Shown: positions 1-64,000 of the stretch, piece by piece
Position numbering within the stretch: position 1 is the stretch's first letter
How the letters are laid out: the number at the start of each line of letters is the position of its first letter
Origin: Desulfonatronospira thiodismutans ASO3-1
GTDB lineage: Bacteria > Desulfobacterota > Desulfovibrionia > Desulfovibrionales > Desulfonatronovibrionaceae
Length of the DNA: 64,000 bases
Reading direction: 5' to 3'
Assembly: GCF_000174435.1 (NCBI RefSeq)
Contig: NZ_ACJN02000002.1
Location: forward strand, 248,001-312,000
Program-made: the position numbers and the translations under genes
The notes under the pieces: model-generated
Database searches by the model: none
Seen by the model: only the letters and a program-made list of their open reading frames with translations
Told to the model about the DNA's origin: nothing

Positions 1-805
1 GCTGATCCATGCCGTGATTGAATTCATTGGGCACCCGCACAGGACAAGAGGTGGCACAATCCCCGCAGCCCGTGCATTTCTTCCAGTCTACATAGGACTG
101 CTTGCGGCGGACCTTGACTGTAAAATTGCCGATGAAGCCCTCCACATCTTCCACTTCACTGTAGGTCATGAGCTTGATGTTGGGGTGGTTGGCCACATCC
201 ACCATAAGCGGGGTGAGAATACAGGCCGAGCAGTCATTGGTAGGAAAAGTCTTGTCTAACTGGGCCATAATGCCGCCGATGGACGGATCCTTTTCCACCA
301 GATAGGTGGTGTAGCCCATGTTGGCCAGTTCCAGGGCCGAGGAGATTCCGGACACTCCCCCGCCGATGACCATGGCCGCCGGGGTTACGTCCACGTACTT
401 TTCTTCCAGGGGTTTCAGCCTGGAAGCCTTGCCCACCGCGCTGGCCAGCAGCCTCATGGCCTTGTTGGTGGCTTCTTCAGGGTTGTCTGGGTGGACCCAG
501 CTGTCCTGGTCCCGGATATTGGCCATTTCAAAAAGGTACTTGTTCAGCCCTGCTGATTGCACCGCCGCCCTGAAAATGGGCTCATGGGTCCTGGGCGTGC
601 AGGCGGCAACCACCACCCTGTCCACCAGTCCCTCCCGGATATCCTGTTTGATCAGTTCCTGCCCGGAATCGGAACACATGAACAGGTCTTTGCGGGCTAC
701 AGACACTTCCGGCAGGGTCTCGGCAAAGGCCCTAACTGTTTCAATGTCAATGACTCCGGCGATGTTCGTGCCGCAATAGCACACATATACGCCAACTTTT
801 GCCAT
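1..805 (-). CDS. hdrA: HdrA-like heterodisulfide reductase subunit A (3' end beyond window)
   Basis: FAD- and Fe-S-containing subunit that routes electrons in heterodisulfide-reductase-type cytoplasmic complexes of sulfate reducers and methanogens. The 268 visible residues include a Rossmann GGGVSG motif (148-153), the cysteine pair in TNDCSAC (about 193-196) typical of HdrA, and a 4Fe-4S motif CTGCGDCATSCP from residue 244. The N-terminal part (1-130) is the thioredoxin-reductase-unlike extension of HdrA. The start at 805 follows AGGGGG eight bases upstream. The gene runs off the left edge, so partner subunits (HdrB/C, MvhD, Qmo) cannot be judged. QmoA is the main alternative. Confidence 0.88.
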   Translation of the reverse strand, partial: MAKVGVYVCYCGTNIAGVIDIETVRAFAETLPEVSVARKDLFMCSDSGQELIKQDIREGLVDRVVVAACTPRTHEPIFRAAVQSAGLNKYLFEMANIRDQDSWVHPDNPEEATNKAMRLLASAVGKASRLKPLEEKYVDVTPAAMVIGGGVSGISSALELANMGYTTYLVEKDPSIGGIMAQLDKTFPTNDCSACILTPLMVDVANHPNIKLMTYSEVEDVEGFIGNFTVKVRRKQSYVDWKKCTGCGDCATSCPVRVPNEFNHGMDQ

Positions 806-1347
806 GGTCTACCCCCTTGATTAAATAATACTTCCACTGGTTAAACCGTTCATAATACCTTGAGGGACAATTAAGCCGCAATAAGACCAGCTGATTATCC
901 CGGCCCAAGATTTTATGCTGCAGAACCTCCTTTATGCTACGAAACTGTTTTGCGTAACACGAGAATTTCATTGAGCTTTTAAGTCGACACTTGCTTCTTT
1001 CGTGAAAAAAAGTCCAATACATAATTTTAATGCAGCCACAACAAATGAATTACGGTTTTCAATAGAAAAAGGAGGATGAGGCAGGGGTAGCCATTCAGGG
1101 GGGCTCGGTGGTGATTACTGGCACCAGACCAGGGGACTGTCCCGCACTTATTTTTCCAACGCCAACAGCTGAAAATGTTTCATCAAAAAAATAAGTGCGG
1201 GACAGATACAAGAGATTGGAAACAGCTAATTTTTCTTGCCGAAAGTAACCATCTCAACCTTTGATCTTGCAAAGCCAAAGTTTTGGATTTAATTTAAGAC
1301 CTGAAAATGGCAGGTCATTTGCCAGTCAACCACAGGAGACTTTTATC
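806..1347. other. Intergenic region between hdrA and the AAA/nuclease gene
   Basis: No convincing gene. It holds the hdrA upstream region (806-1080, AT-rich, a plausible promoter zone without a box I can name) and a palindromic repeat element (1091-1205). The remainder up to 1347 is the leader of the divergent AAA ATPase gene. Confidence 0.5.
1091..1205 (+). repeat. Dispersed palindromic element, copy A
   Basis: It begins CCATTCAGGGGGG and continues with GGTGGTGATTACTGGCACC, both shared with the elements at 8451-8519 and, inverted, 51444-51613. Its right half is a perfect 19-bp inverted repeat (1137-1155 against 1187-1205) around a 31-base spacer. It looks like a MITE or REP-type mobile palindrome. 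The CCTGAATGG end seen in the other copies is missing here, so this copy is truncated or composite. Confidence 0.7.
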
Positions 1348-2946
1348 ATGGCCCGTTTTTTTAACAATGCCGGTCCTGTCAAGCCTGAAATCCACTATAC
1401 CATTGATCCTCTGCAGCGGGTGGATTGGGAGGAGATTTCCGGTTACATTGATCAGCAGCGCTACTTTGTTCTGCATGCACCCAGGCAGACCGGCAAGACC
1501 AGCACCCTGCTGGCCATGATGAAGGCTATCAATGAAAAGGGCCGCTACCATTGTGCCTATGCCAATATTGAAGGGGCCCAGGCAGCCAGAGGTGACGAGA
1601 CCAAAGGCATTCCGGCGGTTTGCGATGCTCTGGCAGACTCTGTGGAGCTCTATACCGACCACGCTGACCTTAAATCCTGGTATAGAAGCAATAAACAGGA
1701 AATTTCCCCTCAACACCTGCTAGCTTCTGTTCTTAGACAGTGGGCCATCATTTCCTCCAGGCCTGTAGTCCTCCTGCTGGATGAAGTGGATGCCCTCGTA
1801 GGAGACACCCTCATATCTCTTCTACGTCAGATCCGCTCCGGTTATGCCCAGCGACCCGAGGCTTTTCCCCAGAGCATAATTCTCTGCGGAGTCAGGGATG
1901 TGCGCGATTATCGCATCCATCAGGCAGGCGGGGAAATCATCACTGGCGGCAGTGCCTTTAATATTAAATCCGCATCTATTCGCATGGCCAATTTCACCAT
2001 GGAAGAGGACCAGGACCTATGGCTGCAGCACACAGAAGAGACCGGCCAGGCGTTTGAAGAAGATATCTTTCCAGAACTGTGGGAGGATACCAGGGGCCAG
2101 CCCTGGTTAGTGAATGCTCTTGGCCATGAAGTGACCTGGAAAATCACGGCCTCCAGGGACCGGACCAGAAAAATCATCCTGAACGATTATCTGCAGGCCC
2201 GGGAAAATCTGATTCTATCCAGGGCCACCCATCTGGACCAGCTGGCGGACAAGCTGCGCGAGCCCCGGGTGCACGGGGTAATTGCCCCTTTGCTGGCGGG
2301 TGAGGAAACCTTATTGCAAGTTCCGGATGACGATCTGCAGTATGTGAAGGACCTGGGGCTTATCAATCTTCGTCCCAGTCTACACATATCCAACCGCATC
2401 TACAGGGAGGTCATCCCCAGAGAACTTACCTGGCCGGTGCAGACCATGATCAGCAACCAGGAAACAGTCTGGTATGTAAAAAAGGACAACAGCCTGGACA
2501 TCCATAAGCTTTTATCTGCCTTTCAGCAGTTTTTCCGGGAGCACAGCGAGATATGGGAAGAGGGATTTGATTACAGGGAAGCTGCTCCCCAGCTTCTGCT
2601 TCAGGCCTTTCTGCAAAGGATTCTTAACGGCGGGGGCAGGCTCCTGCGTGAATACGGCCTTGGCCGTAAACGCACAGACCTGATCATTGAATGGCCTCTG
2701 GATCCGCAAAAGAACATGTATGGACCTCTGCAGCGGGTGGTGATTGAGCTCAAGATATTGAGGGGAGACCTGGAAAAGACCATTCAGACAGGTCTGGAAC
2801 AGACAACGGATTATGCTGACCGGGCAGGCGCGGACGAAGCCCACCTGATTATCTTTAACCGGGACAGGAATGTTTCCTGGGATGATAAAATCTTCAGGCT
2901 CGAAAAAATCTACAAAAATAGAAACATCACTGTCTGGGGAGCCTGA
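1348..2946 (+). CDS. AAA-type ATPase with C-terminal PD-(D/E)XK nuclease-like domain
   Basis: Protein of 532 residues. The N-terminal ATPase has a Walker A APRQTGKT near residues 44-51 and a Walker B LLLDEVDAL near 135. The C-terminal 90 residues carry RTDLIIEW followed by VVIELK, the D...ExK pattern of PD-(D/E)XK nucleases. This matches the AAA-ATPase-like/DUF1703 type of stand-alone ATP-binding proteins, whose role is unproven but which are common in accessory regions. The start at 1348 is chosen because AGGAGA lies eight bases upstream; a longer frame from 1261 lacks such a site. It stands alone. Confidence 0.8.
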   Translation: MARFFNNAGPVKPEIHYTIDPLQRVDWEEISGYIDQQRYFVLHAPRQTGKTSTLLAMMKAINEKGRYHCAYANIEGAQAARGDETKGIPAVCDALADSVELYTDHADLKSWYRSNKQEISPQHLLASVLRQWAIISSRPVVLLLDEVDALVGDTLISLLRQIRSGYAQRPEAFPQSIILCGVRDVRDYRIHQAGGEIITGGSAFNIKSASIRMANFTMEEDQDLWLQHTEETGQAFEEDIFPELWEDTRGQPWLVNALGHEVTWKITASRDRTRKIILNDYLQARENLILSRATHLDQLADKLREPRVHGVIAPLLAGEETLLQVPDDDLQYVKDLGLINLRPSLHISNRIYREVIPRELTWPVQTMISNQETVWYVKKDNSLDIHKLLSAFQQFFREHSEIWEEGFDYREAAPQLLLQAFLQRILNGGGRLLREYGLGRKRTDLIIEWPLDPQKNMYGPLQRVVIELKILRGDLEKTIQTGLEQTTDYADRAGADEAHLIIFNRDRNVSWDDKIFRLEKIYKNRNITVWGA

Positions 2947-3302
2947 CACTGAGGACAAGTGACTGAGAAACCTGCGGGGTACAGGCGAGGCTTCGGCAGT
3001 TGCGCATCCCCTTTATTCCGGGGAAAACTCCCCTTTAAGGGCGGTAACTGTTTTTTCAGGCATCAGGATGTGAGCCTGACTCAGGTGCAGTTCAATTTCC
3101 GGAGTTTTGTTTATGATAATCATGTAGGAGTTTCCTTAGTACCCGCCGCACATGATGCGTTGTGTTATTTCGATATGAGTCCTATGTTGATGGGTGCGAA
3201 TGATTTGAATGAATCGCGTTTTGTGCAAGGTTAACGAGAAAGGATGATCTTGACATCCCCCTTTTTTTTGCTGCTGCATCAATTTGTTTAAGGGTCATCT
3301 TA
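2947..3302. other. Convergent intergenic region, no supported gene
   Basis: An open frame at 2959-3234 has no recognisable protein signature. A short GGGGA/TCCCC hairpin at 3020-3033 followed by three Ts could be a weak terminator for the upstream gene. Nothing else is visible. Confidence 0.4.
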
Positions 3303-4450
3303 TCAGGCAGTGATAATCTCTCCATGCCACAAACGATTCAGAAAGTCCTCCCAATGTATAGCCTGGATGTTTCCCTGCCGGGTGGCAACCCCGTCCTGGC
3401 TGATCAGAAAGAAATCCTGATATATCCCTTCCTCGGCCAGCGCTTTCAGACCCTTGAAATCCTTGGGCGTAACCCGCTCAGTTGCCTTTACTTCAACTGC
3501 TGTAGTTTCTCCAATGAGAAAATCCACTTCATGGCCATGAGTGGAGCGCCAGTATGTTAAAGGAAGTTTTGTCCTGCTGTAGTTCAGGTACGCCCTGATT
3601 TCCATGCCGATAAAATGTTCAAAACTTTTGCCATATAAATCCGAGTTGCGATCAAGGGACCTGGTGCCTGCAAGGGTGTGAACAAGCCCAGGATCAAAAA
3701 AATAAAACTTGCCGGATTTGATTGCCTTTCTTTTTCTGGACTCAGTCCAGGCGGGCAAGAAAAAACCTACCAGAGTGTCTTCCAAAAAACCGACATGTTC
3801 CCTGACAGTTGACGCTGGCACCTGACAGTCATTGGCAAGCTTGGTGAAATTAATCACTTCCCCGCTGGACAGAGCCATCGATCGCAGAAAACGGGTAAAA
3901 GGCGGCAGGTTGCGAACCAGTCCTTCGGCCATTACTTCTTCTTTCAGGTAAGTATTGACGTAAGCGTCAAGCTCTTCTTCCGGAAAATCGCTGAGATAGA
4001 CAGCCGGCAACCCACCATAACGCAGATACTGATCCAGATCAAAATTCGGCGCTTCTTTCCATGTCAGGGGAAACAGCTTTGCCTCCCAGACGCGTCCGGC
4101 AAGAAGATTGGCCTGTCCTCTGCGGAGTTTCCTGGCACTGCTGCCCGTTAACAGAAACCTGATCTGCCGTCTTTCAATGAGCCTGTGGACTTCATTTAGT
4201 AATTCCGGGATGCGCTGAATTTCGTCAATAACGATTAGCCGGTGACCCCGGGCATCAACGATGGATTCCAGATCATGTGGTGCTGCGGACAACCTTAAAA
4301 AAAACCGTGAGTCGAGAAGGTCGATAATTGTTGCTGCTCCGGATAATTGCCGCTCGACCAGGGTTGATTTCCCTGTGGCCCTGGGACCGAACAGGAAGAA
4401 GGAATTTTTTCCAACAATTTTTTTAGATCGATTAAGCGCTCTATTTGCAT
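3303..4450 (-). pseudogene. DUF4143-family ATPase with one frameshift near the N-terminus
   Basis: AAA_14 + DUF4143 protein: an ATPase followed by a DNA-binding/nuclease-like C-terminal region. From ATG at 4450 the first 15 codons (MQIERLIDLKKLLEK) are in one frame. The Walker A (GPRATGKST), Walker B (LIVIDEIQRIPEL) and everything to the stop are in the -1 frame. The shift falls in a run of six T on the + strand (4415-4420). One missing base would restore a normal protein of about 380 residues. It could be a real mutation, a sequencing error, or ribosomal slippage on the A-run. The C-terminal EVDFLI...AVEVKAT is a PD-(D/E)XK-like signature of the family. Confidence 0.78.
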
Positions 4451-4485
4451 ATCACAACCTCGATGATTTTCCGTATATATGACAA

Positions 4486-4735
4486 TTGAGCTGTGAATTT
4501 TCCGAAGTTCAACTCAAAATACATGTCTTCTTGGAAAAATGTTCTCATTTTTTTCTTCGGATAGGCGACTGCCAGGTCCTGGACAAATGGCTAAAGGACA
4601 GAAAAGAACGTATGCTGACCCGTGGACGAGATCAAGAAATACTACAGAGTTGTCACGGCCGTAATCAAAACCGCTGAAATCCAGAAGGAACCTGAGAATG
4701 TTTATCTGGAAGCAAAAAAGAGGAGTGGGGCGTAG
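4486..4735 (+). pseudogene. Remnant of a restriction-modification enzyme C-terminus
   Basis: The translated stretch DCQVLDKWLKDRKERMLTR (about 4567-4623), followed in another frame by DEIKKYYRVVTAVIKTAEIQ (from 4625 to a stop at 4733), is the typical C-terminal tail of type ISP or related DNA methyltransferase/helicase restriction proteins (pattern LDKWLKDRK...). The rest of the gene is absent and a frameshift separates the two parts. It is a dead fragment. Confidence 0.5.
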
Positions 4736-4889
4736 CGTGGTGGTGTAACTTTTATTAAATCCCCAGATGGCCGCTCCAAGGGCTCCAGCGAAGTCCTGAT
4801 CAGGAGGGGTGAGGATATCTGAGACAATTATTTCCTGCAAAAGACGAATTATGCAAGGTTTGTGAGCCACGCCCCTGCAAAGAGCAAAA

Positions 4890-5022
4890 GTATCTGTTCA
4901 GCGCTTTGGATGTGGCATGGGGACTGGCTCTTCAGTCACACCTGAAGCGTGATTGTCCCAGGAAATGAGTTCTTTTGAGCGTAAAATGATGCTCAGGTGG
5001 GTCCCGAAGTGCCTGTTCCCCG
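4890..5022 (+). mobile_element. Degenerate MITE, second copy of the element at 14008-14158
   Basis: It starts GTATCTGTTCAGCGCTTT, the terminal inverted repeat of the 14-kb MITE with one change. It then follows that element (read on its minus strand) through GGCATGGGGACTGGCTCTTC and AAAATGATGCTCA to GTGCCTGTTCCCC. The distal terminal repeat is not recognisable, so this copy is eroded at one end. Confidence 0.7.
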
Positions 5023-5066
5023 GGCCGGTTTCTTAAACCCTTGCCATCTACAAGACCATCGTCTCA

Positions 5067-5579
5067 TTACCTGGGTGGTGCACAGATGCCTGGAAAAATC
5101 TCTCTCAATGTCTTCTGGTCCAGGACTTCATGCAGGGGGACATCCAGATCATGAATTGAGGGCGGTTCCTGGTCTTCAGCCCGGCCGGCCTGTTCAGGCT
5201 CTTCCCTGCTGTTCTGAGATTGGCTTGAAGGAGGTATAGCTTTGCCCCGTGCCGGGTCAGGCCTCATGTTCATGTTGTTCTTAATCCAGTTGTCTGTTTC
5301 ATCGTGGGTACCCAGAAACAGAAAAATGAACCAGTCCTTTTCCTTGACCGCAACCATCCTGTGACCGTCTACCAGCTGAAACTTGATGCAGTTTTTAATC
5401 CTGGCCTCACCGTCCCGGCTGAGCTTGATGCGCAACTCATGGTCCAGATGGTTTTTATCCGCCAGGCTGCTGATGATCTCCCGGGCCTGGCGGGCGGCTA
5501 TTGCGGATTTGTTCCCTTCGCTGTCCATCCTGTCCATTTTCTTGTAAAACTGCACCGGATCATGGATTATGGCGGCCAT
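5067..5579 (-). CDS. RelE-superfamily toxin-like protein with long C-terminal extension
   Basis: Protein of 170 residues. Residues 20-100 resemble RelE/ParE-fold mRNA interferases: helical IAARQAREIISSLAD, a basic strand ARIKNCIKFQLVDGHRMV and the end WFIFLFLGTHDETDNWI, close to the usual VGTHDxxDRW. The last 70 residues are charged and proline-rich and not typical of RelE. GGGAGG sits upstream of the start at 5579. There is no adjacent antitoxin, so it may be an orphan toxin, or act with the degraded restriction genes near it. Confidence 0.6.
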   Translation of the reverse strand: MAAIIHDPVQFYKKMDRMDSEGNKSAIAARQAREIISSLADKNHLDHELRIKLSRDGEARIKNCIKFQLVDGHRMVAVKEKDWFIFLFLGTHDETDNWIKNNMNMRPDPARGKAIPPSSQSQNSREEPEQAGRAEDQEPPSIHDLDVPLHEVLDQKTLREIFPGICAPPR

Positions 5580-5681
5580 GCAAGCCTCCCTGCCTGGACT
5601 TGGCAATAAGAATTATGCTTATCAAGCTAAGCCTTACAGCCCCAGTGCTGTAAGAATACGCGCAGAAAGTAATTTTTTGTG

Positions 5682-5715
5682 GCAAGACCCGGATGTCAGC
5701 ACACCCGGGTCTTGC
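5682..5715 (-). terminator. Hairpin downstream of the rhodanese gene
   Basis: Perfect 11-bp arms GCAAGACCCGG (5682-5692) and CCGGGTCTTGC (5705-5715) with a 12-base loop, 12 bases after the stop of the rhodanese lipoprotein. No T-run follows on the minus strand, so termination strength is uncertain. Confidence 0.5.
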
Positions 5716-5726
5716 TGTGCCTGCTC

Positions 5727-6176
5727 TTACGGGAAAACTACGTCTTCAGGAAACTCATCATTATAAGCTTCCTGGCCGCCTTCAAGAATCAGCAGCCTAT
5801 CTTCATCGATGCCATGGTCCATGAGATAATCACAGGGCCTGGTGGCACCACTCCCGCCTCTTGGGCAAATGACTACGATATCTGCATCAGTGCCCCTGAC
5901 CTTATCCAGGACCGGTTCCAGCTTGGCATAATCTTCATCTGACTCCAGAGGTCTGGCGAAAGTGGGTATGGCTTGAGGCAGATACCCTGACTCCCACTCT
6001 TCTTCAGTCTGAGAGCTGAAAACCACCAGTGAACCCTGCTCAACCTCTCCGGCATCCAGCCTTTCCTTCAGCTCTGCCGGGGAAATATAGTTGTAGCTGT
6101 CATCCTGAGTACAAGCTGTAGCTACAAATGCCAGAAAAACAACCAAACAGAATTGTGCCCATAAACATTTTCTCAT
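5727..6176 (-). CDS. Rhodanese-like lipoprotein
   Basis: Protein of 149 residues with a lipoprotein signal peptide (MRKCLWAQ, hydrophobic core, lipobox FVATAC near residue 22). It would be lipid-anchored in the periplasm. The rhodanese fold follows. The active loop CPRGGSGATR carries the catalytic cysteine, and the ESGYLPQAIP stretch corresponds to the family's GHIPGA region. It probably moves sulfane sulfur. The start at 6176 is set by GGAGG five bases upstream; a longer frame to 6236 lacks a signal peptide. It is monocistronic. Confidence 0.82.
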   Translation of the reverse strand: MRKCLWAQFCLVVFLAFVATACTQDDSYNYISPAELKERLDAGEVEQGSLVVFSSQTEEEWESGYLPQAIPTFARPLESDEDYAKLEPVLDKVRGTDADIVVICPRGGSGATRPCDYLMDHGIDEDRLLILEGGQEAYNDEFPEDVVFP

Positions 6177-6598
6177 TATGCCTCCATATTCAGAAATTAA
6201 AAAAATTACGGCTGCCTGCCTGCACAAGTTGTTCATATCTTGTGGAGAACATATAAATCACCTGCAACAGCCTTAACATAAAGCATTAAGTTTTAGTTTA
6301 TATCCACAGCAAAAGAGTATGTCTAATAGATAATTTCTATCATACAAGACAGATTGTATTGCTTTTATCTATACGCTTTGATTTTGCTGTATTTTCGGTC
6401 CAACTATGATTTCTTCACGTGCCGTAGCAAGATATTATAGATTTTTTTGATACAAAACAGGTCAAACTATTTGAATTAACAATTTGACTGCTGATTTTTT
6501 AAGAGTAAATTTACCCGGTTGCTGAATTCTTAATAATTATTGCCTTGATTATCCATGCAGGGTGCAGACATCCGACAAATTTACAAGAGGTACTTTCC
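6177..6598. other. AT-rich divergent intergenic region
   Basis: It separates the divergent rhodanese and TVP38/Fe-S genes. It is markedly AT-rich and must hold both promoters. I see no convincing -35/-10 pair, riboswitch or repeat. Confidence 0.45.
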
Positions 6599-8431
6599 AT
6601 GTCTAAAAACCTTACAAAACTGCTGATCCTGGCTGTCATCGCCTCCATTGTGGCCGCCTATTTTCTGCTGGACATTCATGCCCACCTGACCCTGGACAAC
6701 ATCAGGGCTTCCAGGGCCGAGTTTGAAACCCTGCTGGAAGAGCGCTTCCTGACTGTGCTGGGGATTTATCTCCTGGTATACATGGTAGTGGTAAGCCTGA
6801 GCCTGCCTGGCGCACTTCCTCTGGGACTTCTGGCCGGAGCTATGTTCGGGGCCATAACCGGAACCATAATCGTCTCCTTTGCCAGTACCATCGGGGCGAC
6901 CATGGCCTGCTTCCTGTCGCGCTACCTGCTCCGGGACTGGGTCAAAAGCAGGTTTTCCGGGTTTATTGAGGCTGTGGACAGGGGGGTGCAGAAAGAGGGG
7001 GCCCTGTATCTTTTTACAATGCGCATGATTCCGGTGATTCCCTTTTTCATAATCAATCTGGCCATGGGCATCACTTCCATACGCCTGCGGACCTTTTTCT
7101 GGGTTTCCCAGCTGGGCATGCTCCCTGGCACCTTTGTCTTTGTAAACGCCGGAAGTCATCTGGGACGCATCCAGTCCACCGAGGACATATTCTCTCCAGG
7201 ACTGATCATCTCCCTGGCCCTTATCGGGATTCTGCCACTGGCAGCCAAAAAAATTGTGGGTATTTTAAAAAAGAAGTACGGCTCCCAGGAAGACCATTCA
7301 GAGTTATCCGTTCCGGTAACCAACCCTGCGGTATCTTTTGCGCCGCAGGGCATGCCTTCAGAGTCTCTGATCCACCTGGCCGAGGCCAACCAGCAGGGAT
7401 GCAGCAGGTGCGAGGTCTGTGTTTCACAGTGCGAGTTTCTGAAAAAATACGGCATGCCCGGGGATATCGCCCAGGGAATCCTGGATGGGAAAAACAGCAC
7501 TGACCCCTTCGAATGCAGCCTGTGCGATCTGTGCGGGGCCATCTGCCCGGAAAAACTCTCTCCCGCGGATATGTTTCTGGATATGCGCCGTCAGGCAGTG
7601 CAGGAAGAAACTGTAGACCTGTCCCGCTATTCACCCCTGCTTAAGTTTGAAAAACTGGGTCATTCCAACCTGTTGTCCAGATATCCCGCGCAAAAGGCAC
7701 ACACTGTTTTTTTCCCGGGATGTGCTCTGCCCGGAACCAGACCGGAAATCACCTGGAGGATCTACCAGGAACTTAAGAAAGCCTTGCCCAGTCTGGATAT
7801 GGTCCTGGACTGCTGCCACAAACCTTCCCATGACCTGGGGCGCGATGATTTTTTTCACAAGAATTTACAGGAAATCATGGGGAAGCTGCGTGACCTGGAG
7901 GTCAAAGAAATCCTGGTGGCCTGCCCCAACTGTTTCAAGGTGCTAAATGCCTACGCCGAGGATTTCAAAGTCAAGACAGTTTACCAAGTCATGGCTGAAG
8001 AGAACAGTTTTCAAGAGGTTGAAAAGCCGGGGAGGCTGGCAGTACATGACCCCTGCCCTCTGCGTTACCAGGACGGCATCCAGGATGCAGTGCGCCGGCT
8101 TCTTAAGGCCAGGGGGATTGAAATAAGCAAAATGAAAAACTCCGGCAAAAAGACATTGTGCTGCGGTGAAGGCGGGGCTGTCGGCTTTCACAATCCCGGG
8201 TTTGCCAGGACCTGGAGCCTCAAGCGCAAAAAAAGAGCCGGGCAGGACATGATGGTCACCTACTGCGCCGGTTGCGCCGGTTTTCTCAGCAGGCAGGGTC
8301 CCACCATACATCTGGCGGACGTACTTTTTGAACCTGAAAAGGCCTTGGCCGGCAAGAGCAGGGTGTCCAGAACCCCCATGACCTACTTAAACCGCATCCT
8401 GCTCAAAAGGCGGCTGGGCAAAAAAGGATAA
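6599..8431 (+). CDS. TVP38/TMEM64 membrane domain fused to CCG-type Fe-S oxidoreductase
   Basis: Protein of 610 residues. Residues 1-215 form a SNARE-associated/VTT (TVP38, DedA-like) membrane domain: an N-terminal helix, LPGALPLGLLAGAMFG, and RMIPVIPFFIINLAMG. Residues 265-330 hold two cysteine clusters (CSRCEVCVSQC and CSLCDLCGAICP) like the ferredoxin domain of GlpC/HdrC. Then come two CCG domains (FFPGCALPG...CCHKP; HDPCPLR...CCGEGG...CAGC), as in HdrB/GlpC/LldE. The start at 6599 follows AAGAGG. The fusion suggests electron transfer between quinone or thiols and an Fe-S centre at the membrane; substrate unknown. Confidence 0.85.
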   Translation: MSKNLTKLLILAVIASIVAAYFLLDIHAHLTLDNIRASRAEFETLLEERFLTVLGIYLLVYMVVVSLSLPGALPLGLLAGAMFGAITGTIIVSFASTIGATMACFLSRYLLRDWVKSRFSGFIEAVDRGVQKEGALYLFTMRMIPVIPFFIINLAMGITSIRLRTFFWVSQLGMLPGTFVFVNAGSHLGRIQSTEDIFSPGLIISLALIGILPLAAKKIVGILKKKYGSQEDHSELSVPVTNPAVSFAPQGMPSESLIHLAEANQQGCSRCEVCVSQCEFLKKYGMPGDIAQGILDGKNSTDPFECSLCDLCGAICPEKLSPADMFLDMRRQAVQEETVDLSRYSPLLKFEKLGHSNLLSRYPAQKAHTVFFPGCALPGTRPEITWRIYQELKKALPSLDMVLDCCHKPSHDLGRDDFFHKNLQEIMGKLRDLEVKEILVACPNCFKVLNAYAEDFKVKTVYQVMAEENSFQEVEKPGRLAVHDPCPLRYQDGIQDAVRRLLKARGIEISKMKNSGKKTLCCGEGGAVGFHNPGFARTWSLKRKKRAGQDMMVTYCAGCAGFLSRQGPTIHLADVLFEPEKALAGKSRVSRTPMTYLNRILLKRRLGKKG

Positions 8432-8450
8432 AAAGGCCTTTTATTCGTAA

Positions 8451-8519
8451 CCATTCAGGGGGGCCTCGGTGGTGATTACTGGCACCGGGCCGGTTCCGGC
8501 GTCCCACCCCCCTGAATGG
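8451..8519 (+). repeat. Dispersed palindromic element, copy B
   Basis: The outer arms CCATTCAGGGGGG (8451-8463) and CCCCCCTGAATGG (8507-8519) are perfect inverted repeats. The interior shares TCGGTGGTGATTACTGGCACC with copy A. It sits between two convergent genes and its hairpin could also serve as a bidirectional terminator. Confidence 0.8.
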
Positions 8520-8535
8520 GTACCATCAGTCTACT

Positions 8536-10569
8536 CTACAGTCTTGTCCTTTTAAATCTATTCATCAGATTTTTCCAGAAACCCTGGTCCCTTTTGCCGG
8601 CATTAATCCATTCCAGGTACTTGTCCCGTCCCTCAATGATTATAGTGTGGGCCTTACGCTTGGCCTTTACCCCCTGAGGCAGCAGCCGCATGAAACGCTC
8701 CACTTCATAGGTGTGCACTGTTTTGTCCGCATGGACAAAGATCTTATTGCCATGTTCTTCCTGGGTCAGGACCTTGGTCGCAAACAGTTCCTGCCACTCC
8801 ATCTTGTCAATATCATAGAGCTTATCCACCGGGACCTGCGGAAAGTAATCCGGAACAGACCTTTCAGCAAACCGGTAAAAATCGGCAAAGATTTTTCTGC
8901 TCAGGCTCAACTCATCCACCAGGAGATCTTCTTTGATATTATCTATGGGCTGATCCAGTTTTTCCAGGTAGCTGTGGGCAAAAAGCTTGAAGAAATCACA
9001 ATCCGTGTTCAATATCCGGTTCAGGGTTTCGCTGGCCTGGATATTTTTCTGATCGAACTTGACATCAAAATTGATCCTCTTGATCCTGGTATTGGCCCAT
9101 TCCGGGGGATTAAACCGGTTTGTGGTCATGATTATCTGGGGCACAGGATGTCCCGGGTTCCACCATACCTCCCAGTAATTCTTGAGCACTGTTTCAATGT
9201 TTGAGCCTGAGCCGATATTTACATCATCAAACATGAGCGGAAAAACCGTGCCGAACATCTTGGCGCTCATGATCCTGGTCTTGTTGAAATATTCCTGGGC
9301 AATGGGCTCCAGATGCCTGCCGGCCATCAATTTCAGGCAAAAGCGCAGGAAATTGGTCTTGCCGTTGAATGAGGGCCCGTACAGATACAGGTAGCTGGGA
9401 CCCCTGGAATACATGTCCACCTGTTTCTTCAGTTTCTTGAACTCATGAGCAAACGGAGCTGAGAGCACATACAAAAGCGCCTCGAACACATTGGCCTGAA
9501 TTCTTTTATGGTCTATGGATTCCCCAAAACCGTATGATTCCACATACTCCTCAATATATTCCAGACCCTGCCGGACTTCCTCCCTGCTGTGTACCGGCCT
9601 GGACAAGACACCCCGGTAGTCCCCCATGTGCAGGAAAACCTGCCGGCTGGATCTGTGCGTACCCATAAGGGGAACCCCGCAGCTTCTTTTGACGTAATCC
9701 GAAAAATCCCTGGCGCTTAACCTGAGCTCGGACTTGACAATACTTGGCTTCAAAGGCTGCAGTTTTTTCTCGATGCCTTCCTGGGTCTTTACATCTGAAG
9801 GGATTATCACTCTGATCTCCCCGCTGGCCGGCTGTTCCTCGTCCGGTTCCCCGGTATCCGGGTTTTCGGAGTGTTCATTATTATCAACAGTGCTCAATGC
9901 CTGCCGGGTCAGATCTGTAAATACACGTGAGGTTTCAGATTCCGCCAGGTCCTTTACTTCCCCCACATCCTGGGAAAGCCAGGTCCTGATGACCTTTTCC
10001 TCATCTTCATCTCTGTTTTCCGCCAGTTTGATCAGATCATCCAGAAACAGCCTGGAATTTTTCAGGTGCTCCTTGTAGTCCTGGACAAACTTTTCCAATA
10101 GTGGATCTGGGCTCTTTAAATCCCAGTATACCACATAGTTGTGCTGTTTTGTGGCTTTGGCAGCCGGCTCGCTGAAATTGGCGCTGCCTACTATCACCCT
10201 GTACATGTCCTCGTTTTTCAGGATGTAAAACTTGGAGTGTATGGTCTTGCCCCTGGGAAAAAAGACTGTCAGCTTCTGCTCTTTTACCAGGTGCATAAGT
10301 TTTTGGATCAGGCTGATCTGCTTGTTCTCCAGGTCCTTCTTGTAATGTTTGACCGAGATGTTCTCCCCCACCAGAAGCTGCATGTACTCGAATTGGAATT
10401 TTTCAAATATGGACAGCATCAGGGTAGGTGAAGCCACATAGGAGACGGCCCTGATTTCCTTGTACCCGGAAATCAAGCCTTCAAAATCCTTGGGCTTTTG
10501 CAGATACAAAGTCTGCGGCTGGGCACCCTGTCGGGGCAACTGGCCGGGCCGGGCTTGTTTTTTGGTCAT
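8536..10569 (-). CDS. Phospholipase D-like nuclease fused to P-loop ATPase, putative defence protein
   Basis: Protein of 677 residues. The N-terminal domain (about 20-175) has one HKD half-site, H111-x-K113 with GSANFS at 128-133, as in PLD-family nucleases that dimerise to form a site. An acidic linker follows (205-255). The C-terminal domain has Walker A GPSFNGKT (398-405), Walker B LMFDD (445-449), a sensor MTTNRF (481-486) and arginines at 495-498, resembling SF3/AAA+ ATPases. I do not recognise the combination as a named system; Mokosh type II also joins PLD to an NTPase, but with an SF1 helicase. The ribosome binding site is weak. It stands alone beside DUF4143 genes. Confidence 0.72.
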   Translation of the reverse strand: MTKKQARPGQLPRQGAQPQTLYLQKPKDFEGLISGYKEIRAVSYVASPTLMLSIFEKFQFEYMQLLVGENISVKHYKKDLENKQISLIQKLMHLVKEQKLTVFFPRGKTIHSKFYILKNEDMYRVIVGSANFSEPAAKATKQHNYVVYWDLKSPDPLLEKFVQDYKEHLKNSRLFLDDLIKLAENRDEDEEKVIRTWLSQDVGEVKDLAESETSRVFTDLTRQALSTVDNNEHSENPDTGEPDEEQPASGEIRVIIPSDVKTQEGIEKKLQPLKPSIVKSELRLSARDFSDYVKRSCGVPLMGTHRSSRQVFLHMGDYRGVLSRPVHSREEVRQGLEYIEEYVESYGFGESIDHKRIQANVFEALLYVLSAPFAHEFKKLKKQVDMYSRGPSYLYLYGPSFNGKTNFLRFCLKLMAGRHLEPIAQEYFNKTRIMSAKMFGTVFPLMFDDVNIGSGSNIETVLKNYWEVWWNPGHPVPQIIMTTNRFNPPEWANTRIKRINFDVKFDQKNIQASETLNRILNTDCDFFKLFAHSYLEKLDQPIDNIKEDLLVDELSLSRKIFADFYRFAERSVPDYFPQVPVDKLYDIDKMEWQELFATKVLTQEEHGNKIFVHADKTVHTYEVERFMRLLPQGVKAKRKAHTIIIEGRDKYLEWINAGKRDQGFWKNLMNRFKRTRL

Positions 10570-10793
10570 GGCCTGAGATGGGTCTATGGGTTACACGTTG
10601 CTGGAGGATCGTATACAACCTCCCGGGAAAATTCAAACGACCAGGCTCGTCCAAGAGTGAAACCGGATCCTCTTCCAGGGTGTTTCACCGGGGTGACTCA
10701 AGGCCTGCTTCAGGCCGGACGTGAGGTTTTTTTCTTTACGAAAAAAGTACCCTTAAACCGGAAGAGCCTCGTGCAAAGTCAAAGCAGGATGTA
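10570..10793. other. Intergenic leader/3' region
   Basis: It contains a short GTGAAAC/GTTTCAC hairpin around 10650-10680. From about 10738 it contains the beginning of a segment duplicated near 15730. No gene. Confidence 0.4.
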
Positions 10794-12062
10794 TTAATGG
10801 ACGAAACCAGAACCACCCCAGAGGCAGGATATGGGTACTGCATACAGATCCTTTCCAAAAGGAACCACGGAATCGCCGTCATAAAGCACCACTCCAGCTG
10901 TGAAACTTTTCTCTGCTGCTCTCTGGAGCTTTTGCAAACCATTAAAGTCGGAAGACGTAACTGTAGAGCCCGCCTTAACCTCAATCCCTGCCAGTTTACC
11001 TCCGGACTCCAGAACCATATCTACTTCATTATTATCCTTATCGCGGAAATGGCTGAAAGAAATATCATCTTCCTGCCAGCCGGCTTGTCGGCGCAGTTCC
11101 TGAAGGATAAAAGTTTCCAGGAGCTGTCCAAACAAGGCGCGATCCTGCCATAGAGACCCGGCATCCACACCAAGCAGAGCACATGCCAGGCCGGGATCTC
11201 CCAAATGCAGCTTGGGCGTCTTTATCAGACGACTCAGGCGGTTGCTGTGCCAGGGTGGGAGTTCCTCCAGCAGAAAAATCCTGGACAAAAGGGTCAGATA
11301 CTCCCGAATTGTCGGCCGGCTTACCTGAAACGGAGATGCCATATCAGATACGTTTATCAGTCTCGCCGTCTGGCCGGCAGCCATCTCCAGCAGGCGCGGC
11401 ATAACGTCCAGCCTGCTGATGCGGGTCAGATCAAGCACATCCCGCTGCACAAGGGTGTCTATGTAGTCCCGGTACCAGGCTGTTCTTCTGCGGGCTGTTG
11501 TCCGGGATAACGCGGCAGGGTATCCACCGGCAGTAATATGTTCGGCCAAAACCCTGCCCTGACGTCTGCCAAATACACCAATCCTGAACCCCCTCCCAAA
11601 CAATGCATTCAGGAAAGCAGCCGGCTTACCGGCAATCTCAGCCCGGGAAAGCGGGTGCAGTCGCAGAATGGCCATGCGCCCGGCCAAGGAATCAGCCAGC
11701 CGGGGAACCATAAGTACATGTGCCGACCCGGTCAGAATGAACCGCCCAGGCTTTCGCCGCTCGTCCACCACCGCTTTCAAAGAGGTGAACAATTCCGGCA
11801 CCCGCTGCACTTCGTCCAGGATTACCTGCTCGGGCAGATCAGCGACATACCCTACCGGATCGAACTGCGCCGCAGAGCGTTGCACGTCATCGTCAAAGCT
11901 CAAATATGTGAACCCCCGCGCATCACCCACCAGTCTGGCCAATGTTGTTTTGCCGCATTGGCGCGGACCATGAATCAGAACAACCGGCGTATCAGTCAAA
12001 GACTCCAGAACACGCGGCATAATATATCGAGGGTAAAGATTATCGGGCCTCATGCTTGCCAT
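10794..12062 (-). CDS. DUF4143-family AAA ATPase
   Basis: Complete protein of 422 residues. The AAA_14 domain has Walker A GPRQCGKT (32-39), Walker B VILDEVQRVPELF (about 80-92) and the FILTGSA sensor. The C-terminal DUF4143 domain ends in the nuclease-like DKDNNEVDMVLE...AGIEVKAGST. The family is widespread in mobile regions, with unproven function. Its last ~275 bp are nearly repeated at 15736-16014, just before an IS66. It is a distinct subfamily from the frameshifted gene at 3303. Confidence 0.85.
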   Translation of the reverse strand: MASMRPDNLYPRYIMPRVLESLTDTPVVLIHGPRQCGKTTLARLVGDARGFTYLSFDDDVQRSAAQFDPVGYVADLPEQVILDEVQRVPELFTSLKAVVDERRKPGRFILTGSAHVLMVPRLADSLAGRMAILRLHPLSRAEIAGKPAAFLNALFGRGFRIGVFGRRQGRVLAEHITAGGYPAALSRTTARRRTAWYRDYIDTLVQRDVLDLTRISRLDVMPRLLEMAAGQTARLINVSDMASPFQVSRPTIREYLTLLSRIFLLEELPPWHSNRLSRLIKTPKLHLGDPGLACALLGVDAGSLWQDRALFGQLLETFILQELRRQAGWQEDDISFSHFRDKDNNEVDMVLESGGKLAGIEVKAGSTVTSSDFNGLQKLQRAAEKSFTAGVVLYDGDSVVPFGKDLYAVPISCLWGGSGFVH

Positions 12063-12409
12063 TTGTAAACGGACAATCGTGTAATTGCAAGCAAATTGGG
12101 CGTCTGATTGAAAGAAACAGGCCGTCTGATTGAAACCTGAAACTATAAGCCCAGATATTTTTCATCCCTGCATGTCCAGCTGACATGAAGATGAACACCG
12201 GCATTGAGGTGTGTCCTTTAACTCCATTATCTGTGCTTTAGTCTTCACGGTCTTTTCCGGTTGAAAAGATTGGCTGGAAATCATCTCGACCCAAAGATAA
12301 TCCCCTGAGCTTCTTTTTTCAAGGCTTGGTCAGGAATTTCAGCCGCCCAGACCCCCAGCAGGTCCAGGACAACCGTCTCTTGTCCCTGGGCGTGCTGATT
12401 CAAGAACGG
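12063..12409. other. Gene-free spacer with a 13-bp direct repeat
   Basis: CGTCTGATTGAAA occurs twice (12101-12113 and 12123-12135), 22 bases apart, just upstream of the DUF4143 gene. It could be an operator or nothing. No coding signature in the rest. Confidence 0.4.
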
Positions 12410-12748
12410 TCATTCTGAATTTATCACTTGCTCAAGCTTGCTGATCAAAGGAGGCAGGTTTACCTGAACCGTTCTCCAGATCACTTCATGGTCGATGTCA
12501 AAATAGACATGAACCAAACGGTTGCGCATGCCTATTATTTTTTTCCATGGGATGTCCGGATAATCCTCGCGAAGCTCCATGGAAATTTTTGATGCAGCCT
12601 CTCCGATAATTTCAATTGAACGGATCACTGCCCTGACTGTTTTACCGTCATGCAAAAAATCTTCAAATGACAAACCCTGAACATATAAGCAGGCTTCTTT
12701 TGCCTCCTCAATAATATGTTTCAGGCGAATCCTGTCTTCAGGCTGCAT
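12410..12748 (-). CDS. hepT: HepT-type toxin (DUF86 HEPN RNase)
   Basis: Protein of 112 residues. HEPN-fold RNase of MntA-HepT toxin-antitoxin systems, which cleaves RNA unless its tyrosine is AMPylated by MntA. The catalytic Rx4H motif is RNRLVH, followed by VYFDID. The start at 12748 is preferred (AGGGTGG before it) and overlaps the upstream mntA stop by 11 bases, so the two are translationally coupled. Confidence 0.85.
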   Translation of the reverse strand: MQPEDRIRLKHIIEEAKEACLYVQGLSFEDFLHDGKTVRAVIRSIEIIGEAASKISMELREDYPDIPWKKIIGMRNRLVHVYFDIDHEVIWRTVQVNLPPLISKLEQVINSE

Positions 12749-13040
12749 ATTCCACCCTGGCCTTCTGCATGACATCTTCACGGAAATAACGGCTGAGTTC
12801 TGCAGGGGTCCTGAGATCCACCTTCAGTCCGGTCATCTCTGAAAGTTCCATTTCCATACCGGCCAGGTCCAGGAGGCCTGGTACATGCTCCTTGTGAAAT
12901 TCCACCAGGATATCTATATCGCTGCCGGGCTTCAGCTCACCATGCAGTGCTGAGCCGAAAACAGACATTTTCCTGATGTGGTGCCTGTGACAGAAATCCT
13001 TTATCTGGGAGGCAGAAACATGATTTTTCAGTTCAAACAT
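12738..13040 (-). CDS. mntA: MntA-type nucleotidyltransferase antitoxin
   Basis: Protein of 100 residues. Minimal nucleotidyltransferase that neutralises HepT by oligo-AMPylation in this family. The active-site pattern GSALHGELKPGSDIDILVEF carries the GS...DxD triad, and a further acidic residue is in LKVDLRTP. It overlaps hepT in the typical antitoxin-first order. Confidence 0.87.
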   Translation of the reverse strand: MFELKNHVSASQIKDFCHRHHIRKMSVFGSALHGELKPGSDIDILVEFHKEHVPGLLDLAGMEMELSEMTGLKVDLRTPAELSRYFREDVMQKARVEYAA

Positions 13041-13300
13041 ATGCTCACCTCTGTGATTGCCTTGCTAAAGCGGGCTATGCCCGCAACCCATTTTTCCTCA
13101 CGCAAAGTCGCCCAGTTAAATCCTCTTCGAGGTGCTTACGCATTTAATCAGGCCAAGGCGTGACAAGCAAAGATCGCAAAGGAAGAAATTTATTTTTGCC
13201 CGGTGCATGGCAACATTCAACCGGGACTGCTCTTCGGTATAGGATAGCGGGCACGGCATAAACTCCCCTCCTTAGCCTCTGATTTTATAGCACATCCGGC
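13041..13300. other. Gene-free spacer
   Basis: No coding signature. It carries the upstream region of mntA and, at its end, the beginning of a duplicated restriction-gene fragment (from about 13276). Confidence 0.4.
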
Positions 13301-13432
13301 CTACACCTGCAAAACATCCAGCACTTCCCCGGGGAGCCTGGACACCGCCCAGGACCACTCTCCAAAGCCGCCGTGTTCATAATGCTCTTTTAAAATCCTC
13401 TTACAGTCATCAAGTACTTGATCAATATCCAT
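13301..13432 (-). pseudogene. Chimeric micro-ORF: nucleotidyltransferase start joined to a Res/helicase tail
   Basis: Forty-three codons. Residues 1-18 (MDIDQVLDDCKRILKEHY) look like the start of a nucleotidyltransferase. Residues 19-43 (GGFGEWSWAVSR.PGEVLDVLQ) match the C-terminus of a restriction helicase also present as a fragment at 15528. GGTGAG lies before the ATG, so it could be translated, but it most likely marks a deletion joint. Confidence 0.45.
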
Positions 13433-13497
13433 ATCTCACCCTGCCACGCGTCTTAGCGTGGTCAGCGTGATAAAACTGACTTTTTGCTGACGTATCT

Positions 13498-13716
13498 TTA
13501 CTGGCCTGAAACCTGAAAGACCTCTGCCCCTTGTTGAGGCAGCTGAACAAAGACAAAAAAGGACTCAGGGTAGAGATAGTCATCACCTGATTCGTCAATA
13601 ACCCTCAAGTAACCATCAAGACTTGCTGATTCGTCAGGGATGACCTGATACACCTTGCGCTTTTCCAAATCATCACAATCCTTGTTCTCAATACATAGCA
13701 CAAATTGATTTTGCAT
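13498..13716 (-). CDS. Conserved small protein of unknown function
   Basis: Protein of 72 residues from MQNQFVLCIENKDC, a more natural start than the frame's first codon at 13755. The features KVYQVIPDE...GYLRVIDESGDDYLYPE...F recur in small hypothetical proteins near toxin-antitoxin and transposon genes. No catalytic motif. Confidence 0.6.
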   Translation of the reverse strand: MQNQFVLCIENKDCDDLEKRKVYQVIPDESASLDGYLRVIDESGDDYLYPESFFVFVQLPQQGAEVFQVSGQ

Positions 13717-13729
13717 AACTCCATATATT

Positions 13730-14554
13730 TCAGCGATTAGCAAACCAGACAGCATAATCTTTTACTGGTTGATAGTTTGAAGATGTTCGGTCAATGACTT
13801 CCAGGTCACATAATGGAACTGCGTATTTTCGTCTCCCGGCACGGATCGAAACTATAATCCCGTATAGATTGTCCCAGCCTTCAAAGCCATGAACTTTTAC
13901 CTTGTCAACCTGCTGCAACAGTCCTTTTTCCTGAAATTCCGATACTACTGCTTCAAACGGCAGCTTTAAAACTTCTTCTAGATGTCTTTCCCAGGCATCA
14001 AACGCATGTATCTGTTTAGCGCTTTTAAGGAAAGCAGGGGACAGGCACTCCAGGACCCACTTGAGCATCATTTTGTGCTTAAAACATCTCATTTTTTGGG
14101 ACAAGTGGGTCCCGGAAGAGCCAGTCCCCATGCCACATGCAAAGCGCTAAACAGATACAAACGCATCAATATCATCCCCGCTTTTTGCTTTTTCCAGAAC
14201 ATTCAGGATGCGTTTTCCCTCTTCTCCCAAACCAGCCCAAGAATATTTATTGTTAAGATGAGATGATATGTTTTCACGATCTTCATTATTGTCTCTTGGA
14301 TCAGCCGGATCTATATCCTCTTGATATAGATACATCCTTTCCCAATCCCAGTTCATTGCTTCACATTGTTCAATAACTTCACTTGGCATATGTTTAAGTG
14401 TGTGGCTGTCCCATTCTATCAAAAACGTTTTTTGATTCTTATCAATCTCTACAATCCTGCCTTGCCAGCCTCCAATATCAATCTCCAGGTCAGGATCTTT
14501 GGTACCGGATTTAACTACAACAGAATCTCCTGCTTTCATGATAGATTTTCTCAT
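13730..14554 (-). pseudogene. Conserved hypothetical gene split by a MITE
   Basis: The upstream part (14167-14554) encodes KAGDSVVVK...DIGGWQGRIVEID...IEWDS.TLKHMP...MYLY and ends SWLGEEGKRIL-like. The downstream part (13730-13999) encodes AFDAWERHLEEVLKLPFEA through KYAVPLCDLEV to VKDYAVWFANR. Together they are one protein of roughly 220 residues, a family often labelled calcium-binding without proof. A 151-bp MITE sits between them and supplies a stop to the first half and a false start to the second. Confidence 0.82.
14008..14158. mobile_element. MITE with 18-bp terminal inverted repeats and 8-bp target duplication
   Basis: The terminal repeats GTATCTGTTTAGCGCTTT (14008-14025) and its exact complement (14141-14158) enclose about 115 bp without a gene. 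AAACGCAT is present on both sides (14000-14007 and 14159-14166), the target-site duplication. It interrupts a conserved gene. An eroded relative is at 4890-5022. The mobilising transposase is not identified; 8-bp duplications are usual for IS66, among others. Confidence 0.92.
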
Positions 14555-14633
14555 AATTTTTTGAGCAACTTTAATTTTGTTTTCCTTTTTGCCTCTCCGG
14601 TGGATAATTCCATGTGTGTTTTCCGTTTCCTAC

Positions 14634-14734
14634 CAGTGCACCCCGATAATAGGCCGGTAGTTCTGCTGAATCTGCTTCTCCCGCAGGGCCAGGCGGGCCA
14701 CAAAGGGTATATCGAATCTGGTTTCAATGCTCAT
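14634..14734 (-). pseudogene. N-terminal remnant of a DNA methyltransferase
   Basis: Starting at ATG 14734, the frame reads SIETRFDIPFVARLALREKQ, then IQQNYRPIIGVH, the opening of large DNA methylases (normally followed by KWFARRPG), and stops after two more codons. Only this tip survives. Confidence 0.55.
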
Positions 14735-14821
14735 GTGCAGGGGCCTGAACAAAGCCAGTTGTCAAGTTGGGTCGGACAGGACGCATGGATTAAAGGTCCA
14801 AGCCTTAACACATCGCCTTTA

Positions 14822-15205
14822 TTATTTATTTCCGGGGTGATTTGTCTTTGCCTTCTTCTGATGCCTGTCTTTTTTGTCTGCTTCCATATACAAAAACCCC
14901 ATTTTTTCTTCTTGGGTCCTCCTGTGAAAAGCCTGGTCCTCGGCCATCTTGATGATCCTGTCCGCAGCTCCGGGGAGAATTTCTTCGTATGCCTGAAGCT
15001 GCTCCGCCGGGGGTAATGGGCCTGAGTACTGTATAGCCGAAAAAACCGCCTTACGTTTAGCTGGAGTCATTTTTTCAATATCACGCAGGACTTGGTCGGT
15101 ATCGGCTTCTTCTTGGGCATGTGCGTTCCTGATCGGATCGTCTTTCTGGGAAGAACTGGATGGAGAGTTGTCCTTCTTATTTTGCGATTTAGACTCTTCA
15201 GACAT
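14822..15205 (-). CDS. DUF2335-like protein, C-terminally truncated
   Basis: Protein of 127 residues. The core SGPLPPAEQLQAYEEILPGA, then ADRIIKMAEDQAFHR, is the DUF2335 signature. Intact members continue into two transmembrane helices, which are missing here. The reading ends in a basic tail shortly after the core. The N-terminus is low-complexity and acidic. The next gene upstream is its usual small neighbour. Confidence 0.62.
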   Translation of the reverse strand: MSEESKSQNKKDNSPSSSSQKDDPIRNAHAQEEADTDQVLRDIEKMTPAKRKAVFSAIQYSGPLPPAEQLQAYEEILPGAADRIIKMAEDQAFHRRTQEEKMGFLYMEADKKDRHQKKAKTNHPGNK

Positions 15206-15207
15206 GG

Positions 15208-15423
15208 CTAAGCTTGCTTCCGGTGCGTATCAGCTTCTCTGGACAGGGCTTCCTTTAGATCATTGCCAACCTGATCCCAATCAGAACGTACAGCATCATG
15301 GTCAAGTGTATCGGAATCCGTCCTCAGGAACTTATTGCAAACATCCAGGTCATAACTGCCGGCAAAGTCAAAAATCCGGCCAGCTCCAATGGCTACCCGT
15401 TTCAACCTGTCTTGTCTTAACAT
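15208..15423 (-). CDS. Small conserved protein associated with DUF2335
   Basis: Protein of 71 residues from MLRQDRLKRVAIGAGRIFDF. The pattern basic-start, GAG..FDFAGS, D...SDW..VGNDLKEAL recurs in short hypothetical proteins encoded beside DUF2335 genes. It lies two bases before the DUF2335 gene, so likely the same transcript. No known function. Confidence 0.55.
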   Translation of the reverse strand: MLRQDRLKRVAIGAGRIFDFAGSYDLDVCNKFLRTDSDTLDHDAVRSDWDQVGNDLKEALSREADTHRKQA

Positions 15424-15527
15424 ATCTCTACCTCGCTTTATTTTTTCCATTGGCATATTGATGCTTAATTAATCCATCAAGCACCATTTGTAAACATTGT
15501 CCTCATAAATGCGCTTTCGGCACTCTC

Positions 15528-15735
15528 TTCTGATTTTATAGCACATCCGGCCTACGCCTGCAAAACATCCCTCACTTCCCCGGGGTCCCTGGACACCGCC
15601 CAGGACCACTCTCCGAAGCCGCCTTGTCCATTCACTCCCCGGACCCACTCGTCCAGGAACCTGCGCTTGGTCTGGTCCTTTTCCGTATCCCGGCCCTTGG
15701 TCTCCAGGATCAGGAAGCGTTCGTCATCACAGAAA
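15528..15735 (-). pseudogene. C-terminal fragment of a restriction helicase (Res-type)
   Basis: The minus-strand reading FLILETKGRDTEKDQTKRRF, then LDEWVR and GGFGEWSWAVSRDPGEV.DVLQA, is the tail of type III-like or SNF2-type restriction helicases. The last ~100 bp are duplicated at 13276-13378. It is directly followed by a DUF4143 fragment. Confidence 0.55.
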
Positions 15736-16014
15736 AGTACCCCTAAACCGAAAGAACCTCATTCAAAGTCAAAGCAGGATGTATCAATGGACGAAACCAG
15801 AACCACCCCAGAGACAGGATATGGGTACGGCATACAGATCCTTTCCAAAAGGAACCACGGAATCGCCGTCATAAAGCACCACTCCAGCTGTGAAACGTTT
15901 CTCTGCTGCTCTCTGGAGCTTTTGCAAACCATTAAAGTCGGAAGACTTAACTGTGGAGCCCGCCTTGACCTCAATCCCTGCCAGTTTACCTCCGGACTCC
16001 AGAACCATGTCTAC
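15736..16014 (-). pseudogene. C-terminal fragment of a DUF4143 ATPase (duplicate of 10741-11018)
   Basis: It encodes VDMVLESGGKLAGIEVKAGS, then TV.SSDFNGLQKLQRAAEK and the same end as the gene at 10794, with only a few substitutions. Homology stops at 16014, where the IS66 terminal repeat begins, so the rest was removed with or by the insertion. Confidence 0.85.
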
Positions 16015-16202
16015 TGTGTACTTTCGGCAGACGTGCGTAAGCAGAAAAAATTTCACGGCAGCTGGCGTAGGCTTTGCTTGGAGGGCCAGTTCAGGGGCTG
16101 GTCAATTTTCGGTTATCACAGCACAAGTTGAGACACCTCCTCCATGACTCAAGGTCCAGGAGGAGGGTCTGCTGATATTGCGCTGGCTTGGCGTGGAGGA
16201 GA

Positions 16203-17795
16203 TTATTCGTTGGGGAGGTTTTCTCGATAGTTCCAGGGCATCCATTTTTGTGGAGCCGCGAGGGCCTCTTCTATGTTTTTCTGAAGCTGGGTCAGGTAGT
16301 CAAAGGAGTTCACTTTGTTAAGCTGACAGGTATGAATGAAGCTCATGAACAGATCGCCGATCCTGGCCCCGCGCAGGGTGCGGTAAAATAAAGAATTCTT
16401 CCGGTGCTGGATGGCTTTTTTCAGGGCACGTTCGCAGATATTGTTGTCCAGGGGAGCACCTGGTTCTCTCAAAAAAAGAGTCAGAGGATCCCAGTGTTTT
16501 TGCATGTAAGCCAGGGCTTTGCCCAATCCTGAATTGGGCTCTACTTTTTTCTCCTCCAGCTGGGCCCAGGCCCAGGACTTGAGTTCGCTCATAACCGGTG
16601 CGCTTTCCTGTTGATGCCATACAAGCCGTTCTTGAGCAGACATCTCCTGCTTTTTGGCCATGTCATCATTTTTATAGACAATAGCCAGCTGTTCAATGAC
16701 ATACCGGCACTCATCAGGGAAATTGTCCAGGATATCGACAAAGTTGCGTCTGCCATGGGTCAGGCAATTGGCTAAAATGATCTGTAAGCCCTTGGGAATG
16801 TTTCGGGCCAGGGCATCACACATGTGTATTGGCGGGGGCAGGTTGTGGTCTCTTTTTTTGAGAATCTCCTCCAGATTCTCCCCCGCATGCTGTCTGCCGG
16901 TGGCAAAGAGAGCAATATGGCGTCCCTGAAGTACAGAGACAATCCCGGTGGTGAACATGCCTTTTCTTTTCGGCCCGGCTTCCTTGTTCTCCTTGATAAG
17001 CTGCTGGATTTTCATGTTGGTGTCGTCGTTATGCACGACCTCACCTTGAGCCGCTTGGCGGATGAGTTCATCATACACAGGAAGAAGCTGTGTTCCAGTT
17101 TGTTCGACCAGATCCCATTGTGTTGCGGCCGGCAGGGGTATGCCCAGAGATTCCTGGAGCTTTTCCAAGCGATGAAAAGGAAACCCGCTCCCGTACTTCA
17201 AGATGGCGATCATGCTCCGGGCAGGTTCGTCGTATTTTTTTTCTCCAATGTCTTCTGGAGGATCTGCGGTGAACACCTCGAGACAGCAGTTACAGCGAAG
17301 GCTCTTAAGCTCATGGATCTTGGCTGTAAGTGGAGCTGTGGCTGTAATCCGAATGCGGAACTTCGGTTTTATGGGATAGACTTTTCCTTGACCGCACAAG
17401 GGGCAGATATCGCCCGGCTTCAGGGTTTGGTGAGGGTATATGCAATTTGCAGCCCCGGTATAGTCGTCTTTTCCGTTTCGGCCGTGTCCCTTGGGTGGTT
17501 TTTCATCAGGAGGCTTTTGCAAAGGATCTTGACTACCCTTCTGGTCCTTGTTTTGCTGGTCATCCTCCTGGAACAGTTTCTTTTTTGTCTCTGAAGAAGC
17601 GCCAAAGATCGTGCGCAGGAGACGCTTGATGGAGGCAGCTTTATCGTCCACAGCCTGATGCAAAAGCTGGATGGCTTGGACCAAGGCTTTGATGATATCC
17701 AGATCTGTCTCTTCCAGCTCGTTTTTTGATGCGCGCTGTAAAAGGGCGTCGATCTGCTCTTGGTCCAGATCGATGGATTGGACTTTCTTTTTCAC
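16203..17795 (-). CDS. tnpC: IS66 transposase TnpC (DDE)
   Basis: Protein of 530 residues. An N-terminal leucine-zipper-like segment, a zinc-binding stretch CIYPHQTLKPGDICPLCGQG and the central transposase domain (VVHNDDTNMKI as the first Asp region; HGRRNF; NNICERALKKAIQHRKNSLF near the end as the Glu region). Its start overlaps the stop of the DUF4338 gene by four bases (ATGA), so the two are coupled. Confidence 0.9.
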   Translation of the reverse strand: MKKKVQSIDLDQEQIDALLQRASKNELEETDLDIIKALVQAIQLLHQAVDDKAASIKRLLRTIFGASSETKKKLFQEDDQQNKDQKGSQDPLQKPPDEKPPKGHGRNGKDDYTGAANCIYPHQTLKPGDICPLCGQGKVYPIKPKFRIRITATAPLTAKIHELKSLRCNCCLEVFTADPPEDIGEKKYDEPARSMIAILKYGSGFPFHRLEKLQESLGIPLPAATQWDLVEQTGTQLLPVYDELIRQAAQGEVVHNDDTNMKIQQLIKENKEAGPKRKGMFTTGIVSVLQGRHIALFATGRQHAGENLEEILKKRDHNLPPPIHMCDALARNIPKGLQIILANCLTHGRRNFVDILDNFPDECRYVIEQLAIVYKNDDMAKKQEMSAQERLVWHQQESAPVMSELKSWAWAQLEEKKVEPNSGLGKALAYMQKHWDPLTLFLREPGAPLDNNICERALKKAIQHRKNSLFYRTLRGARIGDLFMSFIHTCQLNKVNSFDYLTQLQKNIEEALAAPQKWMPWNYRENLPNE

Positions 17796-18706
17796 CGGTT
17801 GAGCCCCCGCAATCGCTTCCGAAAGTCTCGGGTCAGGGGATAGCCCAGGACAGCCTTGAGTGAACGGTTTGCTTTGCCTGTGTGGTCGTTTTTGCCCCGG
17901 CCTGTGGTCTGCCCGAGATAGAGCCAGTTGGCTGCAAAATAACAGGTTCCTTTGAAGCGCTCTTGATCAACAAAGGTTTCCAGGTAATATATCGGATGCT
18001 TGTAGATGCTCTCCCAGTCCCTTTGCAAAATCTTGGTCATTTGGGCCAGGATATGGGAGGCCAAGCAGGAGACCTGGATCCAGGGCAGGATGAGGAACCT
18101 GCTGTTGTAGGCAATAAGAAAGAGATTCTTTTCCCTGTCTTTTTGGGTCCAGCCGATGAAATTGTCCCGGACGCCGATATGCCTTGGAGCTGAAGACCAG
18201 GAAAGACAGGCTATGGGCTGCTTGTTTGCAAAGACCAGGTACTTGAGGTGCTCGCCCACAGGCTGGGTGTAGCCCAGATAATGATGCTCCTTGAGGAGGC
18301 TGGAAAACAGGCTCTCAAAAGGTGTCTTGCGCACCTGTCGAAACTCAAGAGGGGTGATGTCCTTGAGTGAAGATGTAAGTGGGGTTTGATCCACCTGAAC
18401 CGAGACTGGTTCTTTGCGATTGTACCCAGTGGCAGTTACTTTTTGTGCCGGCGGAAGAATTATGTGCCCCTGTCTGTGCAGGGCCAGCATGAGCCCCCTG
18501 CAGACCATGTCCTTGAGTTGGCCGTTTTGCTGGACCCAGTTCCATGCTGTGCAGAGCTTTTTGGACAAGGCCCACCGGCTGTCTCCAGGATGCTCGAAAA
18601 TGAGCTGTCTGATGAACCGGACATCTTCTTCTGTGATGTCCCTGCCCCTGTATCTCAGTATCGTTTGCATGGGAGGGAATATAGAGGAAAACGGATAGGA
18701 ACGCAA
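17792..18706 (-). CDS. DUF4338 / DruA-like protein inside IS66
   Basis: Protein of 304 residues matching the DUF4338 family by PVGEHLKYLVFA, RHIGVRDNFIGW, NSRFLILPWIQV, LASHIL and ETFVDQERFKGTCYFAANW, then LGQTTGRGK. DruA of Druantia anti-phage systems belongs to this family, but no other Druantia component is near. Position between tnpB and tnpC, same strand, with a four-base overlap to tnpC and a nine-base gap from tnpB, argues for a role in the transposon. The start could lie a few codons further in (MQTILRYRGRDI, 13 codons). Confidence 0.8.
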   Translation of the reverse strand: MRSYPFSSIFPPMQTILRYRGRDITEEDVRFIRQLIFEHPGDSRWALSKKLCTAWNWVQQNGQLKDMVCRGLMLALHRQGHIILPPAQKVTATGYNRKEPVSVQVDQTPLTSSLKDITPLEFRQVRKTPFESLFSSLLKEHHYLGYTQPVGEHLKYLVFANKQPIACLSWSSAPRHIGVRDNFIGWTQKDREKNLFLIAYNSRFLILPWIQVSCLASHILAQMTKILQRDWESIYKHPIYYLETFVDQERFKGTCYFAANWLYLGQTTGRGKNDHTGKANRSLKAVLGYPLTRDFRKRLRGLNR

Positions 18707-18715
18707 GCCCCTAAG

Positions 18716-19078
18716 TTAAAATTCCGTGAGAATTTTTCTCCATTGTGGTGCAACCTGCGCATTTTGAGGATTGCCGTTCCAGATCAAAAGCTGCAGCTCA
18801 TGGACTGCCAGAGGACAAATGCCGCTCTGGCTTTTATCAGGCCACCACTGAAACGTGCCTTGGGATAATCGCTTCTGGCACAGCCAGAAGCCCTGGCCGT
18901 CATAGGTGATTATCTTGATGGCTGTTTTCTTTTTGTTGCAAAATACAAAGACGCAGCCTGAAAAGGGATCTGATTTGATCCTCTGCCGGCAGATTTTTGT
19001 CAGCCCGTCGATCCCTTTTCTGAAATCAACAGGCTCCACAGCTACAAGGATGCGCATCTGGGGAGTGAGCTGAATCAT
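18716..19078 (-). CDS. tnpB: IS66 accessory protein TnpB
   Basis: Protein of 120 residues of the IS66 Orf2 type: VAVEPVDFRKGIDGL, DPFSGCVFVFCNKKKTAIKI, then YDGQGFWLCQKRLSQG. Required with TnpA and TnpC for transposition in studied IS66 elements. It overlaps tnpA by four bases. Confidence 0.92.
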   Translation of the reverse strand: MIQLTPQMRILVAVEPVDFRKGIDGLTKICRQRIKSDPFSGCVFVFCNKKKTAIKIITYDGQGFWLCQKRLSQGTFQWWPDKSQSGICPLAVHELQLLIWNGNPQNAQVAPQWRKILTEF

Positions 19079-19476
19079 GCCCCTTTGCTCCAGAAAGCCG
19101 AGAGGATCTCAAGGGGATTAGGTAGGTCTGGACCTTTAAGCTGCATTTTGAGCTTTGATCCATCTCGAGCTTCGGTCTCCAGATGATATTCGGTGCGAGG
19201 CAAAGATGACGTGAGTTCAAATTCAACAAAGGAAGGACCTGGCTGTAGGGACTCTTGAGCCTGCTCGGCCAGGACCCGCTTTTTGAGGTGGCTGTGATTG
19301 AGGTGCAAGACCTTTGCTATTTTGCAGATGGAATAATCCTGAGCAAGGCTGACTGCACTGGCCCATAGGTGGTTGGGAATCGGAGATCGTGTGTGTCTGG
19401 TTTCCCGCCAGTGCTCGAACTGTCTCTTGACTTCTTCAAGGCCTGGCCGGGTGGCTGGGGCTGATTGCTGTAGCAT
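19075..19476 (-). CDS. tnpA: IS66 accessory protein TnpA
   Basis: Protein of 133 residues. Helix-turn-helix part SICKIAKVLHLNHSHLKKRV, typical of IS66 Orf1. First gene of the element's operon, with GGAGG upstream of the start at 19476. Confidence 0.82.
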   Translation of the reverse strand: MLQQSAPATRPGLEEVKRQFEHWRETRHTRSPIPNHLWASAVSLAQDYSICKIAKVLHLNHSHLKKRVLAEQAQESLQPGPSFVEFELTSSLPRTEYHLETEARDGSKLKMQLKGPDLPNPLEILSAFWSKGA

Positions 19477-19598
19477 CGGTTGTCCTCCTTATGGTTTGGT
19501 CACCGATAGTACCCCAGGCCCTCAAATTTTTCACGCAGGCTTGCCGGAAAGACACGAATATGTACTTCAAGAAAATACTAAAAGGCAAGATCAAGGAA

Positions 19599-19626
19599 GC
19601 ACAGTGATAGGCAGCACTGTGCTTTT
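19599..19626 (+). terminator. Rho-independent terminator-like hairpin
   Basis: GCACAGTG (19599-19606) and CACTGTGC (19615-19622) form a perfect 8-bp stem with an 8-base loop, followed by TTTT on the plus strand. Confidence 0.6.
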
Positions 19627-19843
19627 GAGCTGGCCGAGGAGCATTAGCAAAGACAGGGTATTATCGCCGGCCAAAGGGGTATAAGTCTCTAGAAGAAATG
19701 GCTGCAGAGGATGCCCGAAAGGATGCAGAGCGGGCCAAGGAAGCGGCTAAATAGGCTGTAAAAAGCGGTTAGAAGCAGAAAAGGAATCTTGGAAGGCCGG
19801 GCTTGTAAAGGAAGAGCCTGACCAAATAGGACTCTGCCCATCT

Positions 19844-19966
19844 CTAGCGTCTAAGCTTTCCAACTCTCTCCAACTTCTTCGCTAGATCAACCTGGCCAGC
19901 TTCTTTCAGCTTGGCTGCGGCTTGGTCGAACAGCTCTTGGAGATCCTTTGCCCCAAAATCATCCAT
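19844..19966 (-). CDS. Possible 40-residue helical protein or gene tail
   Basis: ATG at 19966, stop at 19844-19846. The translation (MDDFGAKDLQELFDQAAAKL, then KEAGQVDLAKKLERVGKLRR) is amphipathic and protein-like, but no clear ribosome binding site is seen. It may be the end of a lost gene. Confidence 0.3.
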   Translation of the reverse strand: MDDFGAKDLQELFDQAAAKLKEAGQVDLAKKLERVGKLRR

Positions 19967-19984
19967 CGGTTGCCAGCTTGGACT

Positions 19985-20035
19985 TTATCAAGGAAATATC
20001 TGTTTCCTTGAACCCCCTTATACTTTCCTTGATAA
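19985..20035 (-). terminator. Inverted repeat downstream of cas2-3
   Basis: TTATCAAGGAAA (19985-19996) and TTTCCTTGATAA (20024-20035) are exact complements around a 27-base loop. Located 170 bp past the cas2-3 stop. It may end that transcript, though it lacks a T-run next to the stem. Confidence 0.4.
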
Positions 20036-20205
20036 ATGGGGCGATAGGAAGGAAAAAGCTAGACCCGGGGGCCCAGGTCCACCAAGCATAATTTTACCAG
20101 CCAAGTTTGTCCGGAGTGAACAAAGTTACGACTTTGTCAAGTATGTTATATAAAAAAAGAGTCTTTTAGATTATGTTGTGTCGTATATATTTTCTTGAGG
20201 GTTTA

Positions 20206-23200
20206 TCATCTCGTTTCGACCCCCTTCCAGCTTATGCTTATTTCATCACTGTTTCCGTATACATCAAAAGTGGTGATGTGCTCAATTTTGAGGGTCTTAT
20301 CTTTGTTGTGTACAAAGACTAACGACTCTTGCAGGGTGGGTGATAGAAATGTGTTATCCAGGTCCTCATGGTCATTAAGGACACTATCAATATACATTTT
20401 GGGTGTTTGTCCAGTATCTCGCCTCTCAAACAATCCTAGATTACCTTTGCCGACATCTTTGAAATGGTACTGTGTTTTGTGTTCCTTGGACCTTAATGGA
20501 AAAGCCTCATTAAACCATTTTGAAGCCCAGAGACGATCCTCAAAAGACAAAATGTCCTTGATTTTGTTGATTCGACCTGCAATGGAGCCAGCATCATATT
20601 CGGCAAATAGTGAACGACTTCTCGCCGGTGTTCCAAAAATATAAGAGTAGTCTAAGGGGGTGTTTTGAAAGTCAATGCCCGCTAAATCGTCTTTTGTCTT
20701 TAAAAGTTCCGTTAGGTCGTACTGTTGATTGTGGGTGCTTACTTGGTTGTCTCTTATTTCAAAGCCTGGCTTTACAAACACCCCTCTGCCTGTTTTTTCA
20801 CCTTCGACATACCTGACATTATACTGAAGCAAAATGATGTTAGGATTGCTGACAATCTGTAATCGGTGCCGGTTCACCCTTCCTGCGGTCTGTATAATGG
20901 AGTGCATGGATGAAGGCTCGATTATTGCCCAATCAAAATCGTGATCCCGTCCCACTTCTTCAACCGGGGTGGCCACAACTATCAAAATCAAATTTTTCCG
21001 GGTCTCACTGTCTTTTCCAGATTTTAGCTCATCTTTAATAAAGCTCTCAATCCTCGCATTTGGATTGTTCTTGTCTTTACGATTCAAGATGTGGTCAAGA
21101 TAGGACTCTTTGTAGAACCTTCTGCTAAGAACCTCTCTGGCATGGTAGGTACACACCCTTACCTCGTATTCGCTGTTACCTGAAAAAGTATTTTTGATGT
21201 AGCTGGCTATTTCCATGCAGGCTTTGATGTTGGCCACCCTTACCAGACCGACGGATACCTTCTCATACTGGCTGTCGTTTATCGCAAAACCCTGATCGTT
21301 GTGCAGGTCCAACACTGAGTTTGCTATGGCTTCGTGCAGACTTGCCTTGTCCGGATTGAACTTTGCTATTTTAAATTTTTTGGTAGTTCCTGTTTTCGCC
21401 TGGGCGATCTGCTGGCAATAGCTCTGGTATGAATTATACACATTGCTGTCTGCACCCATATCTTCAGGCCCAACGGTATCACTGATCGTCACTATGGCCA
21501 TGGATGTGTCGCTAAATGCTGACTTTCTCATTCTCAGGCCTGTATTAAAGGCATCAGCAATCGCCTGAACCGATTCAGGCATAAGCGTAGCGCTGGATAT
21601 GACTATGTTTCTACCCAGCATGGCATGAACAGTTATCAGCCTGAGAACAGCCACAAATGCTTTCACATCGTATGAGTCGATTTCGTCTATGATAAGATCG
21701 CTTGAGGCTGCTCGAAGCAGGGCGACAGCGTGGTGAGCTTGCCTGTGCGGCTCCCCGGCAGCTATCAGATAGTCAATGGTTGAAACCAGCAGTGGCGCAC
21801 CAATTACATCCCTGGTGGAACCTTTCTTTTGCTTGCTTAAATCATTGAGCCAGGACGGGACGTTGGCCTCAAGAGAGGTTGCCGTAACTTCAACATCTTC
21901 TTCATAGTCTGTTTCGCTATCTTCTTTGTCTGATGCGGACACTCCTTCTGCGTCTTGATGTTCAGCTTCGTGCAGTTTCCGGATGGTAAGATCCCCGATT
22001 GTGCAGACACACTCGTCATTCTGGAGCCCAAGGTCCTTCTTGTATGCGCTATGAGTCTGCAAGGTTAAGCTTCGCAGATTCAATACTGATGAGATTCTGA
22101 CTGGCTCGCCTTCCCTTAAGGCCATTAGTGCTCGTACGTTCATAAAGGTTTTGCCGGCTCCGGTGGAAGCCACATTAAGCACAAGGGTCTGCGTATTCTT
22201 GTACTCTTTCAGGAAGTCCACGGCCTTATCCTGCCACGCAAATCTTGAATTAGTATCGCCGGGTAACAGCAGATTTTCGTAGCTGTAATACTCTAATGCA
22301 GGAAGCCCGTTGGCCTCGGGGTTGAAGTGCGCAACCAGTTCAGAAGCTCTTTTGGAGACGCCTTTCAGATGAAAGTCCAAAGACTGCTTCGGTTTTTTCG
22401 CCTCAATTTCTTGTTTTTGAGCCTCAATCTCTGCTTTTATCTGTCTGTGTTTAGAATCTGTGATTTTCTTTCGTCTTTTATCTTTTTTTGCTTGATCTGC
22501 TTGTTTTTCTAAACCCTTTTCCAATTTCTCCTTTTCGTCTTGACTGTATTTCTTTTTGGAATTGGCAATAAGCTCATTTTTTGCCACTTCTCCCTCGTCT
22601 TTGCTTGATATTTCATGGTCCGCCAGGATCAGGGCGGCCCTGGATATGAAGCTAAGCCCGTTCAAGTAATCAGGGCTTGATTTAATATTTTCCAGTCTGT
22701 TTTGCTTGCTCTCTATCTTTTTAAGTATGGCGGCAATCTGGGCAGTTTTGATCTTGTTCATGTCCAGCTTCATTTTTTCGGTTATTCTCTTATCTTCATT
22801 GACAAAGGTAGAATAATTAAATTGATGAGGAATTGCCTGGGGGGTATTGCCCATATCTTTTATTGTGGGGCCAAACATTTTATGGTGGGTAATAATGTTG
22901 TACTTTATGGCGTCCTGAACAGACTCGTTCCCTTGCCACAGATTGATTACACCATTTTGCAAGCTGTTAAGGCAACCCTTTAACTCTTCCCAAGCATTGA
23001 TAAATGTCTTATCATCCCATGAACCCTTGTTTGAAAGATAGTCAAAGATCCAGGCGGATATAAGTTCGTGCCTTATTGGGTCTTTGATGATAGAGTTGTC
23101 TAGGATTTTTCCCTGGAAATATTCGGTCATCTTCCCAAAATCATGTGACATGCCGCTGGCTGCAGCAAGGAGAGCTGCATGCCTAAAAAACATAGGCCAT

Positions 23201-23493
23201 CTCTGGGTTTGGGTGCTTGTCCCGATAGCATATCTGCCATACCTGTCATATCCTTTCTTGCTTCCTATTAAAGCGTAAAGCTCTTGGTAATTGTAACCTT
23301 TATTTCTGTATATTGCGACAGACGTAAATTTGGATACCTTGCTTTTCAGCCCCCGGCACAACTCTTTCAAGGCTTCCATGGTTATCTGAGTGGTCCAAAC
23401 ATTATCGCCTATTCTTGTGGCATACCTGTCAATTAAGGAGAAAGACCTGTTTCTTGCTTTACCCTGGCAATGGGAAACGATGGTGACAAACAT
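20206..23493 (-). CDS. cas3: Type I-F Cas2-Cas3 fusion (nuclease-helicase and adaptation subunit)
   Basis: Protein of 1095 residues. Residues 1-95 are the I-F Cas2-like domain (FVTIVSHCQGKAR...GDNVWTTQITMEAL). The HD nuclease follows (MSHDFGK, H117-D118; RHELISAWIF; HH in ITHHKM). The SF2 helicase has Walker A STGAGKT (443-449), DEID (603-606), SSATL (about 635) and motif VI QTAGRVNRHR. It degrades target DNA after Csy-complex recruitment and pairs with Cas1 for spacer uptake. A lysine/glutamate-rich coiled-coil insertion (about 315-372) is longer than I expect. The ATG overlaps the regulator's TGA (ATGA) with AAGGAGG five bases upstream. Confidence 0.95.
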   Translation of the reverse strand: MFVTIVSHCQGKARNRSFSLIDRYATRIGDNVWTTQITMEALKELCRGLKSKVSKFTSVAIYRNKGYNYQELYALIGSKKGYDRYGRYAIGTSTQTQRWPMFFRHAALLAAASGMSHDFGKMTEYFQGKILDNSIIKDPIRHELISAWIFDYLSNKGSWDDKTFINAWEELKGCLNSLQNGVINLWQGNESVQDAIKYNIITHHKMFGPTIKDMGNTPQAIPHQFNYSTFVNEDKRITEKMKLDMNKIKTAQIAAILKKIESKQNRLENIKSSPDYLNGLSFISRAALILADHEISSKDEGEVAKNELIANSKKKYSQDEKEKLEKGLEKQADQAKKDKRRKKITDSKHRQIKAEIEAQKQEIEAKKPKQSLDFHLKGVSKRASELVAHFNPEANGLPALEYYSYENLLLPGDTNSRFAWQDKAVDFLKEYKNTQTLVLNVASTGAGKTFMNVRALMALREGEPVRISSVLNLRSLTLQTHSAYKKDLGLQNDECVCTIGDLTIRKLHEAEHQDAEGVSASDKEDSETDYEEDVEVTATSLEANVPSWLNDLSKQKKGSTRDVIGAPLLVSTIDYLIAAGEPHRQAHHAVALLRAASSDLIIDEIDSYDVKAFVAVLRLITVHAMLGRNIVISSATLMPESVQAIADAFNTGLRMRKSAFSDTSMAIVTISDTVGPEDMGADSNVYNSYQSYCQQIAQAKTGTTKKFKIAKFNPDKASLHEAIANSVLDLHNDQGFAINDSQYEKVSVGLVRVANIKACMEIASYIKNTFSGNSEYEVRVCTYHAREVLSRRFYKESYLDHILNRKDKNNPNARIESFIKDELKSGKDSETRKNLILIVVATPVEEVGRDHDFDWAIIEPSSMHSIIQTAGRVNRHRLQIVSNPNIILLQYNVRYVEGEKTGRGVFVKPGFEIRDNQVSTHNQQYDLTELLKTKDDLAGIDFQNTPLDYSYIFGTPARSRSLFAEYDAGSIAGRINKIKDILSFEDRLWASKWFNEAFPLRSKEHKTQYHFKDVGKGNLGLFERRDTGQTPKMYIDSVLNDHEDLDNTFLSPTLQESLVFVHNKDKTLKIEHITTFDVYGNSDEISISWKGVETR

Positions 23494-24341
23494 CAGACCT
23501 CCTTACTATAAGTTATCAAGGGCCAGACAACATGGCCCATATTCTTCTTGTCGTCCTGATAATATCTCTTGAAGTAAAACAGCTCATTTTTGGGGACTGT
23601 GATCCTTCCATCCTTGACCCCCAGCTCATTGGAAAGCACCTGCCGTTGTTCGTTGTTTAGCTCCTCATTAAAAATGACCTCCACCTTGGTCTTTTCAGCT
23701 TTGACATCCTTAAACTCAAAGTCTTTGGGAACTGAGGTAGGGGAAGGTCTAGCATCCATTATCCTCGACATCACATAATGCTTTTGTATGTACCCTGGCG
23801 AGTTTATATCCTGTGCCAGTAGCCGCCATACTTGTCCGTTATGCTGCAGACCGTTGCAGACCACCTTCCGCCACCTGGGCAGATCGTTTTTTTTGAGCCC
23901 GACATAAAGTATCTCAATGACTATATGCTGGCCACGCATATCTTTTGGATTGATGTACGCCTGCCTGGCCTTGAAAACATACTCCAGTATTATGTCCAGG
24001 CCGGACAATGGCCGGTTCCTGGGTGGGTACTGAACGAAGAAAACCGATGCCTCTTCATGCGTCAGGCCGGTATCCTCCGGGCCAGCGTGTTTTTCAAACA
24101 GCTCAATCATTGTTTCAGCACTGGCCTCTTTTGGTGTCACCGCCTCTTCTTTCTTAAAGACACCGCTTTTTCGGTATTGATACAAGACGTGAGGCCATTC
24201 GTTGATGGCTTCTTGCAGAACCTTGCTTGCGGTTGCACTGGTAACTTCAAACCTTTCAATCAGATCAGAGTTCCTGGCTCTGCCAAGCCAGCAAGCCCTT
24301 CTTAATACATATAGCTTCTTCCTCTCATATTCTTTTGTCAT
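23493..24341 (-). CDS. WYL-domain transcriptional regulator (BrxR/CapW-like) of the CRISPR locus
   Basis: Protein of 282 residues. N-terminal winged helix (LRRACWLGRARNSDLIERFEVTSATASKVLQE in outline), then a central WYL-type domain (LKKNDLPRWRKVVCNGLQHN, QVWRLLAQDINSPGYIQKHYVMSRI) and a C-terminal WCX-like region. BrxR/CapW relatives repress BREX and CBASS loci and may sense ligands. Start 24341 (MTKEYERKK) is preferred over 24407. It is the first gene of an operon with cas2-3 and diverges from csy1, so it is placed to control both. Confidence 0.8.
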   Translation of the reverse strand: MTKEYERKKLYVLRRACWLGRARNSDLIERFEVTSATASKVLQEAINEWPHVLYQYRKSGVFKKEEAVTPKEASAETMIELFEKHAGPEDTGLTHEEASVFFVQYPPRNRPLSGLDIILEYVFKARQAYINPKDMRGQHIVIEILYVGLKKNDLPRWRKVVCNGLQHNGQVWRLLAQDINSPGYIQKHYVMSRIMDARPSPTSVPKDFEFKDVKAEKTKVEVIFNEELNNEQRQVLSNELGVKDGRITVPKNELFYFKRYYQDDKKNMGHVVWPLITYSKEV

Positions 24342-24374
24342 GTCCAATTCCCTTGTTTTTGTTGCTTGAATAAA

Positions 24375-24408
24375 CTTGATAATAGATATTGAATATATAT
24401 TTGTCAAG
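24375..24408. promoter_or_regulatory. Inverted repeat in the regulator-csy1 divergent region
   Basis: CTTGATAA (24375-24382) and TTGTCAAG (24401-24408) pair at seven of eight positions with 18 AT-rich bases between. It lies upstream of both divergent operons, just before the regulator's start, a reasonable operator for the WYL protein. This is inference from position. Confidence 0.45.
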
Positions 24409-24497
24409 ATAAAACCAAGTATATATATAATTAATTTATATTTTATATTTTTTCTCCCTAAAAAATTTGAATTAAGAAAAAAATGTGGAGTTTAATA

Positions 24498-24526
24498 TTG
24501 ACAAAACAAATAAACAGCAGTAGAGT
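24498..24526 (+). promoter_or_regulatory. Sigma-70-type promoter of the csy operon
   Basis: TTGACA at 24498-24503, a 17-base spacer, and TAGAGT at 24521-24526 (perfect -35, 4/6 -10). Transcription would begin near 24533, which rules out the longer Csy1 frame beginning at 24483. Confidence 0.7.
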
Positions 24527-24558
24527 GTTCTGCAGATTGGCTAAAAAAGGAGGGAAAC

Positions 24559-24600
24559 ATGATTCCAAAAAAGATAGGGGGGCAAATATGGGGGCGATAA
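24559..24600 (+). CDS. 13-codon upstream ORF overlapping the csy1 start
   Basis: ATG at 24559 follows a strong AAGGAGGG. It encodes MIPKKIGGQIWGR and stops with TAA at 24598-24600, ten bases after the csy1 ATG (24588). The strong ribosome binding site of the transcript belongs to this frame, so csy1 may be translated by termination-reinitiation. A leader-peptide role is inference. Confidence 0.5.
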   Translation: MIPKKIGGQIWGR

Positions 24601-26222
24601 CCTGGGAGGATTTTCTAAGTAAATTTGAAGATTTATGCTTCGTCGTTAGTGACGAACCAGACATGGATGCGCTGATCGAAGACAAGAAAACAAACGACTT
24701 GCTCAAGACGAATGCAGAGGCGGAAGAACTGGATCTGTTGACAGAGGTTCTGCAGAAACATCCAGATGTTCATTTTTATCGTAAAATGGTCGGAGCTACC
24801 AAGAAAGACTTGAGAGGGCTTCTTGATGATTGCGACATAGAAGGATCGGAGAAAGCGTTAAACAGTATTTTATCACTTTTGAAGTTGAGAGTTGATAAGA
24901 CAGACCCGGAAATACTCAAGCAGGATGAAATCATAAAATTATTATGGGAGCATCCGGAAATCCAAAATTCCTGTAAGATAAAAGGGTGCGGTAAAAAGGA
25001 CTTTCTGAAGCAATATGAGAATAATACCTTAACCCCCCGAACTGCGCTAGAGGATGCCAAAAAAGCCATTGCTTCCACTACGGGAGCAACAAATTTTGAC
25101 CTTAAGGCGCATGTCAACAAGTTCGCCGTCCACTTTCAAAGTAAGCTCGTTCATTCTCAGGCCAAAAATGGCGGGGTTCTGCTTGGGAAAAAGGCATCTC
25201 GAAGCACCCCATATTTATGTGCGGCAAGCTTGATGCACAATGGGCACAGACCAGACCTGGATCAAACCAGTAATGACAGTTCGGGAATCTACCAAGCCTT
25301 GCTGAAGAAATATGCTGATTACAAGTCCGGGCAAACAGAAAGCGGCAATGTTGACCCTGCTGTGCAGGGCTTTGTGGATGTTGTTGAGCAAGATGACGTG
25401 GCTTTCATTGAAAAAAATATGGACTCACTAGATCCGCAACTTAAGCAGGTGATCGTCCCTCACCCCGACAATGACCAGTATATTGCCTTTGTTCCTCTTG
25501 TGTCCCCCGGTATAAATAAGATTGTCCTGGATGCCTATGAAGAGAATAGGAAGCAGGGCGAACAGAGATTTAATGCCGGCAGACTTTATAATTTGCTGGG
25601 ATACGGCGGGTCAAATGCACAGAATGTCTGCCTCAAAAAAAACATTCGATATATAAACTCGCCCATGCTGGCAAACACCCCTCAGGCTGATAGACAAGAC
25701 AAGAGGGCCTGGCGGTTCTTGCTTGGAGGCTCTGACTCGTTTCATTTTCGAGTGAGGTGGGGTGATGTAGAGAATTATGGAAAGTGGCTCTCTGCCAATA
25801 GAAAGGAAGGGATGCACCAGGGAGAAGGAGATGCTGGTGCAAGCAGAAAGCTCGCAAAAGAAACCGGCGTGCTCGCGCAAAAAGCAGAAGCGTCCGTATT
25901 AAGGCCGATTGTTGAGGAGTGTGTGTATGACATGAGGGTGCTGTCGGAAAATATCAACAGTTTGATAACTGAAGAAGGTCCTAGAAGGATCCTGGAGGAG
26001 AAAGAAATGACTCAAGATGGACAATGGGAAAAGAAGTTTCTGGACAGCAGAAACGACCTTGAACTCTTCGTTATTACAGGGATGAAAGGCAACGAGACTG
26101 AAGAATTGCTGGTTGATAGCATGATGAACACGATAGATAAACACGAAGACATATCTTTTAATGTAACAGATAAGAGCAGGACCAGTCAGGTAATAAGGGG
26201 ACTGATTAAGGAGATGATATGA
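24588..26222 (+). CDS. csy1: Csy1 (Cas8f), large subunit of the type I-F effector
   Basis: Protein of 544 residues. Recognisable family marks are KLVHSQAKNGG, YLCAASL near residue 210, and GYGGSNAQNV near 338-346, the equivalent of the GGxxPQN motif of Csy1. In known I-F complexes it recognises the PAM and holds the crRNA 5' handle with Csy2. It is about 110 residues longer than the usual 430; the extra part is a charged helical N-terminus. The start at 24588 has AGGGGGG before it. It ends in an ATGA overlap with csy2. Confidence 0.85.
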   Translation: MGAITWEDFLSKFEDLCFVVSDEPDMDALIEDKKTNDLLKTNAEAEELDLLTEVLQKHPDVHFYRKMVGATKKDLRGLLDDCDIEGSEKALNSILSLLKLRVDKTDPEILKQDEIIKLLWEHPEIQNSCKIKGCGKKDFLKQYENNTLTPRTALEDAKKAIASTTGATNFDLKAHVNKFAVHFQSKLVHSQAKNGGVLLGKKASRSTPYLCAASLMHNGHRPDLDQTSNDSSGIYQALLKKYADYKSGQTESGNVDPAVQGFVDVVEQDDVAFIEKNMDSLDPQLKQVIVPHPDNDQYIAFVPLVSPGINKIVLDAYEENRKQGEQRFNAGRLYNLLGYGGSNAQNVCLKKNIRYINSPMLANTPQADRQDKRAWRFLLGGSDSFHFRVRWGDVENYGKWLSANRKEGMHQGEGDAGASRKLAKETGVLAQKAEASVLRPIVEECVYDMRVLSENINSLITEEGPRRILEEKEMTQDGQWEKKFLDSRNDLELFVITGMKGNETEELLVDSMMNTIDKHEDISFNVTDKSRTSQVIRGLIKEMI

Positions 26223-27055
26223 GTATATATCTGATTTTTAATAATTTAATGGTGAGACGGGCAAACATGATGCAATCTCCATATCTTTATGCACCTGTCC
26301 CTGTTTTCCCCTCTGTGTGTACCGGACACAAACTCGGGTGCATGCTGGATTGTGAAGTTGATGGTGTAGGAGTCGTACACCACAGGGCGGAACCCTTGAT
26401 CGAACAGATGGCTCAGATGAATCAGGGAAGTAATAGGGTGAATATAGTAACATCCCCTATTCAGTTTCGCGGGACGCCGAGTGGGAAACAGGTAAACACG
26501 AAAGATCCTATTGGGCTGCCAATGCAACCAACTATGACCGCCCACCTGGAAATATCTTTGATTTTTAGAGTTAATGGCAGGGTCCCAACTGTTGAAGCGG
26601 CAAGAGAGGCCATGCAAGGACTGCGGATTGCCGGCGGCTCCTTAAACTATATTTCATCGAGGCGGGTGAAGCTCAAGGATGATTTGATCGGTGCGCTGGC
26701 GGAGGTGAGTAATGGTTTTTGGATTAGCGATGCAATGCACTTAGTCCAGCAAAGACTGGATGAAGGCTTTGATCCTGTGAGTGCAATTTTTCAAAAAGCC
26801 GACAAGGGATGGTATGTGCCGGCTAACCTGGGTTATTGTGCAGTAACGGATTTTAAGCAAAGGCAAGGAGGTAGGACACTGGTTTGGGAGGATGGACGAG
26901 TTGATGAGCCAGAAATCGCCTTGGCAGATAACATGATAGGACTGGTTAGATATGACCCCCTTTATGGTGTGAAGCAGGAGCTGAATAGTGGGGGCACGGT
27001 TGGTATGTGGCATTTTGATTTTACAGACGACACTTTTTTTGTCGTTAAACAATAA
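26219..27055 (+). CDS. csy2: Csy2 (Cas5f)
   Basis: Protein of 278 residues. Begins IYLIFNNLMVRRANMMQSPY, matching the Csy2 N-terminus (strand, then R.xNAN..SP), followed by VPVFPSVCTGHKLG in place of the usual GFPAxTAFLGFVHAL. A RAMP-fold protein that caps the crRNA 5' end together with Csy1. Somewhat shorter than typical (about 310-330). Coupled to csy1 by a four-base overlap. Confidence 0.85.
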   Translation: MSIYLIFNNLMVRRANMMQSPYLYAPVPVFPSVCTGHKLGCMLDCEVDGVGVVHHRAEPLIEQMAQMNQGSNRVNIVTSPIQFRGTPSGKQVNTKDPIGLPMQPTMTAHLEISLIFRVNGRVPTVEAAREAMQGLRIAGGSLNYISSRRVKLKDDLIGALAEVSNGFWISDAMHLVQQRLDEGFDPVSAIFQKADKGWYVPANLGYCAVTDFKQRQGGRTLVWEDGRVDEPEIALADNMIGLVRYDPLYGVKQELNSGGTVGMWHFDFTDDTFFVVKQ

Positions 27056-27073
27056 AATAAAAGGAGTAGAATT

Positions 27074-28138
27074 ATGAGCATTGGAAATTTACCGAAGTTG
27101 TTGTCTTTTCAAAGAGGTGTAGCGGTTTCTGACGGACTAATGTATAACTATACATCAAAACCTCAAAACGGCTATAGCAAGGTGCGCGTGGTAAGGCATG
27201 GCATCCGGGGAACCCAGAATGTCAGCGACGCAAGTAAAGAGAAACTTTACCAGGTGCAGGTGACAGAGTCTGCCAAGACTGAAGCAAACGCTGAAGGCTT
27301 GGTTATCCGTTTTTCGTTTGGCCTCCTCCCTTTAAAAAACCTCTTGTTTTCCTCTTCAGAGAAATCGTTTAGCGATCATTGCCAGGCTTTTGCGGAGCGG
27401 TTTGGTGGTAGCGAGGAACTGATGGAAATATCTTGTAGATACGCAAGAAATGTCTTGAACGGACGTTGGTTTTATCGAAATTCCGAGCTTGAAAGCGGCA
27501 GGCAAATAACCGTGAAGTTTCTCCCTCCTGGTTCAGAAACAAAAGATCTCCCTGAAGCTGATGGCGTAACCGTCCAGTCAGCGACATCCCTGGGTTTTCG
27601 CAATGACTATACTGCAGATGAAAAGAAGTTGGGAGCAGAGATATGTAAATGTCTTAAGGGAGAAAGCAAGACCAGATTCCATGTCGAGGGAGTCATTAAA
27701 TTTGGGATGAAGGGCGTATTTGAGGTGTTCCCTTCACAGAACTATGTCTCAAGCAAGCCTAAGGGGTTTGCCCGTCCGCTTTATAAGGTCGGCGTAGTCG
27801 ATAGTCGTGAACTGTCTGATATTTTGAAAGATTCAGACCCTAGTTCTTTTCGCGCCGACATGATCTCGATGGGACATGCAGCCCTGAGAGATCAGAAAAT
27901 AGGGAACGCCCTGAGAGTTATTGATACCTGGTATGAGAGGGGCGATGACATGACCCCGATTGCTGTTGAACCGAATGGCGCGTCGTTGAAAGACAACCAC
28001 TATTATCGCAAGAAAAATGGCTCTGCCTTTGTTTTAATGAAGAAGATTGACGAGATGCAGCCTGGGAATGGTGAGCTGAACAAGGACGCTATGTTTTTGC
28101 TTGCGACCATGATCCGCGGTGGAGTTTTTTCCGGATAA
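27074..28138 (+). CDS. csy3: Csy3 (Cas7f), backbone subunit
   Basis: Protein of 354 residues. Family marks are LPKLLSFQRGVAVSDGLMY, HGIRGTQN, VQVTESAKT..A.GLVIRFS and ARNVLNGRWFYRN. Several copies coat the crRNA spacer in I-F complexes. AAGGAG precedes the start by eight bases. It follows csy2 by 18 bases. Confidence 0.92.
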   Translation: MSIGNLPKLLSFQRGVAVSDGLMYNYTSKPQNGYSKVRVVRHGIRGTQNVSDASKEKLYQVQVTESAKTEANAEGLVIRFSFGLLPLKNLLFSSSEKSFSDHCQAFAERFGGSEELMEISCRYARNVLNGRWFYRNSELESGRQITVKFLPPGSETKDLPEADGVTVQSATSLGFRNDYTADEKKLGAEICKCLKGESKTRFHVEGVIKFGMKGVFEVFPSQNYVSSKPKGFARPLYKVGVVDSRELSDILKDSDPSSFRADMISMGHAALRDQKIGNALRVIDTWYERGDDMTPIAVEPNGASLKDNHYYRKKNGSAFVLMKKIDEMQPGNGELNKDAMFLLATMIRGGVFSG

Positions 28139-28145
28139 CTTTAAC

Positions 28146-28173
28146 GTGTACCACCGTATAGGTGGTCAAGGAG
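28146..28173 (+). promoter_or_regulatory. CRISPR-repeat-like stem-loop in the cas6f leader
   Basis: A 28-base stretch matching the array repeat at 21 of 28 positions, in the same orientation. The stem CCACC/GGTGG is fully kept. The loop is GTATA, the loop of well-known type I-F repeats, instead of the array's GCATA. It starts 7 bases after the csy3 stop. Its 3' flank merges with the AAGGAG ribosome binding site (28168-28173) of cas6f. Cas6f normally cuts at the 3' base of such a stem and stays bound, so it could mask or trim its own translation start. Confidence 0.85.
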
Positions 28174-28180
28174 AGTATAA

Positions 28181-28774
28181 ATGCAACCTCTTTATTATAT
28201 GGATATTGAAATCAAAAGACCGAAAGTGGAAGCGGACAGTCCTATATATACCAGGATCGAAAAGATATTTTCGAGGATTCACCTTAGAATCAAGGAAGGA
28301 TATAAATTTGCTGTGGCTTTCCCTAGTATGTTGAGCCTGCCCGGGCTTGGTGATTCTATAAGGGTTTTCGGTGAAACTCGGGAGGATCTTTGGGGCTTGG
28401 AAGATTATCTGGGAGGTGCGCCGAATTTTGAGTACGAATATATAGCAACCAATAGTGATGTAGCCCCAGTGCCAGATGAGAGGGTGGTTGGGTATGAGTA
28501 TTATGCTCGCTTCCGTATTCCGTCCAAGAAGAACTCCAAGCGGTTCAGCGAGAACCTTGAAGCACACCAGAAACAACAACAGTTACGACAAAAACGCTTG
28601 AAGATTGCTGCCTCTCTGCCCTTTGTAAATGTAACCAGCAAAAGCACTGCCCGCTCGTTCAAGCTGTTTGTGGAGAAGGGGGCCTGCACAAATGGACTGC
28701 ACGGGAGTCCGGATGGTTATGGTTTGTCCAGACAGGGGAACATCATATCCCTGCCTGTGTTTTATGACGAATAG
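28181..28774 (+). CDS. cas6f: Cas6f (Csy4), crRNA-processing endoribonuclease
   Basis: Protein of 197 residues. The N-terminus YYMDIEIKRP and RIHLRI align with Csy4, placing the histidine of RIHLRI (residue 34) at the catalytic His29 position. The C-terminal LPFVNVTSKSTARSFKLFVE, then KG and GYGLSRQG match the Csy4 signature with the catalytic serine in SKST. It cuts pre-crRNA in each repeat. The message carries a repeat-like hairpin at its ribosome binding site. Confidence 0.95.
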   Translation: MQPLYYMDIEIKRPKVEADSPIYTRIEKIFSRIHLRIKEGYKFAVAFPSMLSLPGLGDSIRVFGETREDLWGLEDYLGGAPNFEYEYIATNSDVAPVPDERVVGYEYYARFRIPSKKNSKRFSENLEAHQKQQQLRQKRLKIAASLPFVNVTSKSTARSFKLFVEKGACTNGLHGSPDGYGLSRQGNIISLPVFYDE

Positions 28775-28836
28775 AGTTTGTGTTTTGGCCTGGCTTGAGA
28801 GGTCAGGTCTTGATTTTTTCTTGGAAGGAGTGTTTT

Positions 28837-29778
28837 GTGCAGAATAAGCAGTCAAATAGAAGACCAATGGCGGTCATGCTCTCCAAGAGAGCTAATGTGT
28901 TTTATTTTGAGCATGTCAGGATTATGCAGAAAAAAGACCGGGTGGTTTATTTGACTGAAACAGGTGGTGGGGATGTTTTGCAGTTTGTCAATATTCCTGA
29001 CAAAAACACCGCCTTTGTTTTGATGGGTAAAGGAAGCTCTATAACTGATGCTGCGGCAAGAAAGCTGGCGGAATCCAATGTTTTGATAGGTTTTGCCGGT
29101 AGTGGCGGCTCACCTTTATTCGGGGCTATGGATTTTACTTTCCTGTTGCCCCAGGACGAATATAGGCCTACTGAATACGCTCAGAACTGGATGAAGATGT
29201 GGTTGGATGAAGAAAAGCGCTTATCGTTGGCCAAAAAATTTTTGGAAAAACGAGTAGAATGGGGAGAAAAGCACTGGCCGTCTTTAAGTTTGAACTGGCC
29301 CCGTGAAGCTTCTGATATTTTGCGTGAATCTATACATTCAGCAGAGCAAGCTAATGATTTGTTGCTGTCTGAAGCTAAGTTTGCCAAAAGTCTGTATGCG
29401 TGCCTGGCTTCCCGTTACAAAATTGATGAGTTTACCCGGGACCCTGGGCAGAAAAAAGGGGAAACCAAAGCACAGTTAATCAATTCGTACCTGGACCATG
29501 GGAATTACATAGCTTATGGGTATGCTGCGGTTACTCTTCATGGCTTGGGAATTCCTTTCTTTTTGCCTGTTTTGCACGGCAAGACAAGGCGCGGGGCCTT
29601 AGTTTTTGATGTGGCTGATTTATTTAAGGACTGGGTAGTGATGCCGGTTGCCTTTGATTGTGGCAGTCGGAAGGTTAAAAATTCTGAGTTTAGAGCTTTA
29701 ATCATTCAGCAGGCACATGAGCGTTCTTTGCTTGATATGTTGTTTCAGTTCCTGTCAGACTTGGCCAAAAAAGATTGA
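28837..29778 (+). CDS. cas1: Cas1, type I-F integrase
   Basis: Protein of 313 residues. The I-F Cas1 start LSKRANVFYFEHVRIMQKKD is followed by the catalytic Glu in SEAKFAKSLYACLASRY, the His of LHGLGIPFFLPVLHGKTRRG and the Asp of VFDVADLFKDWV. The GTG start at 28837 has GGAAGGAG six bases upstream, preferable to the GTG at 28780. Here cas1 is last in the operon next to the leader, not first beside cas2-3 as usual. Confidence 0.95.
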   Translation: MQNKQSNRRPMAVMLSKRANVFYFEHVRIMQKKDRVVYLTETGGGDVLQFVNIPDKNTAFVLMGKGSSITDAAARKLAESNVLIGFAGSGGSPLFGAMDFTFLLPQDEYRPTEYAQNWMKMWLDEEKRLSLAKKFLEKRVEWGEKHWPSLSLNWPREASDILRESIHSAEQANDLLLSEAKFAKSLYACLASRYKIDEFTRDPGQKKGETKAQLINSYLDHGNYIAYGYAAVTLHGLGIPFFLPVLHGKTRRGALVFDVADLFKDWVVMPVAFDCGSRKVKNSEFRALIIQQAHERSLLDMLFQFLSDLAKKD

Positions 29779-29890
29779 TAAATATCAATGACTTGCAATA
29801 ATCTTGATTTGCAAATTGAAAATCAATGTATTTGAGAGTTTTTGAAGTGTATCTGCCTGTGACAATTAGGTTTTGTAACAATTTTATGGC
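29779..29890 (+). promoter_or_regulatory. CRISPR leader with IHF-like sites
   Basis: AT-rich stretch of 112 bp between cas1 and the first repeat. TATCAATGACTTG (29783-29795) fits the IHF consensus WATCAANNNNTTR exactly, and AATCAATGTATTT (29821-29833) misses it by one base. Repeat orientation (CTAAGAAA at the 3' end) confirms that transcription starts from this side. Confidence 0.65.
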
Positions 29891-32378
29891 GTGATCCACC
29901 GCATAGGTGGCTAAGAAACTAAAGGATTTTCCCGGCAGTGCTTGGTCTCTGTGATCCACCGCATAGGTGGCTAAGAAAGACTAATTAAGTCGGGTTTTGT
30001 ATGACCTCCCGTGATCCACCGCATAGGTGGCTAAGAAATGTCCAGCTCATTGTACAGCTTCTGAGCCTTGGTGATCCACCGCATAGGTGGCTAAGAAAAG
30101 CAAGCCCCCAACAGCATCAATGTGCACTGCGTGATCCACCGCATAGGTGGCTAAGAAAGTTAATCGTTGATTAGTGGGACAAACGAAAATGTGATCCACC
30201 GCATAGGTGGCTAAGAAATTCAGGGAGCGCTTTCACCTTGCCCACACACAGTGATCCACCGCATAGGTGGCTAAGAAATTGGCGTAAATTCGGGTTTTGT
30301 CTAGCCAAAAGTGATCCACCGCATAGGTGGCTAAGAAATTAAAATTTTAGTCTTTCTTGAGGGTCCGAGTGTGATCCACCGCATAGGTGGCTAAGAAAAC
30401 ACTGCAGTACGGAAAAAATAAACTATAGTAGTGATCCACCGCATAGGTGGCTAAGAAATATTGGATTAATCTTTAACTAGGAGGTCTAAAGTGATCCACC
30501 GCATAGGTGGCTAAGAAAACATTGGAGGATAGCATGGCTAAAAGGTTCTAGTGATCCACCGCATAGGTGGCTAAGAAATTGAAGGAAGCACAAGATCTTT
30601 ATGGACTAACGTGATCCACCGCATAGGTGGCTAAGAAAATCCCAATTGAAAGCGTCCCTTAAAGAAGAGTGTGATCCACCGCATAGGTGGCTAAGAAAAA
30701 TGATTTTAAAGGTTTATTGAGAGTACAATTGTGATCCACCGCATAGGTGGCTAAGAAAAGAAAACAAGTCGGAACATTACACAGCTTTGCGTGATCCACC
30801 GCATAGGTGGCTAAGAAATTCCAAGTTTAACCTGGTTTTAAAATTTCTCAGTGATCCACCGCATAGGTGGCTAAGAAATGTAAGGACTTTAAAGCCCTTA
30901 CGCATACTCCGTGATCCACCGCATAGGTGGCTAAGAAAAAAGTAACAGAAGGATTTTCCAGAAAATCCTTGTGATCCACCGCATAGGTGGCTAAGAAATT
31001 AAATATTCGATAATAGCATGGCAAAACTCAGTGATCCACCGCATAGGTGGCTAAGAAACAAATGATTGAGTTATATTTTTCTTGCTCAACGTGATCCACC
31101 GCATAGGTGGCTAAGAAAAGTACCATTTTTAGACCTCCAATAGTTAAAGAGTGATCCACCGCATAGGTGGCTAAGAAAATAGCCGAAAATTTGTAAAGGA
31201 CAATTTTTAAGTGATCCACCGCATAGGTGGCTAAGAAATTTTTTTTTTTTTTCGGGAAACAATACTATGAGTGATCCACCGCATAGGTGGCTAAGAAAGG
31301 TACGCAAAAGCGCTTTAAAGCCTTTACAGGGTGATCCACCGCATAGGTGGCTAAGAAATACTCAAGAATTTTTGGATATCATGGCGGACTGTGATCCACC
31401 GCATAGGTGGCTAAGAAAAGCCGCGGGGAGGATTCGAACCTCCATCCCCGGTGATCCACCGCATAGGTGGCTAAGAAAACAGGAAGAATGCTGGGCAGAA
31501 ATAGAGGATCGTGATCCACCGCATAGGTGGCTAAGAAATCGATCTCGCGCAAGCCTTCCTCAGTATTGTCGTGATCCACCGCATAGGTGGCTAAGAAACG
31601 CAGTCGTGGCACGCACGGGTATAGGTCCGGGTGATCCACCGCATAGGTGGCTAAGAAACCAGCCGGGAACCGGAGCGTGGGACATGAAAGGTGATCCACC
31701 GCATAGGTGGCTAAGAAAATCACCTGTGGCAGACAATCAAAACTGCAGGTGTGATCCACCGCATAGGTGGCTAAGAAAGTAAAGGACGGACCCATATTGT
31801 CGTTTGAAAGGTGATCCACCGCATAGGTGGCTAAGAAATGGCCGAGGTGTCGGCAAACATAGTCAATCAGGTGATCCACCGCATAGGTGGCTAAGAAAAG
31901 GGACTTGTAAAGTTTACATAATTCTATAATGTGATCCACCGCATAGGTGGCTAAGAAATACCTGAAGAAAGGGGTTTTACGGCGCAGATGGTGATCCACC
32001 GCATAGGTGGCTAAGAAATGGTGATCTTTGACTATCGGACCGCCGAACCTGTGATCCACCGCATAGGTGGCTAAGAAAGCCTTGACCGGGATAATACCTA
32101 CTTGCTGCTGGTGATCCACCGCATAGGTGGCTAAGAAACTGCTCTGTGCGGCGCAGGGAGCCTAGGTTGGGTGATCCACCGCATAGGTGGCTAAGAAACA
32201 TGGCTAAAGGTTAATCAAATAAGTCAAGCCGTGATCCACCGCATAGGTGGCTAAGAAACTTTTCTTTTCGCTTATTAACCTAGAAAAAACGTGATCCACC
32301 GCATAGGTGGCTAAGAAATTCCTGGTACTACGTCCGGGAAAGGGAACTTAGTGATCCACCGCATAGGTGGCTAAGAAA
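29891..32378 (+). CRISPR. Type I-F CRISPR array, 42 repeats and 41 spacers
   Basis: The 28-bp repeat begins GTGATCCACC, has the central palindrome CCACC-GCATA-GGTGG and ends CTAAGAAA. It occurs every 60 bases without exception, so all spacers are 32 bp. All repeats look identical, including the last (32351-32378). Leader at the left. Spacers near the leader are mostly AT-rich, and those between about 31400 and 32200 are GC-rich. Spacer 26 (31419-31450) contains a perfect tRNA T-arm. Confidence 0.98.
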
Positions 32379-32475
32379 TGTTTCTGCGGGCATGGGGTCT
32401 GACCCGCGTAAGGTACATATTTTATTGTATTTATTGTTCAAAACAACCTGTATTTCGACCTTAGAATTAAAAAAA

Positions 32476-33337
32476 TCAAGGAAATTCATCCTCAGCTGGA
32501 CTTAAGGGCTTATAATATATAGATATTTTCTGCAAATCAGTCTCTTCAAATATCTGCCAGGCCAAGGTGTTCGGCCGGGATTGCGCTTGACCATACAGGG
32601 CGGGAGCTTCTTTCACAGTCATCTTTGAAACAAACCTGCCTACACCCTTTTTTATTGTCTCTATGAATCCATTGTCGCCTACAGCAAGTTCAGTACTCCA
32701 TATTGAATCCCTCGATAAGATGCCTTTTCTAAGGGCTTCCCGAATCCATTTTTGATAAGACTTACTGAGGTGATCTTCCTCTAACCCCAATAGACGTGAA
32801 ACTTCACTGCGTTTGATTATCTGGTAGCGTTTCTTGGGCCTGACAATCTCATGATAGCCGCCATGCTCCCATTTTCTCGGGTGCTTGACCACTTTTGCTC
32901 TAACCATATTTACCCGTGTGAAATCCTGCCAGAGCAGGGGGCGCCTTGCGACATTTCACCGGGTGAAGATCAATATACATAAAACACCGGGCCAGGTGTT
33001 CATCGGTCTGAACCGCTGTGGCCTGGTATCTACTTTCCCAGAAAGCTCCTTTTCGGTTCTTGCGTTTGTTGTACACTTGACCGACCCTCCCAGCCACAAG
33101 CTGCATCAATAGGGGGATGGCTTTCATGTCCTTTGGAGATAAAACCAAAACGTGGACATGGTTTGATGTAACCGTAAAATTCAATACTGGAACTTCATAG
33201 CGATTTGTGCCTTCATATAGCCATTTCACCCAAAACTTGCGATACGTCGAGAAATCAAGAAAAAATTCTCTACCATGGCAACGATGAGTTATATGCCAGA
33301 CATGGCCGGGGATAAAGAATCTGATCGGTCGTGGCAT
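32476..33337 (-). pseudogene. REP-associated tyrosine transposase (RAYT) disrupted by a 55-bp palindrome
   Basis: Y1/IS200-like transposase: FFIPGHVWHITHRCHGREFF, TVTSNHVHVLVL (catalytic HxH) and RKGAFWESRYQATAVQTDEH are in the first frame. KVVKHPRKWEHGGYHEI through RYQIIKRSEVSRLLG is in the second. The two join perfectly as MYIDL-NMVRAKVV when 32911-32965 is removed. It lies 97 bp beyond the CRISPR array. Confidence 0.88.
32911..32965. mobile_element. 55-bp palindromic insertion in the RAYT gene
   Basis: The ends are inverted repeats: TACCCGTGTGAAAT at 32911 against CACCCGGTGAAAT read from 32965. The inside holds a CCTGC-CAGA-GCAGG hairpin and GGCGCC. Length 55 is not a multiple of three, hence the frameshift. 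It resembles a REP/MITE unit of the kind such transposases mobilise. Confidence 0.75.
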
Positions 33338-33383
33338 TTTGATTCTGAAGTTTGCACCCTAAGATATTGTCTTGCTTTCTTGC

Positions 33384-33650
33384 CTAATCGCTTTTTTCAA
33401 CTTCCCCATATGAACTTTTTTTTTCTTTGGCTGTGAAGCCTATCTTCTTTTTGGGCGTTTTTTCAACTGATATCAATTGATCCAGGGCCTGGAAAATTAT
33501 CTGGAATTTATTCTCTGCTTCGTTTCTCAATTCTTCGATCTCTTTGCGAAGTTCTGAACTATCCAGCACAAGCTGCCTGAGTCTTGTAAACGCTCTCATA
33601 ATCTGGATGTTGACTTGTATTGCTTTGTCACTTTTTAGAACAGATGAAAG
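33384..33650 (-). pseudogene. ORF6N-domain protein, C-terminal part (split by IS66)
   Basis: It encodes the C-terminal coiled-coil region (LRKEIEELRNEAENKFQIIF to KKIGFTAKEK) after a segment (33556-33650) that is exactly repeated beyond the IS at 36134-36228. The frame runs into the IS end, which gives a false start. Original protein: ORF6N (KilA-N-associated, phage-type DNA-binding) domain plus coiled coil. Confidence 0.82.
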
Positions 33651-33750
33651 GTAAGCGTCCAAACGGGTACACCTATCCATGGGCGGGTATCGTTGGTAGT
33701 ATTCCCTGGCCCACTGGATATGCAGCAGGCCAGGGGTATGATGGTTGGGA

Positions 33751-35307
33751 TCAGCAGGCAGTGGGGGAAGGCAGGACTTCCGGATCTATGTACTGAGGCA
33801 TAAGGGCCTTCAGATCCTGCTCGGTCTTGGCCAGGGGCAAGTTTTCAAACAGGTGGCGTAAGTATGCGTAAGGCTCCAGGCCGTTCTTTTTGGCTGTCTC
33901 CACCAGGGAGAAGTACATAGCGCCTGCCTTGGCTCCATTGGGATGTCCGGCAAAAAGCCAGTTCTTGCGTCCCAGGGCGAAGGGTCTGATGGCGTTTTCC
34001 ACCAGATTATTGTCAGGCCGCAGCCGGCCATCCAGTGTATAGCGCACCACTCTGTCCCACTGGTTCAGGGCATAATTTATGGCCGTGCCCAGTTTGCTTT
34101 TGTCCGGGGTGGTTTTACTTCTTTCGTCCAGCAGAGTTTTTATCTGGTTTAGTATGGGTATACTTTTTTCCTGACGTTCTTCCTGTATCCGGTCGGGCTT
34201 TAGCTTTCTGGTTTCAAAGGACTGTTCCAGGATATATAGCTTGGCGATAAGGTTCAGGATTTCCTGGGCGGTTCCGCCCTTGTGCTTTTGTTTCTTGGAG
34301 AGTTTGACCACATCCATAAACTTGCGCCGGACATGGGCCAGGCATCCTACATGGAATATGCCCGGCTTGTCGCCCAGGTCGTTGTAGACTGCATAGCCGT
34401 CACTTTGAATATAACCTTGATAGTCCTGGAGGAAATCCAGGGCCAGACCGCTTCGCGTGGGATGATAATCATAAAGGACAGTGGGATTTTCAGGATGGCC
34501 GCCAAGGAAAACCCACATATATGACTTGGAAGTGTTGGACCGGCCCGGTTCATCAAGTACCTGTACCGGGGTCTCGTCTATGCCCACCTGGAATCCGAGC
34601 ATGATCTCCTTTTTGAACAGATCCAGGAAAGGCTCGCAGACCCTGGCCGCATGCATGGCCCAGGAGACCATGGTGGAACGGGAGATATCAATGCCCAGCC
34701 TTAAAAGCTGCTTGCACTGGCGATAAAAGGGTAGGCCGTCCACAAACTTGGCTGTGATGATATGAGCCATAAGACCTGGAGTCACTATGCCCTGGGGGAT
34801 CAGCTGTTCCGGCATGGGAGCTATTTTGACTGCACCCTGATCATCTTCGGCTCCCTCGCAGTTTTTGCAGGCGTATTTGAGACGGATGTAGCGATTAACA
34901 ATCAGCCTGGCAGGGATATAATCCAGTTTTTCGCTTACTTCCTGACCTATCGGGCTTAGCTCGACTCCGCAGGGGCATATCTTTTCCTCCCCAGAGAGGT
35001 CATGGATTATATCCTTTCTGGGAAGATCCTTGGGGATGGGCTTGCGGCCACGTTTCTTACGGGAATGTTCAGGTATGGTGATGGTTTTTTCCTGGGGCGT
35101 TTCCACCTCGGTTTCCATCTCAACAAGGCCAGGCATCATGGGCCAGGTCTCTTTGGAGCCGCATTTGGGTTTTTTATCGGATTTGGACCCATAGATGGCT
35201 TTTTGCAGGAAGTTCAGTTTCTCCTGCAGGTAGATAAGTTGCTGGTGGTAGTCAGCAACGATATCTTTGAGCGCATCCTTATCATCTGGCAAGTTGTTGA
35301 TGTCCAT
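33751..35307 (-). CDS. tnpC: IS66 transposase TnpC
   Basis: Protein of 518 residues from MDINNLPDDKDALKDIV; the frame extends further upstream but without family sequence. Zinc ribbon region ICPCGVEL, DDE core with VGIDETPVQVLDEPGR, GYAVYNDL and LAHVRRKF, and the final NNLVENAIRPFALGRKNWLF with the catalytic Glu. Distinct from the other IS66 at 16 kb. Confidence 0.93.
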   Translation of the reverse strand: MDINNLPDDKDALKDIVADYHQQLIYLQEKLNFLQKAIYGSKSDKKPKCGSKETWPMMPGLVEMETEVETPQEKTITIPEHSRKKRGRKPIPKDLPRKDIIHDLSGEEKICPCGVELSPIGQEVSEKLDYIPARLIVNRYIRLKYACKNCEGAEDDQGAVKIAPMPEQLIPQGIVTPGLMAHIITAKFVDGLPFYRQCKQLLRLGIDISRSTMVSWAMHAARVCEPFLDLFKKEIMLGFQVGIDETPVQVLDEPGRSNTSKSYMWVFLGGHPENPTVLYDYHPTRSGLALDFLQDYQGYIQSDGYAVYNDLGDKPGIFHVGCLAHVRRKFMDVVKLSKKQKHKGGTAQEILNLIAKLYILEQSFETRKLKPDRIQEERQEKSIPILNQIKTLLDERSKTTPDKSKLGTAINYALNQWDRVVRYTLDGRLRPDNNLVENAIRPFALGRKNWLFAGHPNGAKAGAMYFSLVETAKKNGLEPYAYLRHLFENLPLAKTEQDLKALMPQYIDPEVLPSPTAC

Positions 35308-35366
35308 AACTGAGTATTCATATACACACAACCATTTGGAATTGCAAGCTTTTTTTGCAAAAAAAT

Positions 35367-35717
35367 CTAAAATAATGTGGAAAATTTTAACTCTTTGTGC
35401 CCCCTGACCTGCACAGGGTCCAGACCGTCTAAAAGCCAAACAAGCTGCCTCGCATCAAGCTCCATAACTTCCTGCTTTGATGCAGGCCACTTGAAGCTTT
35501 GCTTCTCCAGGCGCTTTTGCCACAGGCAAAAACCGTTTGTGTCCCAGTACAGGATCTTGATGATGGTTCGCTGCCTGTTGCAGAAGACAAACAGATGACC
35601 GGAAAAGGGGTCATGCTCCAGCTGAGCCTGGACCATGATGGACAACCCGTCTATGGCCTTGCGCATGTCGGTATGTCCGGTGACCAGATACACCTTGGCC
35701 TGACTTACCGCGATCAC
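35367..35717 (-). CDS. tnpB: IS66 accessory protein TnpB
   Basis: Protein of 116 residues. YLVTGHTDMRKAIDGLSIMV, DPFSGHLFVFCNRQRTIIKI and WDTNGFCLWQKRLEKQSFKW are hallmark IS66 Orf2 segments. Four-base overlap with tnpA. Confidence 0.94.
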   Translation of the reverse strand: MIAVSQAKVYLVTGHTDMRKAIDGLSIMVQAQLEHDPFSGHLFVFCNRQRTIIKILYWDTNGFCLWQKRLEKQSFKWPASKQEVMELDARQLVWLLDGLDPVQVRGHKELKFSTLF

Positions 35718-36055
35718 GTGATCTCCTCCAGAGTACGGACAAGCTTGGCCAGTACTTCCTGCTGGAAATCACCCGGGATATCCACTTGGTAACTATTGAC
35801 CATCAGGCGCAGAGGCGTATGGGTTTTCTCCTGGACAACCTTCAGGGGCACCGGCACGATGGCATTTTCCTCCTGGGTTTTCCTGGAATTGGTGTGCCCA
35901 AGCTTTTTGCACCAGTAATAGAAGGCATGCTTGGACAGTTCTGCCCTGCGGCAGTATTCGGCCTTGGTCAGGCTGCCCTGCCTCCACTTGTTGATATGCG
36001 CGGACCAGAATCCGGCCCGCTCCTCAGGCGTGTACTTCTGTGACTTGGTTTGCAT
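35714..36055 (-). CDS. tnpA: IS66 accessory protein TnpA
   Basis: Protein of 113 residues with the Orf1 pattern FWSAHINKWRQGSLTKAEYC, CRRAELSKHAFYYWCKKL. AGGAGGGG precedes its start. First gene of the element. Confidence 0.9.
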   Translation of the reverse strand: MQTKSQKYTPEERAGFWSAHINKWRQGSLTKAEYCRRAELSKHAFYYWCKKLGHTNSRKTQEENAIVPVPLKVVQEKTHTPLRLMVNSYQVDIPGDFQQEVLAKLVRTLEEIT

Positions 36056-36133
36056 AACGGCCCCTCCTTGGTATTTGGGAGACCATTAGCACATCAGGCG
36101 GAGAAAAAAAGATGGGGTTAAATGGACGCTTAC

Positions 36134-36504
36134 GAACTATCCAGCACAAGCTGCCTGAGTCTTGTAAACGCTCTCATAATCTGGATGTTGACTTGTATTG
36201 CTTTGTCACTTTTTAGAACAGATGAAAGCATTAGAACACCATGCTCTGTAAAGGCCATGGGTACGTATCTCGTTCCACCCCAACTTGAGGTCGCAAATTG
36301 CGACCTCAAGTTTTCGTGTTCATCCTGGGACAGCTCGAACATAAAATCTTCAGGAAATCTTTCCATATTCCTTCTTACCTGTTCTTTCAATCTCTTGGTT
36401 TCAACCCCGTAAAGCTCAGCCAGATCCTTATCCAGCATAACTTTATAGCCTCTTATCTGATAGATCAGACTGGTGATGTTCTCTACGGGAATAATTTCAT
36501 CCAT
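36134..36504 (-). pseudogene. ORF6N-domain protein, N-terminal part (split by IS66)
   Basis: ORF6N domain: [50 protein letters not shown], then the [17 protein letters not shown] signature. The frame ends in the IS66 terminal repeat (TAA within GTAAGC). The first 95 bp (36134-36228) are also present at 33556-33650. Phage-like regulators of this type are often found near mobile genes. Confidence 0.88.
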
Positions 36505-36534
36505 GAAGACCTCGTTATTCTACTTTAACAGTTG

Positions 36535-36690
36535 CTTGGGGTCGGATCGAGCTAATCTACTGAATTATCGAATGATACGTTCCACAACAGACTGCTATTA
36601 TGCCTTAGAACGCCTGTTTAAACCCCAAAATGGGCACTGTAAAAATCTGCAGGTTGTCAATGGAGTCTGCCACTCTGTCCCCTGAGTATT
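36535..36690 (+). repeat. ~150-bp island repeat, copy 1
   Basis: Shares GTCGGAxCGAGCTAATCTAC, ATACGTTCC, CTGCCTTAGAACG-like and GGGCACTGTAA, then CTGCAGGTTG, with copies at 40102, 41418 and 44386. It lies between mcrC and the ORF6N gene. It is followed by a terminator-like AAGCCTTTGAAAAAGGCC hairpin with five Ts (36700-36720). Confidence 0.8.
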
Positions 36691-36816
36691 GTCAGAAAAG
36701 CCTTTGAAAAAGGCCTTTTTGATCCAAATTCAGGCCAAGTAACCATTTTTTGGTGAAGATTACAAGGGAAAAAGCCTGGCTTTCAATCCAGCTTAATGTA
36801 ATGTCCACGATTCCGG

Positions 36817-38091
36817 TCAGATCTGCCGCAAACGGTCAATGATCATGTTCCCCGTCTTTTCCCCGAGCAGTTTGTCATCCTGGTCAAAGAGTTCCACAAA
36901 ACACATGCCGCAGGAATTTTCTCCAATGTCAGAAAAATGGACCGGTTGTTCAAAACAACCCTGAATATCACAGGTACTGGATGTTCTGGGATAGAGCAGC
37001 AAGCTCTGTTTTGCCCCAAAATGGACGTTGTAGGCATACATTTGATGCAGGTCGGTATCTGCAGGCTTCCCGTCCCTGGGAATTTTCCATTTGGTATCAA
37101 TGACCACCCGCTTCTGGTCATATCCCTGGCCTATTTCAGCAATTATGTCAGGTCTGATATGTTTTCGAATCCTTTCAGTCCTCCAGAAAGGTTGCTGAAC
37201 CTGAGCTCTGAAGGAAACGTTTTGTTCTGAATTCATTGCTTCAGCCCGCTTGAGCTGGGCATATACGTAACGTTCAAAAAGATTGTTCATATCAAAGAGA
37301 ATGGCCAGCACATCCTCGCCGCCGCTGCGAACATCGGGACAGTAATTCAGAATGATCAGCCTGGCCAGCTGGATTGCGCGGCGGTAGCGTTCAGTGTTCC
37401 TCGTATAATTAAGCCGAGAGAAAGTAACTTCTGCAGCGTTGATCCTGTCGATGTCTTCAAAGGACAGGGCCAAGTTTCGGGCCTGGGCTGACAGATGAGG
37501 GTTGGAACTGGTCAGGATGAGAATGTCCAGGGCTGTGCCAAGGATTTGATTGAATGGATTGTTCCGTTCATAATGGACGTGCTCGGTATAGAATCTCTCA
37601 CGGCGGACCAGGTTCAGGGTTATCTGTTTCTGGAACAGCAGCCTGCCTTTTAGGGTGGTCAGGTTGTCCTGGTTTTTCCTGTACTTGCGAACCAGACCGT
37701 GATGAGCTAATTGTTCGACCTCTGAAAGAAAAGATCTGAAAAAAATGTCCAGCAGCCTGGCCGAATGGGTGCTAAGCATTGCATCGGTAAGCGAAGTCAG
37801 CCTGATCAGCCCTGATCTGCGAATCATCTCAACCAGGGCGCGTTGCCATTTGTCTCTGGTTGTTTGATCGTTATTCAGAGAGTTGTCCGCTTTGGGCAGG
37901 ATCTCAATGGTCAGGCTGCCCACCTGGATCACGCCCACATAATTTCGAAAATATATGCGGTTGTGACCGACTGCAAAGAAAACGTTTCCGTGACGTTCGT
38001 TATACTTTACCAGCCGGCGAAAATGAACTTCCTTGAGTTTATCACCCACTGGAAGCTGTGAATGCTCAAAAACCTGGACAAGCTTATTCAT
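36817..38091 (-). CDS. mcrC: McrC, nuclease subunit of McrBC-type restriction system
   Basis: Protein of 424 residues. The N-terminal part reads NVFFAVGHNRIYFRNYVGVI. The nuclease core is RPDIIAEIG...RVVIDTKWKI (PD-(D/E)XK), then HQMYAYN. With McrB it cuts modified DNA. Its start overlaps mcrB's 3' end by eight bases. A fragment of a second mcrC exists at 45236-45345. Confidence 0.92.
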   Translation of the reverse strand: MNKLVQVFEHSQLPVGDKLKEVHFRRLVKYNERHGNVFFAVGHNRIYFRNYVGVIQVGSLTIEILPKADNSLNNDQTTRDKWQRALVEMIRRSGLIRLTSLTDAMLSTHSARLLDIFFRSFLSEVEQLAHHGLVRKYRKNQDNLTTLKGRLLFQKQITLNLVRRERFYTEHVHYERNNPFNQILGTALDILILTSSNPHLSAQARNLALSFEDIDRINAAEVTFSRLNYTRNTERYRRAIQLARLIILNYCPDVRSGGEDVLAILFDMNNLFERYVYAQLKRAEAMNSEQNVSFRAQVQQPFWRTERIRKHIRPDIIAEIGQGYDQKRVVIDTKWKIPRDGKPADTDLHQMYAYNVHFGAKQSLLLYPRTSSTCDIQGCFEQPVHFSDIGENSCGMCFVELFDQDDKLLGEKTGNMIIDRLRQI

Positions 38092-40033
38092 AGATGGACT
38101 GAAAATCTTCCTGGCTCAGGCTCCTGGGATCTTTGATAACAAAGATATGGCGCTCATCAAATTCCTCCTGTCCCCAATCGCCTGATGCCCAGTTTATGGA
38201 CTCGTAATTGCGCGATACGAACTTTTCTCCCAGGACCATGCCGATTCTGGCCGGGTCACCATAGAAGTATTCCTCAAGCAGGGGTAGAATTTTGGTGGCA
38301 AATACCCCTTGCAGATCTTGAAAATTTCTGACGCCCAGGAAATAGGAATGTCCGATGCAGTGGTCCTTGTCCAGCAGCTTCTGTATTCTGGCATTGATTG
38401 TGTATAGCATCTTGCGCAGGTCAACATTTAGACCTTCAACCTCGCCTGCTGCTGGGAGGGTTTCGGGTTCAGGCTGAACAGCGATAAACGTAAACCGGCG
38501 GCGAAGGGCGGTATCAAGGGCTTCAACACTGCGGTCCGCCGTGTTCATAGCCCCTATTATGTAAAGATTTTTGGGGACCACGAACTTTGTCTGTGAATAT
38601 GGCAGGGTGGCGGTTAACTCATGCTCAGCCCCTTGCCTTTTATCTTCTTCGATCAAAGCAATCAGCTCGCCGAATATGCTGGCTACATTTCCCCGGTTGA
38701 TTTCATCTATGAACAGGGCATAATTATGCTCGGGATCGGCCTGTGCCCACTGGACCATTTTTTTAAATATTCCTGGCCGTACCTCATAGGTAAGACTATC
38801 AGGTATTTCTTCTGTTGCATCTTCTGCAGGCATAACCGGCTTGATGCCCTCAACAAAATCCTCATAGCTGAAGGATTGATGAAACGTGGTGAAATCATAG
38901 CGTTCAACCTTAGTCGGCTTTCCCGGCTCGAATGAATTAAACTCTTCCAGTTTTTCTTTGAGATCAGGGACAGTCTCCTCAGCAAGCTCCAGGTCGATTG
39001 ACCATACTGAATTATCACCCTTCCAGAACAGTAAGGGTTCATATCTTTTGGTGTATTTGACGTTTTGACATTCTTGTTTTGTATGCATCTGGATGTGCGC
39101 CCAGATAGCTGCCCTTGGATTTGCGCTGCTGGATCTCTTTATGCGGGCCTGCATTAATGGATGGCCCATAATTTCACTCACCCTGGATTCCTTGAGATCC
39201 ATCATTACCATAGCGATAACCTTCCACCAGGCAAGATCAGAAACCAGTCTTGCTGCATACTCCTCTTGAGAAAGCGTGGCCGAGGTGTCGGTAAATTGGT
39301 CCATATATTCTTTGCGCAGTTTCCAGGTTTTCCCGGTTCCGGGTGGACCGTAAAGGATGGTGTTTAATGAGGGTAACGTCCCGAAATCTTTCTTTTGGAC
39401 AGGATGTTTGGAATTCTCATCATCATTAGGAGTATTTCTTAAATTTGATAACAGCTCGTCCGCAATTTTTTTCCCTTCCTTTTCTCCAGCCAAAAAATGA
39501 CATAACGAATCAACTCGAAAAAAATTCTCAAGCTCTGGAAACCAGTCGATAAGCTTTTGCTGAGCAGCTTTAGTATCCTGATATCGCTCAATAGTTTTTG
39601 ATGAAAGTTTTATATCGAACAGCTGCAGAGCTTTAGCTGTCTTGTTGTTGAGAATAGGGAAACGCTTCTTATCAACACGGTTCAGATAGATTGTAGCCAG
39701 GCCATTTCCGAAATATTTAAAATCTTCTATCCTATTAAGCCATTGTAACTCATCGAATTTTGCTTCAAATGGACTCAATATGAAAGGAAGGAACTGTTCG
39801 TATTGGCTATTTATTGTTTCTCGGAATTGTTTGCTTGTCCTGTAACCACCACTTTGAACACGGCCGCCTTCATGAGCAAAGTTGTAAAAAAAATCAATAA
39901 AGTCAGATCGTGATAACCCAGAAAGATAGTCCAAAGTGATCGTCTCATGATAATAGTCTTCGTTTTCTGCATGTACATCCTTCTTGTACCATTCTAAGAA
40001 GCTATCGATCATTTTTTGTGGTGGCTTTATCAT
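38084..40033 (-). CDS. mcrB: McrB-like GTP-dependent AAA+ motor
   Basis: Protein of 649 residues. The N-terminal half (1-200) is a specificity-type domain unlike E. coli McrB (FSGLSRSDFIDFF-like, YLNRVDKKRFPILN), probably reading the modified base. The AAA+ domain has Walker A GPPGTGKT (229-236), Walker B LFIDEINRGNVASIFGELI and the McrB signature GAMNTADRSVEALDTALRRR. First gene of the mcrBC operon. Confidence 0.92.
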   Translation of the reverse strand: MIKPPQKMIDSFLEWYKKDVHAENEDYYHETITLDYLSGLSRSDFIDFFYNFAHEGGRVQSGGYRTSKQFRETINSQYEQFLPFILSPFEAKFDELQWLNRIEDFKYFGNGLATIYLNRVDKKRFPILNNKTAKALQLFDIKLSSKTIERYQDTKAAQQKLIDWFPELENFFRVDSLCHFLAGEKEGKKIADELLSNLRNTPNDDENSKHPVQKKDFGTLPSLNTILYGPPGTGKTWKLRKEYMDQFTDTSATLSQEEYAARLVSDLAWWKVIAMVMMDLKESRVSEIMGHPLMQARIKRSSSANPRAAIWAHIQMHTKQECQNVKYTKRYEPLLFWKGDNSVWSIDLELAEETVPDLKEKLEEFNSFEPGKPTKVERYDFTTFHQSFSYEDFVEGIKPVMPAEDATEEIPDSLTYEVRPGIFKKMVQWAQADPEHNYALFIDEINRGNVASIFGELIALIEEDKRQGAEHELTATLPYSQTKFVVPKNLYIIGAMNTADRSVEALDTALRRRFTFIAVQPEPETLPAAGEVEGLNVDLRKMLYTINARIQKLLDKDHCIGHSYFLGVRNFQDLQGVFATKILPLLEEYFYGDPARIGMVLGEKFVSRNYESINWASGDWGQEEFDERHIFVIKDPRSLSQEDFQSIYE

Positions 40034-40101
40034 GGATTACCTCCAGGTAACGATCGGTAAAAGGAGATCAAAAGTTTGGTTGGGTCGGACGGATCAAATT
40101 T

Positions 40102-40238
40102 GCTTGGGTCGGACCGAGCTATTCTACTTAATTTTCAAGCGATACCTTCAAAAACAGATTGTTTTTCTGCCTTAGAACGTCTGTTACACCCTTAAAATGG
40201 GCACTGTAAGAACCTGCAGGTTGCCAGCGCAGTCTCTC
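40102..40238 (+). repeat. ~150-bp island repeat, copy 2
   Basis: Same element as copy 1, including CTGCCTTAGAACGTCTGTTA and GGGCACTGTAAGAACCTGCA. A short duplicate of its GGGTCGGAC start lies just upstream (40082). It sits between mcrB and a zinc-finger fragment. Confidence 0.8.
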
Positions 40239-40451
40239 TCAGGCGATGTTGACTGTGCCCCTGCACCGGGGGTATCTGGAGCATCCCCAGAACTGAGTGT
40301 TCTGGTCGCCGCCCTTCTTGGACCGGCGCAGGACCATTTCACTGCCGCACATGGGACAGGCAATGCTGTTTTGTTTTTCCCTGACCGCTGCCTGCATATG
40401 CCTGGCATGCTTATTGTGAGCCTTGAAAGAAGGATGGTCAATCTTATGCAA
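40239..40451 (-). CDS. Small zinc-finger protein (topoisomerase-type C4 finger)
   Basis: Seventy residues. CPMCGSEMVLRRSKKGG, then FWGCSRYPRCRGT, is the four-cysteine finger found at the C-terminus of topoisomerase I and some restriction nucleases. No catalytic domain is present, so it may be a fragment. A similar copy without a start codon is at 41683-41900. Confidence 0.55.
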   Translation of the reverse strand: MHKIDHPSFKAHNKHARHMQAAVREKQNSIACPMCGSEMVLRRSKKGGDQNTQFWGCSRYPRCRGTVNIA

Positions 40452-40535
40452 TTACTTCACAGCATGCTGGAGGTAGACTTATCGACGATCCGGTGGAGAT
40501 ACATTCTCAGCCATCGGTTGAACAGATAAATAGAA

Positions 40536-40781
40536 TCAGGCAACTGCCAGCTTTTTTTCATTCTGAATGATGATCCTGGGATCTGAATTATTAGGAGGAA
40601 CAGGAAGACCTTCCTGCTTAAGCAGTTCGACATGTTCCTGCATACCCCACTTGGCCTTGAACAAACAATCTTCCACAGAATGCCCTATGCCTGAAAAACC
40701 CTCCAGGTCCGGGGAATAAAATCCGAAATAATCAGGCTCCTCGGTTGCTTCGATTACCAATGAATACGGCAATTCAATCAT
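40536..40781 (-). CDS. hicB: HicB antitoxin
   Basis: Protein of 81 residues. RNase-H-like partial fold: YSLVIEATEEPDYFGFYSPD, LEGFSGIGHSVEDCL, then AKWGMQEHVELL. It lacks an added DNA-binding domain. Downstream of hicA with a 16-base gap. Confidence 0.88.
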   Translation of the reverse strand: MIELPYSLVIEATEEPDYFGFYSPDLEGFSGIGHSVEDCLFKAKWGMQEHVELLKQEGLPVPPNNSDPRIIIQNEKKLAVA

Positions 40782-40797
40782 CTGTGTTGTTCTCCTT

Positions 40798-40989
40798 TTA
40801 TGGCTTCTTTATTCCTGCTGCTTTAAGGATTTGGTGACACGTGCCCGTAGGCACTTCTTTCGAGCCATGATAATCAATTCGTATCAATTTATCCCATCCA
40901 GGTTTGCCATAATACCTTATTGATCCCTTTTCTATAATGATCTTGAACCCTTTTTGCTCAAGCAATCTGACAAGCTCAATAAATTTCAC
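40798..40989 (-). CDS. hicA: HicA toxin (mRNA interferase)
   Basis: Protein of 63 residues with double-stranded-RNA-binding-like fold: FIELVRLLEQKGFKII, KGSIRYYG, then IDYHGSKEVPTGTCHQILKA ending in AGI. The usual catalytic GSH is GSI here (Ile for His), while the second histidine (YHGSKEVPTGT) is present. Toxin-first order as expected for HicAB. Confidence 0.85.
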   Translation of the reverse strand: MKFIELVRLLEQKGFKIIIEKGSIRYYGKPGWDKLIRIDYHGSKEVPTGTCHQILKAAGIKKP

Positions 40990-41061
40990 TATTGCACTCC
41001 AATGTTAGGGCCGAACGGATCTGCAAGTCGTCAGCGCTATGTCATTTCATATCGAAAATGT

Positions 41062-41275
41062 AAGGCATGGCCATACGCCCCACCGCCAATAGAAAACTCA
41101 AAGCCACCAGCCTGCTCTTCTTCTGCCTACACGTCGGTGGATCTTATGTGCACATTTTTTACGTGCTGACTTATGCGCTGCAAAAAGTCAATGATGGATT
41201 CAAGACCAGGCGGGGGGATCATTTCCCTGCGCCCTGTTGCACACTTCGCGTTTGACCTGAAGTGTGCAGCACTTA
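41062..41275 (+). repeat. Second island repeat, copy a, ending in a palindrome
   Basis: Shares CTCAAAGCCACCAGCCTG, TGTGCTGACTTA-like and AAAGTCAATGATGGATTC with 43580-43725. Shares the end GCACACTTCGCG...CTGAAGTGTGC (palindromic) with copies at 47748-47860 and 48513-48560. No gene. Confidence 0.75.
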
Positions 41276-41417
41276 CTGTTCCCTATCCAGCATAGATACG
41301 CATTTGAGTGCTTGCTTGTGGCCCGTACCGTTGTGACGGCTGTGTGAGTTTAGCTCATTGCGGCTTAGCGACGGATGCCACAAGTTTAAAGCATTTTCGA
41401 CGCCCAACCAGCTTGGT
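41276..41417. other. Spacer without recognised content
   Basis: Between two repeat elements. No coding, RNA or promoter signature that I can support. Confidence 0.4.
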
Positions 41418-41556
41418 GCTTGGTCTCGGACCGAGCTAATCTACTGAATTATCGAATAATACGTTCCAAAACAGGCCGTTATTCTGCCTGAAAACGTCTA
41501 TTACACCACAAAACGGGCACTTTAAGAGCCTGCAAGTGGCCAACGCAGTCTCCTGA
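41418..41556 (+). repeat. ~150-bp island repeat, copy 3
   Basis: Matches copy 1 closely at CGAGCTAATCTACTGAATTA, ATACGTTCCAAAACAG and CGGGCACTTTAAGAGCCTGC. Followed after 120 bp by the second zinc-finger fragment, as copy 2 is followed directly by the first. Confidence 0.8.
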
Positions 41557-41682
41557 CCTCACCCTGCTTCCTGAATATTACCAAAAAAGCTTTTTTGAGG
41601 CGTGTAATTAATTCAACAGCCTGCTCAGGTCCGGTCTCATAAGTGCCGGCTGCCCGTAAAGACTGTTCACATAGCCGGTTTT

Positions 41683-41900
41683 TCAGGCAATGTTCACTGT
41701 GCCCCTGCACCGGGGGTATCTGGAGCATCCCCAGAACTGGCTACCCTGGTCGCCGCCCTTTTTGGACCGGCGCAGGACCATTTCACTGCCGCACCTGGAA
41801 CAGACGATGCTGTTTTGTTTTTCCCTGAGCGCTTCCTGCACATTCCTGGCATGCGCCCTGTGAGTCTGGAAAGAAGGACTGAGCCTGCCCTCGTCTATAC
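41683..41900 (-). pseudogene. Zinc-finger fragment, second copy without a start codon
   Basis: The minus-strand frame ending at 41683 reads SFQTHRAHARNVQEALREKQ, CSRCGSEMVLRRSKKGG and FWGCSRYPRCRGTVNIA, nearly identical to the gene at 40239. No initiation codon is present in the open part. Confidence 0.6.
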
Positions 41901-41903
41901 TGT

Positions 41904-42266
41904 CTATTGATGCACATGAATCAAGCCAGTTCTCTCAAGAGCCTCGAGCAGATCTCTACGCTCCCTCGCCAACACCTTGAGGCGACGTTTCTTATATGGC
42001 TTGACTTTGGCGACATCAAGAACCAGAGAAGCCAAGTCAGCTATCCGCGAATTATCTGACGCCGACAGTGCTCGAAGTCTGGCAATATTCTTGTCCGATA
42101 TGTGTGACTGCCTCATAAAACCGCATATCTCTTCTTCCTGTTCAATGGCATCCCGATCCGCCTTTGGCATCTTCGCGCAATCATTGCACACATGAATCCG
42201 ATGTCCGTTGCCAGAAAATCTCTCATTTGGTCTTATTCTTCCGCAGAGTCTGCAGTAATGTCCCAT
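41904..42266 (-). CDS. Zinc-ribbon conserved hypothetical protein
   Basis: Protein of 120 residues from MGHYCRLCGR. CxxC (YCRLCGR) and CNDCAKMPK form a zinc ribbon, followed by helices with IEQEEEICGFMRQSHISDKN and KPYKKRRLKVLARERRDLLE. The same architecture recurs as a lone hypothetical protein in many bacteria. AGGA lies upstream of 42266. Function unknown. Confidence 0.68.
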   Translation of the reverse strand: MGHYCRLCGRIRPNERFSGNGHRIHVCNDCAKMPKADRDAIEQEEEICGFMRQSHISDKNIARLRALSASDNSRIADLASLVLDVAKVKPYKKRRLKVLARERRDLLEALERTGLIHVHQ

Positions 42267-42368
42267 GTTCATTCCTGCGGCTAACATGAAAAATATCCCT
42301 CAAGGGTTGGAAAACAGCTTTAAGACCCTTTTAAACCAAGTTTCCATCAGCAGGCATATTGTCCTTTT

Positions 42369-42554
42369 TTAATCGAGATGTTCCGATATCCATTTCGGAT
42401 CCCGGCGACAGTCGAGTACGGCTCGGACGCGCGCTACACCATCCTCAATGCGGTAGTACACTGCATAAGGAAACTGTTTAGAAATATGGAATGCTAAAGT
42501 GCATGAAAATTCTCCAATAATGTTTAGGCGATTATACGATACAAATACAACCAC
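42369..42554 (-). pseudogene. ParE/RelE-type toxin, C-terminal remnant
   Basis: The last 35 codons (KQFPYAVYYRIEDGVARVRA, then VLDCRRDPKWI) are the end of a ParE-like toxin. The catalytic/helical first half and an antitoxin are missing, and the upstream part of the frame is unrelated. Confidence 0.6.
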
Positions 42555-42819
42555 GGTTACGCCTGTTTATACCATCGGGGTCTGACGCCGAACATTGTCA
42601 CGTAAGGAAGGTGAGGAGAATACTTGAGGTTTGCCAGGTGGTCGCAAATTGCGACCACCTCGGCTTTTTCTTCAACGGTTAGCTTTGCTTTGCAGAATCT
42701 CCAGAATATTGGTCACAAAACCCGCCGTGCATACGGAGAAAATGTAAAAAGCCCTTAACGGTGTTCGCCCCACTATCTTAAAGCGGGCTTCTTGAACAAA
42801 GGATGGAGATCAACCATGT
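42555..42819. other. Spacer with a short inverted repeat
   Basis: GTGGTCGCAAATTGCGACCAC at about 42639-42659 is a near-perfect palindrome downstream of the HigBA-like pair, possibly a terminator. No gene seen. Confidence 0.45.
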
Positions 42820-43188
42820 TTATTTGCCGGCATCGTGAGCATCCTCGGTTTTCTGTTCCACGTTATCCTTATGGGCTTGGGCATGGTTTGGGATATGCAC
42901 CACTTCAGCATGCAGCTTCAAGCCCAGCGCTGCCATGACCTTCAGGACAGTGTCAAACCCTGGAGTTCGCTCACCAGAAAGCGCCTTGTATAGGCTTTCA
43001 CGTGACACACCTGCATCGCGTGCTACTTGCGACATACCTCGCGCACGGGCAATATCGCCAAGAGCCTTTGCTATGAATGCGGCGTCACCTTCTGCCTCTT
43101 CCATACAAGCTTCCAGGTATGCAGCCATTTCTTCAGGCGTACGGAGATGTTCAGCAACATCGTAGCGGGACGTAACTGTCTTTTTCAT
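42820..43188 (-). CDS. HTH antitoxin of addiction module (HigA/TIGR02684-like)
   Basis: Protein of 122 residues. Helix-turn-helix GMSQVARDAGVSRESLYKAL, SGERTPGFDTVLKVMAALGL. The RYDVAEHLRTPEEMAAYLEA start is typical of the probable addiction module antidote family. The C-terminus has a hydrophilic extra tail. Nine bases downstream of the toxin gene. Confidence 0.88.
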   Translation of the reverse strand: MKKTVTSRYDVAEHLRTPEEMAAYLEACMEEAEGDAAFIAKALGDIARARGMSQVARDAGVSRESLYKALSGERTPGFDTVLKVMAALGLKLHAEVVHIPNHAQAHKDNVEQKTEDAHDAGK

Positions 43189-43197
43189 GGGTTAATC

Positions 43198-43485
43198 CTA
43201 CAGATTACGGGCAAGGCGTTGAGCGGTCTTGATGTCTCTTGACTGGCTGCTTTTGTCACCACCAGCCAACAGGATCACTAACTCGCGTCCCTGCTGTTTG
43301 TAGTACACCCGGTAACCCGGGCCATAGTTGATTCGCAACTCAGAGACTCCCTCACCCACGGGCGCGGCGTCTCCTGGGTTCCCTGCTGCCAAGCGCTCGA
43401 CTCTCGCCAGAACTCGGGCCCGCGCACGAATATCGCGCAACCCATCAAGCCACTTGACATAGACCTCCGTCTTGCGAACTTCCAT
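43198..43485 (-). CDS. RelE-superfamily toxin (addiction module killer protein)
   Basis: Protein of 95 residues. KWLDGLRDIRARARVLARVE, RLAAGNPGD, VGEGVSELRINYGPGYRVYY and LLAGGDKSSQ match the TIGR02683 killer family, predicted ribosome-dependent mRNA interferases. Toxin precedes antitoxin. Confidence 0.9.
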   Translation of the reverse strand: MEVRKTEVYVKWLDGLRDIRARARVLARVERLAAGNPGDAAPVGEGVSELRINYGPGYRVYYKQQGRELVILLAGGDKSSQSRDIKTAQRLARNL

Positions 43486-43803
43486 TAAACCCTATTAGTA
43501 GCCTGCCGGCTACATAATGTCAACCACCTTTATTGTGCACCGGGTAGGTCATGGGCTTTCGGCCCCATTCCCCCTATAATGGAAGGCATGGCCTAAGGCC
43601 CCACCACCAAGAAAGCACTCAAAGCCACCAGCCTGCCTGTCTTCACCAGCACTTCGGTGGAATATGTTTGCTTGTTTTTATGTGCTGACTTACGTGCTGC
43701 CAAAAGTCAATGATGGATTCTGGTTTGCTCCAACTACTCCCATAAGGACATTCTCTTGGATAGCCCGGCCTCTCAAAAATCTCCCAGGATTCTGGACGCT
43801 GCC
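43486..43803. other. Spacer containing the second island repeat, copy b
   Basis: It holds repeat copy b (43580-43725). The remainder up to the metallopeptidase-like gene shows no coding signature. Confidence 0.5.
43580..43725 (+). repeat. Second island repeat, copy b
   Basis: GGCATGGCC...CCCACC, CTCAAAGCCACCAGCCTG, TTCGGTGGA, TGTGCTGACTTACGTGCTGC and GTCAATGATGGATTC are shared with copy a. The palindromic end of copy a is missing. Confidence 0.72.
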
Positions 43804-44352
43804 CTACGAAAGCAATAAAGACACTTGTTTCCAGACTGCATCAGTCTGCTGCTGAATAATTTCGACTGTATTGGCAGATAAAACTCCCTTGTCAAAATCA
43901 AGCTGTAAAGAATATGCCATTTTTTCCAGGGGGCTGCCTTCGTATCCGAATTGCATCAGGCCTGCACCGTAAGCAAGCAGGAACCTGTCCAAGCCCAGCC
44001 TTTCCCACTGAACAACGTGCACCAGCTCATGAAAATATAGACTCTCGGTCTGATGGGAATGGTTGACAAAAAAAGTGTCCTTATAGGTAATGCCTGGCAT
44101 GGACATGTTCTCCATTTGGGAAAACTCAGGCAGACCCATTTGGCTAAGAGGAGGAAAAGGTACCTTCCCCTGGACGACAACTACCTTTGTTTGCACAAGC
44201 AGCTCAATCGGGAAGACATTTTTAAGCCGGGGAAAAGAACTGGTGTCTACCGAAACTGCAGCAAAACAGTTTTGTTCCAGGGTATACTCAATCCATTCCC
44301 GAACTGCAGGCAGAGCGGAACGGAATTTGTGCATGAGCTCGACTGAATTCAT
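43804..44352 (-). CDS. Putative zinc metallopeptidase (HExxH)
   Basis: Protein of 182 residues. FHELVHVVQWERLG contains HExxH (HELVH) of zincins. After it comes FLLAYGAGLMQFGYEGSPLE, then KMAYSLQ. The N-terminal half is a mixed fold without a signal peptide, so likely cytoplasmic. Similar short HELVHVVQW proteins are annotated as hypothetical. Substrate unknown. It lies alone between two repeats. Confidence 0.65.
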   Translation of the reverse strand: MNSVELMHKFRSALPAVREWIEYTLEQNCFAAVSVDTSSFPRLKNVFPIELLVQTKVVVVQGKVPFPPLSQMGLPEFSQMENMSMPGITYKDTFFVNHSHQTESLYFHELVHVVQWERLGLDRFLLAYGAGLMQFGYEGSPLEKMAYSLQLDFDKGVLSANTVEIIQQQTDAVWKQVSLLLS

Positions 44353-44385
44353 GTTAAACTCTCCTCATCCTGGACAGGCTGCCTG

Positions 44386-44500
44386 TTTGGGTTCGGACAT
44401 GGCTAATCTACTGAATTTCAGATGGATAAGTTCCAAAACAGACCGTCCCAAAATAGGCACAGTTAGAATAAGCCGGTGGCCAATGTAGGGTGGTCCCACT
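44386..44500 (+). repeat. ~150-bp island repeat, copy 4 (shorter)
   Basis: GGTTCGGACATGGCTAATCT, ACTGAATT, AAGTTCCAAAACAGACCGT and AAATAGGCAC match the other copies. An internal ~30-bp segment is missing and the end diverges. Confidence 0.7.
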
Positions 44501-44589
44501 CTGTTCCCTGGGTATTATCGGAAAAGCTGGCAGCTGTGTTTTTCCAGTGTGGCCTTGGAGCAAACCAGCCCGGACAAGTTCAAAAAAAA

Positions 44590-44877
44590 TTATCTTATTT
44601 CAATGAATATTTCAGGGTGTTGCTCAGCAATACGTAAGAGGGATTTTGCCGGTCCTTGAGGTCTTCTCCTCCCTTGCTCCCAATCTTGAATGGTGCGAGG
44701 GCTAACACCCATTAAGCTGGCAAAAGCAGACTGTGATAATTTCAGCTTCTTTCTAATGGTTTTTGCAGGAGAAGGTTCATTCAAATGCCAAGCCTTTAAT
44801 TCAACGTCACCCTTTTTGAATCGCTTAACCTCTTTTATTCCTTCCAGTATTTCTTGACCGATATTTCGATCACTCAT
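44590..44877 (-). CDS. HTH antitoxin (HigA/NadS-like)
   Basis: Protein of 95 residues. Helix-turn-helix KLKLSQSAFASLMGVSPRTI, QDWEQGRRRPQGPAKSLLRI. Start 44877 (MSDRNIGQEIL) overlaps the toxin's end by eight bases. Probably binds the operon promoter with the toxin. Confidence 0.88.
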   Translation of the reverse strand: MSDRNIGQEILEGIKEVKRFKKGDVELKAWHLNEPSPAKTIRKKLKLSQSAFASLMGVSPRTIQDWEQGRRRPQGPAKSLLRIAEQHPEIFIEIR

Positions 44878-45181
44878 TTTCAATTTCCTCCGCAATCTTT
44901 TTTAAAACATCACCGGGAATTGTTGCTCTTTCACTCTTGGAGTAGAGCGTAAGCAGCCAGATTTCCTCAACTGATTTTTTCCAATAATACATAAACCTTA
45001 TCCCACCGCTTTTCCCTTTGCCTTTCGGAGCCCATCTAATCTTGCGAACTCCACCGCTTCCACGAACGATATCGCCGGCGTCAGGATAAACAAGCAGATA
45101 CCATTGGAGTGCCCGATATTCATCATCGTTTAAATATTTAGGAAGCAATTTTGTGAATATGGTTGTCTCAATGAATATCAT
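44870..45181 (-). CDS. RelE/HigB-family toxin
   Basis: Protein of 103 residues. FTKLLPKYLNDDEYRALQWY, VRGSGGVRKIRWAPKGKGKS, GGIRFMYYW and IWLLTLYSKSERATI are the RelE-type strands with basic residues. Toxin-first order, as in higBA. Confidence 0.88.
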   Translation of the reverse strand: MIFIETTIFTKLLPKYLNDDEYRALQWYLLVYPDAGDIVRGSGGVRKIRWAPKGKGKSGGIRFMYYWKKSVEEIWLLTLYSKSERATIPGDVLKKIAEEIENE

Positions 45182-45235
45182 GTTAGATATAAGTACGGCA
45201 TTGCCGTATAAAAGTCAACGATTGCTTTAATGGCG

Positions 45236-45345
45236 TCCAACACCGTATGTTCCGGGATAAAGTAGCAAGCTCTGTTTTACGCCGAACTGGATATTGCAGG
45301 CGTACATTTGATGCCGGTCGGTATCTGCAGGCCTCCCGTCCCTGG
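45236..45345 (-). pseudogene. mcrC: mcrC fragment
   Basis: RDGRPADTDRHQMYACNIQF, then GVKQSLLLYPGT, parallels the mcrC gene at 36817 (RDGKPADTDLHQMYAYNVHF). Only about 36 codons remain, showing that a second McrBC system once existed here. Confidence 0.75.
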
Positions 45346-45404
45346 TGATCATGCGTTGAACCAGTTGTGCCTGTGCTTGCAGGATATCAGTACGACAAAT
45401 CAGA

Positions 45405-45728
45405 TCATCTGTTGAGCAGATGACATACAAAATGCTCACAGAAATGCCTTTTGACCCGTTCAAACACATCTGCATGCAAAGATCCGAATCGGCCCACGAA
45501 AAGGCCTGCATTTAATGTATAAACCTTATCCAGCCTGACTCAGCTGGGCTTCGGGAGTATGTCTTCCAAAAAGCACTCATTGTTGAGGGGAAATGCCGCA
45601 TGGTGAAGAGGACTCGAAGTAATGGCGAGGCATACCATATCTTCGAAAGTATCTGGGGGAGTAAGTGCAAGCACAGGTCTTTGCCCCCATGTGTCAGGAT
45701 ATATGTCGCTCAGGGGGATGCAGGACAA
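45405..45728 (-). pseudogene. MazF/PemK-type toxin with an in-frame stop
   Basis: PLSDIYPDTWGQRPVLALTP, then AITSSPLHHAAFPL, matches MazF/PemK endoribonucleases. The frame meets TGA after LPKPS and continues in the same frame as VRLDKVYTLNAGLFVGRFG to a stop at 45405. The first TGA stands where family members usually have a tryptophan (LPKPSWVRLDKV). A true N-terminus is not clear (TTG at 45728). Confidence 0.78.
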
Positions 45729-45752
45729 AAGTACCAGATGCCGATTACTGTC

Positions 45753-45935
45753 TCAATCAGAAAGAAGTTCCCCGCGCACATCCGACAACTTGACGGTCGC
45801 ATCGCTGCCGGCCTCGGCTTTTGCTTCCCTGAGATCCTTCAGGTCTTCCAAATCCTCCAAAGCTTCCTTGATCGCCAGGAATTCTTCGTAAGGAAGGCAT
45901 GGCCTTACAAGCAGCCAGACCTACATATAAACGTC
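45753..45935 (-). pseudogene. Antitoxin fragment upstream of the MazF-type toxin
   Basis: The frame ending at 45753 reads LPYEEFLAIKEALEDLEDLK, DLREAKAEAGSDATVKLSDV and RGELLSD, the acidic C-terminus of Phd/RelB-type antitoxins. The DNA-binding N-terminus is missing and the IS630 end lies just upstream (45952). Confidence 0.6.
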
Positions 45936-45951
45936 AGGCGGAAATCCAGGC

Positions 45952-47197
45952 TAGTACTAAGTTTCAATAAAAGCTTTACATGTAATTTATTTTTGGCTAC
46001 CATATCTTCAAACAATTGAAGGAGGTAGTCATGAGTAAGAAGACCAAACTCCCAAAACTCGTTTTAACGCCTGAGCAACGCATAAAGCTTGAGACTATAA
46101 GCAATGCGCGAGCAGCTTCATTGCGAGATGTTCAACGGGCCAAAGTCCTTTTGCTTTATGCAGACGGAAAACCAATCACGCATATTCAAAAGCAGGCAGG
46201 CCTGAGCAGACCGTCTATTTATAAGTGCATAGAGAAAGCCTTGGCAGCAGGCCCGGAAGCTGGTCTCAAGGATTATTATCACAGGCCATTTGATCCTGTT
46301 ATAGATGATGCAGCAAAAGCCTGGGTTGTTAATCTGGCCTGTACTAAACCCAAAGATTACGGCTTTGCTGCTGAGCTTTGGACCTATCAGGAGCTTGCCA
46401 GATACACACGTGAGCATGCTCCCAAGGAAGGACACCATTGCCTGGCAAACGCTGCAAAAGCCACCATTTGGCGTATTCTCAATGAACACGATATAAAACC
46501 GCATAAAATCAAGTACTATCTTGAAAAGAGAGATCCTGATTTCGAGCAAAAAATGAATGATGTCCTGGTTGTTTACCAAGAAGTTAACATGCAAAATGAT
46601 CAAGGCGATATTGCTGTGCCTTCTAAAACAATAACAGTTTCAGTGGACGAAAAACCGGGCGTGCAAGCCTTGGAAACCATTGCGCCGGATCTATCGCCTG
46701 CACCTGGACGACATCAGTGCACTGGCCGGGATTATGAATATAAGAGGCATGGCACAGTCTCTATCCTTGCTGGCCTTGATCTGCATACTGGAGAAATTAT
46801 TGCTCAAGTTCATGATCGACATCGCAGCAGAGAATTTATTGAGCTTTTGAAGGAAATAGACTCCAGGTATCCGAAAGAGAACACTATCCGTCTTGTTTTG
46901 GATAATCATTCGTCCCATATTTCAAAGGAAACCATGAAATACCTTGCTTCCCTGCCCAACAGATTTGAGTATGTCCATACTCCAAAGCACGGCTCTTGGT
47001 TAAACCTGATTGAGTCTGCATTTTCAAAGATGGCCCGTACTTTTTTGCGACACATTCGGGTTTCATCCAAGGAGGAACTCAAGGAGCGAATCCTTAAGGG
47101 CATAGCAGAGATGAACTCTGCTCCGGTAATCTTCCGTTGGAAAAAATTTGATCTTGAATGTTCTTAAGCGTAAACTTTTTAATGAAACGAACTACTA
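45952..47197 (+). mobile_element. IS630-family insertion sequence
   Basis: The ends TAGTACTAAGTTTCAATAAA (45952 on) and the complement of the right end, TAGTAGTTCGTTTCATTAAA, are imperfect inverted repeats beginning with TA, the usual IS630 target. It carries one transposase. It destroyed an antitoxin at its left and touches the stop codon of brnA at its right. Confidence 0.85.
46031..47167 (+). CDS. IS630-family transposase
   Basis: Protein of 378 residues. HTH AKVLLLYADGKPITHIQKQA, GLSRPSIYKC, and the DDE core SVDEKPGVQALE, RLVLDNHSSHISK and HGSWLNLIESAFSKMARTFL with the terminal Glu. The start at 46031 follows AGGAGG. Confidence 0.94.
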   Translation: MSKKTKLPKLVLTPEQRIKLETISNARAASLRDVQRAKVLLLYADGKPITHIQKQAGLSRPSIYKCIEKALAAGPEAGLKDYYHRPFDPVIDDAAKAWVVNLACTKPKDYGFAAELWTYQELARYTREHAPKEGHHCLANAAKATIWRILNEHDIKPHKIKYYLEKRDPDFEQKMNDVLVVYQEVNMQNDQGDIAVPSKTITVSVDEKPGVQALETIAPDLSPAPGRHQCTGRDYEYKRHGTVSILAGLDLHTGEIIAQVHDRHRSREFIELLKEIDSRYPKENTIRLVLDNHSSHISKETMKYLASLPNRFEYVHTPKHGSWLNLIESAFSKMARTFLRHIRVSSKEELKERILKGIAEMNSAPVIFRWKKFDLECS

Positions 47198-47410
47198 GTG
47201 CCATGACAAATCCGGTTTCCTCCCGTGGGCCATACAGTCGCGCAAATAGAGATTGATCAAACTCTGATAGGGAATCCCCGTTTCTTCCGAAAGCTGCTTG
47301 AAATACTCCACAACATCGTCACTCATACGAATCGTCACCTGTCGCTTTAATTTCGAAGCGTACGGGTTACGGCGCGACTTCATTTTCGAAAAATCGTACT
47401 CTTTCTTCAT
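47195..47410 (-). CDS. brnA: BrnA antitoxin
   Basis: Protein of 71 residues. Ribbon-helix-helix YASKLKRQVTIRMSDDVVEY, then FKQLSEETGIPYQSLINLYL. The stop TAG (47197-47195) coincides with the IS630 end, so the last residues may differ from the ancestral protein. Overlaps brnT by four bases. Confidence 0.9.
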   Translation of the reverse strand: MKKEYDFSKMKSRRNPYASKLKRQVTIRMSDDVVEYFKQLSEETGIPYQSLINLYLRDCMAHGRKPDLSWH

Positions 47411-47694
47411 AGCGGCGGACCTTCGTAATGTTTACGCTCATTGGCTGTCGCCTTCCGTGCGGAAATGATTCTAATGACACCCCCACCGGAACGCTCGCAG
47501 TGGCACACGACCAGAACCCGCAGCACATTGCTCAACCCAAGCATAATGAACCGCTCTTCACTGGATGAATGCTCCTCATCGAAGAACTGCCGTGCATACT
47601 CATCAAAGAAAACGGATTTAGCCTCTTCGAAGGAAATGCCGTGCTTCTCAAGGTTTGCGCGCGCCTTCTGCGGATCCCAATCGAACTCGATCAT
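47407..47694 (-). CDS. brnT: BrnT toxin
   Basis: Protein of 95 residues. IEFDWDPQKARANLEKHGIS, FEEAKSVF, RFIMLGLSNVLRVLVVCHCE and RIISARKATANERKHYE are BrnT/RelE-like ribonuclease features. First gene of the operon. Confidence 0.92.
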   Translation of the reverse strand: MIEFDWDPQKARANLEKHGISFEEAKSVFFDEYARQFFDEEHSSSEERFIMLGLSNVLRVLVVCHCERSGGGVIRIISARKATANERKHYEGPPL

Positions 47695-47747
47695 ACATAC
47701 ATTGTATTTACGTGTTGCGGGTCTGTCAACCTCCGCTATGTGCTGGT

Positions 47748-47860
47748 GATGCCTAGCTCAACGCCACTAACGGTCAATGATGGATTCAGGCGGGTTAGCG
47801 GGGGGATCATTTCCATTCGCCCTGTTGCACATTTCGCGCTTGACCTGAAGTGTGCAATAG
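47748..47860 (+). repeat. Second island repeat, copy c
   Basis: GGTCAATGATGGATTCAGGC, GGGGGGATCATTTCC and TTGCACATTTCGCG...CTGAAGTGTGCA are shared with copy a. The first half of the element is missing. Confidence 0.72.
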
Positions 47861-47907
47861 ACTGTTCATGACCAGCAGGCTGTCCTCGACGATTGCTGAA
47901 CGCTCCG

Positions 47908-48177
47908 CTAAGATGCGCCGCCTGCGGCGTCACCATTCACCGGCTTGTCAGCTGCTTCAGCCTTCAGACGTTCAACCAGCCAGACCTTGATGATCGACTG
48001 CCGAGTGACGCCTATCCGCGCCGCTTCGCGATCCAGAGACTCTACGACCCAGGCCGGAAAATCGACATTGATTCGCCTTTGTTCCTGGTTAACCCGGCGT
48101 GCCGTAGAAAGATCGAGGTCTTCAACGATGTCCTCATTGCCTTTGTCAAACTTCTTGTCAAATTCATCGGCTTTCAT
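47908..48177 (-). CDS. brnA: BrnA-like antitoxin (second pair)
   Basis: Protein of 89 residues. DLSTARRVNQEQRRINVDFP, AWVVESLDREAARIGVTRQS, then IIKVWLVERL is a CopG/RHH-type DNA-binding antitoxin fold. Start 48177 (MKADEFDKKFD) is preferred. Overlaps the toxin end by 14 bases. Confidence 0.85.
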   Translation of the reverse strand: MKADEFDKKFDKGNEDIVEDLDLSTARRVNQEQRRINVDFPAWVVESLDREAARIGVTRQSIIKVWLVERLKAEAADKPVNGDAAGGAS

Positions 48178-48430
48178 AAAGCTCAACCTCTTTCTTGCGG
48201 GACTGCCTGACGGAAATCAGGCGAATCCTATCATTCCTGTAGGTAACGACAGCAGACCAATGTTTTGCACCTATCCGGCCTATGAGAAGGAATCTTGGCT
48301 CGCCTTCTGATTTGGCCTGTATTTCCAGGAGATCAGGATCTTTCCAGAATTCCTGAGCGGACTGGAAATCAATTCCATGCTTTTCCAGATTGGCCTTGCT
48401 CTTGCCTTCATCAAACTCGAATCCACCCAT
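48164..48430 (-). CDS. brnT: BrnT-like toxin (second pair)
   Basis: Protein of 88 residues. FEFDEGKSKANLEKHGIDFQ, FWKDPDLLEI, RFLLIGRIGAKHWSAVVTYR and RIRLISVRQSRKKEVELYE fit BrnT. Clearly a different lineage from the pair at 47195-47694. Confidence 0.9.
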   Translation of the reverse strand: MGGFEFDEGKSKANLEKHGIDFQSAQEFWKDPDLLEIQAKSEGEPRFLLIGRIGAKHWSAVVTYRNDRIRLISVRQSRKKEVELYESR

Positions 48431-48781
48431 GAGTATAAATTATACCCTTTTTGATTATTTTGCAAGTAAGTGGTGAGTGATCAAGTTTTATGGAGCCATG
48501 AAGTCTGACCATTATTGCTCCGCTGCACATTTCGCGCTTGACCTGAAGTGTGCAAAAGGCTGCTCCTGACCAGCAGGCAGTCCTCCGGGGATCATGCGGC
48601 GGGGTCAGAATATCTATTTCACATCAACAACAAAGGCCTGGCTTATAACACTATTTTTCATGCGCCTGAAAACGTCGGTTTTGCTGCGTAATACGTGTGA
48701 CATTGACATTTTCACAACCACAAAGAATGCTTTCAGCCAGCATGAAAAGACGCTTTAAGCCTGTAAAAAAACTTGCCCGAC
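48431..48781. other. Spacer with second island repeat, copy d (48513-48560)
   Basis: It contains the palindrome TGCACATTTCGCG...CTGAAGTGTGCA followed by CCTGACCAGCAGGC, as after copy c. No gene is seen in the remaining bases. Confidence 0.55.
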
Positions 48782-51199
48782 TTATGCTCCCACATGTTCC
48801 CCCGGGCTTTCCTCAGCTGTTTTATATCCCATGGCCCGGTATCCGGCCAGGCGCTTCTGAAACATCCTGGCCAGTTGCGGCACATGTTCATCCACGTAGT
48901 CATAGATCAGGGCCCGGCGTTTGTTGCTGTGCATTCGGTGCAGACGCCCGGCATACTGCTGCAGAGTCCCCCGCCAGGAAACAGGAGACAACAGGAACAG
49001 GGTATCCAGACGGGCATCATCAAACCCTTCCCCGATATAGCTGCCGGTTGCTATCAGCACCCGCTCCTCTGTATCCGGAACTGCTGCCAGCCTTTCAAAT
49101 ACTGCCTGCCTCTGTTTCTTGCCCATGCCGCCCCGAAGGACTATGACATTGCGGACAAAATTCTGCAGCCGCTTTTCCAGTTCTTCTACATGGCTTACCA
49201 GTCTGGCCAGCAGGATTGGAGAACACCCATCCTCCAGGGCGTTGAACAGATCGTTTAAGATCATTTCATTTCTGGCCTCATCACCAGCCAGGGCGGAGTA
49301 GACCTCCTGAATGCCCGGGTTATCCATATTGGCAGGCAGGGCAAAATCCGTACGCCTGGGCACAACGACATGCTCAAACTGCATAAATATTATGGGGTGA
49401 TGCCCGTCCTTACGGATGGGCGTGGCGGTCAGGCCGCACACATACCTTGCCTTGGCCTTCCTCAGGACCTGTTCAAAGCTGAAGGCGGACACATGATGAC
49501 ATTCATCCACAATGATATGCCCGTAATCGGCTGCCAGATCCAGGACTTCTCCTTTCCGGTTCAAACTCTGCAGGGTTGCAATGTCCACCACGCCGCTGAC
49601 CCGGTTCTTTCCCCCTCCAAAACGGCCAATGGAATTGGCTGGCAAATCCAGAAAAGTCCCAAGCCTTTCCTGCCACTGATCCATCAATTGTTTGCGATGG
49701 ACCAGGATCAAGGTGTTCACCTTCCTTTCGGCAATCAGCCAGGCTGCAACTACTGTTTTGCCGAAAGCGGTGGCTGCCGACAATACACCATTGTCATGTT
49801 CTGCCATGGCTTGGGCGGCCCGATGCTGCTCAGGGGTCAAGGCACCGTTAAAACCTATATCAATTGCTTGACCTGTATTTCGATGATCCGAGATGTTAAC
49901 CTGGACCCCCAGGCTCTTCAAAAATACCAGGGCTTCTTCCAGACACCCCCGGGGCAGAGCCAGGTGATCAGGAAACTCTTCTGTGCAGTTAATTATCCTG
50001 GGCTTGCCAAAAGTTGATAAACGCATGGCCTGAGCCCTGTAGAACTCGGGGTTCTGAAAGGTGGCCATCCTGGTCAAACGGTTCAGCACTTCTGCTGGCA
50101 ATCCGCCTTTTACCACGTAAATCTGGTTGCCCTGAATCAGTGATGCTTCCCGGGGCAATGGTCCGGACACACCTTCTGGAGGCTTTTTACCTGAAGGAGG
50201 CAGGGTCCAGGGTCTCCTTGTGTCTTCTTCAACACTGTCCGGCACTCCAGCTACTGCACCTCTTTGACCGGCCTCATGGACTAAAGCCTCCACATCTGCC
50301 GGACTCATTGTGTTGACCCCGGACAGAAAAGCCCATTGATCCGGGTATGGCTGCAAAGAGGAGTCAATAAAAACACTGTGCCCCCTGGCTCGAGGATAAT
50401 ATTGCAGAGGCAGGGCAATAAGATTGCCAAAGCCGCCTTTGGGCAATGTGTCCTGATTGGGGAAAAAGCGGTCATAGGAATCAAAACCCAGTTCCCGCCT
50501 GCGTTCCATGGCCCTGGTGAGCACCGCGCATCCAAGCTTGCGGGCATTATGAGCCGAAACCGGACTATTGAAAAAAATCCAGACGTGACCTCCGTTGCCG
50601 GACCTGGAACGCTCAAGTGATGCTGGAATCTCCATCTCCCTGCAAATTTCCAGAAATACAGCGGCGTCTTCCTGCCAGGACTTTTTATCAAAATCAGCCG
50701 CCAGAAACCAGCAGGTGTCATCCGGCAAAAGTGGATACACTCCTATGGTCTGGTTGCCGGCCAGGTGATCAAAAACAACCTGGTCAGTCACTGGTTTCAG
50801 AAGGCGGCTTTCGCATTGGCCGCATTTTACCTTTGGCTTGCCGCATAAGGGTCGCTTCCATTCATTGGCGCAGGCCGGGGTATAGCCGCTTCGGCCCTGT
50901 TTGTTTTCCCAGCGGACAGGGTAGACATCCTCCCTGCCCCGAAACAGTTGGCGAAACAGGGCTATTTTCTCTTCCGGAGAGGATTTGCAGAATACAGATG
51001 CTGACGAAAGTAGGTGCGGCTCCTGCAAGGAAGTTGAGAGTGAGGGGGTTTTTGATTTGTCTTCTTCCAGTGTCTCAGTGGCAAGCCCAAGCCTGGCTCT
51101 TAAGCGTTCATTCTCCGCGCGCAACCTTAAGCACTCGGCTTCAGCGCTTTTTAGAGCCTGAAGCAGGCTTGCTTTATCTATATCGTCCATGCTGGACAT
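48782..51199 (-). CDS. TOTE-type primase-helicase protein
   Basis: Protein of 805 residues. Coiled coil (10-45), then an archaeo-eukaryotic-primase-like domain of the TOTE conflict type: DVYPVRWENKQGRSGYTPAC, zinc ligands in CGKPKVKCGQC, FLAADFDKKSW with the DxD, SGNGGHVWIFF and FFPNQDTLPKGGFGNLIALP. The SF2 helicase follows with ATAFGKT, VDECHH, GLTATP and QYAGRLHR. TOTE proteins are predicted to act in conflicts between mobile elements and hosts; the enzymatic outcome is not established. Single gene, at the right edge of the island. Confidence 0.82.
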   Translation of the reverse strand: MSSMDDIDKASLLQALKSAEAECLRLRAENERLRARLGLATETLEEDKSKTPSLSTSLQEPHLLSSASVFCKSSPEEKIALFRQLFRGREDVYPVRWENKQGRSGYTPACANEWKRPLCGKPKVKCGQCESRLLKPVTDQVVFDHLAGNQTIGVYPLLPDDTCWFLAADFDKKSWQEDAAVFLEICREMEIPASLERSRSGNGGHVWIFFNSPVSAHNARKLGCAVLTRAMERRRELGFDSYDRFFPNQDTLPKGGFGNLIALPLQYYPRARGHSVFIDSSLQPYPDQWAFLSGVNTMSPADVEALVHEAGQRGAVAGVPDSVEEDTRRPWTLPPSGKKPPEGVSGPLPREASLIQGNQIYVVKGGLPAEVLNRLTRMATFQNPEFYRAQAMRLSTFGKPRIINCTEEFPDHLALPRGCLEEALVFLKSLGVQVNISDHRNTGQAIDIGFNGALTPEQHRAAQAMAEHDNGVLSAATAFGKTVVAAWLIAERKVNTLILVHRKQLMDQWQERLGTFLDLPANSIGRFGGGKNRVSGVVDIATLQSLNRKGEVLDLAADYGHIIVDECHHVSAFSFEQVLRKAKARYVCGLTATPIRKDGHHPIIFMQFEHVVVPRRTDFALPANMDNPGIQEVYSALAGDEARNEMILNDLFNALEDGCSPILLARLVSHVEELEKRLQNFVRNVIVLRGGMGKKQRQAVFERLAAVPDTEERVLIATGSYIGEGFDDARLDTLFLLSPVSWRGTLQQYAGRLHRMHSNKRRALIYDYVDEHVPQLARMFQKRLAGYRAMGYKTAEESPGEHVGA

Positions 51200-51784
51200 A
51201 ATTGCTCATGAGCAGTTTGCCTTTTTGTTGGGTTGACAGGCATCTTGCTTGGTGATGTTGGTACTTATCGCTTATTGGTGCGCAGGTCGTAGGCCTTTTC
51301 CTGTTCAAACCGAACACTCATCTCGATCCTGGATGGTGTGCTCTTAGCGAACCTCGGCCACACCTTCTCGACAGCCTTATATGCAGCCTCGTTTTTCATT
51401 CTGAAAGCAGCTGTCAGCTTGTTCCTGGATTCATTGTCCGTAACCATTCAGAGGGGGTGCTGGCATCGGCCTGGGGACAGTCCCCGCGACACCTTGCCTT
51501 CACAATTACCAAAATTACAAGCGCAAAATTCCGTGATCCTGCACAGACCTACACAGCGAGGGACAGTCCCCAGGCCTTGTGCCAGTAATCAACATCGAGG
51601 ACCCCCTGAATGGTCACCATTGTCCTGTACCACCTCAACCTTATCTGGATCTTTGGCAAAACTCTTTGCGGCCTGAATCATTGCCTGCTGTTCATCCTGT
51701 GTAGGGTTCCCAGAAAAATGAACTGTTACCAAGACCACCATAGCAAGACTGCTCCCATGAATCAAAAAAGATCAGCCACTTGAC
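51200..51784. other. Gene-poor region around palindromic element C
   Basis: A 60-codon frame (51265-51447, minus) reads like a gene tail (AAYKAVEKVWPRFAKSTPSR) but has no recognised family. Element C follows (51444-51613). Nothing supportable lies between it and the DUF2442 gene. Confidence 0.4.
51444..51613 (-). repeat. Dispersed palindromic element, copy C
   Basis: The outer ends CCATTCA.AGGGGGT-like (51444) and ACCCCCTGAATGG (ending 51613) are inverted repeats. The inner arms GGCCTGGGGACAGTCCC (51468-51484) and GGGACAGTCCCCAGGCC (51560-51576) pair too. GTGCCAGTAATCAACATCGA is the complement of the segment in copies A and B. Confidence 0.8.
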
Positions 51785-52099
51785 TTACGAGCTCTTCTGA
51801 TACGTCAAATTCTCAGAGGAACCCTGTTGCGGATTCATCCACTCTGGAAGAGGAGTATTGGTAGCTTCAGCATAAAGATTTTCCGGGGCAATATCCACTT
51901 CTTCATCCCCCCAGGTCAGCACCCCGAGTTCTTTATTTATTCTGAAATTTTTGAAAAATTCTATATCTCTAAATTTTTCAAAAACGCCCCCCTGGTTTAA
52001 ATACCTGGAAAAATCCACGATACCTGTGAGACCATCCTCAAAAGTCACCTCAATTTTATACCCACCTTTATAAATGGCAGAGACAACATCTTTTATCAT
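51785..52099 (-). CDS. DUF2442 family protein
   Basis: Protein of 104 residues. IYKGGYKIEVTFEDGLTGIV, DFSRYL, FFKNFRINKELGVLTWGDEE, VDIAPENLY is the DUF2442 signature. Such genes usually follow a DUF4160 gene, as here, and the pair is suspected to be toxin-antitoxin-like. The stop is preceded by an extra hydrophilic tail. Confidence 0.88.
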   Translation of the reverse strand: MIKDVVSAIYKGGYKIEVTFEDGLTGIVDFSRYLNQGGVFEKFRDIEFFKNFRINKELGVLTWGDEEVDIAPENLYAEATNTPLPEWMNPQQGSSENLTYQKSS

Positions 52100-52112
52100 G
52101 ACCTTTACCTCA

Positions 52113-52300
52113 CTATTTTAACGGCTCAATTTTTCTTGGTGCCTGGTTATTTCTCGCTAATTCCCAGTTTTGAATTAATTCATCCCTGTGCTGTGAAGCC
52201 CATTCGATCACAAGACCCAACGCCCGGGGTGCCAGGTGCCCTTCGAGTATACGCAACGTCTCAATTTCTATGGCCACTTTTTCGCTACCATACTCCCCCC
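52113..52300 (-). pseudogene. DUF4160 protein, N-terminally truncated
   Basis: EYGSEKVAIEIETLRILEGH, LAPRALGLVIEWASQHRDEL and IQNWELA are the C-terminal two thirds of DUF4160. The missing N-terminus (usually HxPPHFHA) is replaced by sequence overlapping the cyclase gene's 3' end, so a deletion has joined the two. Confidence 0.7.
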
Positions 52301-52302
52301 TC

Positions 52303-52938
52303 TCAGCCAACAAACGCCACCGCCCGGACAGGCGAACCGTCGGCCTCGACAAAATGCAGCGGAAAACAGGCTATGGAGAATCCTGCCCGGGGCAACTGGT
52401 CCAGATTGGCCAGGTTTTCAATTATAATCATGTCCTTACCCAGGAGTATCCCGTGAATAAGAAAGGAAGTGTCTGCGGGGCCGTCCGCTGATATGGTATC
52501 AAAGCCGACACCCTTGAGTCCGGACTCGCTCAAACGGTGCGCCGCCTCGGGGCTTAAAACCGGATATCCTTCAAAATAGCCTGCAGTGCCCCACAACCTG
52601 GACCAACCGGTTCTGAACAAAACAAAATCCGCTGTTTTAATCATGTCCTCGTAAGGCGTCAGGTCCTGGGCGGCGATTTCCATTTGCTCCGGGGTGGCGT
52701 CAATGCATATCCCCTGTCCGTAAAAAGCCGAAATGGGCATGCGGTCCAGAGTTTTTCCCCTGTCCAGGATATGGGCCGGGGCATCCATATGGGTACCGGT
52801 GTGTGACATAAGGGATAGCTTCGTCTCCGCAAAGCCGTCCTTGTCCAGGTCAAACGGGCGCTCGAGCACCGGGGCATCAGTACCCGGATACACCGGCATG
52901 CCGGGCTCGATACGATGGCTGAGATCAATTATTTCCAT
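52303..52938 (-). CDS. Cyclase-family metal-dependent hydrolase (kynurenine formamidase-like)
   Basis: Protein of 211 residues. SHTGTHMDAPAHILDRGKTL carries the HTGTHxDxPxH metal motif. FRTGWSRLWG, VGFDTISAD and HGILLGKDMIIIENLANLDQ, LP are further family marks. The family hydrolyses N-formylkynurenine or other cyclic/amide substrates; the specific one is unknown. Complete, housekeeping-like. Confidence 0.9.
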   Translation of the reverse strand: MEIIDLSHRIEPGMPVYPGTDAPVLERPFDLDKDGFAETKLSLMSHTGTHMDAPAHILDRGKTLDRMPISAFYGQGICIDATPEQMEIAAQDLTPYEDMIKTADFVLFRTGWSRLWGTAGYFEGYPVLSPEAAHRLSESGLKGVGFDTISADGPADTSFLIHGILLGKDMIIIENLANLDQLPRAGFSIACFPLHFVEADGSPVRAVAFVG

Positions 52939-53211
52939 CTATTGCCTCAAGGACCCGGCCAGGTCCGCTCCAAGCCTCTGTGCCTGGGACACAACATTAT
53001 CTTCCTGTTTTACTTTGCCCCGGTCAAAAATACCATAAACCGGCAGCTCCCCTGTGATCTCGTATCCCAGGGCTTCAAGAGGAGCTCGCATGCCAGTTAC
53101 CGATTTCTGATTCTTAGATTCAATATCTGCGGATCTTCTTGACGTCTTTACAGTTTCTAAAACAGCAATCCGGGAAACAAAACGACTTGTTCCAGAGAAC
53201 AGATAAGTCAC
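52939..53211 (-). pseudogene. Flavodoxin-family protein, probable C-terminal remnant
   Basis: The second half (MRAPLEALGYEITGELPVYG, IFDRGKV, VVSQAQRLGADLAGSLR) matches the end of flavodoxin-like proteins. The first 40 residues lack the FMN phosphate loop. Either a truncated gene or an unusual short form. Its stop adjoins the cyclase start. Confidence 0.45.
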
Positions 53212-53513
53212 GCCTTGCGCACCCAGATATATTTATCCTTCCAGACAGTAATATACAAAAGTACCAGGGCAGGGTGCGCCCTTGGGCCGCACTCAAGGTA
53301 AACTGTTTTGCCCTGTGAAACTTCAATATCAATTACCGGCGACCGGCACCAGTCAATCTTCAGTTGAACCTTATGCGCGCCTGGATCTACATCTATTGCC
53401 ACCTCGGAGTCATTTCCAATTTCTGCAACTTCTTTCCCGTCAACAAGAATCCCGTAATTCCTGGCCCTGTCCACCCAGTGGGCCTTTATGCGCTTAACGG
53501 TTATCTGGGACAT
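53208..53513 (-). CDS. Small conserved hypothetical protein
   Basis: Protein of 101 residues from MSQITVKRIKAHWVDRARNY. A beta-rich domain (VDGKEVAEIGNDSEVAIDVD, PGAHKVQLKIDWCRSPVIDI) followed by a hydrophobic C-terminal segment (LVLLYITVW) that may touch the membrane. The family is known only as hypothetical. Overlaps the next frame by four bases. Confidence 0.6.
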   Translation of the reverse strand: MSQITVKRIKAHWVDRARNYGILVDGKEVAEIGNDSEVAIDVDPGAHKVQLKIDWCRSPVIDIEVSQGKTVYLECGPRAHPALVLLYITVWKDKYIWVRKA

Positions 53514-53545
53514 CGTCATACAACCCTCTGACAATTGAGTGCTCT

Positions 53546-53995
53546 TCAATTACTTGTGGAGGCATCCTTATGGGCAGGCTTGTGGCCCGGACTGGATACG
53601 GCATTGAACACAATGTCCAGGATATTCCTTCCATCCTGTCTTGTGTACTCAACCCGGTCCGCCATGTTTTTCACCAGGTGGATGCCCAGACCTCCCACCT
53701 CTCTATGCTGTACTGGCCTGCCTGTATCCGGATCAGGGCGTTTCAGCGGATCAAACGGAGCTCCGTGGTCCATGATCCTGATTTGAAAATCTCCGGAATC
53801 CTGCTCCCTGCATCCGGTCTGCACCTCCCCGCTGTCTGTTTCCGGGTAGGCGTAGTTTATAATATTCAACAGGACTTCTTCCAGGACCAGTTCGATCTTT
53901 TGCAGGACATCCCCGGGCATGCCCCGGACGCTGGCCTCTTTCAAGACAAACTCCTGAATGGGGTGCAGGCTTTCCCTGCGGGCGGGCATCTGCAT
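53546..53995 (-). CDS. Anti-sigma regulatory factor (RsbW-like histidine-kinase-type ATPase)
   Basis: Protein of 149 residues. N box VLEEVLLNIINYAYP, G1 RIMDHGAPFDPLKRP and G2 GGLGIHLVKNMADRVEY form a GHKL ATPase fold. It probably phosphorylates the STAS protein encoded 19 bases upstream in a partner-switching pathway. Start 53995 chosen after the STAS stop. Confidence 0.85.
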   Translation of the reverse strand: MQMPARRESLHPIQEFVLKEASVRGMPGDVLQKIELVLEEVLLNIINYAYPETDSGEVQTGCREQDSGDFQIRIMDHGAPFDPLKRPDPDTGRPVQHREVGGLGIHLVKNMADRVEYTRQDGRNILDIVFNAVSSPGHKPAHKDASTSN

Positions 53996-54014
53996 CCAGC
54001 TGAATCCCCTGGAA

Positions 54015-54344
54015 TCAGGCTGACTCAAGGGCCTGCTCCCGGGTATCATAGATGCTGAAAATGGATGCAAAGCCGGAGATTTCAAAAACCTCTTTGACCA
54101 TCCCCCTGAGACAGCAGAATACAAGGCCGCCCCCATTGGACCGCACTGTCTTGCCCACCGACAGGATGCCTCTCAATCCGGCGCTGCTTACGTACTCCAC
54201 TTCCTGCAGATCCACCACGATCCTGCTTTCATCCTTGACAAGCTCCAGACAGCTGGATTCAAACTCCTGGGCTGTGGTAGTATCCAGCCTGCCGCTGACA
54301 CTGATAACCAGAACCTGATCAACTTTTTTGGAATTAATTTCCAT
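54015..54344 (-). CDS. STAS-domain anti-anti-sigma factor
   Basis: Protein of 109 residues. VSGRLDTTTAQEFESSCLEL, IVVDLQEVEYVSSAGLRGIL with the phosphorylatable serine in SSAG, and VFEISGFASIFSIYDTREQA. Operon with the anti-sigma kinase. Target sigma factor or phosphatase not in the window. Confidence 0.92.
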   Translation of the reverse strand: MEINSKKVDQVLVISVSGRLDTTTAQEFESSCLELVKDESRIVVDLQEVEYVSSAGLRGILSVGKTVRSNGGGLVFCCLRGMVKEVFEISGFASIFSIYDTREQALESA

Positions 54345-54475
54345 TTTTCCCCCGCCCTGTAAAGATTAAACGGTTAAACACTGACCTGTCCGGTTCACCT
54401 GCAACACCACTTTGTGCTGCCGGCAGAAAAACATCTGTGCACAGGCAATACCGACATACAGACAGGCTTTCCGAG

Positions 54476-55528
54476 CTAAGGCATCAATGGAGCGGCATCA
54501 AGGCCCAGGTCCAGGTCATATCCGCTCATGAGGTTGGCATTGGCCACTGCCTGTCCCGATGCCCCGCGGCACAGGTTGTCGATACAGGAGACTATGATCA
54601 GCCTTCCTGTACGCTGGTCATGGACAAAACCCAGGTCGCAGAACATGGTCCCGCGCACCCACCTGGTCTCGGGCAGCACTCCCTCGGGCATTATGCGCAC
54701 CCAGGGACTGTCTTTGTAGAATTCTCTGTACGCCTTGCGTATCTCCTCGGTTTGAATGCTGCTTCTCAGATCAACATAACATGTGCTGAGAATTCCCCTG
54801 TTCATGGGCACCAGGTGCGGACTGAAGGAAAGACGCATGTCCCGGCCCGAGGCCAGGGAAAGCTCCTGCTCCATTTCAGGGGTATGCCTGTGGCTGCCCA
54901 GGCTGTAGGCCCTGAAGCTGTCGGCCACTTCGCAAAAGAGTGTGCCTGTTTTGGCTACCCGGCCTGCTCCGCTGGTGCCGGACTTGCTGTCGGCTATAAT
55001 GCCCTCTGCATGGAACAATTCTTTTTTAAGCCCCGGGTACAGGGCCAGGATAACAGAACTGGGATAGCAGCCGGGATTGGCCACCAGGTTCGCTGCAGCT
55101 ATCTGTTCCCTGTATATCTCGGGCAATCCGTACACAGCTTCTTTAAGCCTCTCTTGCCGGCCATGCTCCAGGCCATACCACGTTGCATACTCCCCGGGGT
55201 CTCGCAGGCGAAAATCAGCGCTTAGATCCACCACCCTGGAGCCTTGATCCAGAAAGGCTGCGGCCATATCCATGGCAGCCCCGTGGGGAACAGCAAGAAA
55301 TACAATTTCACAGTCCCTGGCCACTAGTTCCGGATCCGGAAAAGTAACAGCGATACTGCCTGACCTTGTCCCCTGCATGGCGGGAAAAAGCTCCTGCAAT
55401 GCCCTGCCCGCCTCGGAACGCGAAGTCACCGCCCCGATCTCAAAGCCGGGGTGGACGTTTAAAATCCGGATAAGCTCCATGCCGGTATACCCGGTAACCC
55501 CTACCACAGCCACATTTTTTTTCTGCAT
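54476..55528 (-). CDS. argC: N-acetyl-gamma-glutamyl-phosphate reductase
   Basis: Protein of 350 residues, cytoplasmic. NADPH-dependent reduction of N-acetylglutamyl phosphate to the semialdehyde in arginine synthesis. VVGVTGYTGMELIRIL is the dinucleotide fold, VANPGCYPS holds the catalytic cysteine, and SGTSGAGR and SLGSHRHTPEMEQEL are typical. Start 55528 has GGAGA eight bases upstream. Not clustered with other arg genes here. Confidence 0.95.
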   Translation of the reverse strand: MQKKNVAVVGVTGYTGMELIRILNVHPGFEIGAVTSRSEAGRALQELFPAMQGTRSGSIAVTFPDPELVARDCEIVFLAVPHGAAMDMAAAFLDQGSRVVDLSADFRLRDPGEYATWYGLEHGRQERLKEAVYGLPEIYREQIAAANLVANPGCYPSSVILALYPGLKKELFHAEGIIADSKSGTSGAGRVAKTGTLFCEVADSFRAYSLGSHRHTPEMEQELSLASGRDMRLSFSPHLVPMNRGILSTCYVDLRSSIQTEEIRKAYREFYKDSPWVRIMPEGVLPETRWVRGTMFCDLGFVHDQRTGRLIIVSCIDNLCRGASGQAVANANLMSGYDLDLGLDAAPLMP

Positions 55529-55854
55529 ATCAACTGTCTCCCCACCGCCCGAAACACGGTTTAATGTTTTGTTTTGCAAAGTTTAAAATAAGCATTATGT
55601 AAATGGCTCCAAGTGATGTCAATAAATGCCGGCCACAGGATATCGGGTCGCAATAAAATAAAAACTGCAATGTCGTGTTTGAGTGACAAAAACTCCATCC
55701 GGGGCTTTTCAGACATTGACTTGCCGGCAGGATTTACAATATATGGAAATTGATGCTGTTAATATTACGTCCTGCCAGGATAAAAATCATTCCCTGGCAA
55801 AATTTCAGTCCAGCATCACCCCTGTTCATTCCTCTACCCTGCAAGGAGGCAGAT
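55529..55854. other. Divergent intergenic region argC-lipoprotein
   Basis: It carries the promoters of argC (minus) and a small lipoprotein (plus). I see no confident boxes, ARG operator or repeat. Confidence 0.4.
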
Positions 55855-56052
55855 GTGAAATCCCTGTATCTTCTTTTTGCCCTTTTACTGGCCCTGGTGC
55901 TTTTTTTCGGCACTGCAGGCTGCGAAGATCCGACTGAAAATGAACCCCAGCCACAGGCAGAAGAACCGGCACCCGAAACTCCGGAAAGGGCTGACCCTGA
56001 CCCGGAAACTATGCCTGCGCCAGAAATACCAGATCCGGTGAATAACAACTGA
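55855..56052 (+). CDS. Small lipoprotein
   Basis: Protein of 65 residues. GTG start with AAGGAGG five bases upstream. Signal LYLLFALLLALVLFFGTAGC with lipobox GTAGC, then a short proline/glutamate-rich tail without a fold. Probably an outer- or inner-membrane anchored peptide of unknown use. Confidence 0.72.
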   Translation: MKSLYLLFALLLALVLFFGTAGCEDPTENEPQPQAEEPAPETPERADPDPETMPAPEIPDPVNNN

Positions 56053-56054
56053 GA

Positions 56055-57575
56055 TCAGTTAAAATCCTGATCACGCAGGGGCTCAAAGTCGGCCAGGTAT
56101 TCGTACCTGCCGCTGTGCAGGCCTTCCAGCAGATCCTGGGGAGCGCTCTGAAAAGTCTTTGTGCCCGGGGCCGTCTGCAATAGATCCCTGTCCACGGTGG
56201 GTATGAGGTTGTAATGCTGCCACCTGGCCACGTAATACCTGACTATCCCGGGCAACTCGCTGTATACTGTTACCTCAGGGTCGGGCACCCCAAAACTGGA
56301 CTTTTTCAGTTTGTCCACTGAGAGAATCTGGCTCTGGTAAAACTTGTCCATAAACATGACCTCCTGGGGCAGACGTCCGTCGTATCCCAGGGGCCGCAGC
56401 ATACGCAGAAAGAGCTTCAGGCTGTAGCCGCCCAGGCTGGCCATAGAGTAAGGCACGTGCACTGCCCTGGGCTTTTTGACACCCAGGGCGTTTTTTACCG
56501 CCAGCATGAGCCGGCTTAATTCCACCGGCTCCGGGTCCACAAAGTGGTAGGTCTGGCCTGTAAACTCTTCCCGGTTCTGCAGTACATGGTGAACAAAGGG
56601 AGCAATCTTTTCCGTGTGCGTGTAAGAATGACGTACGCCCGGTCTGGTCAGTAAAAACATCATGGACTGGGTGGCTATGGAAAACAGCAGGCGCTGAAAA
56701 CCCTGGATCTTGTGATCATGCTTGCCGTAAACCACGCCCAGACGGATTACTGTGCAGTCAAGTCCCCTGGTTTCGTGCAGATGTTTGAGGGTCATTTCCG
56801 CCATAAGCTTGGAACGGGGATAAAAAGGCATGGAAGTGGACAGGGGCAGGTACTCGTCCTCTGCGACATTTTCCCCCATGGGCTGCAAAGCGGCTGAACT
56901 GAAGTGGATAAAGGGAACCCTCAGGGCCATGGCCGCCCTGGCCAGATTGATGCTGCCCAGGTAATTTACTTCGTATGCCAGTTGCGGACCTCCATCCAGA
57001 GGAGGGATAGCGCAATTGACTATAAAATCCGGCCGGTATGTTTCCAGGTATGACTTTATATCTTCAGGTTCCCTAAGGCTCAGGCGCTTGCTGTTGGGGG
57101 CCAGGATCTCGTAGGCGTCACCGTGCTGTGACTTGAAGTAGTGCATCAAAGTCCCGCCTATAAGGCCCGAACCGCCCACTATCAGGCCCCGCCGCTTAAT
57201 CCTGCCCAGCTTTTTGCCCGCTTCTATTAGTTTTTGAAAAAGGCTTACCATATCCAGGAAAGACTCTTTTTCCTCACTTACAACCTGCTGGTAAAACATG
57301 CAGTGCCGGCACTTGGTGATGGTCTGGGCAAAGACTCCCTGCACGTTGCCCCCGCAGCAGGTGCCTGCCACCACCCAGCAGGACCTTCCGGCGTTTCGGC
57401 CTCCATGCACACCGTCCAGGCGCTTTTCTCTGGCCGCCGGACAGATATGCTCCTGATCCAGCCCCTGATCCGGGCCTCTTCCGCACTGCATGACTTCCCA
57501 GCAGTTCTGCTTATCCCTGTCAGGAGCAGGGGATATGCCGGGATCTGTCTTGTCTCTGACTGTTTCCTTGCTCAT
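56055..57575 (-). CDS. NAD-dependent epimerase/SDR protein with N-terminal two-CW domain
   Basis: Protein of 506 residues. Residues 20-110 have the cysteine-rich two-CW pattern (NCWEVMQCGR, CPAAREKRLDGVHGGRNAGR, SCWVVAGTCC, CRHCMFYQQV), known mainly from deltaproteobacterial chemoreceptors. The SDR domain follows (LIVGGSGLIGGTLMHYF, FIHFSSAALQ, YPRSKLMAE with YxxxK). The cysteine module may sense redox state or bind metal; substrate unknown. Confidence 0.8.
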   Translation of the reverse strand: MSKETVRDKTDPGISPAPDRDKQNCWEVMQCGRGPDQGLDQEHICPAAREKRLDGVHGGRNAGRSCWVVAGTCCGGNVQGVFAQTITKCRHCMFYQQVVSEEKESFLDMVSLFQKLIEAGKKLGRIKRRGLIVGGSGLIGGTLMHYFKSQHGDAYEILAPNSKRLSLREPEDIKSYLETYRPDFIVNCAIPPLDGGPQLAYEVNYLGSINLARAAMALRVPFIHFSSAALQPMGENVAEDEYLPLSTSMPFYPRSKLMAEMTLKHLHETRGLDCTVIRLGVVYGKHDHKIQGFQRLLFSIATQSMMFLLTRPGVRHSYTHTEKIAPFVHHVLQNREEFTGQTYHFVDPEPVELSRLMLAVKNALGVKKPRAVHVPYSMASLGGYSLKLFLRMLRPLGYDGRLPQEVMFMDKFYQSQILSVDKLKKSSFGVPDPEVTVYSELPGIVRYYVARWQHYNLIPTVDRDLLQTAPGTKTFQSAPQDLLEGLHSGRYEYLADFEPLRDQDFN

Positions 57576-57806
57576 AATTGATTCCTTGAGTTTTCATTAC
57601 GTCTGAGGCAGATTCTTTAGCGCATTGTTTTGCCGCAGGCAATGCCCCGGGGTTGATATGGTCTCTTCAAATCATTTGCCAATCCCTGGTTGTTCAGGCA
57701 TGATAGACTTGTGCAGCATGTTAACTTTTTTTCAATTAATCATTAACGGTTTCCCGGCCGTCTATTGTTTGTATCACATACGAGGTTTTTCACCCTGGGG
57801 AAGAGC

Positions 57807-59303
57807 ATGAAAGAAAAGCCAATTCTTGTTACCGGCGCATCGGGATATATCGGCAGCAGGCTTATTCCCATGCTGCTGTACAAGGGCTACCGGGTCAGGG
57901 GCATGGTCCGCTCCAGGCCCAGGCTTGACTGCAAAACCTGGATAAACCATCCCGCCCTGGAGGTTGTGGAGGCAGACCTCATGGACCCTGCGTCACTGGC
58001 AGGAGCTCTTGCGGGGTGCAGCGCTGCTTACTACCTTGTTCACTCCATGAGCCCCACCGTACAGGACTTTGCAGCCGCAGACCGGGAGGCGGCTGCCAAT
58101 ATGGCCCGCATGGCCGAACAGGCAGGTCTGCAAAGAATTGTTTACCTCAGCGGACTGGGCGAAGACCAGCCCAGCCTGAGCAAACACCTGCGTTCCCGGG
58201 CTGAAGTAGGCAGAATTCTTAAAAAAAGCAGCGTGCCCACAACAATATTTCGTTCTGCTGTGATCCTGGGGTCCGGCAGTGCTTCTTTTGAACTCATCCG
58301 CTTTCTCACCGAAAGGCTCCCGGTAATGCTCACTCCCGGATGGGTCCGCACCAGATCCCAGCCCATTGCTGTAAGCAACGTGGTGGAGTACCTGGCCGGA
58401 TGCCTGGAAAAGCCCCAGACCATGGGCGACACATTTGACATCGGCGGCCCGGACATCCTGAGCTACGAGGACCTGTTCCGGATATATGCCCAGGTAACCG
58501 GCCTGAACCGCAGGGTTATCATCAAGGTCCCTTTTCTCACTCCGGGACTTCTGGCCAGATGCGCCGAAAAAATAACTCCTGTACCCGCAACTCTGTCCCA
58601 GCCGCTCATTGAAGGCATGCGCAACACGGTTGTCTGCAAGGATCACCGCATACGGGAAATCATCCCCCAGAATCTGCTTACGGTACGCCAGGCTATGGTC
58701 AGGTCCATGCAGATTCTCTGCCGGGACCGCATTCAGGCCAGCTGGACCGGTGGAGAGCGCCCCAACCCTCCGGAATGGTACACCTGCGGAGATATTTATT
58801 TTGCCGCAGGCTCCAAGCTCAAGTCCTCATTCCGGGTGGTACTGAAAGGCGGATCCTATGATTTCTGGCCACTGGTGGAAAGCATTGGAGGTTTGCAGGG
58901 GTGGTACGGCACTGATGCCCTATGGAGAATCCGGGGTGTGCTGGACCGCCTGGCCGGGGGATATGGACTGCAGCATGGCCGTAGCCACCAGGAAAGACTC
59001 ATCACCGGGGAACTGGTGGATTTCTGGAGAGTCCTGGAGGTAAAGCCCCCCAAAGTGCTGCTTTTACTTTCTGAGATGAAACACCCTGGGGAGGCCATGC
59101 TGGAGTTTTATCTGCGCGACATTCCCGGAGGCCGGTTGGAAGTGGTGCTGACCGTGCAGTTTCTGCCCCGTGGGCTCGGGGGTGTCCTGTACTGGCATAT
59201 ATCCCGCAGGGTCCACAACCTGGTCATCAGGTCCATGCTCATAAATATGGTCCGGCAGTCAGGCTGCACCCTGCTTGAAGGCCCTGATATCACAGCCGGA
59301 TGA
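57807..59303 (+). CDS. SDR-family NAD(P)-binding protein with DUF2867 domain
   Basis: Protein of 498 residues. The N-terminal atypical SDR is PILVTGASGYIGSRLIPMLL, YYLVHSM, IVYLSGLGEDQ, ILGSGSASFELIRFLTERLP. The C-terminal DUF2867 domain (330-498) has KGGSYDFWPLVESIGGLQGW, FWRVLEVKPPKVLLLLSEMK. Start 57807. The next gene is a paralogue in the same direction, so a tandem duplication. Confidence 0.88.
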   Translation: MKEKPILVTGASGYIGSRLIPMLLYKGYRVRGMVRSRPRLDCKTWINHPALEVVEADLMDPASLAGALAGCSAAYYLVHSMSPTVQDFAAADREAAANMARMAEQAGLQRIVYLSGLGEDQPSLSKHLRSRAEVGRILKKSSVPTTIFRSAVILGSGSASFELIRFLTERLPVMLTPGWVRTRSQPIAVSNVVEYLAGCLEKPQTMGDTFDIGGPDILSYEDLFRIYAQVTGLNRRVIIKVPFLTPGLLARCAEKITPVPATLSQPLIEGMRNTVVCKDHRIREIIPQNLLTVRQAMVRSMQILCRDRIQASWTGGERPNPPEWYTCGDIYFAAGSKLKSSFRVVLKGGSYDFWPLVESIGGLQGWYGTDALWRIRGVLDRLAGGYGLQHGRSHQERLITGELVDFWRVLEVKPPKVLLLLSEMKHPGEAMLEFYLRDIPGGRLEVVLTVQFLPRGLGGVLYWHISRRVHNLVIRSMLINMVRQSGCTLLEGPDITAG

Positions 59304-59370
59304 TTTTTGATAACCTGATATTTTCCGGGCATTTTCATTAAAGCCTCAACTTTTTCCATTCAGGATACTT

Positions 59371-60886
59371 ATGACCGACAAACCCATTCTCGTAACCGGT
59401 GCCACTGGCTACATCGGAGGCAGGCTGATTCCTGTCCTGCTGGAAAAGGGCTTTCGCGTACGCGCAGTAGCCAGATCCCCAGTCAAGCTGTCATGCAGGC
59501 CCTGGGCCCGTGATCCGGGAGTGGAGAACGCAGTGGCGGATATGCAGGACCGCTCCTCCCTCATGCGGGCAGCCCGGGGGGTGCAGTGCGGCCTTTTTCC
59601 TGGTACACTCCATGAAAGCAGCGGTTCCCCAACAGGAAAATCTGGATCTGCAGGCAGCCAGAAGCATGTCCTTGGCAGCCGGCAGGGAAGGTCTGGACAG
59701 AATCATCTATTTAAGCGATCTGGGCGATGACCATGCCCGGGCCTCAAGGCACCTGCAGTCACGGGCCAGAGTCGGTCGCATCCTGCAGGCAGGCAGGACG
59801 CCTGTCACCATTTTGCGCTCTTCGGTTATTCTGGGCTCCGGAAGTGCAGCCTTCGAGCTAATCCGACATCTGGTACAGCGCCTGCCCGTAATGTTCGCCC
59901 CCCGCTGGGTGGACACCCTCTCCCAGCCCATCGCCGTGCAGAACGTGCTGGAATATCTGGCGGGCTGCTTAGAGAAGCCCGAGACCACAGGCAGGACCTT
60001 TGACATTGGAGGTCCGGACGTGGTCACCTATGCTGACCTGTTCAGGATATACGCCAGGGAGGCTGGTTTGAGAAGGCGCATCATCATAAGGGTCCCCGGG
60101 CTCACCTCGAAATTTCTGGCCCGCTTTGCGCATTTTCTTACACCTGTTCCGGCCAGTCTCGCGGAAACACTTATCGAAAGCATGCGGGACAAAGCTGTAT
60201 GCCGGGATCAGGAGATAAATAAAATTATTCCCCAGGAGCTTGCAAGCTGCAGCCAGGCCATGTCCCTGGCTCTGCACACAGTACACCAGGACCAGGTCCA
60301 GACCTGCTGGATGGACGCCGGACAGCTGCAGGCCCCGGAATGGATCATTCAGGAAGACCAGAACAGTGCCGGCTCCAGGATACTGGAGTACACCCAGACA
60401 GTCGAGCTTGAAGGAACAGCTGACAGGCTCTGGCCTCTCCTGGAGGAAATCGGGGGATCACGGGGCTGGTACGGAATGGATTTTTTGTGGCGTATCCGGG
60501 GGGATCTGGACCGTCTTGCGGGCGGGCCGGGACTTCGCCGGGGACGAAGGGATCAGTCCCGGCTGCTTGTGGGAGACGCTCTGGATTTCTGGAGGGTGCT
60601 GCGCTGTGAACCGCCCCACGTGCTTGTCCTGCTTTCTGAGATGAACCTCCCGGGAGAGGCCGTGCTGGAGTTCAGGCTCGTAAACACTGAACAGGACAGG
60701 GTGCGGCTTTTGCAGATCGCCAGGCTAAAGCCTTACGGCCTGCCGGGCCTGGTTTACTGGTATCTGACCTACCCCCTGCACGGACTGGTTTTCAGGAGCA
60801 TGCTTTTGAACATGGCCAGACGGTCCGGCCGCAGGGTGCTTTCAGGACCGCATGCTGTGGACAGGGACAGGCTTATTTCCGGTTGA
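59371..60886 (+). pseudogene. SDR/DUF2867 paralogue with one frameshift
   Basis: Starts ILVTGATGYIGGRLIPVLLE in one frame. After MRAARG the reading moves to a second frame (CSAAFFLVHSMKAAVPQQEN) and continues to 60886 with full similarity to the upstream gene. The shift is in a run of six G (59576-59581), where five would keep the frame. Recent mutation or sequencing error; the rest is intact. Confidence 0.85.
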
Positions 60887-60922
60887 AAATTTTTTGCGGG
60901 AGTACCCGATTATTTTTGGCGA

Positions 60923-61486
60923 CTAATCCGCATCCTTTATGCGGGAAAGTTCCTCTCTTACGTAGGGCAGGATATGCTCCACTATCCTGCGGGTTCCCTC
61001 TTCATTGGGATGCACGCCGTCGGGCAGGGTCAGCTCTGGATTATCGGGGATACCCGGAAGAAAGTCGGGAACAAAAGAGACCTGTCTGGCTGCAGAAATC
61101 TCACGGTATACAGTGTGAAACCCCTGGGCATACCCGGGATAAAAGCCCTGCAGGGACTCGAACCCTGCCAGAAGCACCCTGGCTCCAGAATCCAGGCAAA
61201 CCTCCACGATCCTGTCCAGATTTTGCTGCACCTCGCTTAAGGGCAGTTCCATGAAAAAATCATTGGGGCCAAGCTCCACTATAACTAAGTCCGGGCCATG
61301 CCTTAAAAGGCCGCTTGACCGCCTTAAACCGTCCAGGGTGGTATCCCCGGATACCCCGCCGTTTATCACCTTCACCTGCCAGCCCTCCTGGACAAGGGCC
61401 TCTTGCAGAAGGTCGGCAAAAGACTTTCCCGGGCCCAGCCCGTAACCTGCTGTAAGACTGTCTCCCAGCGCCAGAATAGTAATCAT
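60923..61486 (-). CDS. SGNH/GDSL-family esterase (TesA-like)
   Basis: Protein of 187 residues. Blocks ILALGDSLTAGYGLG (Ser), INGGVSGDTT (Gly), LGPNDFF (Asn), LPDGVHPNEEG (Asp-His). Hydrolyses short acyl esters or thioesters. No signal peptide from the chosen start 61486 (AAGGAGG upstream), so cytoplasmic, unlike periplasmic TesA. Confidence 0.9.
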   Translation of the reverse strand: MITILALGDSLTAGYGLGPGKSFADLLQEALVQEGWQVKVINGGVSGDTTLDGLRRSSGLLRHGPDLVIVELGPNDFFMELPLSEVQQNLDRIVEVCLDSGARVLLAGFESLQGFYPGYAQGFHTVYREISAARQVSFVPDFLPGIPDNPELTLPDGVHPNEEGTRRIVEHILPYVREELSRIKDAD

Positions 61487-61568
61487 GAATCCTCCTTGAT
61501 GTGACTTGCACAGGCGCGCTGTTGCTGTCACAAAAGTTTGTCATTTTATGAGTACGGCACGGCCTACT

Positions 61569-61590
61569 CCCCTCCTTGGTTAAGGAGGGG
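61569..61590. repeat. Palindrome CCCCTCCTT/AAGGAGGGG
   Basis: Perfect 9-bp arms with a four-base loop between the ATP-grasp gene and the esterase gene, followed by CCGGGGGTGG. Similar palindromes occur as dispersed intergenic repeats in many bacteria. It may terminate the ATP-grasp transcript. Confidence 0.6.
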
Positions 61591-61680
61591 CCGGGGGTGG
61601 TTCGTTCTAAATGACCACTTCTTTATCATTTTGTTCGCTGCCTCCATCCCGGACCGACCGGGCGAGACGCTTTTAATCTG

Positions 61681-62541
61681 TTATACATGTGGACCGGGGA
61701 AATCTTTGGGAGGCAGGCGTAGGCCGCGCTGGAGAATCCAGTCCCTGACCCCCTCTTTAAGGAGTTTATGATACCTCTCCAGGCCTCCCAGCCCCTGCAG
61801 GCCGAAAAAAAAGTTGATTTCCAGCAGCATAGGCACAGGCTCTCCCGGCCCGGCATGATCAAAGAGGACGTCTATGCCGGCAAGGTTGATGCCGCTGGCC
61901 GCACAAAGCTTTTGCACCAGAGATCGCCCCTTTTCTTGCAGTTCCGGGTCTGAATAAAAATCCACAAACCCGCCCTGGGCCAGGTTGTGCTGGACTTTGC
62001 CCGCCTGTGGCTGCACCCGCCAGTAACTGTACAGGTGCTCATGAATGACCACCACCCTCAGGGTCCTGTTCCCGGCATCCAGGGCTTTCTGGACCAGAAA
62101 GCTCTGGATGCCGCTTTTCTCCATGCCATTAAAGACACCTAGAACCTTTGCGGCCTCAGCCGGGTTGTCCACGCGGTAGACCAGACTGCCCTCCCCCCCT
62201 GCTGAATGTTTGATAATGACCGGATAGGTTATTGACTCCAGGTAGCCGGGCAGGCAGTCCCGGGTGTGTTCAAAAAGATCAGTGCCTGGATGGGGCAGGC
62301 CGTGTTCCCTGAAAAGCCGGATATCTCCTGGCTTGCCCGGATACCGGTAGCGGCTGCTGTAATCAGGAAAGACATTTGCGCAGCAGGATACTGCCTCCCG
62401 GTATAGTCCGGGCAACCTCCCCGGAGGCAGGATCACCGCCGACGCCCTGCGCATGAGAGCTGTGTCTTTCTCATCCAGTTCGCGTCCTGCATAAAGCCGG
62501 AACCTGTCCCCGTAAAAACAGGGATGATAGGAAAGGATCAT
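61681..62541 (-). CDS. ATP-grasp (RimK-like) ligase
   Basis: Protein of 286 residues. ATP-grasp landmarks are YPVIIKHSAGGEGSLVYRVD, FLVQKALDAGNRTLRVVVIH, YSYWRVQP, GIDVLFD and PVPMLLEINFFFGLQGL with the metal-binding Glu/Asn. It probably joins an amino acid to an acyl acceptor. Substrates not deducible; 28 bases downstream of malate synthase. Confidence 0.85.
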   Translation of the reverse strand: MILSYHPCFYGDRFRLYAGRELDEKDTALMRRASAVILPPGRLPGLYREAVSCCANVFPDYSSRYRYPGKPGDIRLFREHGLPHPGTDLFEHTRDCLPGYLESITYPVIIKHSAGGEGSLVYRVDNPAEAAKVLGVFNGMEKSGIQSFLVQKALDAGNRTLRVVVIHEHLYSYWRVQPQAGKVQHNLAQGGFVDFYSDPELQEKGRSLVQKLCAASGINLAGIDVLFDHAGPGEPVPMLLEINFFFGLQGLGGLERYHKLLKEGVRDWILQRGLRLPPKDFPGPHV

Positions 62542-62568
62542 ATTGATCTACTACCTGCCCTGGCAGCT

Positions 62569-64000
62569 TTACACTCCAAATCTGGACTTGGCCTCTCTTC
62601 TTTTGGAGTGCAGGATGGGTTCTGTATAGCCGCTGGGCTGACTGCGCCCCTCAAACACCAGATCGCAGGCGGCCTGAAAGGCCGGACTGGAGTCAAAATC
62701 CCTGCTCATGGGCCTGTACATCAGGTCGTGTGCATTCTGACGGTCCACTACTGTGGCCATTTTCCTTAGCACCTCCAGTACCTCCTCCCGGGTGCACAGG
62801 CCATGATGCAGCCAGTTGGCCATGTGCTGACTGGATATGCGCAAGGTGGCCCGGTCTTCCATGAGCCCGGTGTCACTTATATCCGGTACCGTGGAGCAGC
62901 CTATGCCCTGCTCCACCCAGCGCACCACGTATCCCAGGATGCTCTGGGCGTTGGTCTCCAGTTCCTGGCGTATTTCTTCAGACGAAGGCATTTTGTCCTT
63001 TATAACCGGGACGTTCAGCAGGTCGTCCAGTTTTGCCCGGCGCTGGCCTTCAAGCTCAGCCTGACGGGCATCCACATTCACCTGGTGATAATGGGTGGCG
63101 TGCAGGGTGGCGGCAGTGGGAGAAGGCACCCAGGCACAATTGGCCCCGGCCATGGGATGGGATAGCTTGTCCATAACCATCTCGCGCATCTCCGCCGGTT
63201 TGGGCCACATGCCCTTGCCTATCTGAGCCCGGCCCCGAAACCCGCAGGCCAGGCCTGTATCCACGTTCCAGTCCTCATAAGCCAGCATCCAGGGTTCTTT
63301 TTTCATGTCCCCCTTGCGCACCATGGCCCCGGCCTCCATGCTGGTATGGATCTCGTCACCGGTGCGGTCCAGAAAACCGGTATTGATAAAAATAATCCTT
63401 TCTCTGGCAACCCGGATACATTCCTTGAGATTCAGGGTGGTCCGGCGCTCCTCGTCCATTACCCCCACCTTCAGGGTATTTCGGGGCAGGCCCAGGGCAT
63501 CCTCCACCCTGGCAAAGAGCTCGCAGGTAAACTGCACCTCTTCCGGGCCGTGCATCTTGGGCTTGACTATGTACAGGCTGCCGCTGCGGCTGTTGCCAAA
63601 GCGCCCCTGGCCCTGCAGGTCGTGCATTCCGGCCAGAGCGGTAATCATGGTGTCCAGGATGCCCTCGAAAATTTCGCCCCCCTGGCCGTCCAGGACCGCA
63701 TCAGTGGTCATGAGATGCCCTACTGTGCGCACCAGCATAAGGCTTCTGCCCGGCAGGCAGAAGCTCTGCCCGTCAGGTGAAACGTAGCTTCTGTCGGGAT
63801 GCATTTCGCGTTTGATCAACTGGTCGTTTTTATAAAAGGCCGTTTCCAGCTCGCCCTTAAAAAGCCCCAGAAGATTGCTGTAAACCAGGGTCTTGTCCTC
63901 GGGATCCACTGCAGCCACTGAATCCTCGCAGTCCAGGATAGTGGTCACTGCAGACTCCAGAACCACATCCTTCACCCCGGCCGGGTGCCTTCCTCCCACA
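62569..64000 (-). CDS. glcB: Malate synthase G (5' end beyond window)
   Basis: 476 residues visible. Condenses glyoxylate with acetyl-CoA. [18 protein letters not shown] (catalytic region), [55 protein letters not shown] and [20 protein letters not shown] are strong GlcB segments. The N-terminus lies outside. Unusual gene for a strict sulfate reducer; no isocitrate lyase in view. Confidence 0.95.

Follow-up and report, generated by a model that had tools for sequence, protein, structure and literature searches.

Positions 8536 to 10569 of the window, i.e., the whole 64,000-nt stretch of Desulfonatronospira DNA analyzed here, hold a gene whose product appears to join a PLD nuclease to an ATPase in one chain. 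The locus raises the questions of whether this protein belongs to any described system and what an ATPase might contribute to such a nuclease. A first-pass annotation had placed the gene in a defense island next to DUF4143 ATPases and had left it without a named system.

A PLD nuclease, an acidic linker, and a predicted SF3-like ATPase in one chain

The gene lies on the minus strand as one open reading frame of 677 codons with zero internal stops; the plus strand of the same interval is interrupted by stops. A chance reading frame is excluded because homologs with 66–68% identity are found in Desulfonatronovibrio and Desulfohalobiaceae genomes. The single 677-residue protein described in the first-pass annotation is therefore borne out as an intact frame, and the residue number given there for the active-site histidine, H111, agrees with the minus-strand protein. 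To judge conservation, we aligned 24 members of the family, i.e., the query, four further bacterial members (L001, L003, L007, and L034), 13 haloarchaeal ones, and six other plasmid-borne bacterial ones from Athalassotoga, Arcobacter, Ligilactobacillus (two), Lactobacillus, and Limosilactobacillus; the fragmentary L002 was excluded from these counts. Eleven residues are invariant in all 24 (H111, G128, S129, N131, P372, G403, K404, P444, N484, R495, and W592), and K113 is shared by 23 of them with an arginine in L031.

The PLD nuclease domain spans residues 20–175 (10045–10512; this and all following features of the gene are on the minus strand). A Pfam search of the query protein matched RE_NgoFVII over residues 79–168 above the cut-off (1.5e-6), and Foldseek comparison of the PLD region, taken from a low-confidence model, ranked R.NgoAVII best (4rct, 2.8e-6) and SauUSI next (7clg, 1.2e-4), followed by Tdp1 structures at 0.006 and above. 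Consistent with the single HKD half-site that had been claimed, HxK occurs once in the protein (H111-S-K113, 10231–10239) and is followed by a GSxN motif (G128-S-A-N131, 10177–10188). The residue five positions past the lysine is K118 and not the aspartate of the classic HKD motif.

The acidic linker expected from the first reading was also found. Residues 186–260 (9790–10014) carry a net charge of -14 over 75 residues, compared to near-neutral PLD (+7) and ATPase (-1) parts. Linkers are acidic in 17/17 members of the clade formed by the query group and the haloarchaea (-0.14 to -0.29 per residue), with values of -0.07 to +0.04 per residue among the seven members of the other bacterial clade. 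Acidity is general in haloarchaeal proteins, but the four Desulfovibrionales members do not show it in their PLD and ATPase parts.

A C-terminal ATPase is common to all relatives and comprises residues of about 330–600 in the query (8770–9582). Pfam reported nothing significant in the C-terminal half of the protein, where an AAA match stayed below threshold (0.098), and the assignment of a P-loop ATPase therefore rests on motif conservation in the 24 members and on profile–profile comparison with SF3 helicases. The motifs comprise a Walker A sequence GPSFNGKT (residues 398–405; 9355–9378) that includes G403 and K404, a Walker B sequence FPLMFDD (443–449; 9223–9243) in which P444 is invariant and the acidic pair is missing or shifted in L016, L026, and L028, a motif C/sensor 1 TTN (482–484; 9118–9126) with N484, and after it R495 (9085–9087), a candidate arginine finger. 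When the family ATPase was compared by hhalign to four P-loop sets, the SF3 families DUF5906 (probability 94.9 over 149 columns) and D5 (91.6 over 144 columns) scored above the controls IstB (83.1 over 89 columns) and FtsH-type AAA (51.7 over 28 columns, Walker A only), though all sets were of limited size and SF3 exceeds IstB by a moderate margin. Both SF3 alignments run from Walker A to TTN and include the arginine behind it, at an identity of only 11–15%, and we did not identify the SF3 motif B' in the family. We therefore regard SF3 helicases as the nearest relatives of this domain by profile comparison, in line with the SF3-like label it had received at the outset. Two AlphaFold2 models built from 4-sequence alignments reached a mean pLDDT of 50 and 52, with about 28 in the ATPase core.

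The last residue of Walker A separates the family by host: it is serine or threonine in 11/11 bacterial members, including the canonical GKT of the query, compared to glycine or aspartate (GKG or GKD) in 13/13 haloarchaeal ones. Some D5-type SF3 sequences that we fetched for comparison also have GKG, and such a Walker A motif therefore need not mean a loss of activity.

Full-length homology to the Argonaute partner AgaP

Searches of plasmid sequences by tblastn revealed that haloarchaeal AgaP proteins match the query over its whole length with 24–27% identity and E-values down to 2e-58. AgaP has been described as the PLD partner of a haloarchaeal long-A Argonaute, which is encoded by an adjacent, co-transcribed gene and with which it forms the APAP system (mLife 2024, PMC11442185). 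The locus of the experimentally tested NpAgaP from Natrinema pellirubrum DSM 15624 (L017) aligns to residues 27–655 of the query (25.4% identity, E 8e-56); its gene is split into three "hypothetical" CDS in the public record, though the frame is open throughout. According to the APAP report, NpAgaP is toxic on its own, this toxicity requires H105, K107, G157, S158, and N160 and is suppressed by Argonaute, and plasmid restriction requires AgaP (PMC11442185). The five residues align with H111, K113, G128, S129, and N131 of the query. Judged from these alignments, homology to AgaP is near certain, and the query protein is a member of the AgaP family but not an APAP system. The initial statement that no named system applies thus stands in one respect, i.e., the Argonaute partner that defines APAP is missing (see below), but not in the other, since the protein has a full-length homolog in a named system.

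The same report presents a split HxK(x)49GSxN motif as unique to AgaP (PMC11442185). This split form is absent from the query, where 14 residues separate HxK from GSxN instead of the 49 of NpAgaP. Spacing is 13–16 in 18 of the 24 aligned members and 44–49 in the remaining six, which all belong to one haloarchaeal subclade that includes NpAgaP. The published motif is therefore, from the aligned sequences, an acidic insert of one subclade and not a feature of the family. This insert of ca. 30 residues lies at the active site between HxK and GSxN in the AgaP proteins of L012, L017, L023, L024, L025, and L032, and it could act as a DNA-mimic plug.

Argonaute is an exchangeable partner

No Piwi gene was detected in the window by tblastn with haloarchaeal Argonautes, and none exceeds the Pfam cut-off in the seven genomes of the query's phylum that carry a member or remnant of the family; in the query's own genome, the best hit has 11.7 bits compared to a cut-off of 28.9. 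More broadly, tblastn with haloarchaeal Argonaute queries, which could miss distant ones, found no Argonaute beside any of 12 bacterial members (the query, L001, L002, L003, L019 which holds L007, L013, L014, L029, L030, L031, L033, and L034), with short or one-sided flanks in the case of L001, L002, and L019. Among haloarchaea, we fetched 13 of the 16 near-full-length plasmid loci. A Piwi gene is located next to the PLD-ATPase gene in seven of them (L010, L012, L015, L017, L025, L027, and L028; one small gene intervenes in L012), and the fetched flanks of the other six contain none (L011, L016, L023, L024, L026, and L032).

A tree of the family joins the query clade and the haloarchaeal clade with full support (100/100), apart from the other bacterial members, with a warning by the program about long branches. 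On this tree, the presence of Argonaute requires five changes, at least four of which are imposed by branches with good support, and in two sister pairs (L011/L015 and L026/L028) one member has Argonaute and the other lacks it. We conclude from this pattern of gene neighborhoods that Argonaute is an exchangeable partner of AgaP-type proteins.

Three of the haloarchaeal loci without Piwi (L023, L024, and L032) encode a 375-aa protein divergently from agaP (4529–5656, minus strand). In its first part, a segment of ca. 80 residues matches haloarchaeal Argonautes in their N-terminal region (E 7e-9 to 2e-7), while the rest resembles, by eye, a 3'–5' exonuclease of the DEDD type (DnaQ/PolB-type; Pfam DNA_pol_B_exo1 at 0.0035, below the cut-off). 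We had considered these proteins as an Argonaute N-lobe but dropped this idea given the short match and the exonuclease-like remainder. They may replace Argonaute as partners of AgaP at such loci.

Our literature searches found neither a description of the AgaP ATPase or of Argonaute-free members beyond PMC11442185, in the main text of which the word "ATPase" occurs zero times, nor experiments on Argonaute-free members. The "Agap" discussed in PMC12342005 is a different, HEPN-type protein.

A patchy distribution on chromosomes and plasmids

Six of 199 related genomes contain a match, a count that includes the query's own genome and one with a fragment (G047). The latter is an apparently decayed copy of which only an N-terminal part is left (L035, 3598–3942, minus strand). 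In a sample of the phylum, 2 of 395 genomes match, i.e., the query's own and G566. Plasmids yielded 32 matching records among 72,556 by tblastn, and the 20 of these with a query coverage of 80% or more are 16 haloarchaeal ones, one from Athalassotoga, and three from Arcobacter. Lactobacillaceae plasmids were added when an Arcobacter member served as query.

The first reading had named a strong match to a phage replication protein among the findings that would overturn it. We found zero matches among 50,697 phage records, no relatives on viral contigs in seven scans, and nothing convincing among PHROGs (best 0.061), and these results do not support such a protein.

Comparison with known nuclease systems

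In searches of the query against defense-system models and protein families (PADLOC and NCBIfam), all matches were weak and confined to the PLD region. This holds for DrmC of DISARM (1.8e-4) and for ZacB (9.3e-4), which we take to be a protein of the Azaca system; they share only the PLD region with the query, no full-length model was matched, and we saw none of the partner genes. We thus rejected the named PADLOC systems as assignments. A literature search on ZacA/ZacB returned nothing relevant.

Apart from AgaP, two restriction systems come closest in design. The type IV ATP-dependent restriction endonuclease SauUSI also combines a PLD nuclease, an acidic linker, and an ATPase in one chain, but its published architecture pairs an SF2 motor with an SRA domain for target recognition (PMC7913695), whereas the ATPase of the query is SF3-like and Pfam matched neither an SF2 nor a target-recognition domain. 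The R and N(H) proteins of CglI/NgoAVII similarly employ a PLD nuclease and are reported to require NTP hydrolysis for cleavage (PMC4267653), and R.NgoAVII is the best structural match of the PLD region (see above). Unlike the query, however, they are two separate proteins with a DEAD-family helicase and a B3 recognition domain (PMC4267653). DUF5906- and D5-type SF3 helicases have Walker A, Walker B, and the TTN motif C in common with the query, as well as the arginine behind TTN, but we found no primase or origin-binding part in the query, whose ATPase is instead fused to a nuclease.

An accessory region with CRISPR-Cas and other candidate defense genes

The query gene opens an accessory region. 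The window and a contig from the genus-mate G006 share 89.8% identity as far as base 8446, immediately beyond the end of the preceding gene; the other 978 bases of this contig have zero match in the window, placing the left edge of the region at 8447–8535. This genus-mate, listed as 99% complete, has no copy of the gene. On the same strand as the query gene, a DUF4143 ATPase gene (10794–12062, PADLOC PDC-S01) lies upstream at a distance of 224 bp. The region further contains a HepT/nucleotidyltransferase pair, of which the nucleotidyltransferase is the PADLOC candidate PDC-S09, genes at 16.2–19.5 kb that presumably encode an IS66-type transposase, and a type I-F CRISPR-Cas locus with a 41-copy repeat array that starts about 10 kb from the query gene (20206–32300, PADLOC models).

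These neighbors agree with the defense island of the first-pass annotation as far as the query locus is concerned, but the picture does not extend to all relatives. Their genes stand alone, with an AbiEii-type nucleotidyltransferase beside that of L001, and a transposase-like ORF beside that of L034. Those of L003 and L019 are surrounded by housekeeping-looking genes and not by a defense island, which we count against a role in defense. Similarly, the DUF4143 ATPase is indeed adjacent to the query gene but has no counterpart in the ORF lists of L001, L002, L003, and L019, and we rejected it as a conserved partner.

A possible ATP-gated nuclease against foreign DNA

On balance, we consider it probable that the query is a stand-alone, ATP-gated, Argonaute-free nuclease of the AgaP family that restricts foreign DNA, probably of plasmids or phages. 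A defense role is likely because it is supported by a proven relative, the accessory position of the gene, and its patchy distribution. By analogy, we think that the protein would work in general like SauUSI and CglI/NgoAVII, though with an SF3-like ATPase. NpAgaP is toxic alone, and the solo form must therefore be restrained otherwise. A linker that is acidic or blocks the nuclease has been suggested as the restraint in SauUSI and BfiI (PMC7913695), and we propose that the linker of the query may hold its nuclease back likewise. Two PLD domains would probably pair into one metal-independent nuclease center as in BfiI and SauUSI, with the C-terminal ATPase probably forming a ring or dimer on DNA. 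This ATPase would engage invading or replicating DNA and supply the gating that Argonaute gives in haloarchaeal APAP; the acidic linker would shield the nuclease by DNA mimicry, and nucleotide hydrolysis would free it, with degradation of plasmid or phage DNA as the outcome.

It is unlikely, though worth considering, that the gene instead serves competition or copy-number control of mobile elements, with its product cleaving competing replicons or cooperating with Rep/Par proteins on behalf of the plasmid or island that carries it. The 20 plasmid records with near-full-length members speak for this idea, as do an Arcobacter locus (L014) where ParA/ParB and replication initiator genes adjoin the PLD-ATPase gene, two Ligilactobacillus plasmids (L029 and L033) with RepA genes near it, and an Athalassotoga locus (L013) with a replication initiator about 8 kb off. 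However, of the 19 plasmid loci for which annotation was read (L010–L017 and L023–L033), only four have Rep/Par genes, the query resides on a 1.17-Mb contig, the L003 and L019 copies have housekeeping-looking surroundings, and such a role would overlap with defense rather than exclude it. We find it distinctly improbable that the protein is an abortive-infection toxin restrained by a neighbor, e.g., by the upstream DUF4143 ATPase in the way that Argonaute restrains the otherwise toxic NpAgaP (PMC11442185): the spacing and shared strand of the two genes would fit, but the four relatives without a DUF4143 neighbor argue against it, and APAP is reported to act without noticeable abortive infection (PMC11442185).

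Less probable still is a Tdp1-like DNA-repair nuclease with its own motor. Tdp1 combines two HKD half-sites in one chain, while the query has a single one, its best matches are the NgoFVII/NgoAVII restriction nucleases, and its scattered occurrence among relatives does not favor this explanation, which draws on a weak Pfam match to Tyr-DNA_phospho (0.0013, below the cut-off), the lower-ranking Tdp1 structures in Foldseek, and the annotation of some plasmid members as tyrosyl-DNA phosphodiesterase.

Returning to restriction of foreign DNA by an ATP-gated nuclease, we tentatively raise the possibility, which we hold with less than even confidence, that PLD-SF3 proteins are the core of a widespread restriction nuclease that acts alone in bacteria. 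Argonautes would have joined later as an exchangeable targeting module, and with the loss of the Walker A serine/threonine in haloarchaea, control may have passed to Argonaute or, at three loci, to the OB-exonuclease-like protein.

In its original description, AgaP is an accessory PLD protein of Argonaute, distinguished by an unusual split motif. The evidence from the family instead points to a two-enzyme protein composed of a nuclease and an SF3-like ATPase, and none of the bacterial loci that we examined has an Argonaute with it. Two questions thereby become testable, namely how a nuclease with toxicity of its own is kept in check and whether members that act independently of Argonaute use ATP-gated DNA degradation to restrict plasmids or phages. 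Haloarchaeal AgaP proteins were reportedly not obtained in soluble form from E. coli (PMC11442185), and non-haloarchaeal members may be easier to purify.

Further observations on the window and related loci

Within the type I-F locus, Cas8f gave a weak match (1.4e-11), and an unassigned 304-aa ORF is located between cas3 and cas8 (23493–24407). L011, L014, L026, and L034 contain metallophosphoesterase genes no farther than about 8 kb from the PLD-ATPase gene, which may be chance; we discounted them as partners given that this type of gene is too common.

The window also contains several repeats. A direct repeat of 283 bp with 95% identity (10743–11025 and 15733–16015) corresponds to the 3' end of the DUF4143 gene and a second, partial copy of it. 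Another repeat of ca. 150 bp (14007–14158) has dozens of copies in G006 with up to 99% identity as well as reverse matches of ca. 70%, and is probably a palindromic interspersed element. A short dispersed repeat is present at 1098–1130, 8459–8491, and 51555–51621, with the second of these copies beside the query gene, where the accessory region begins.
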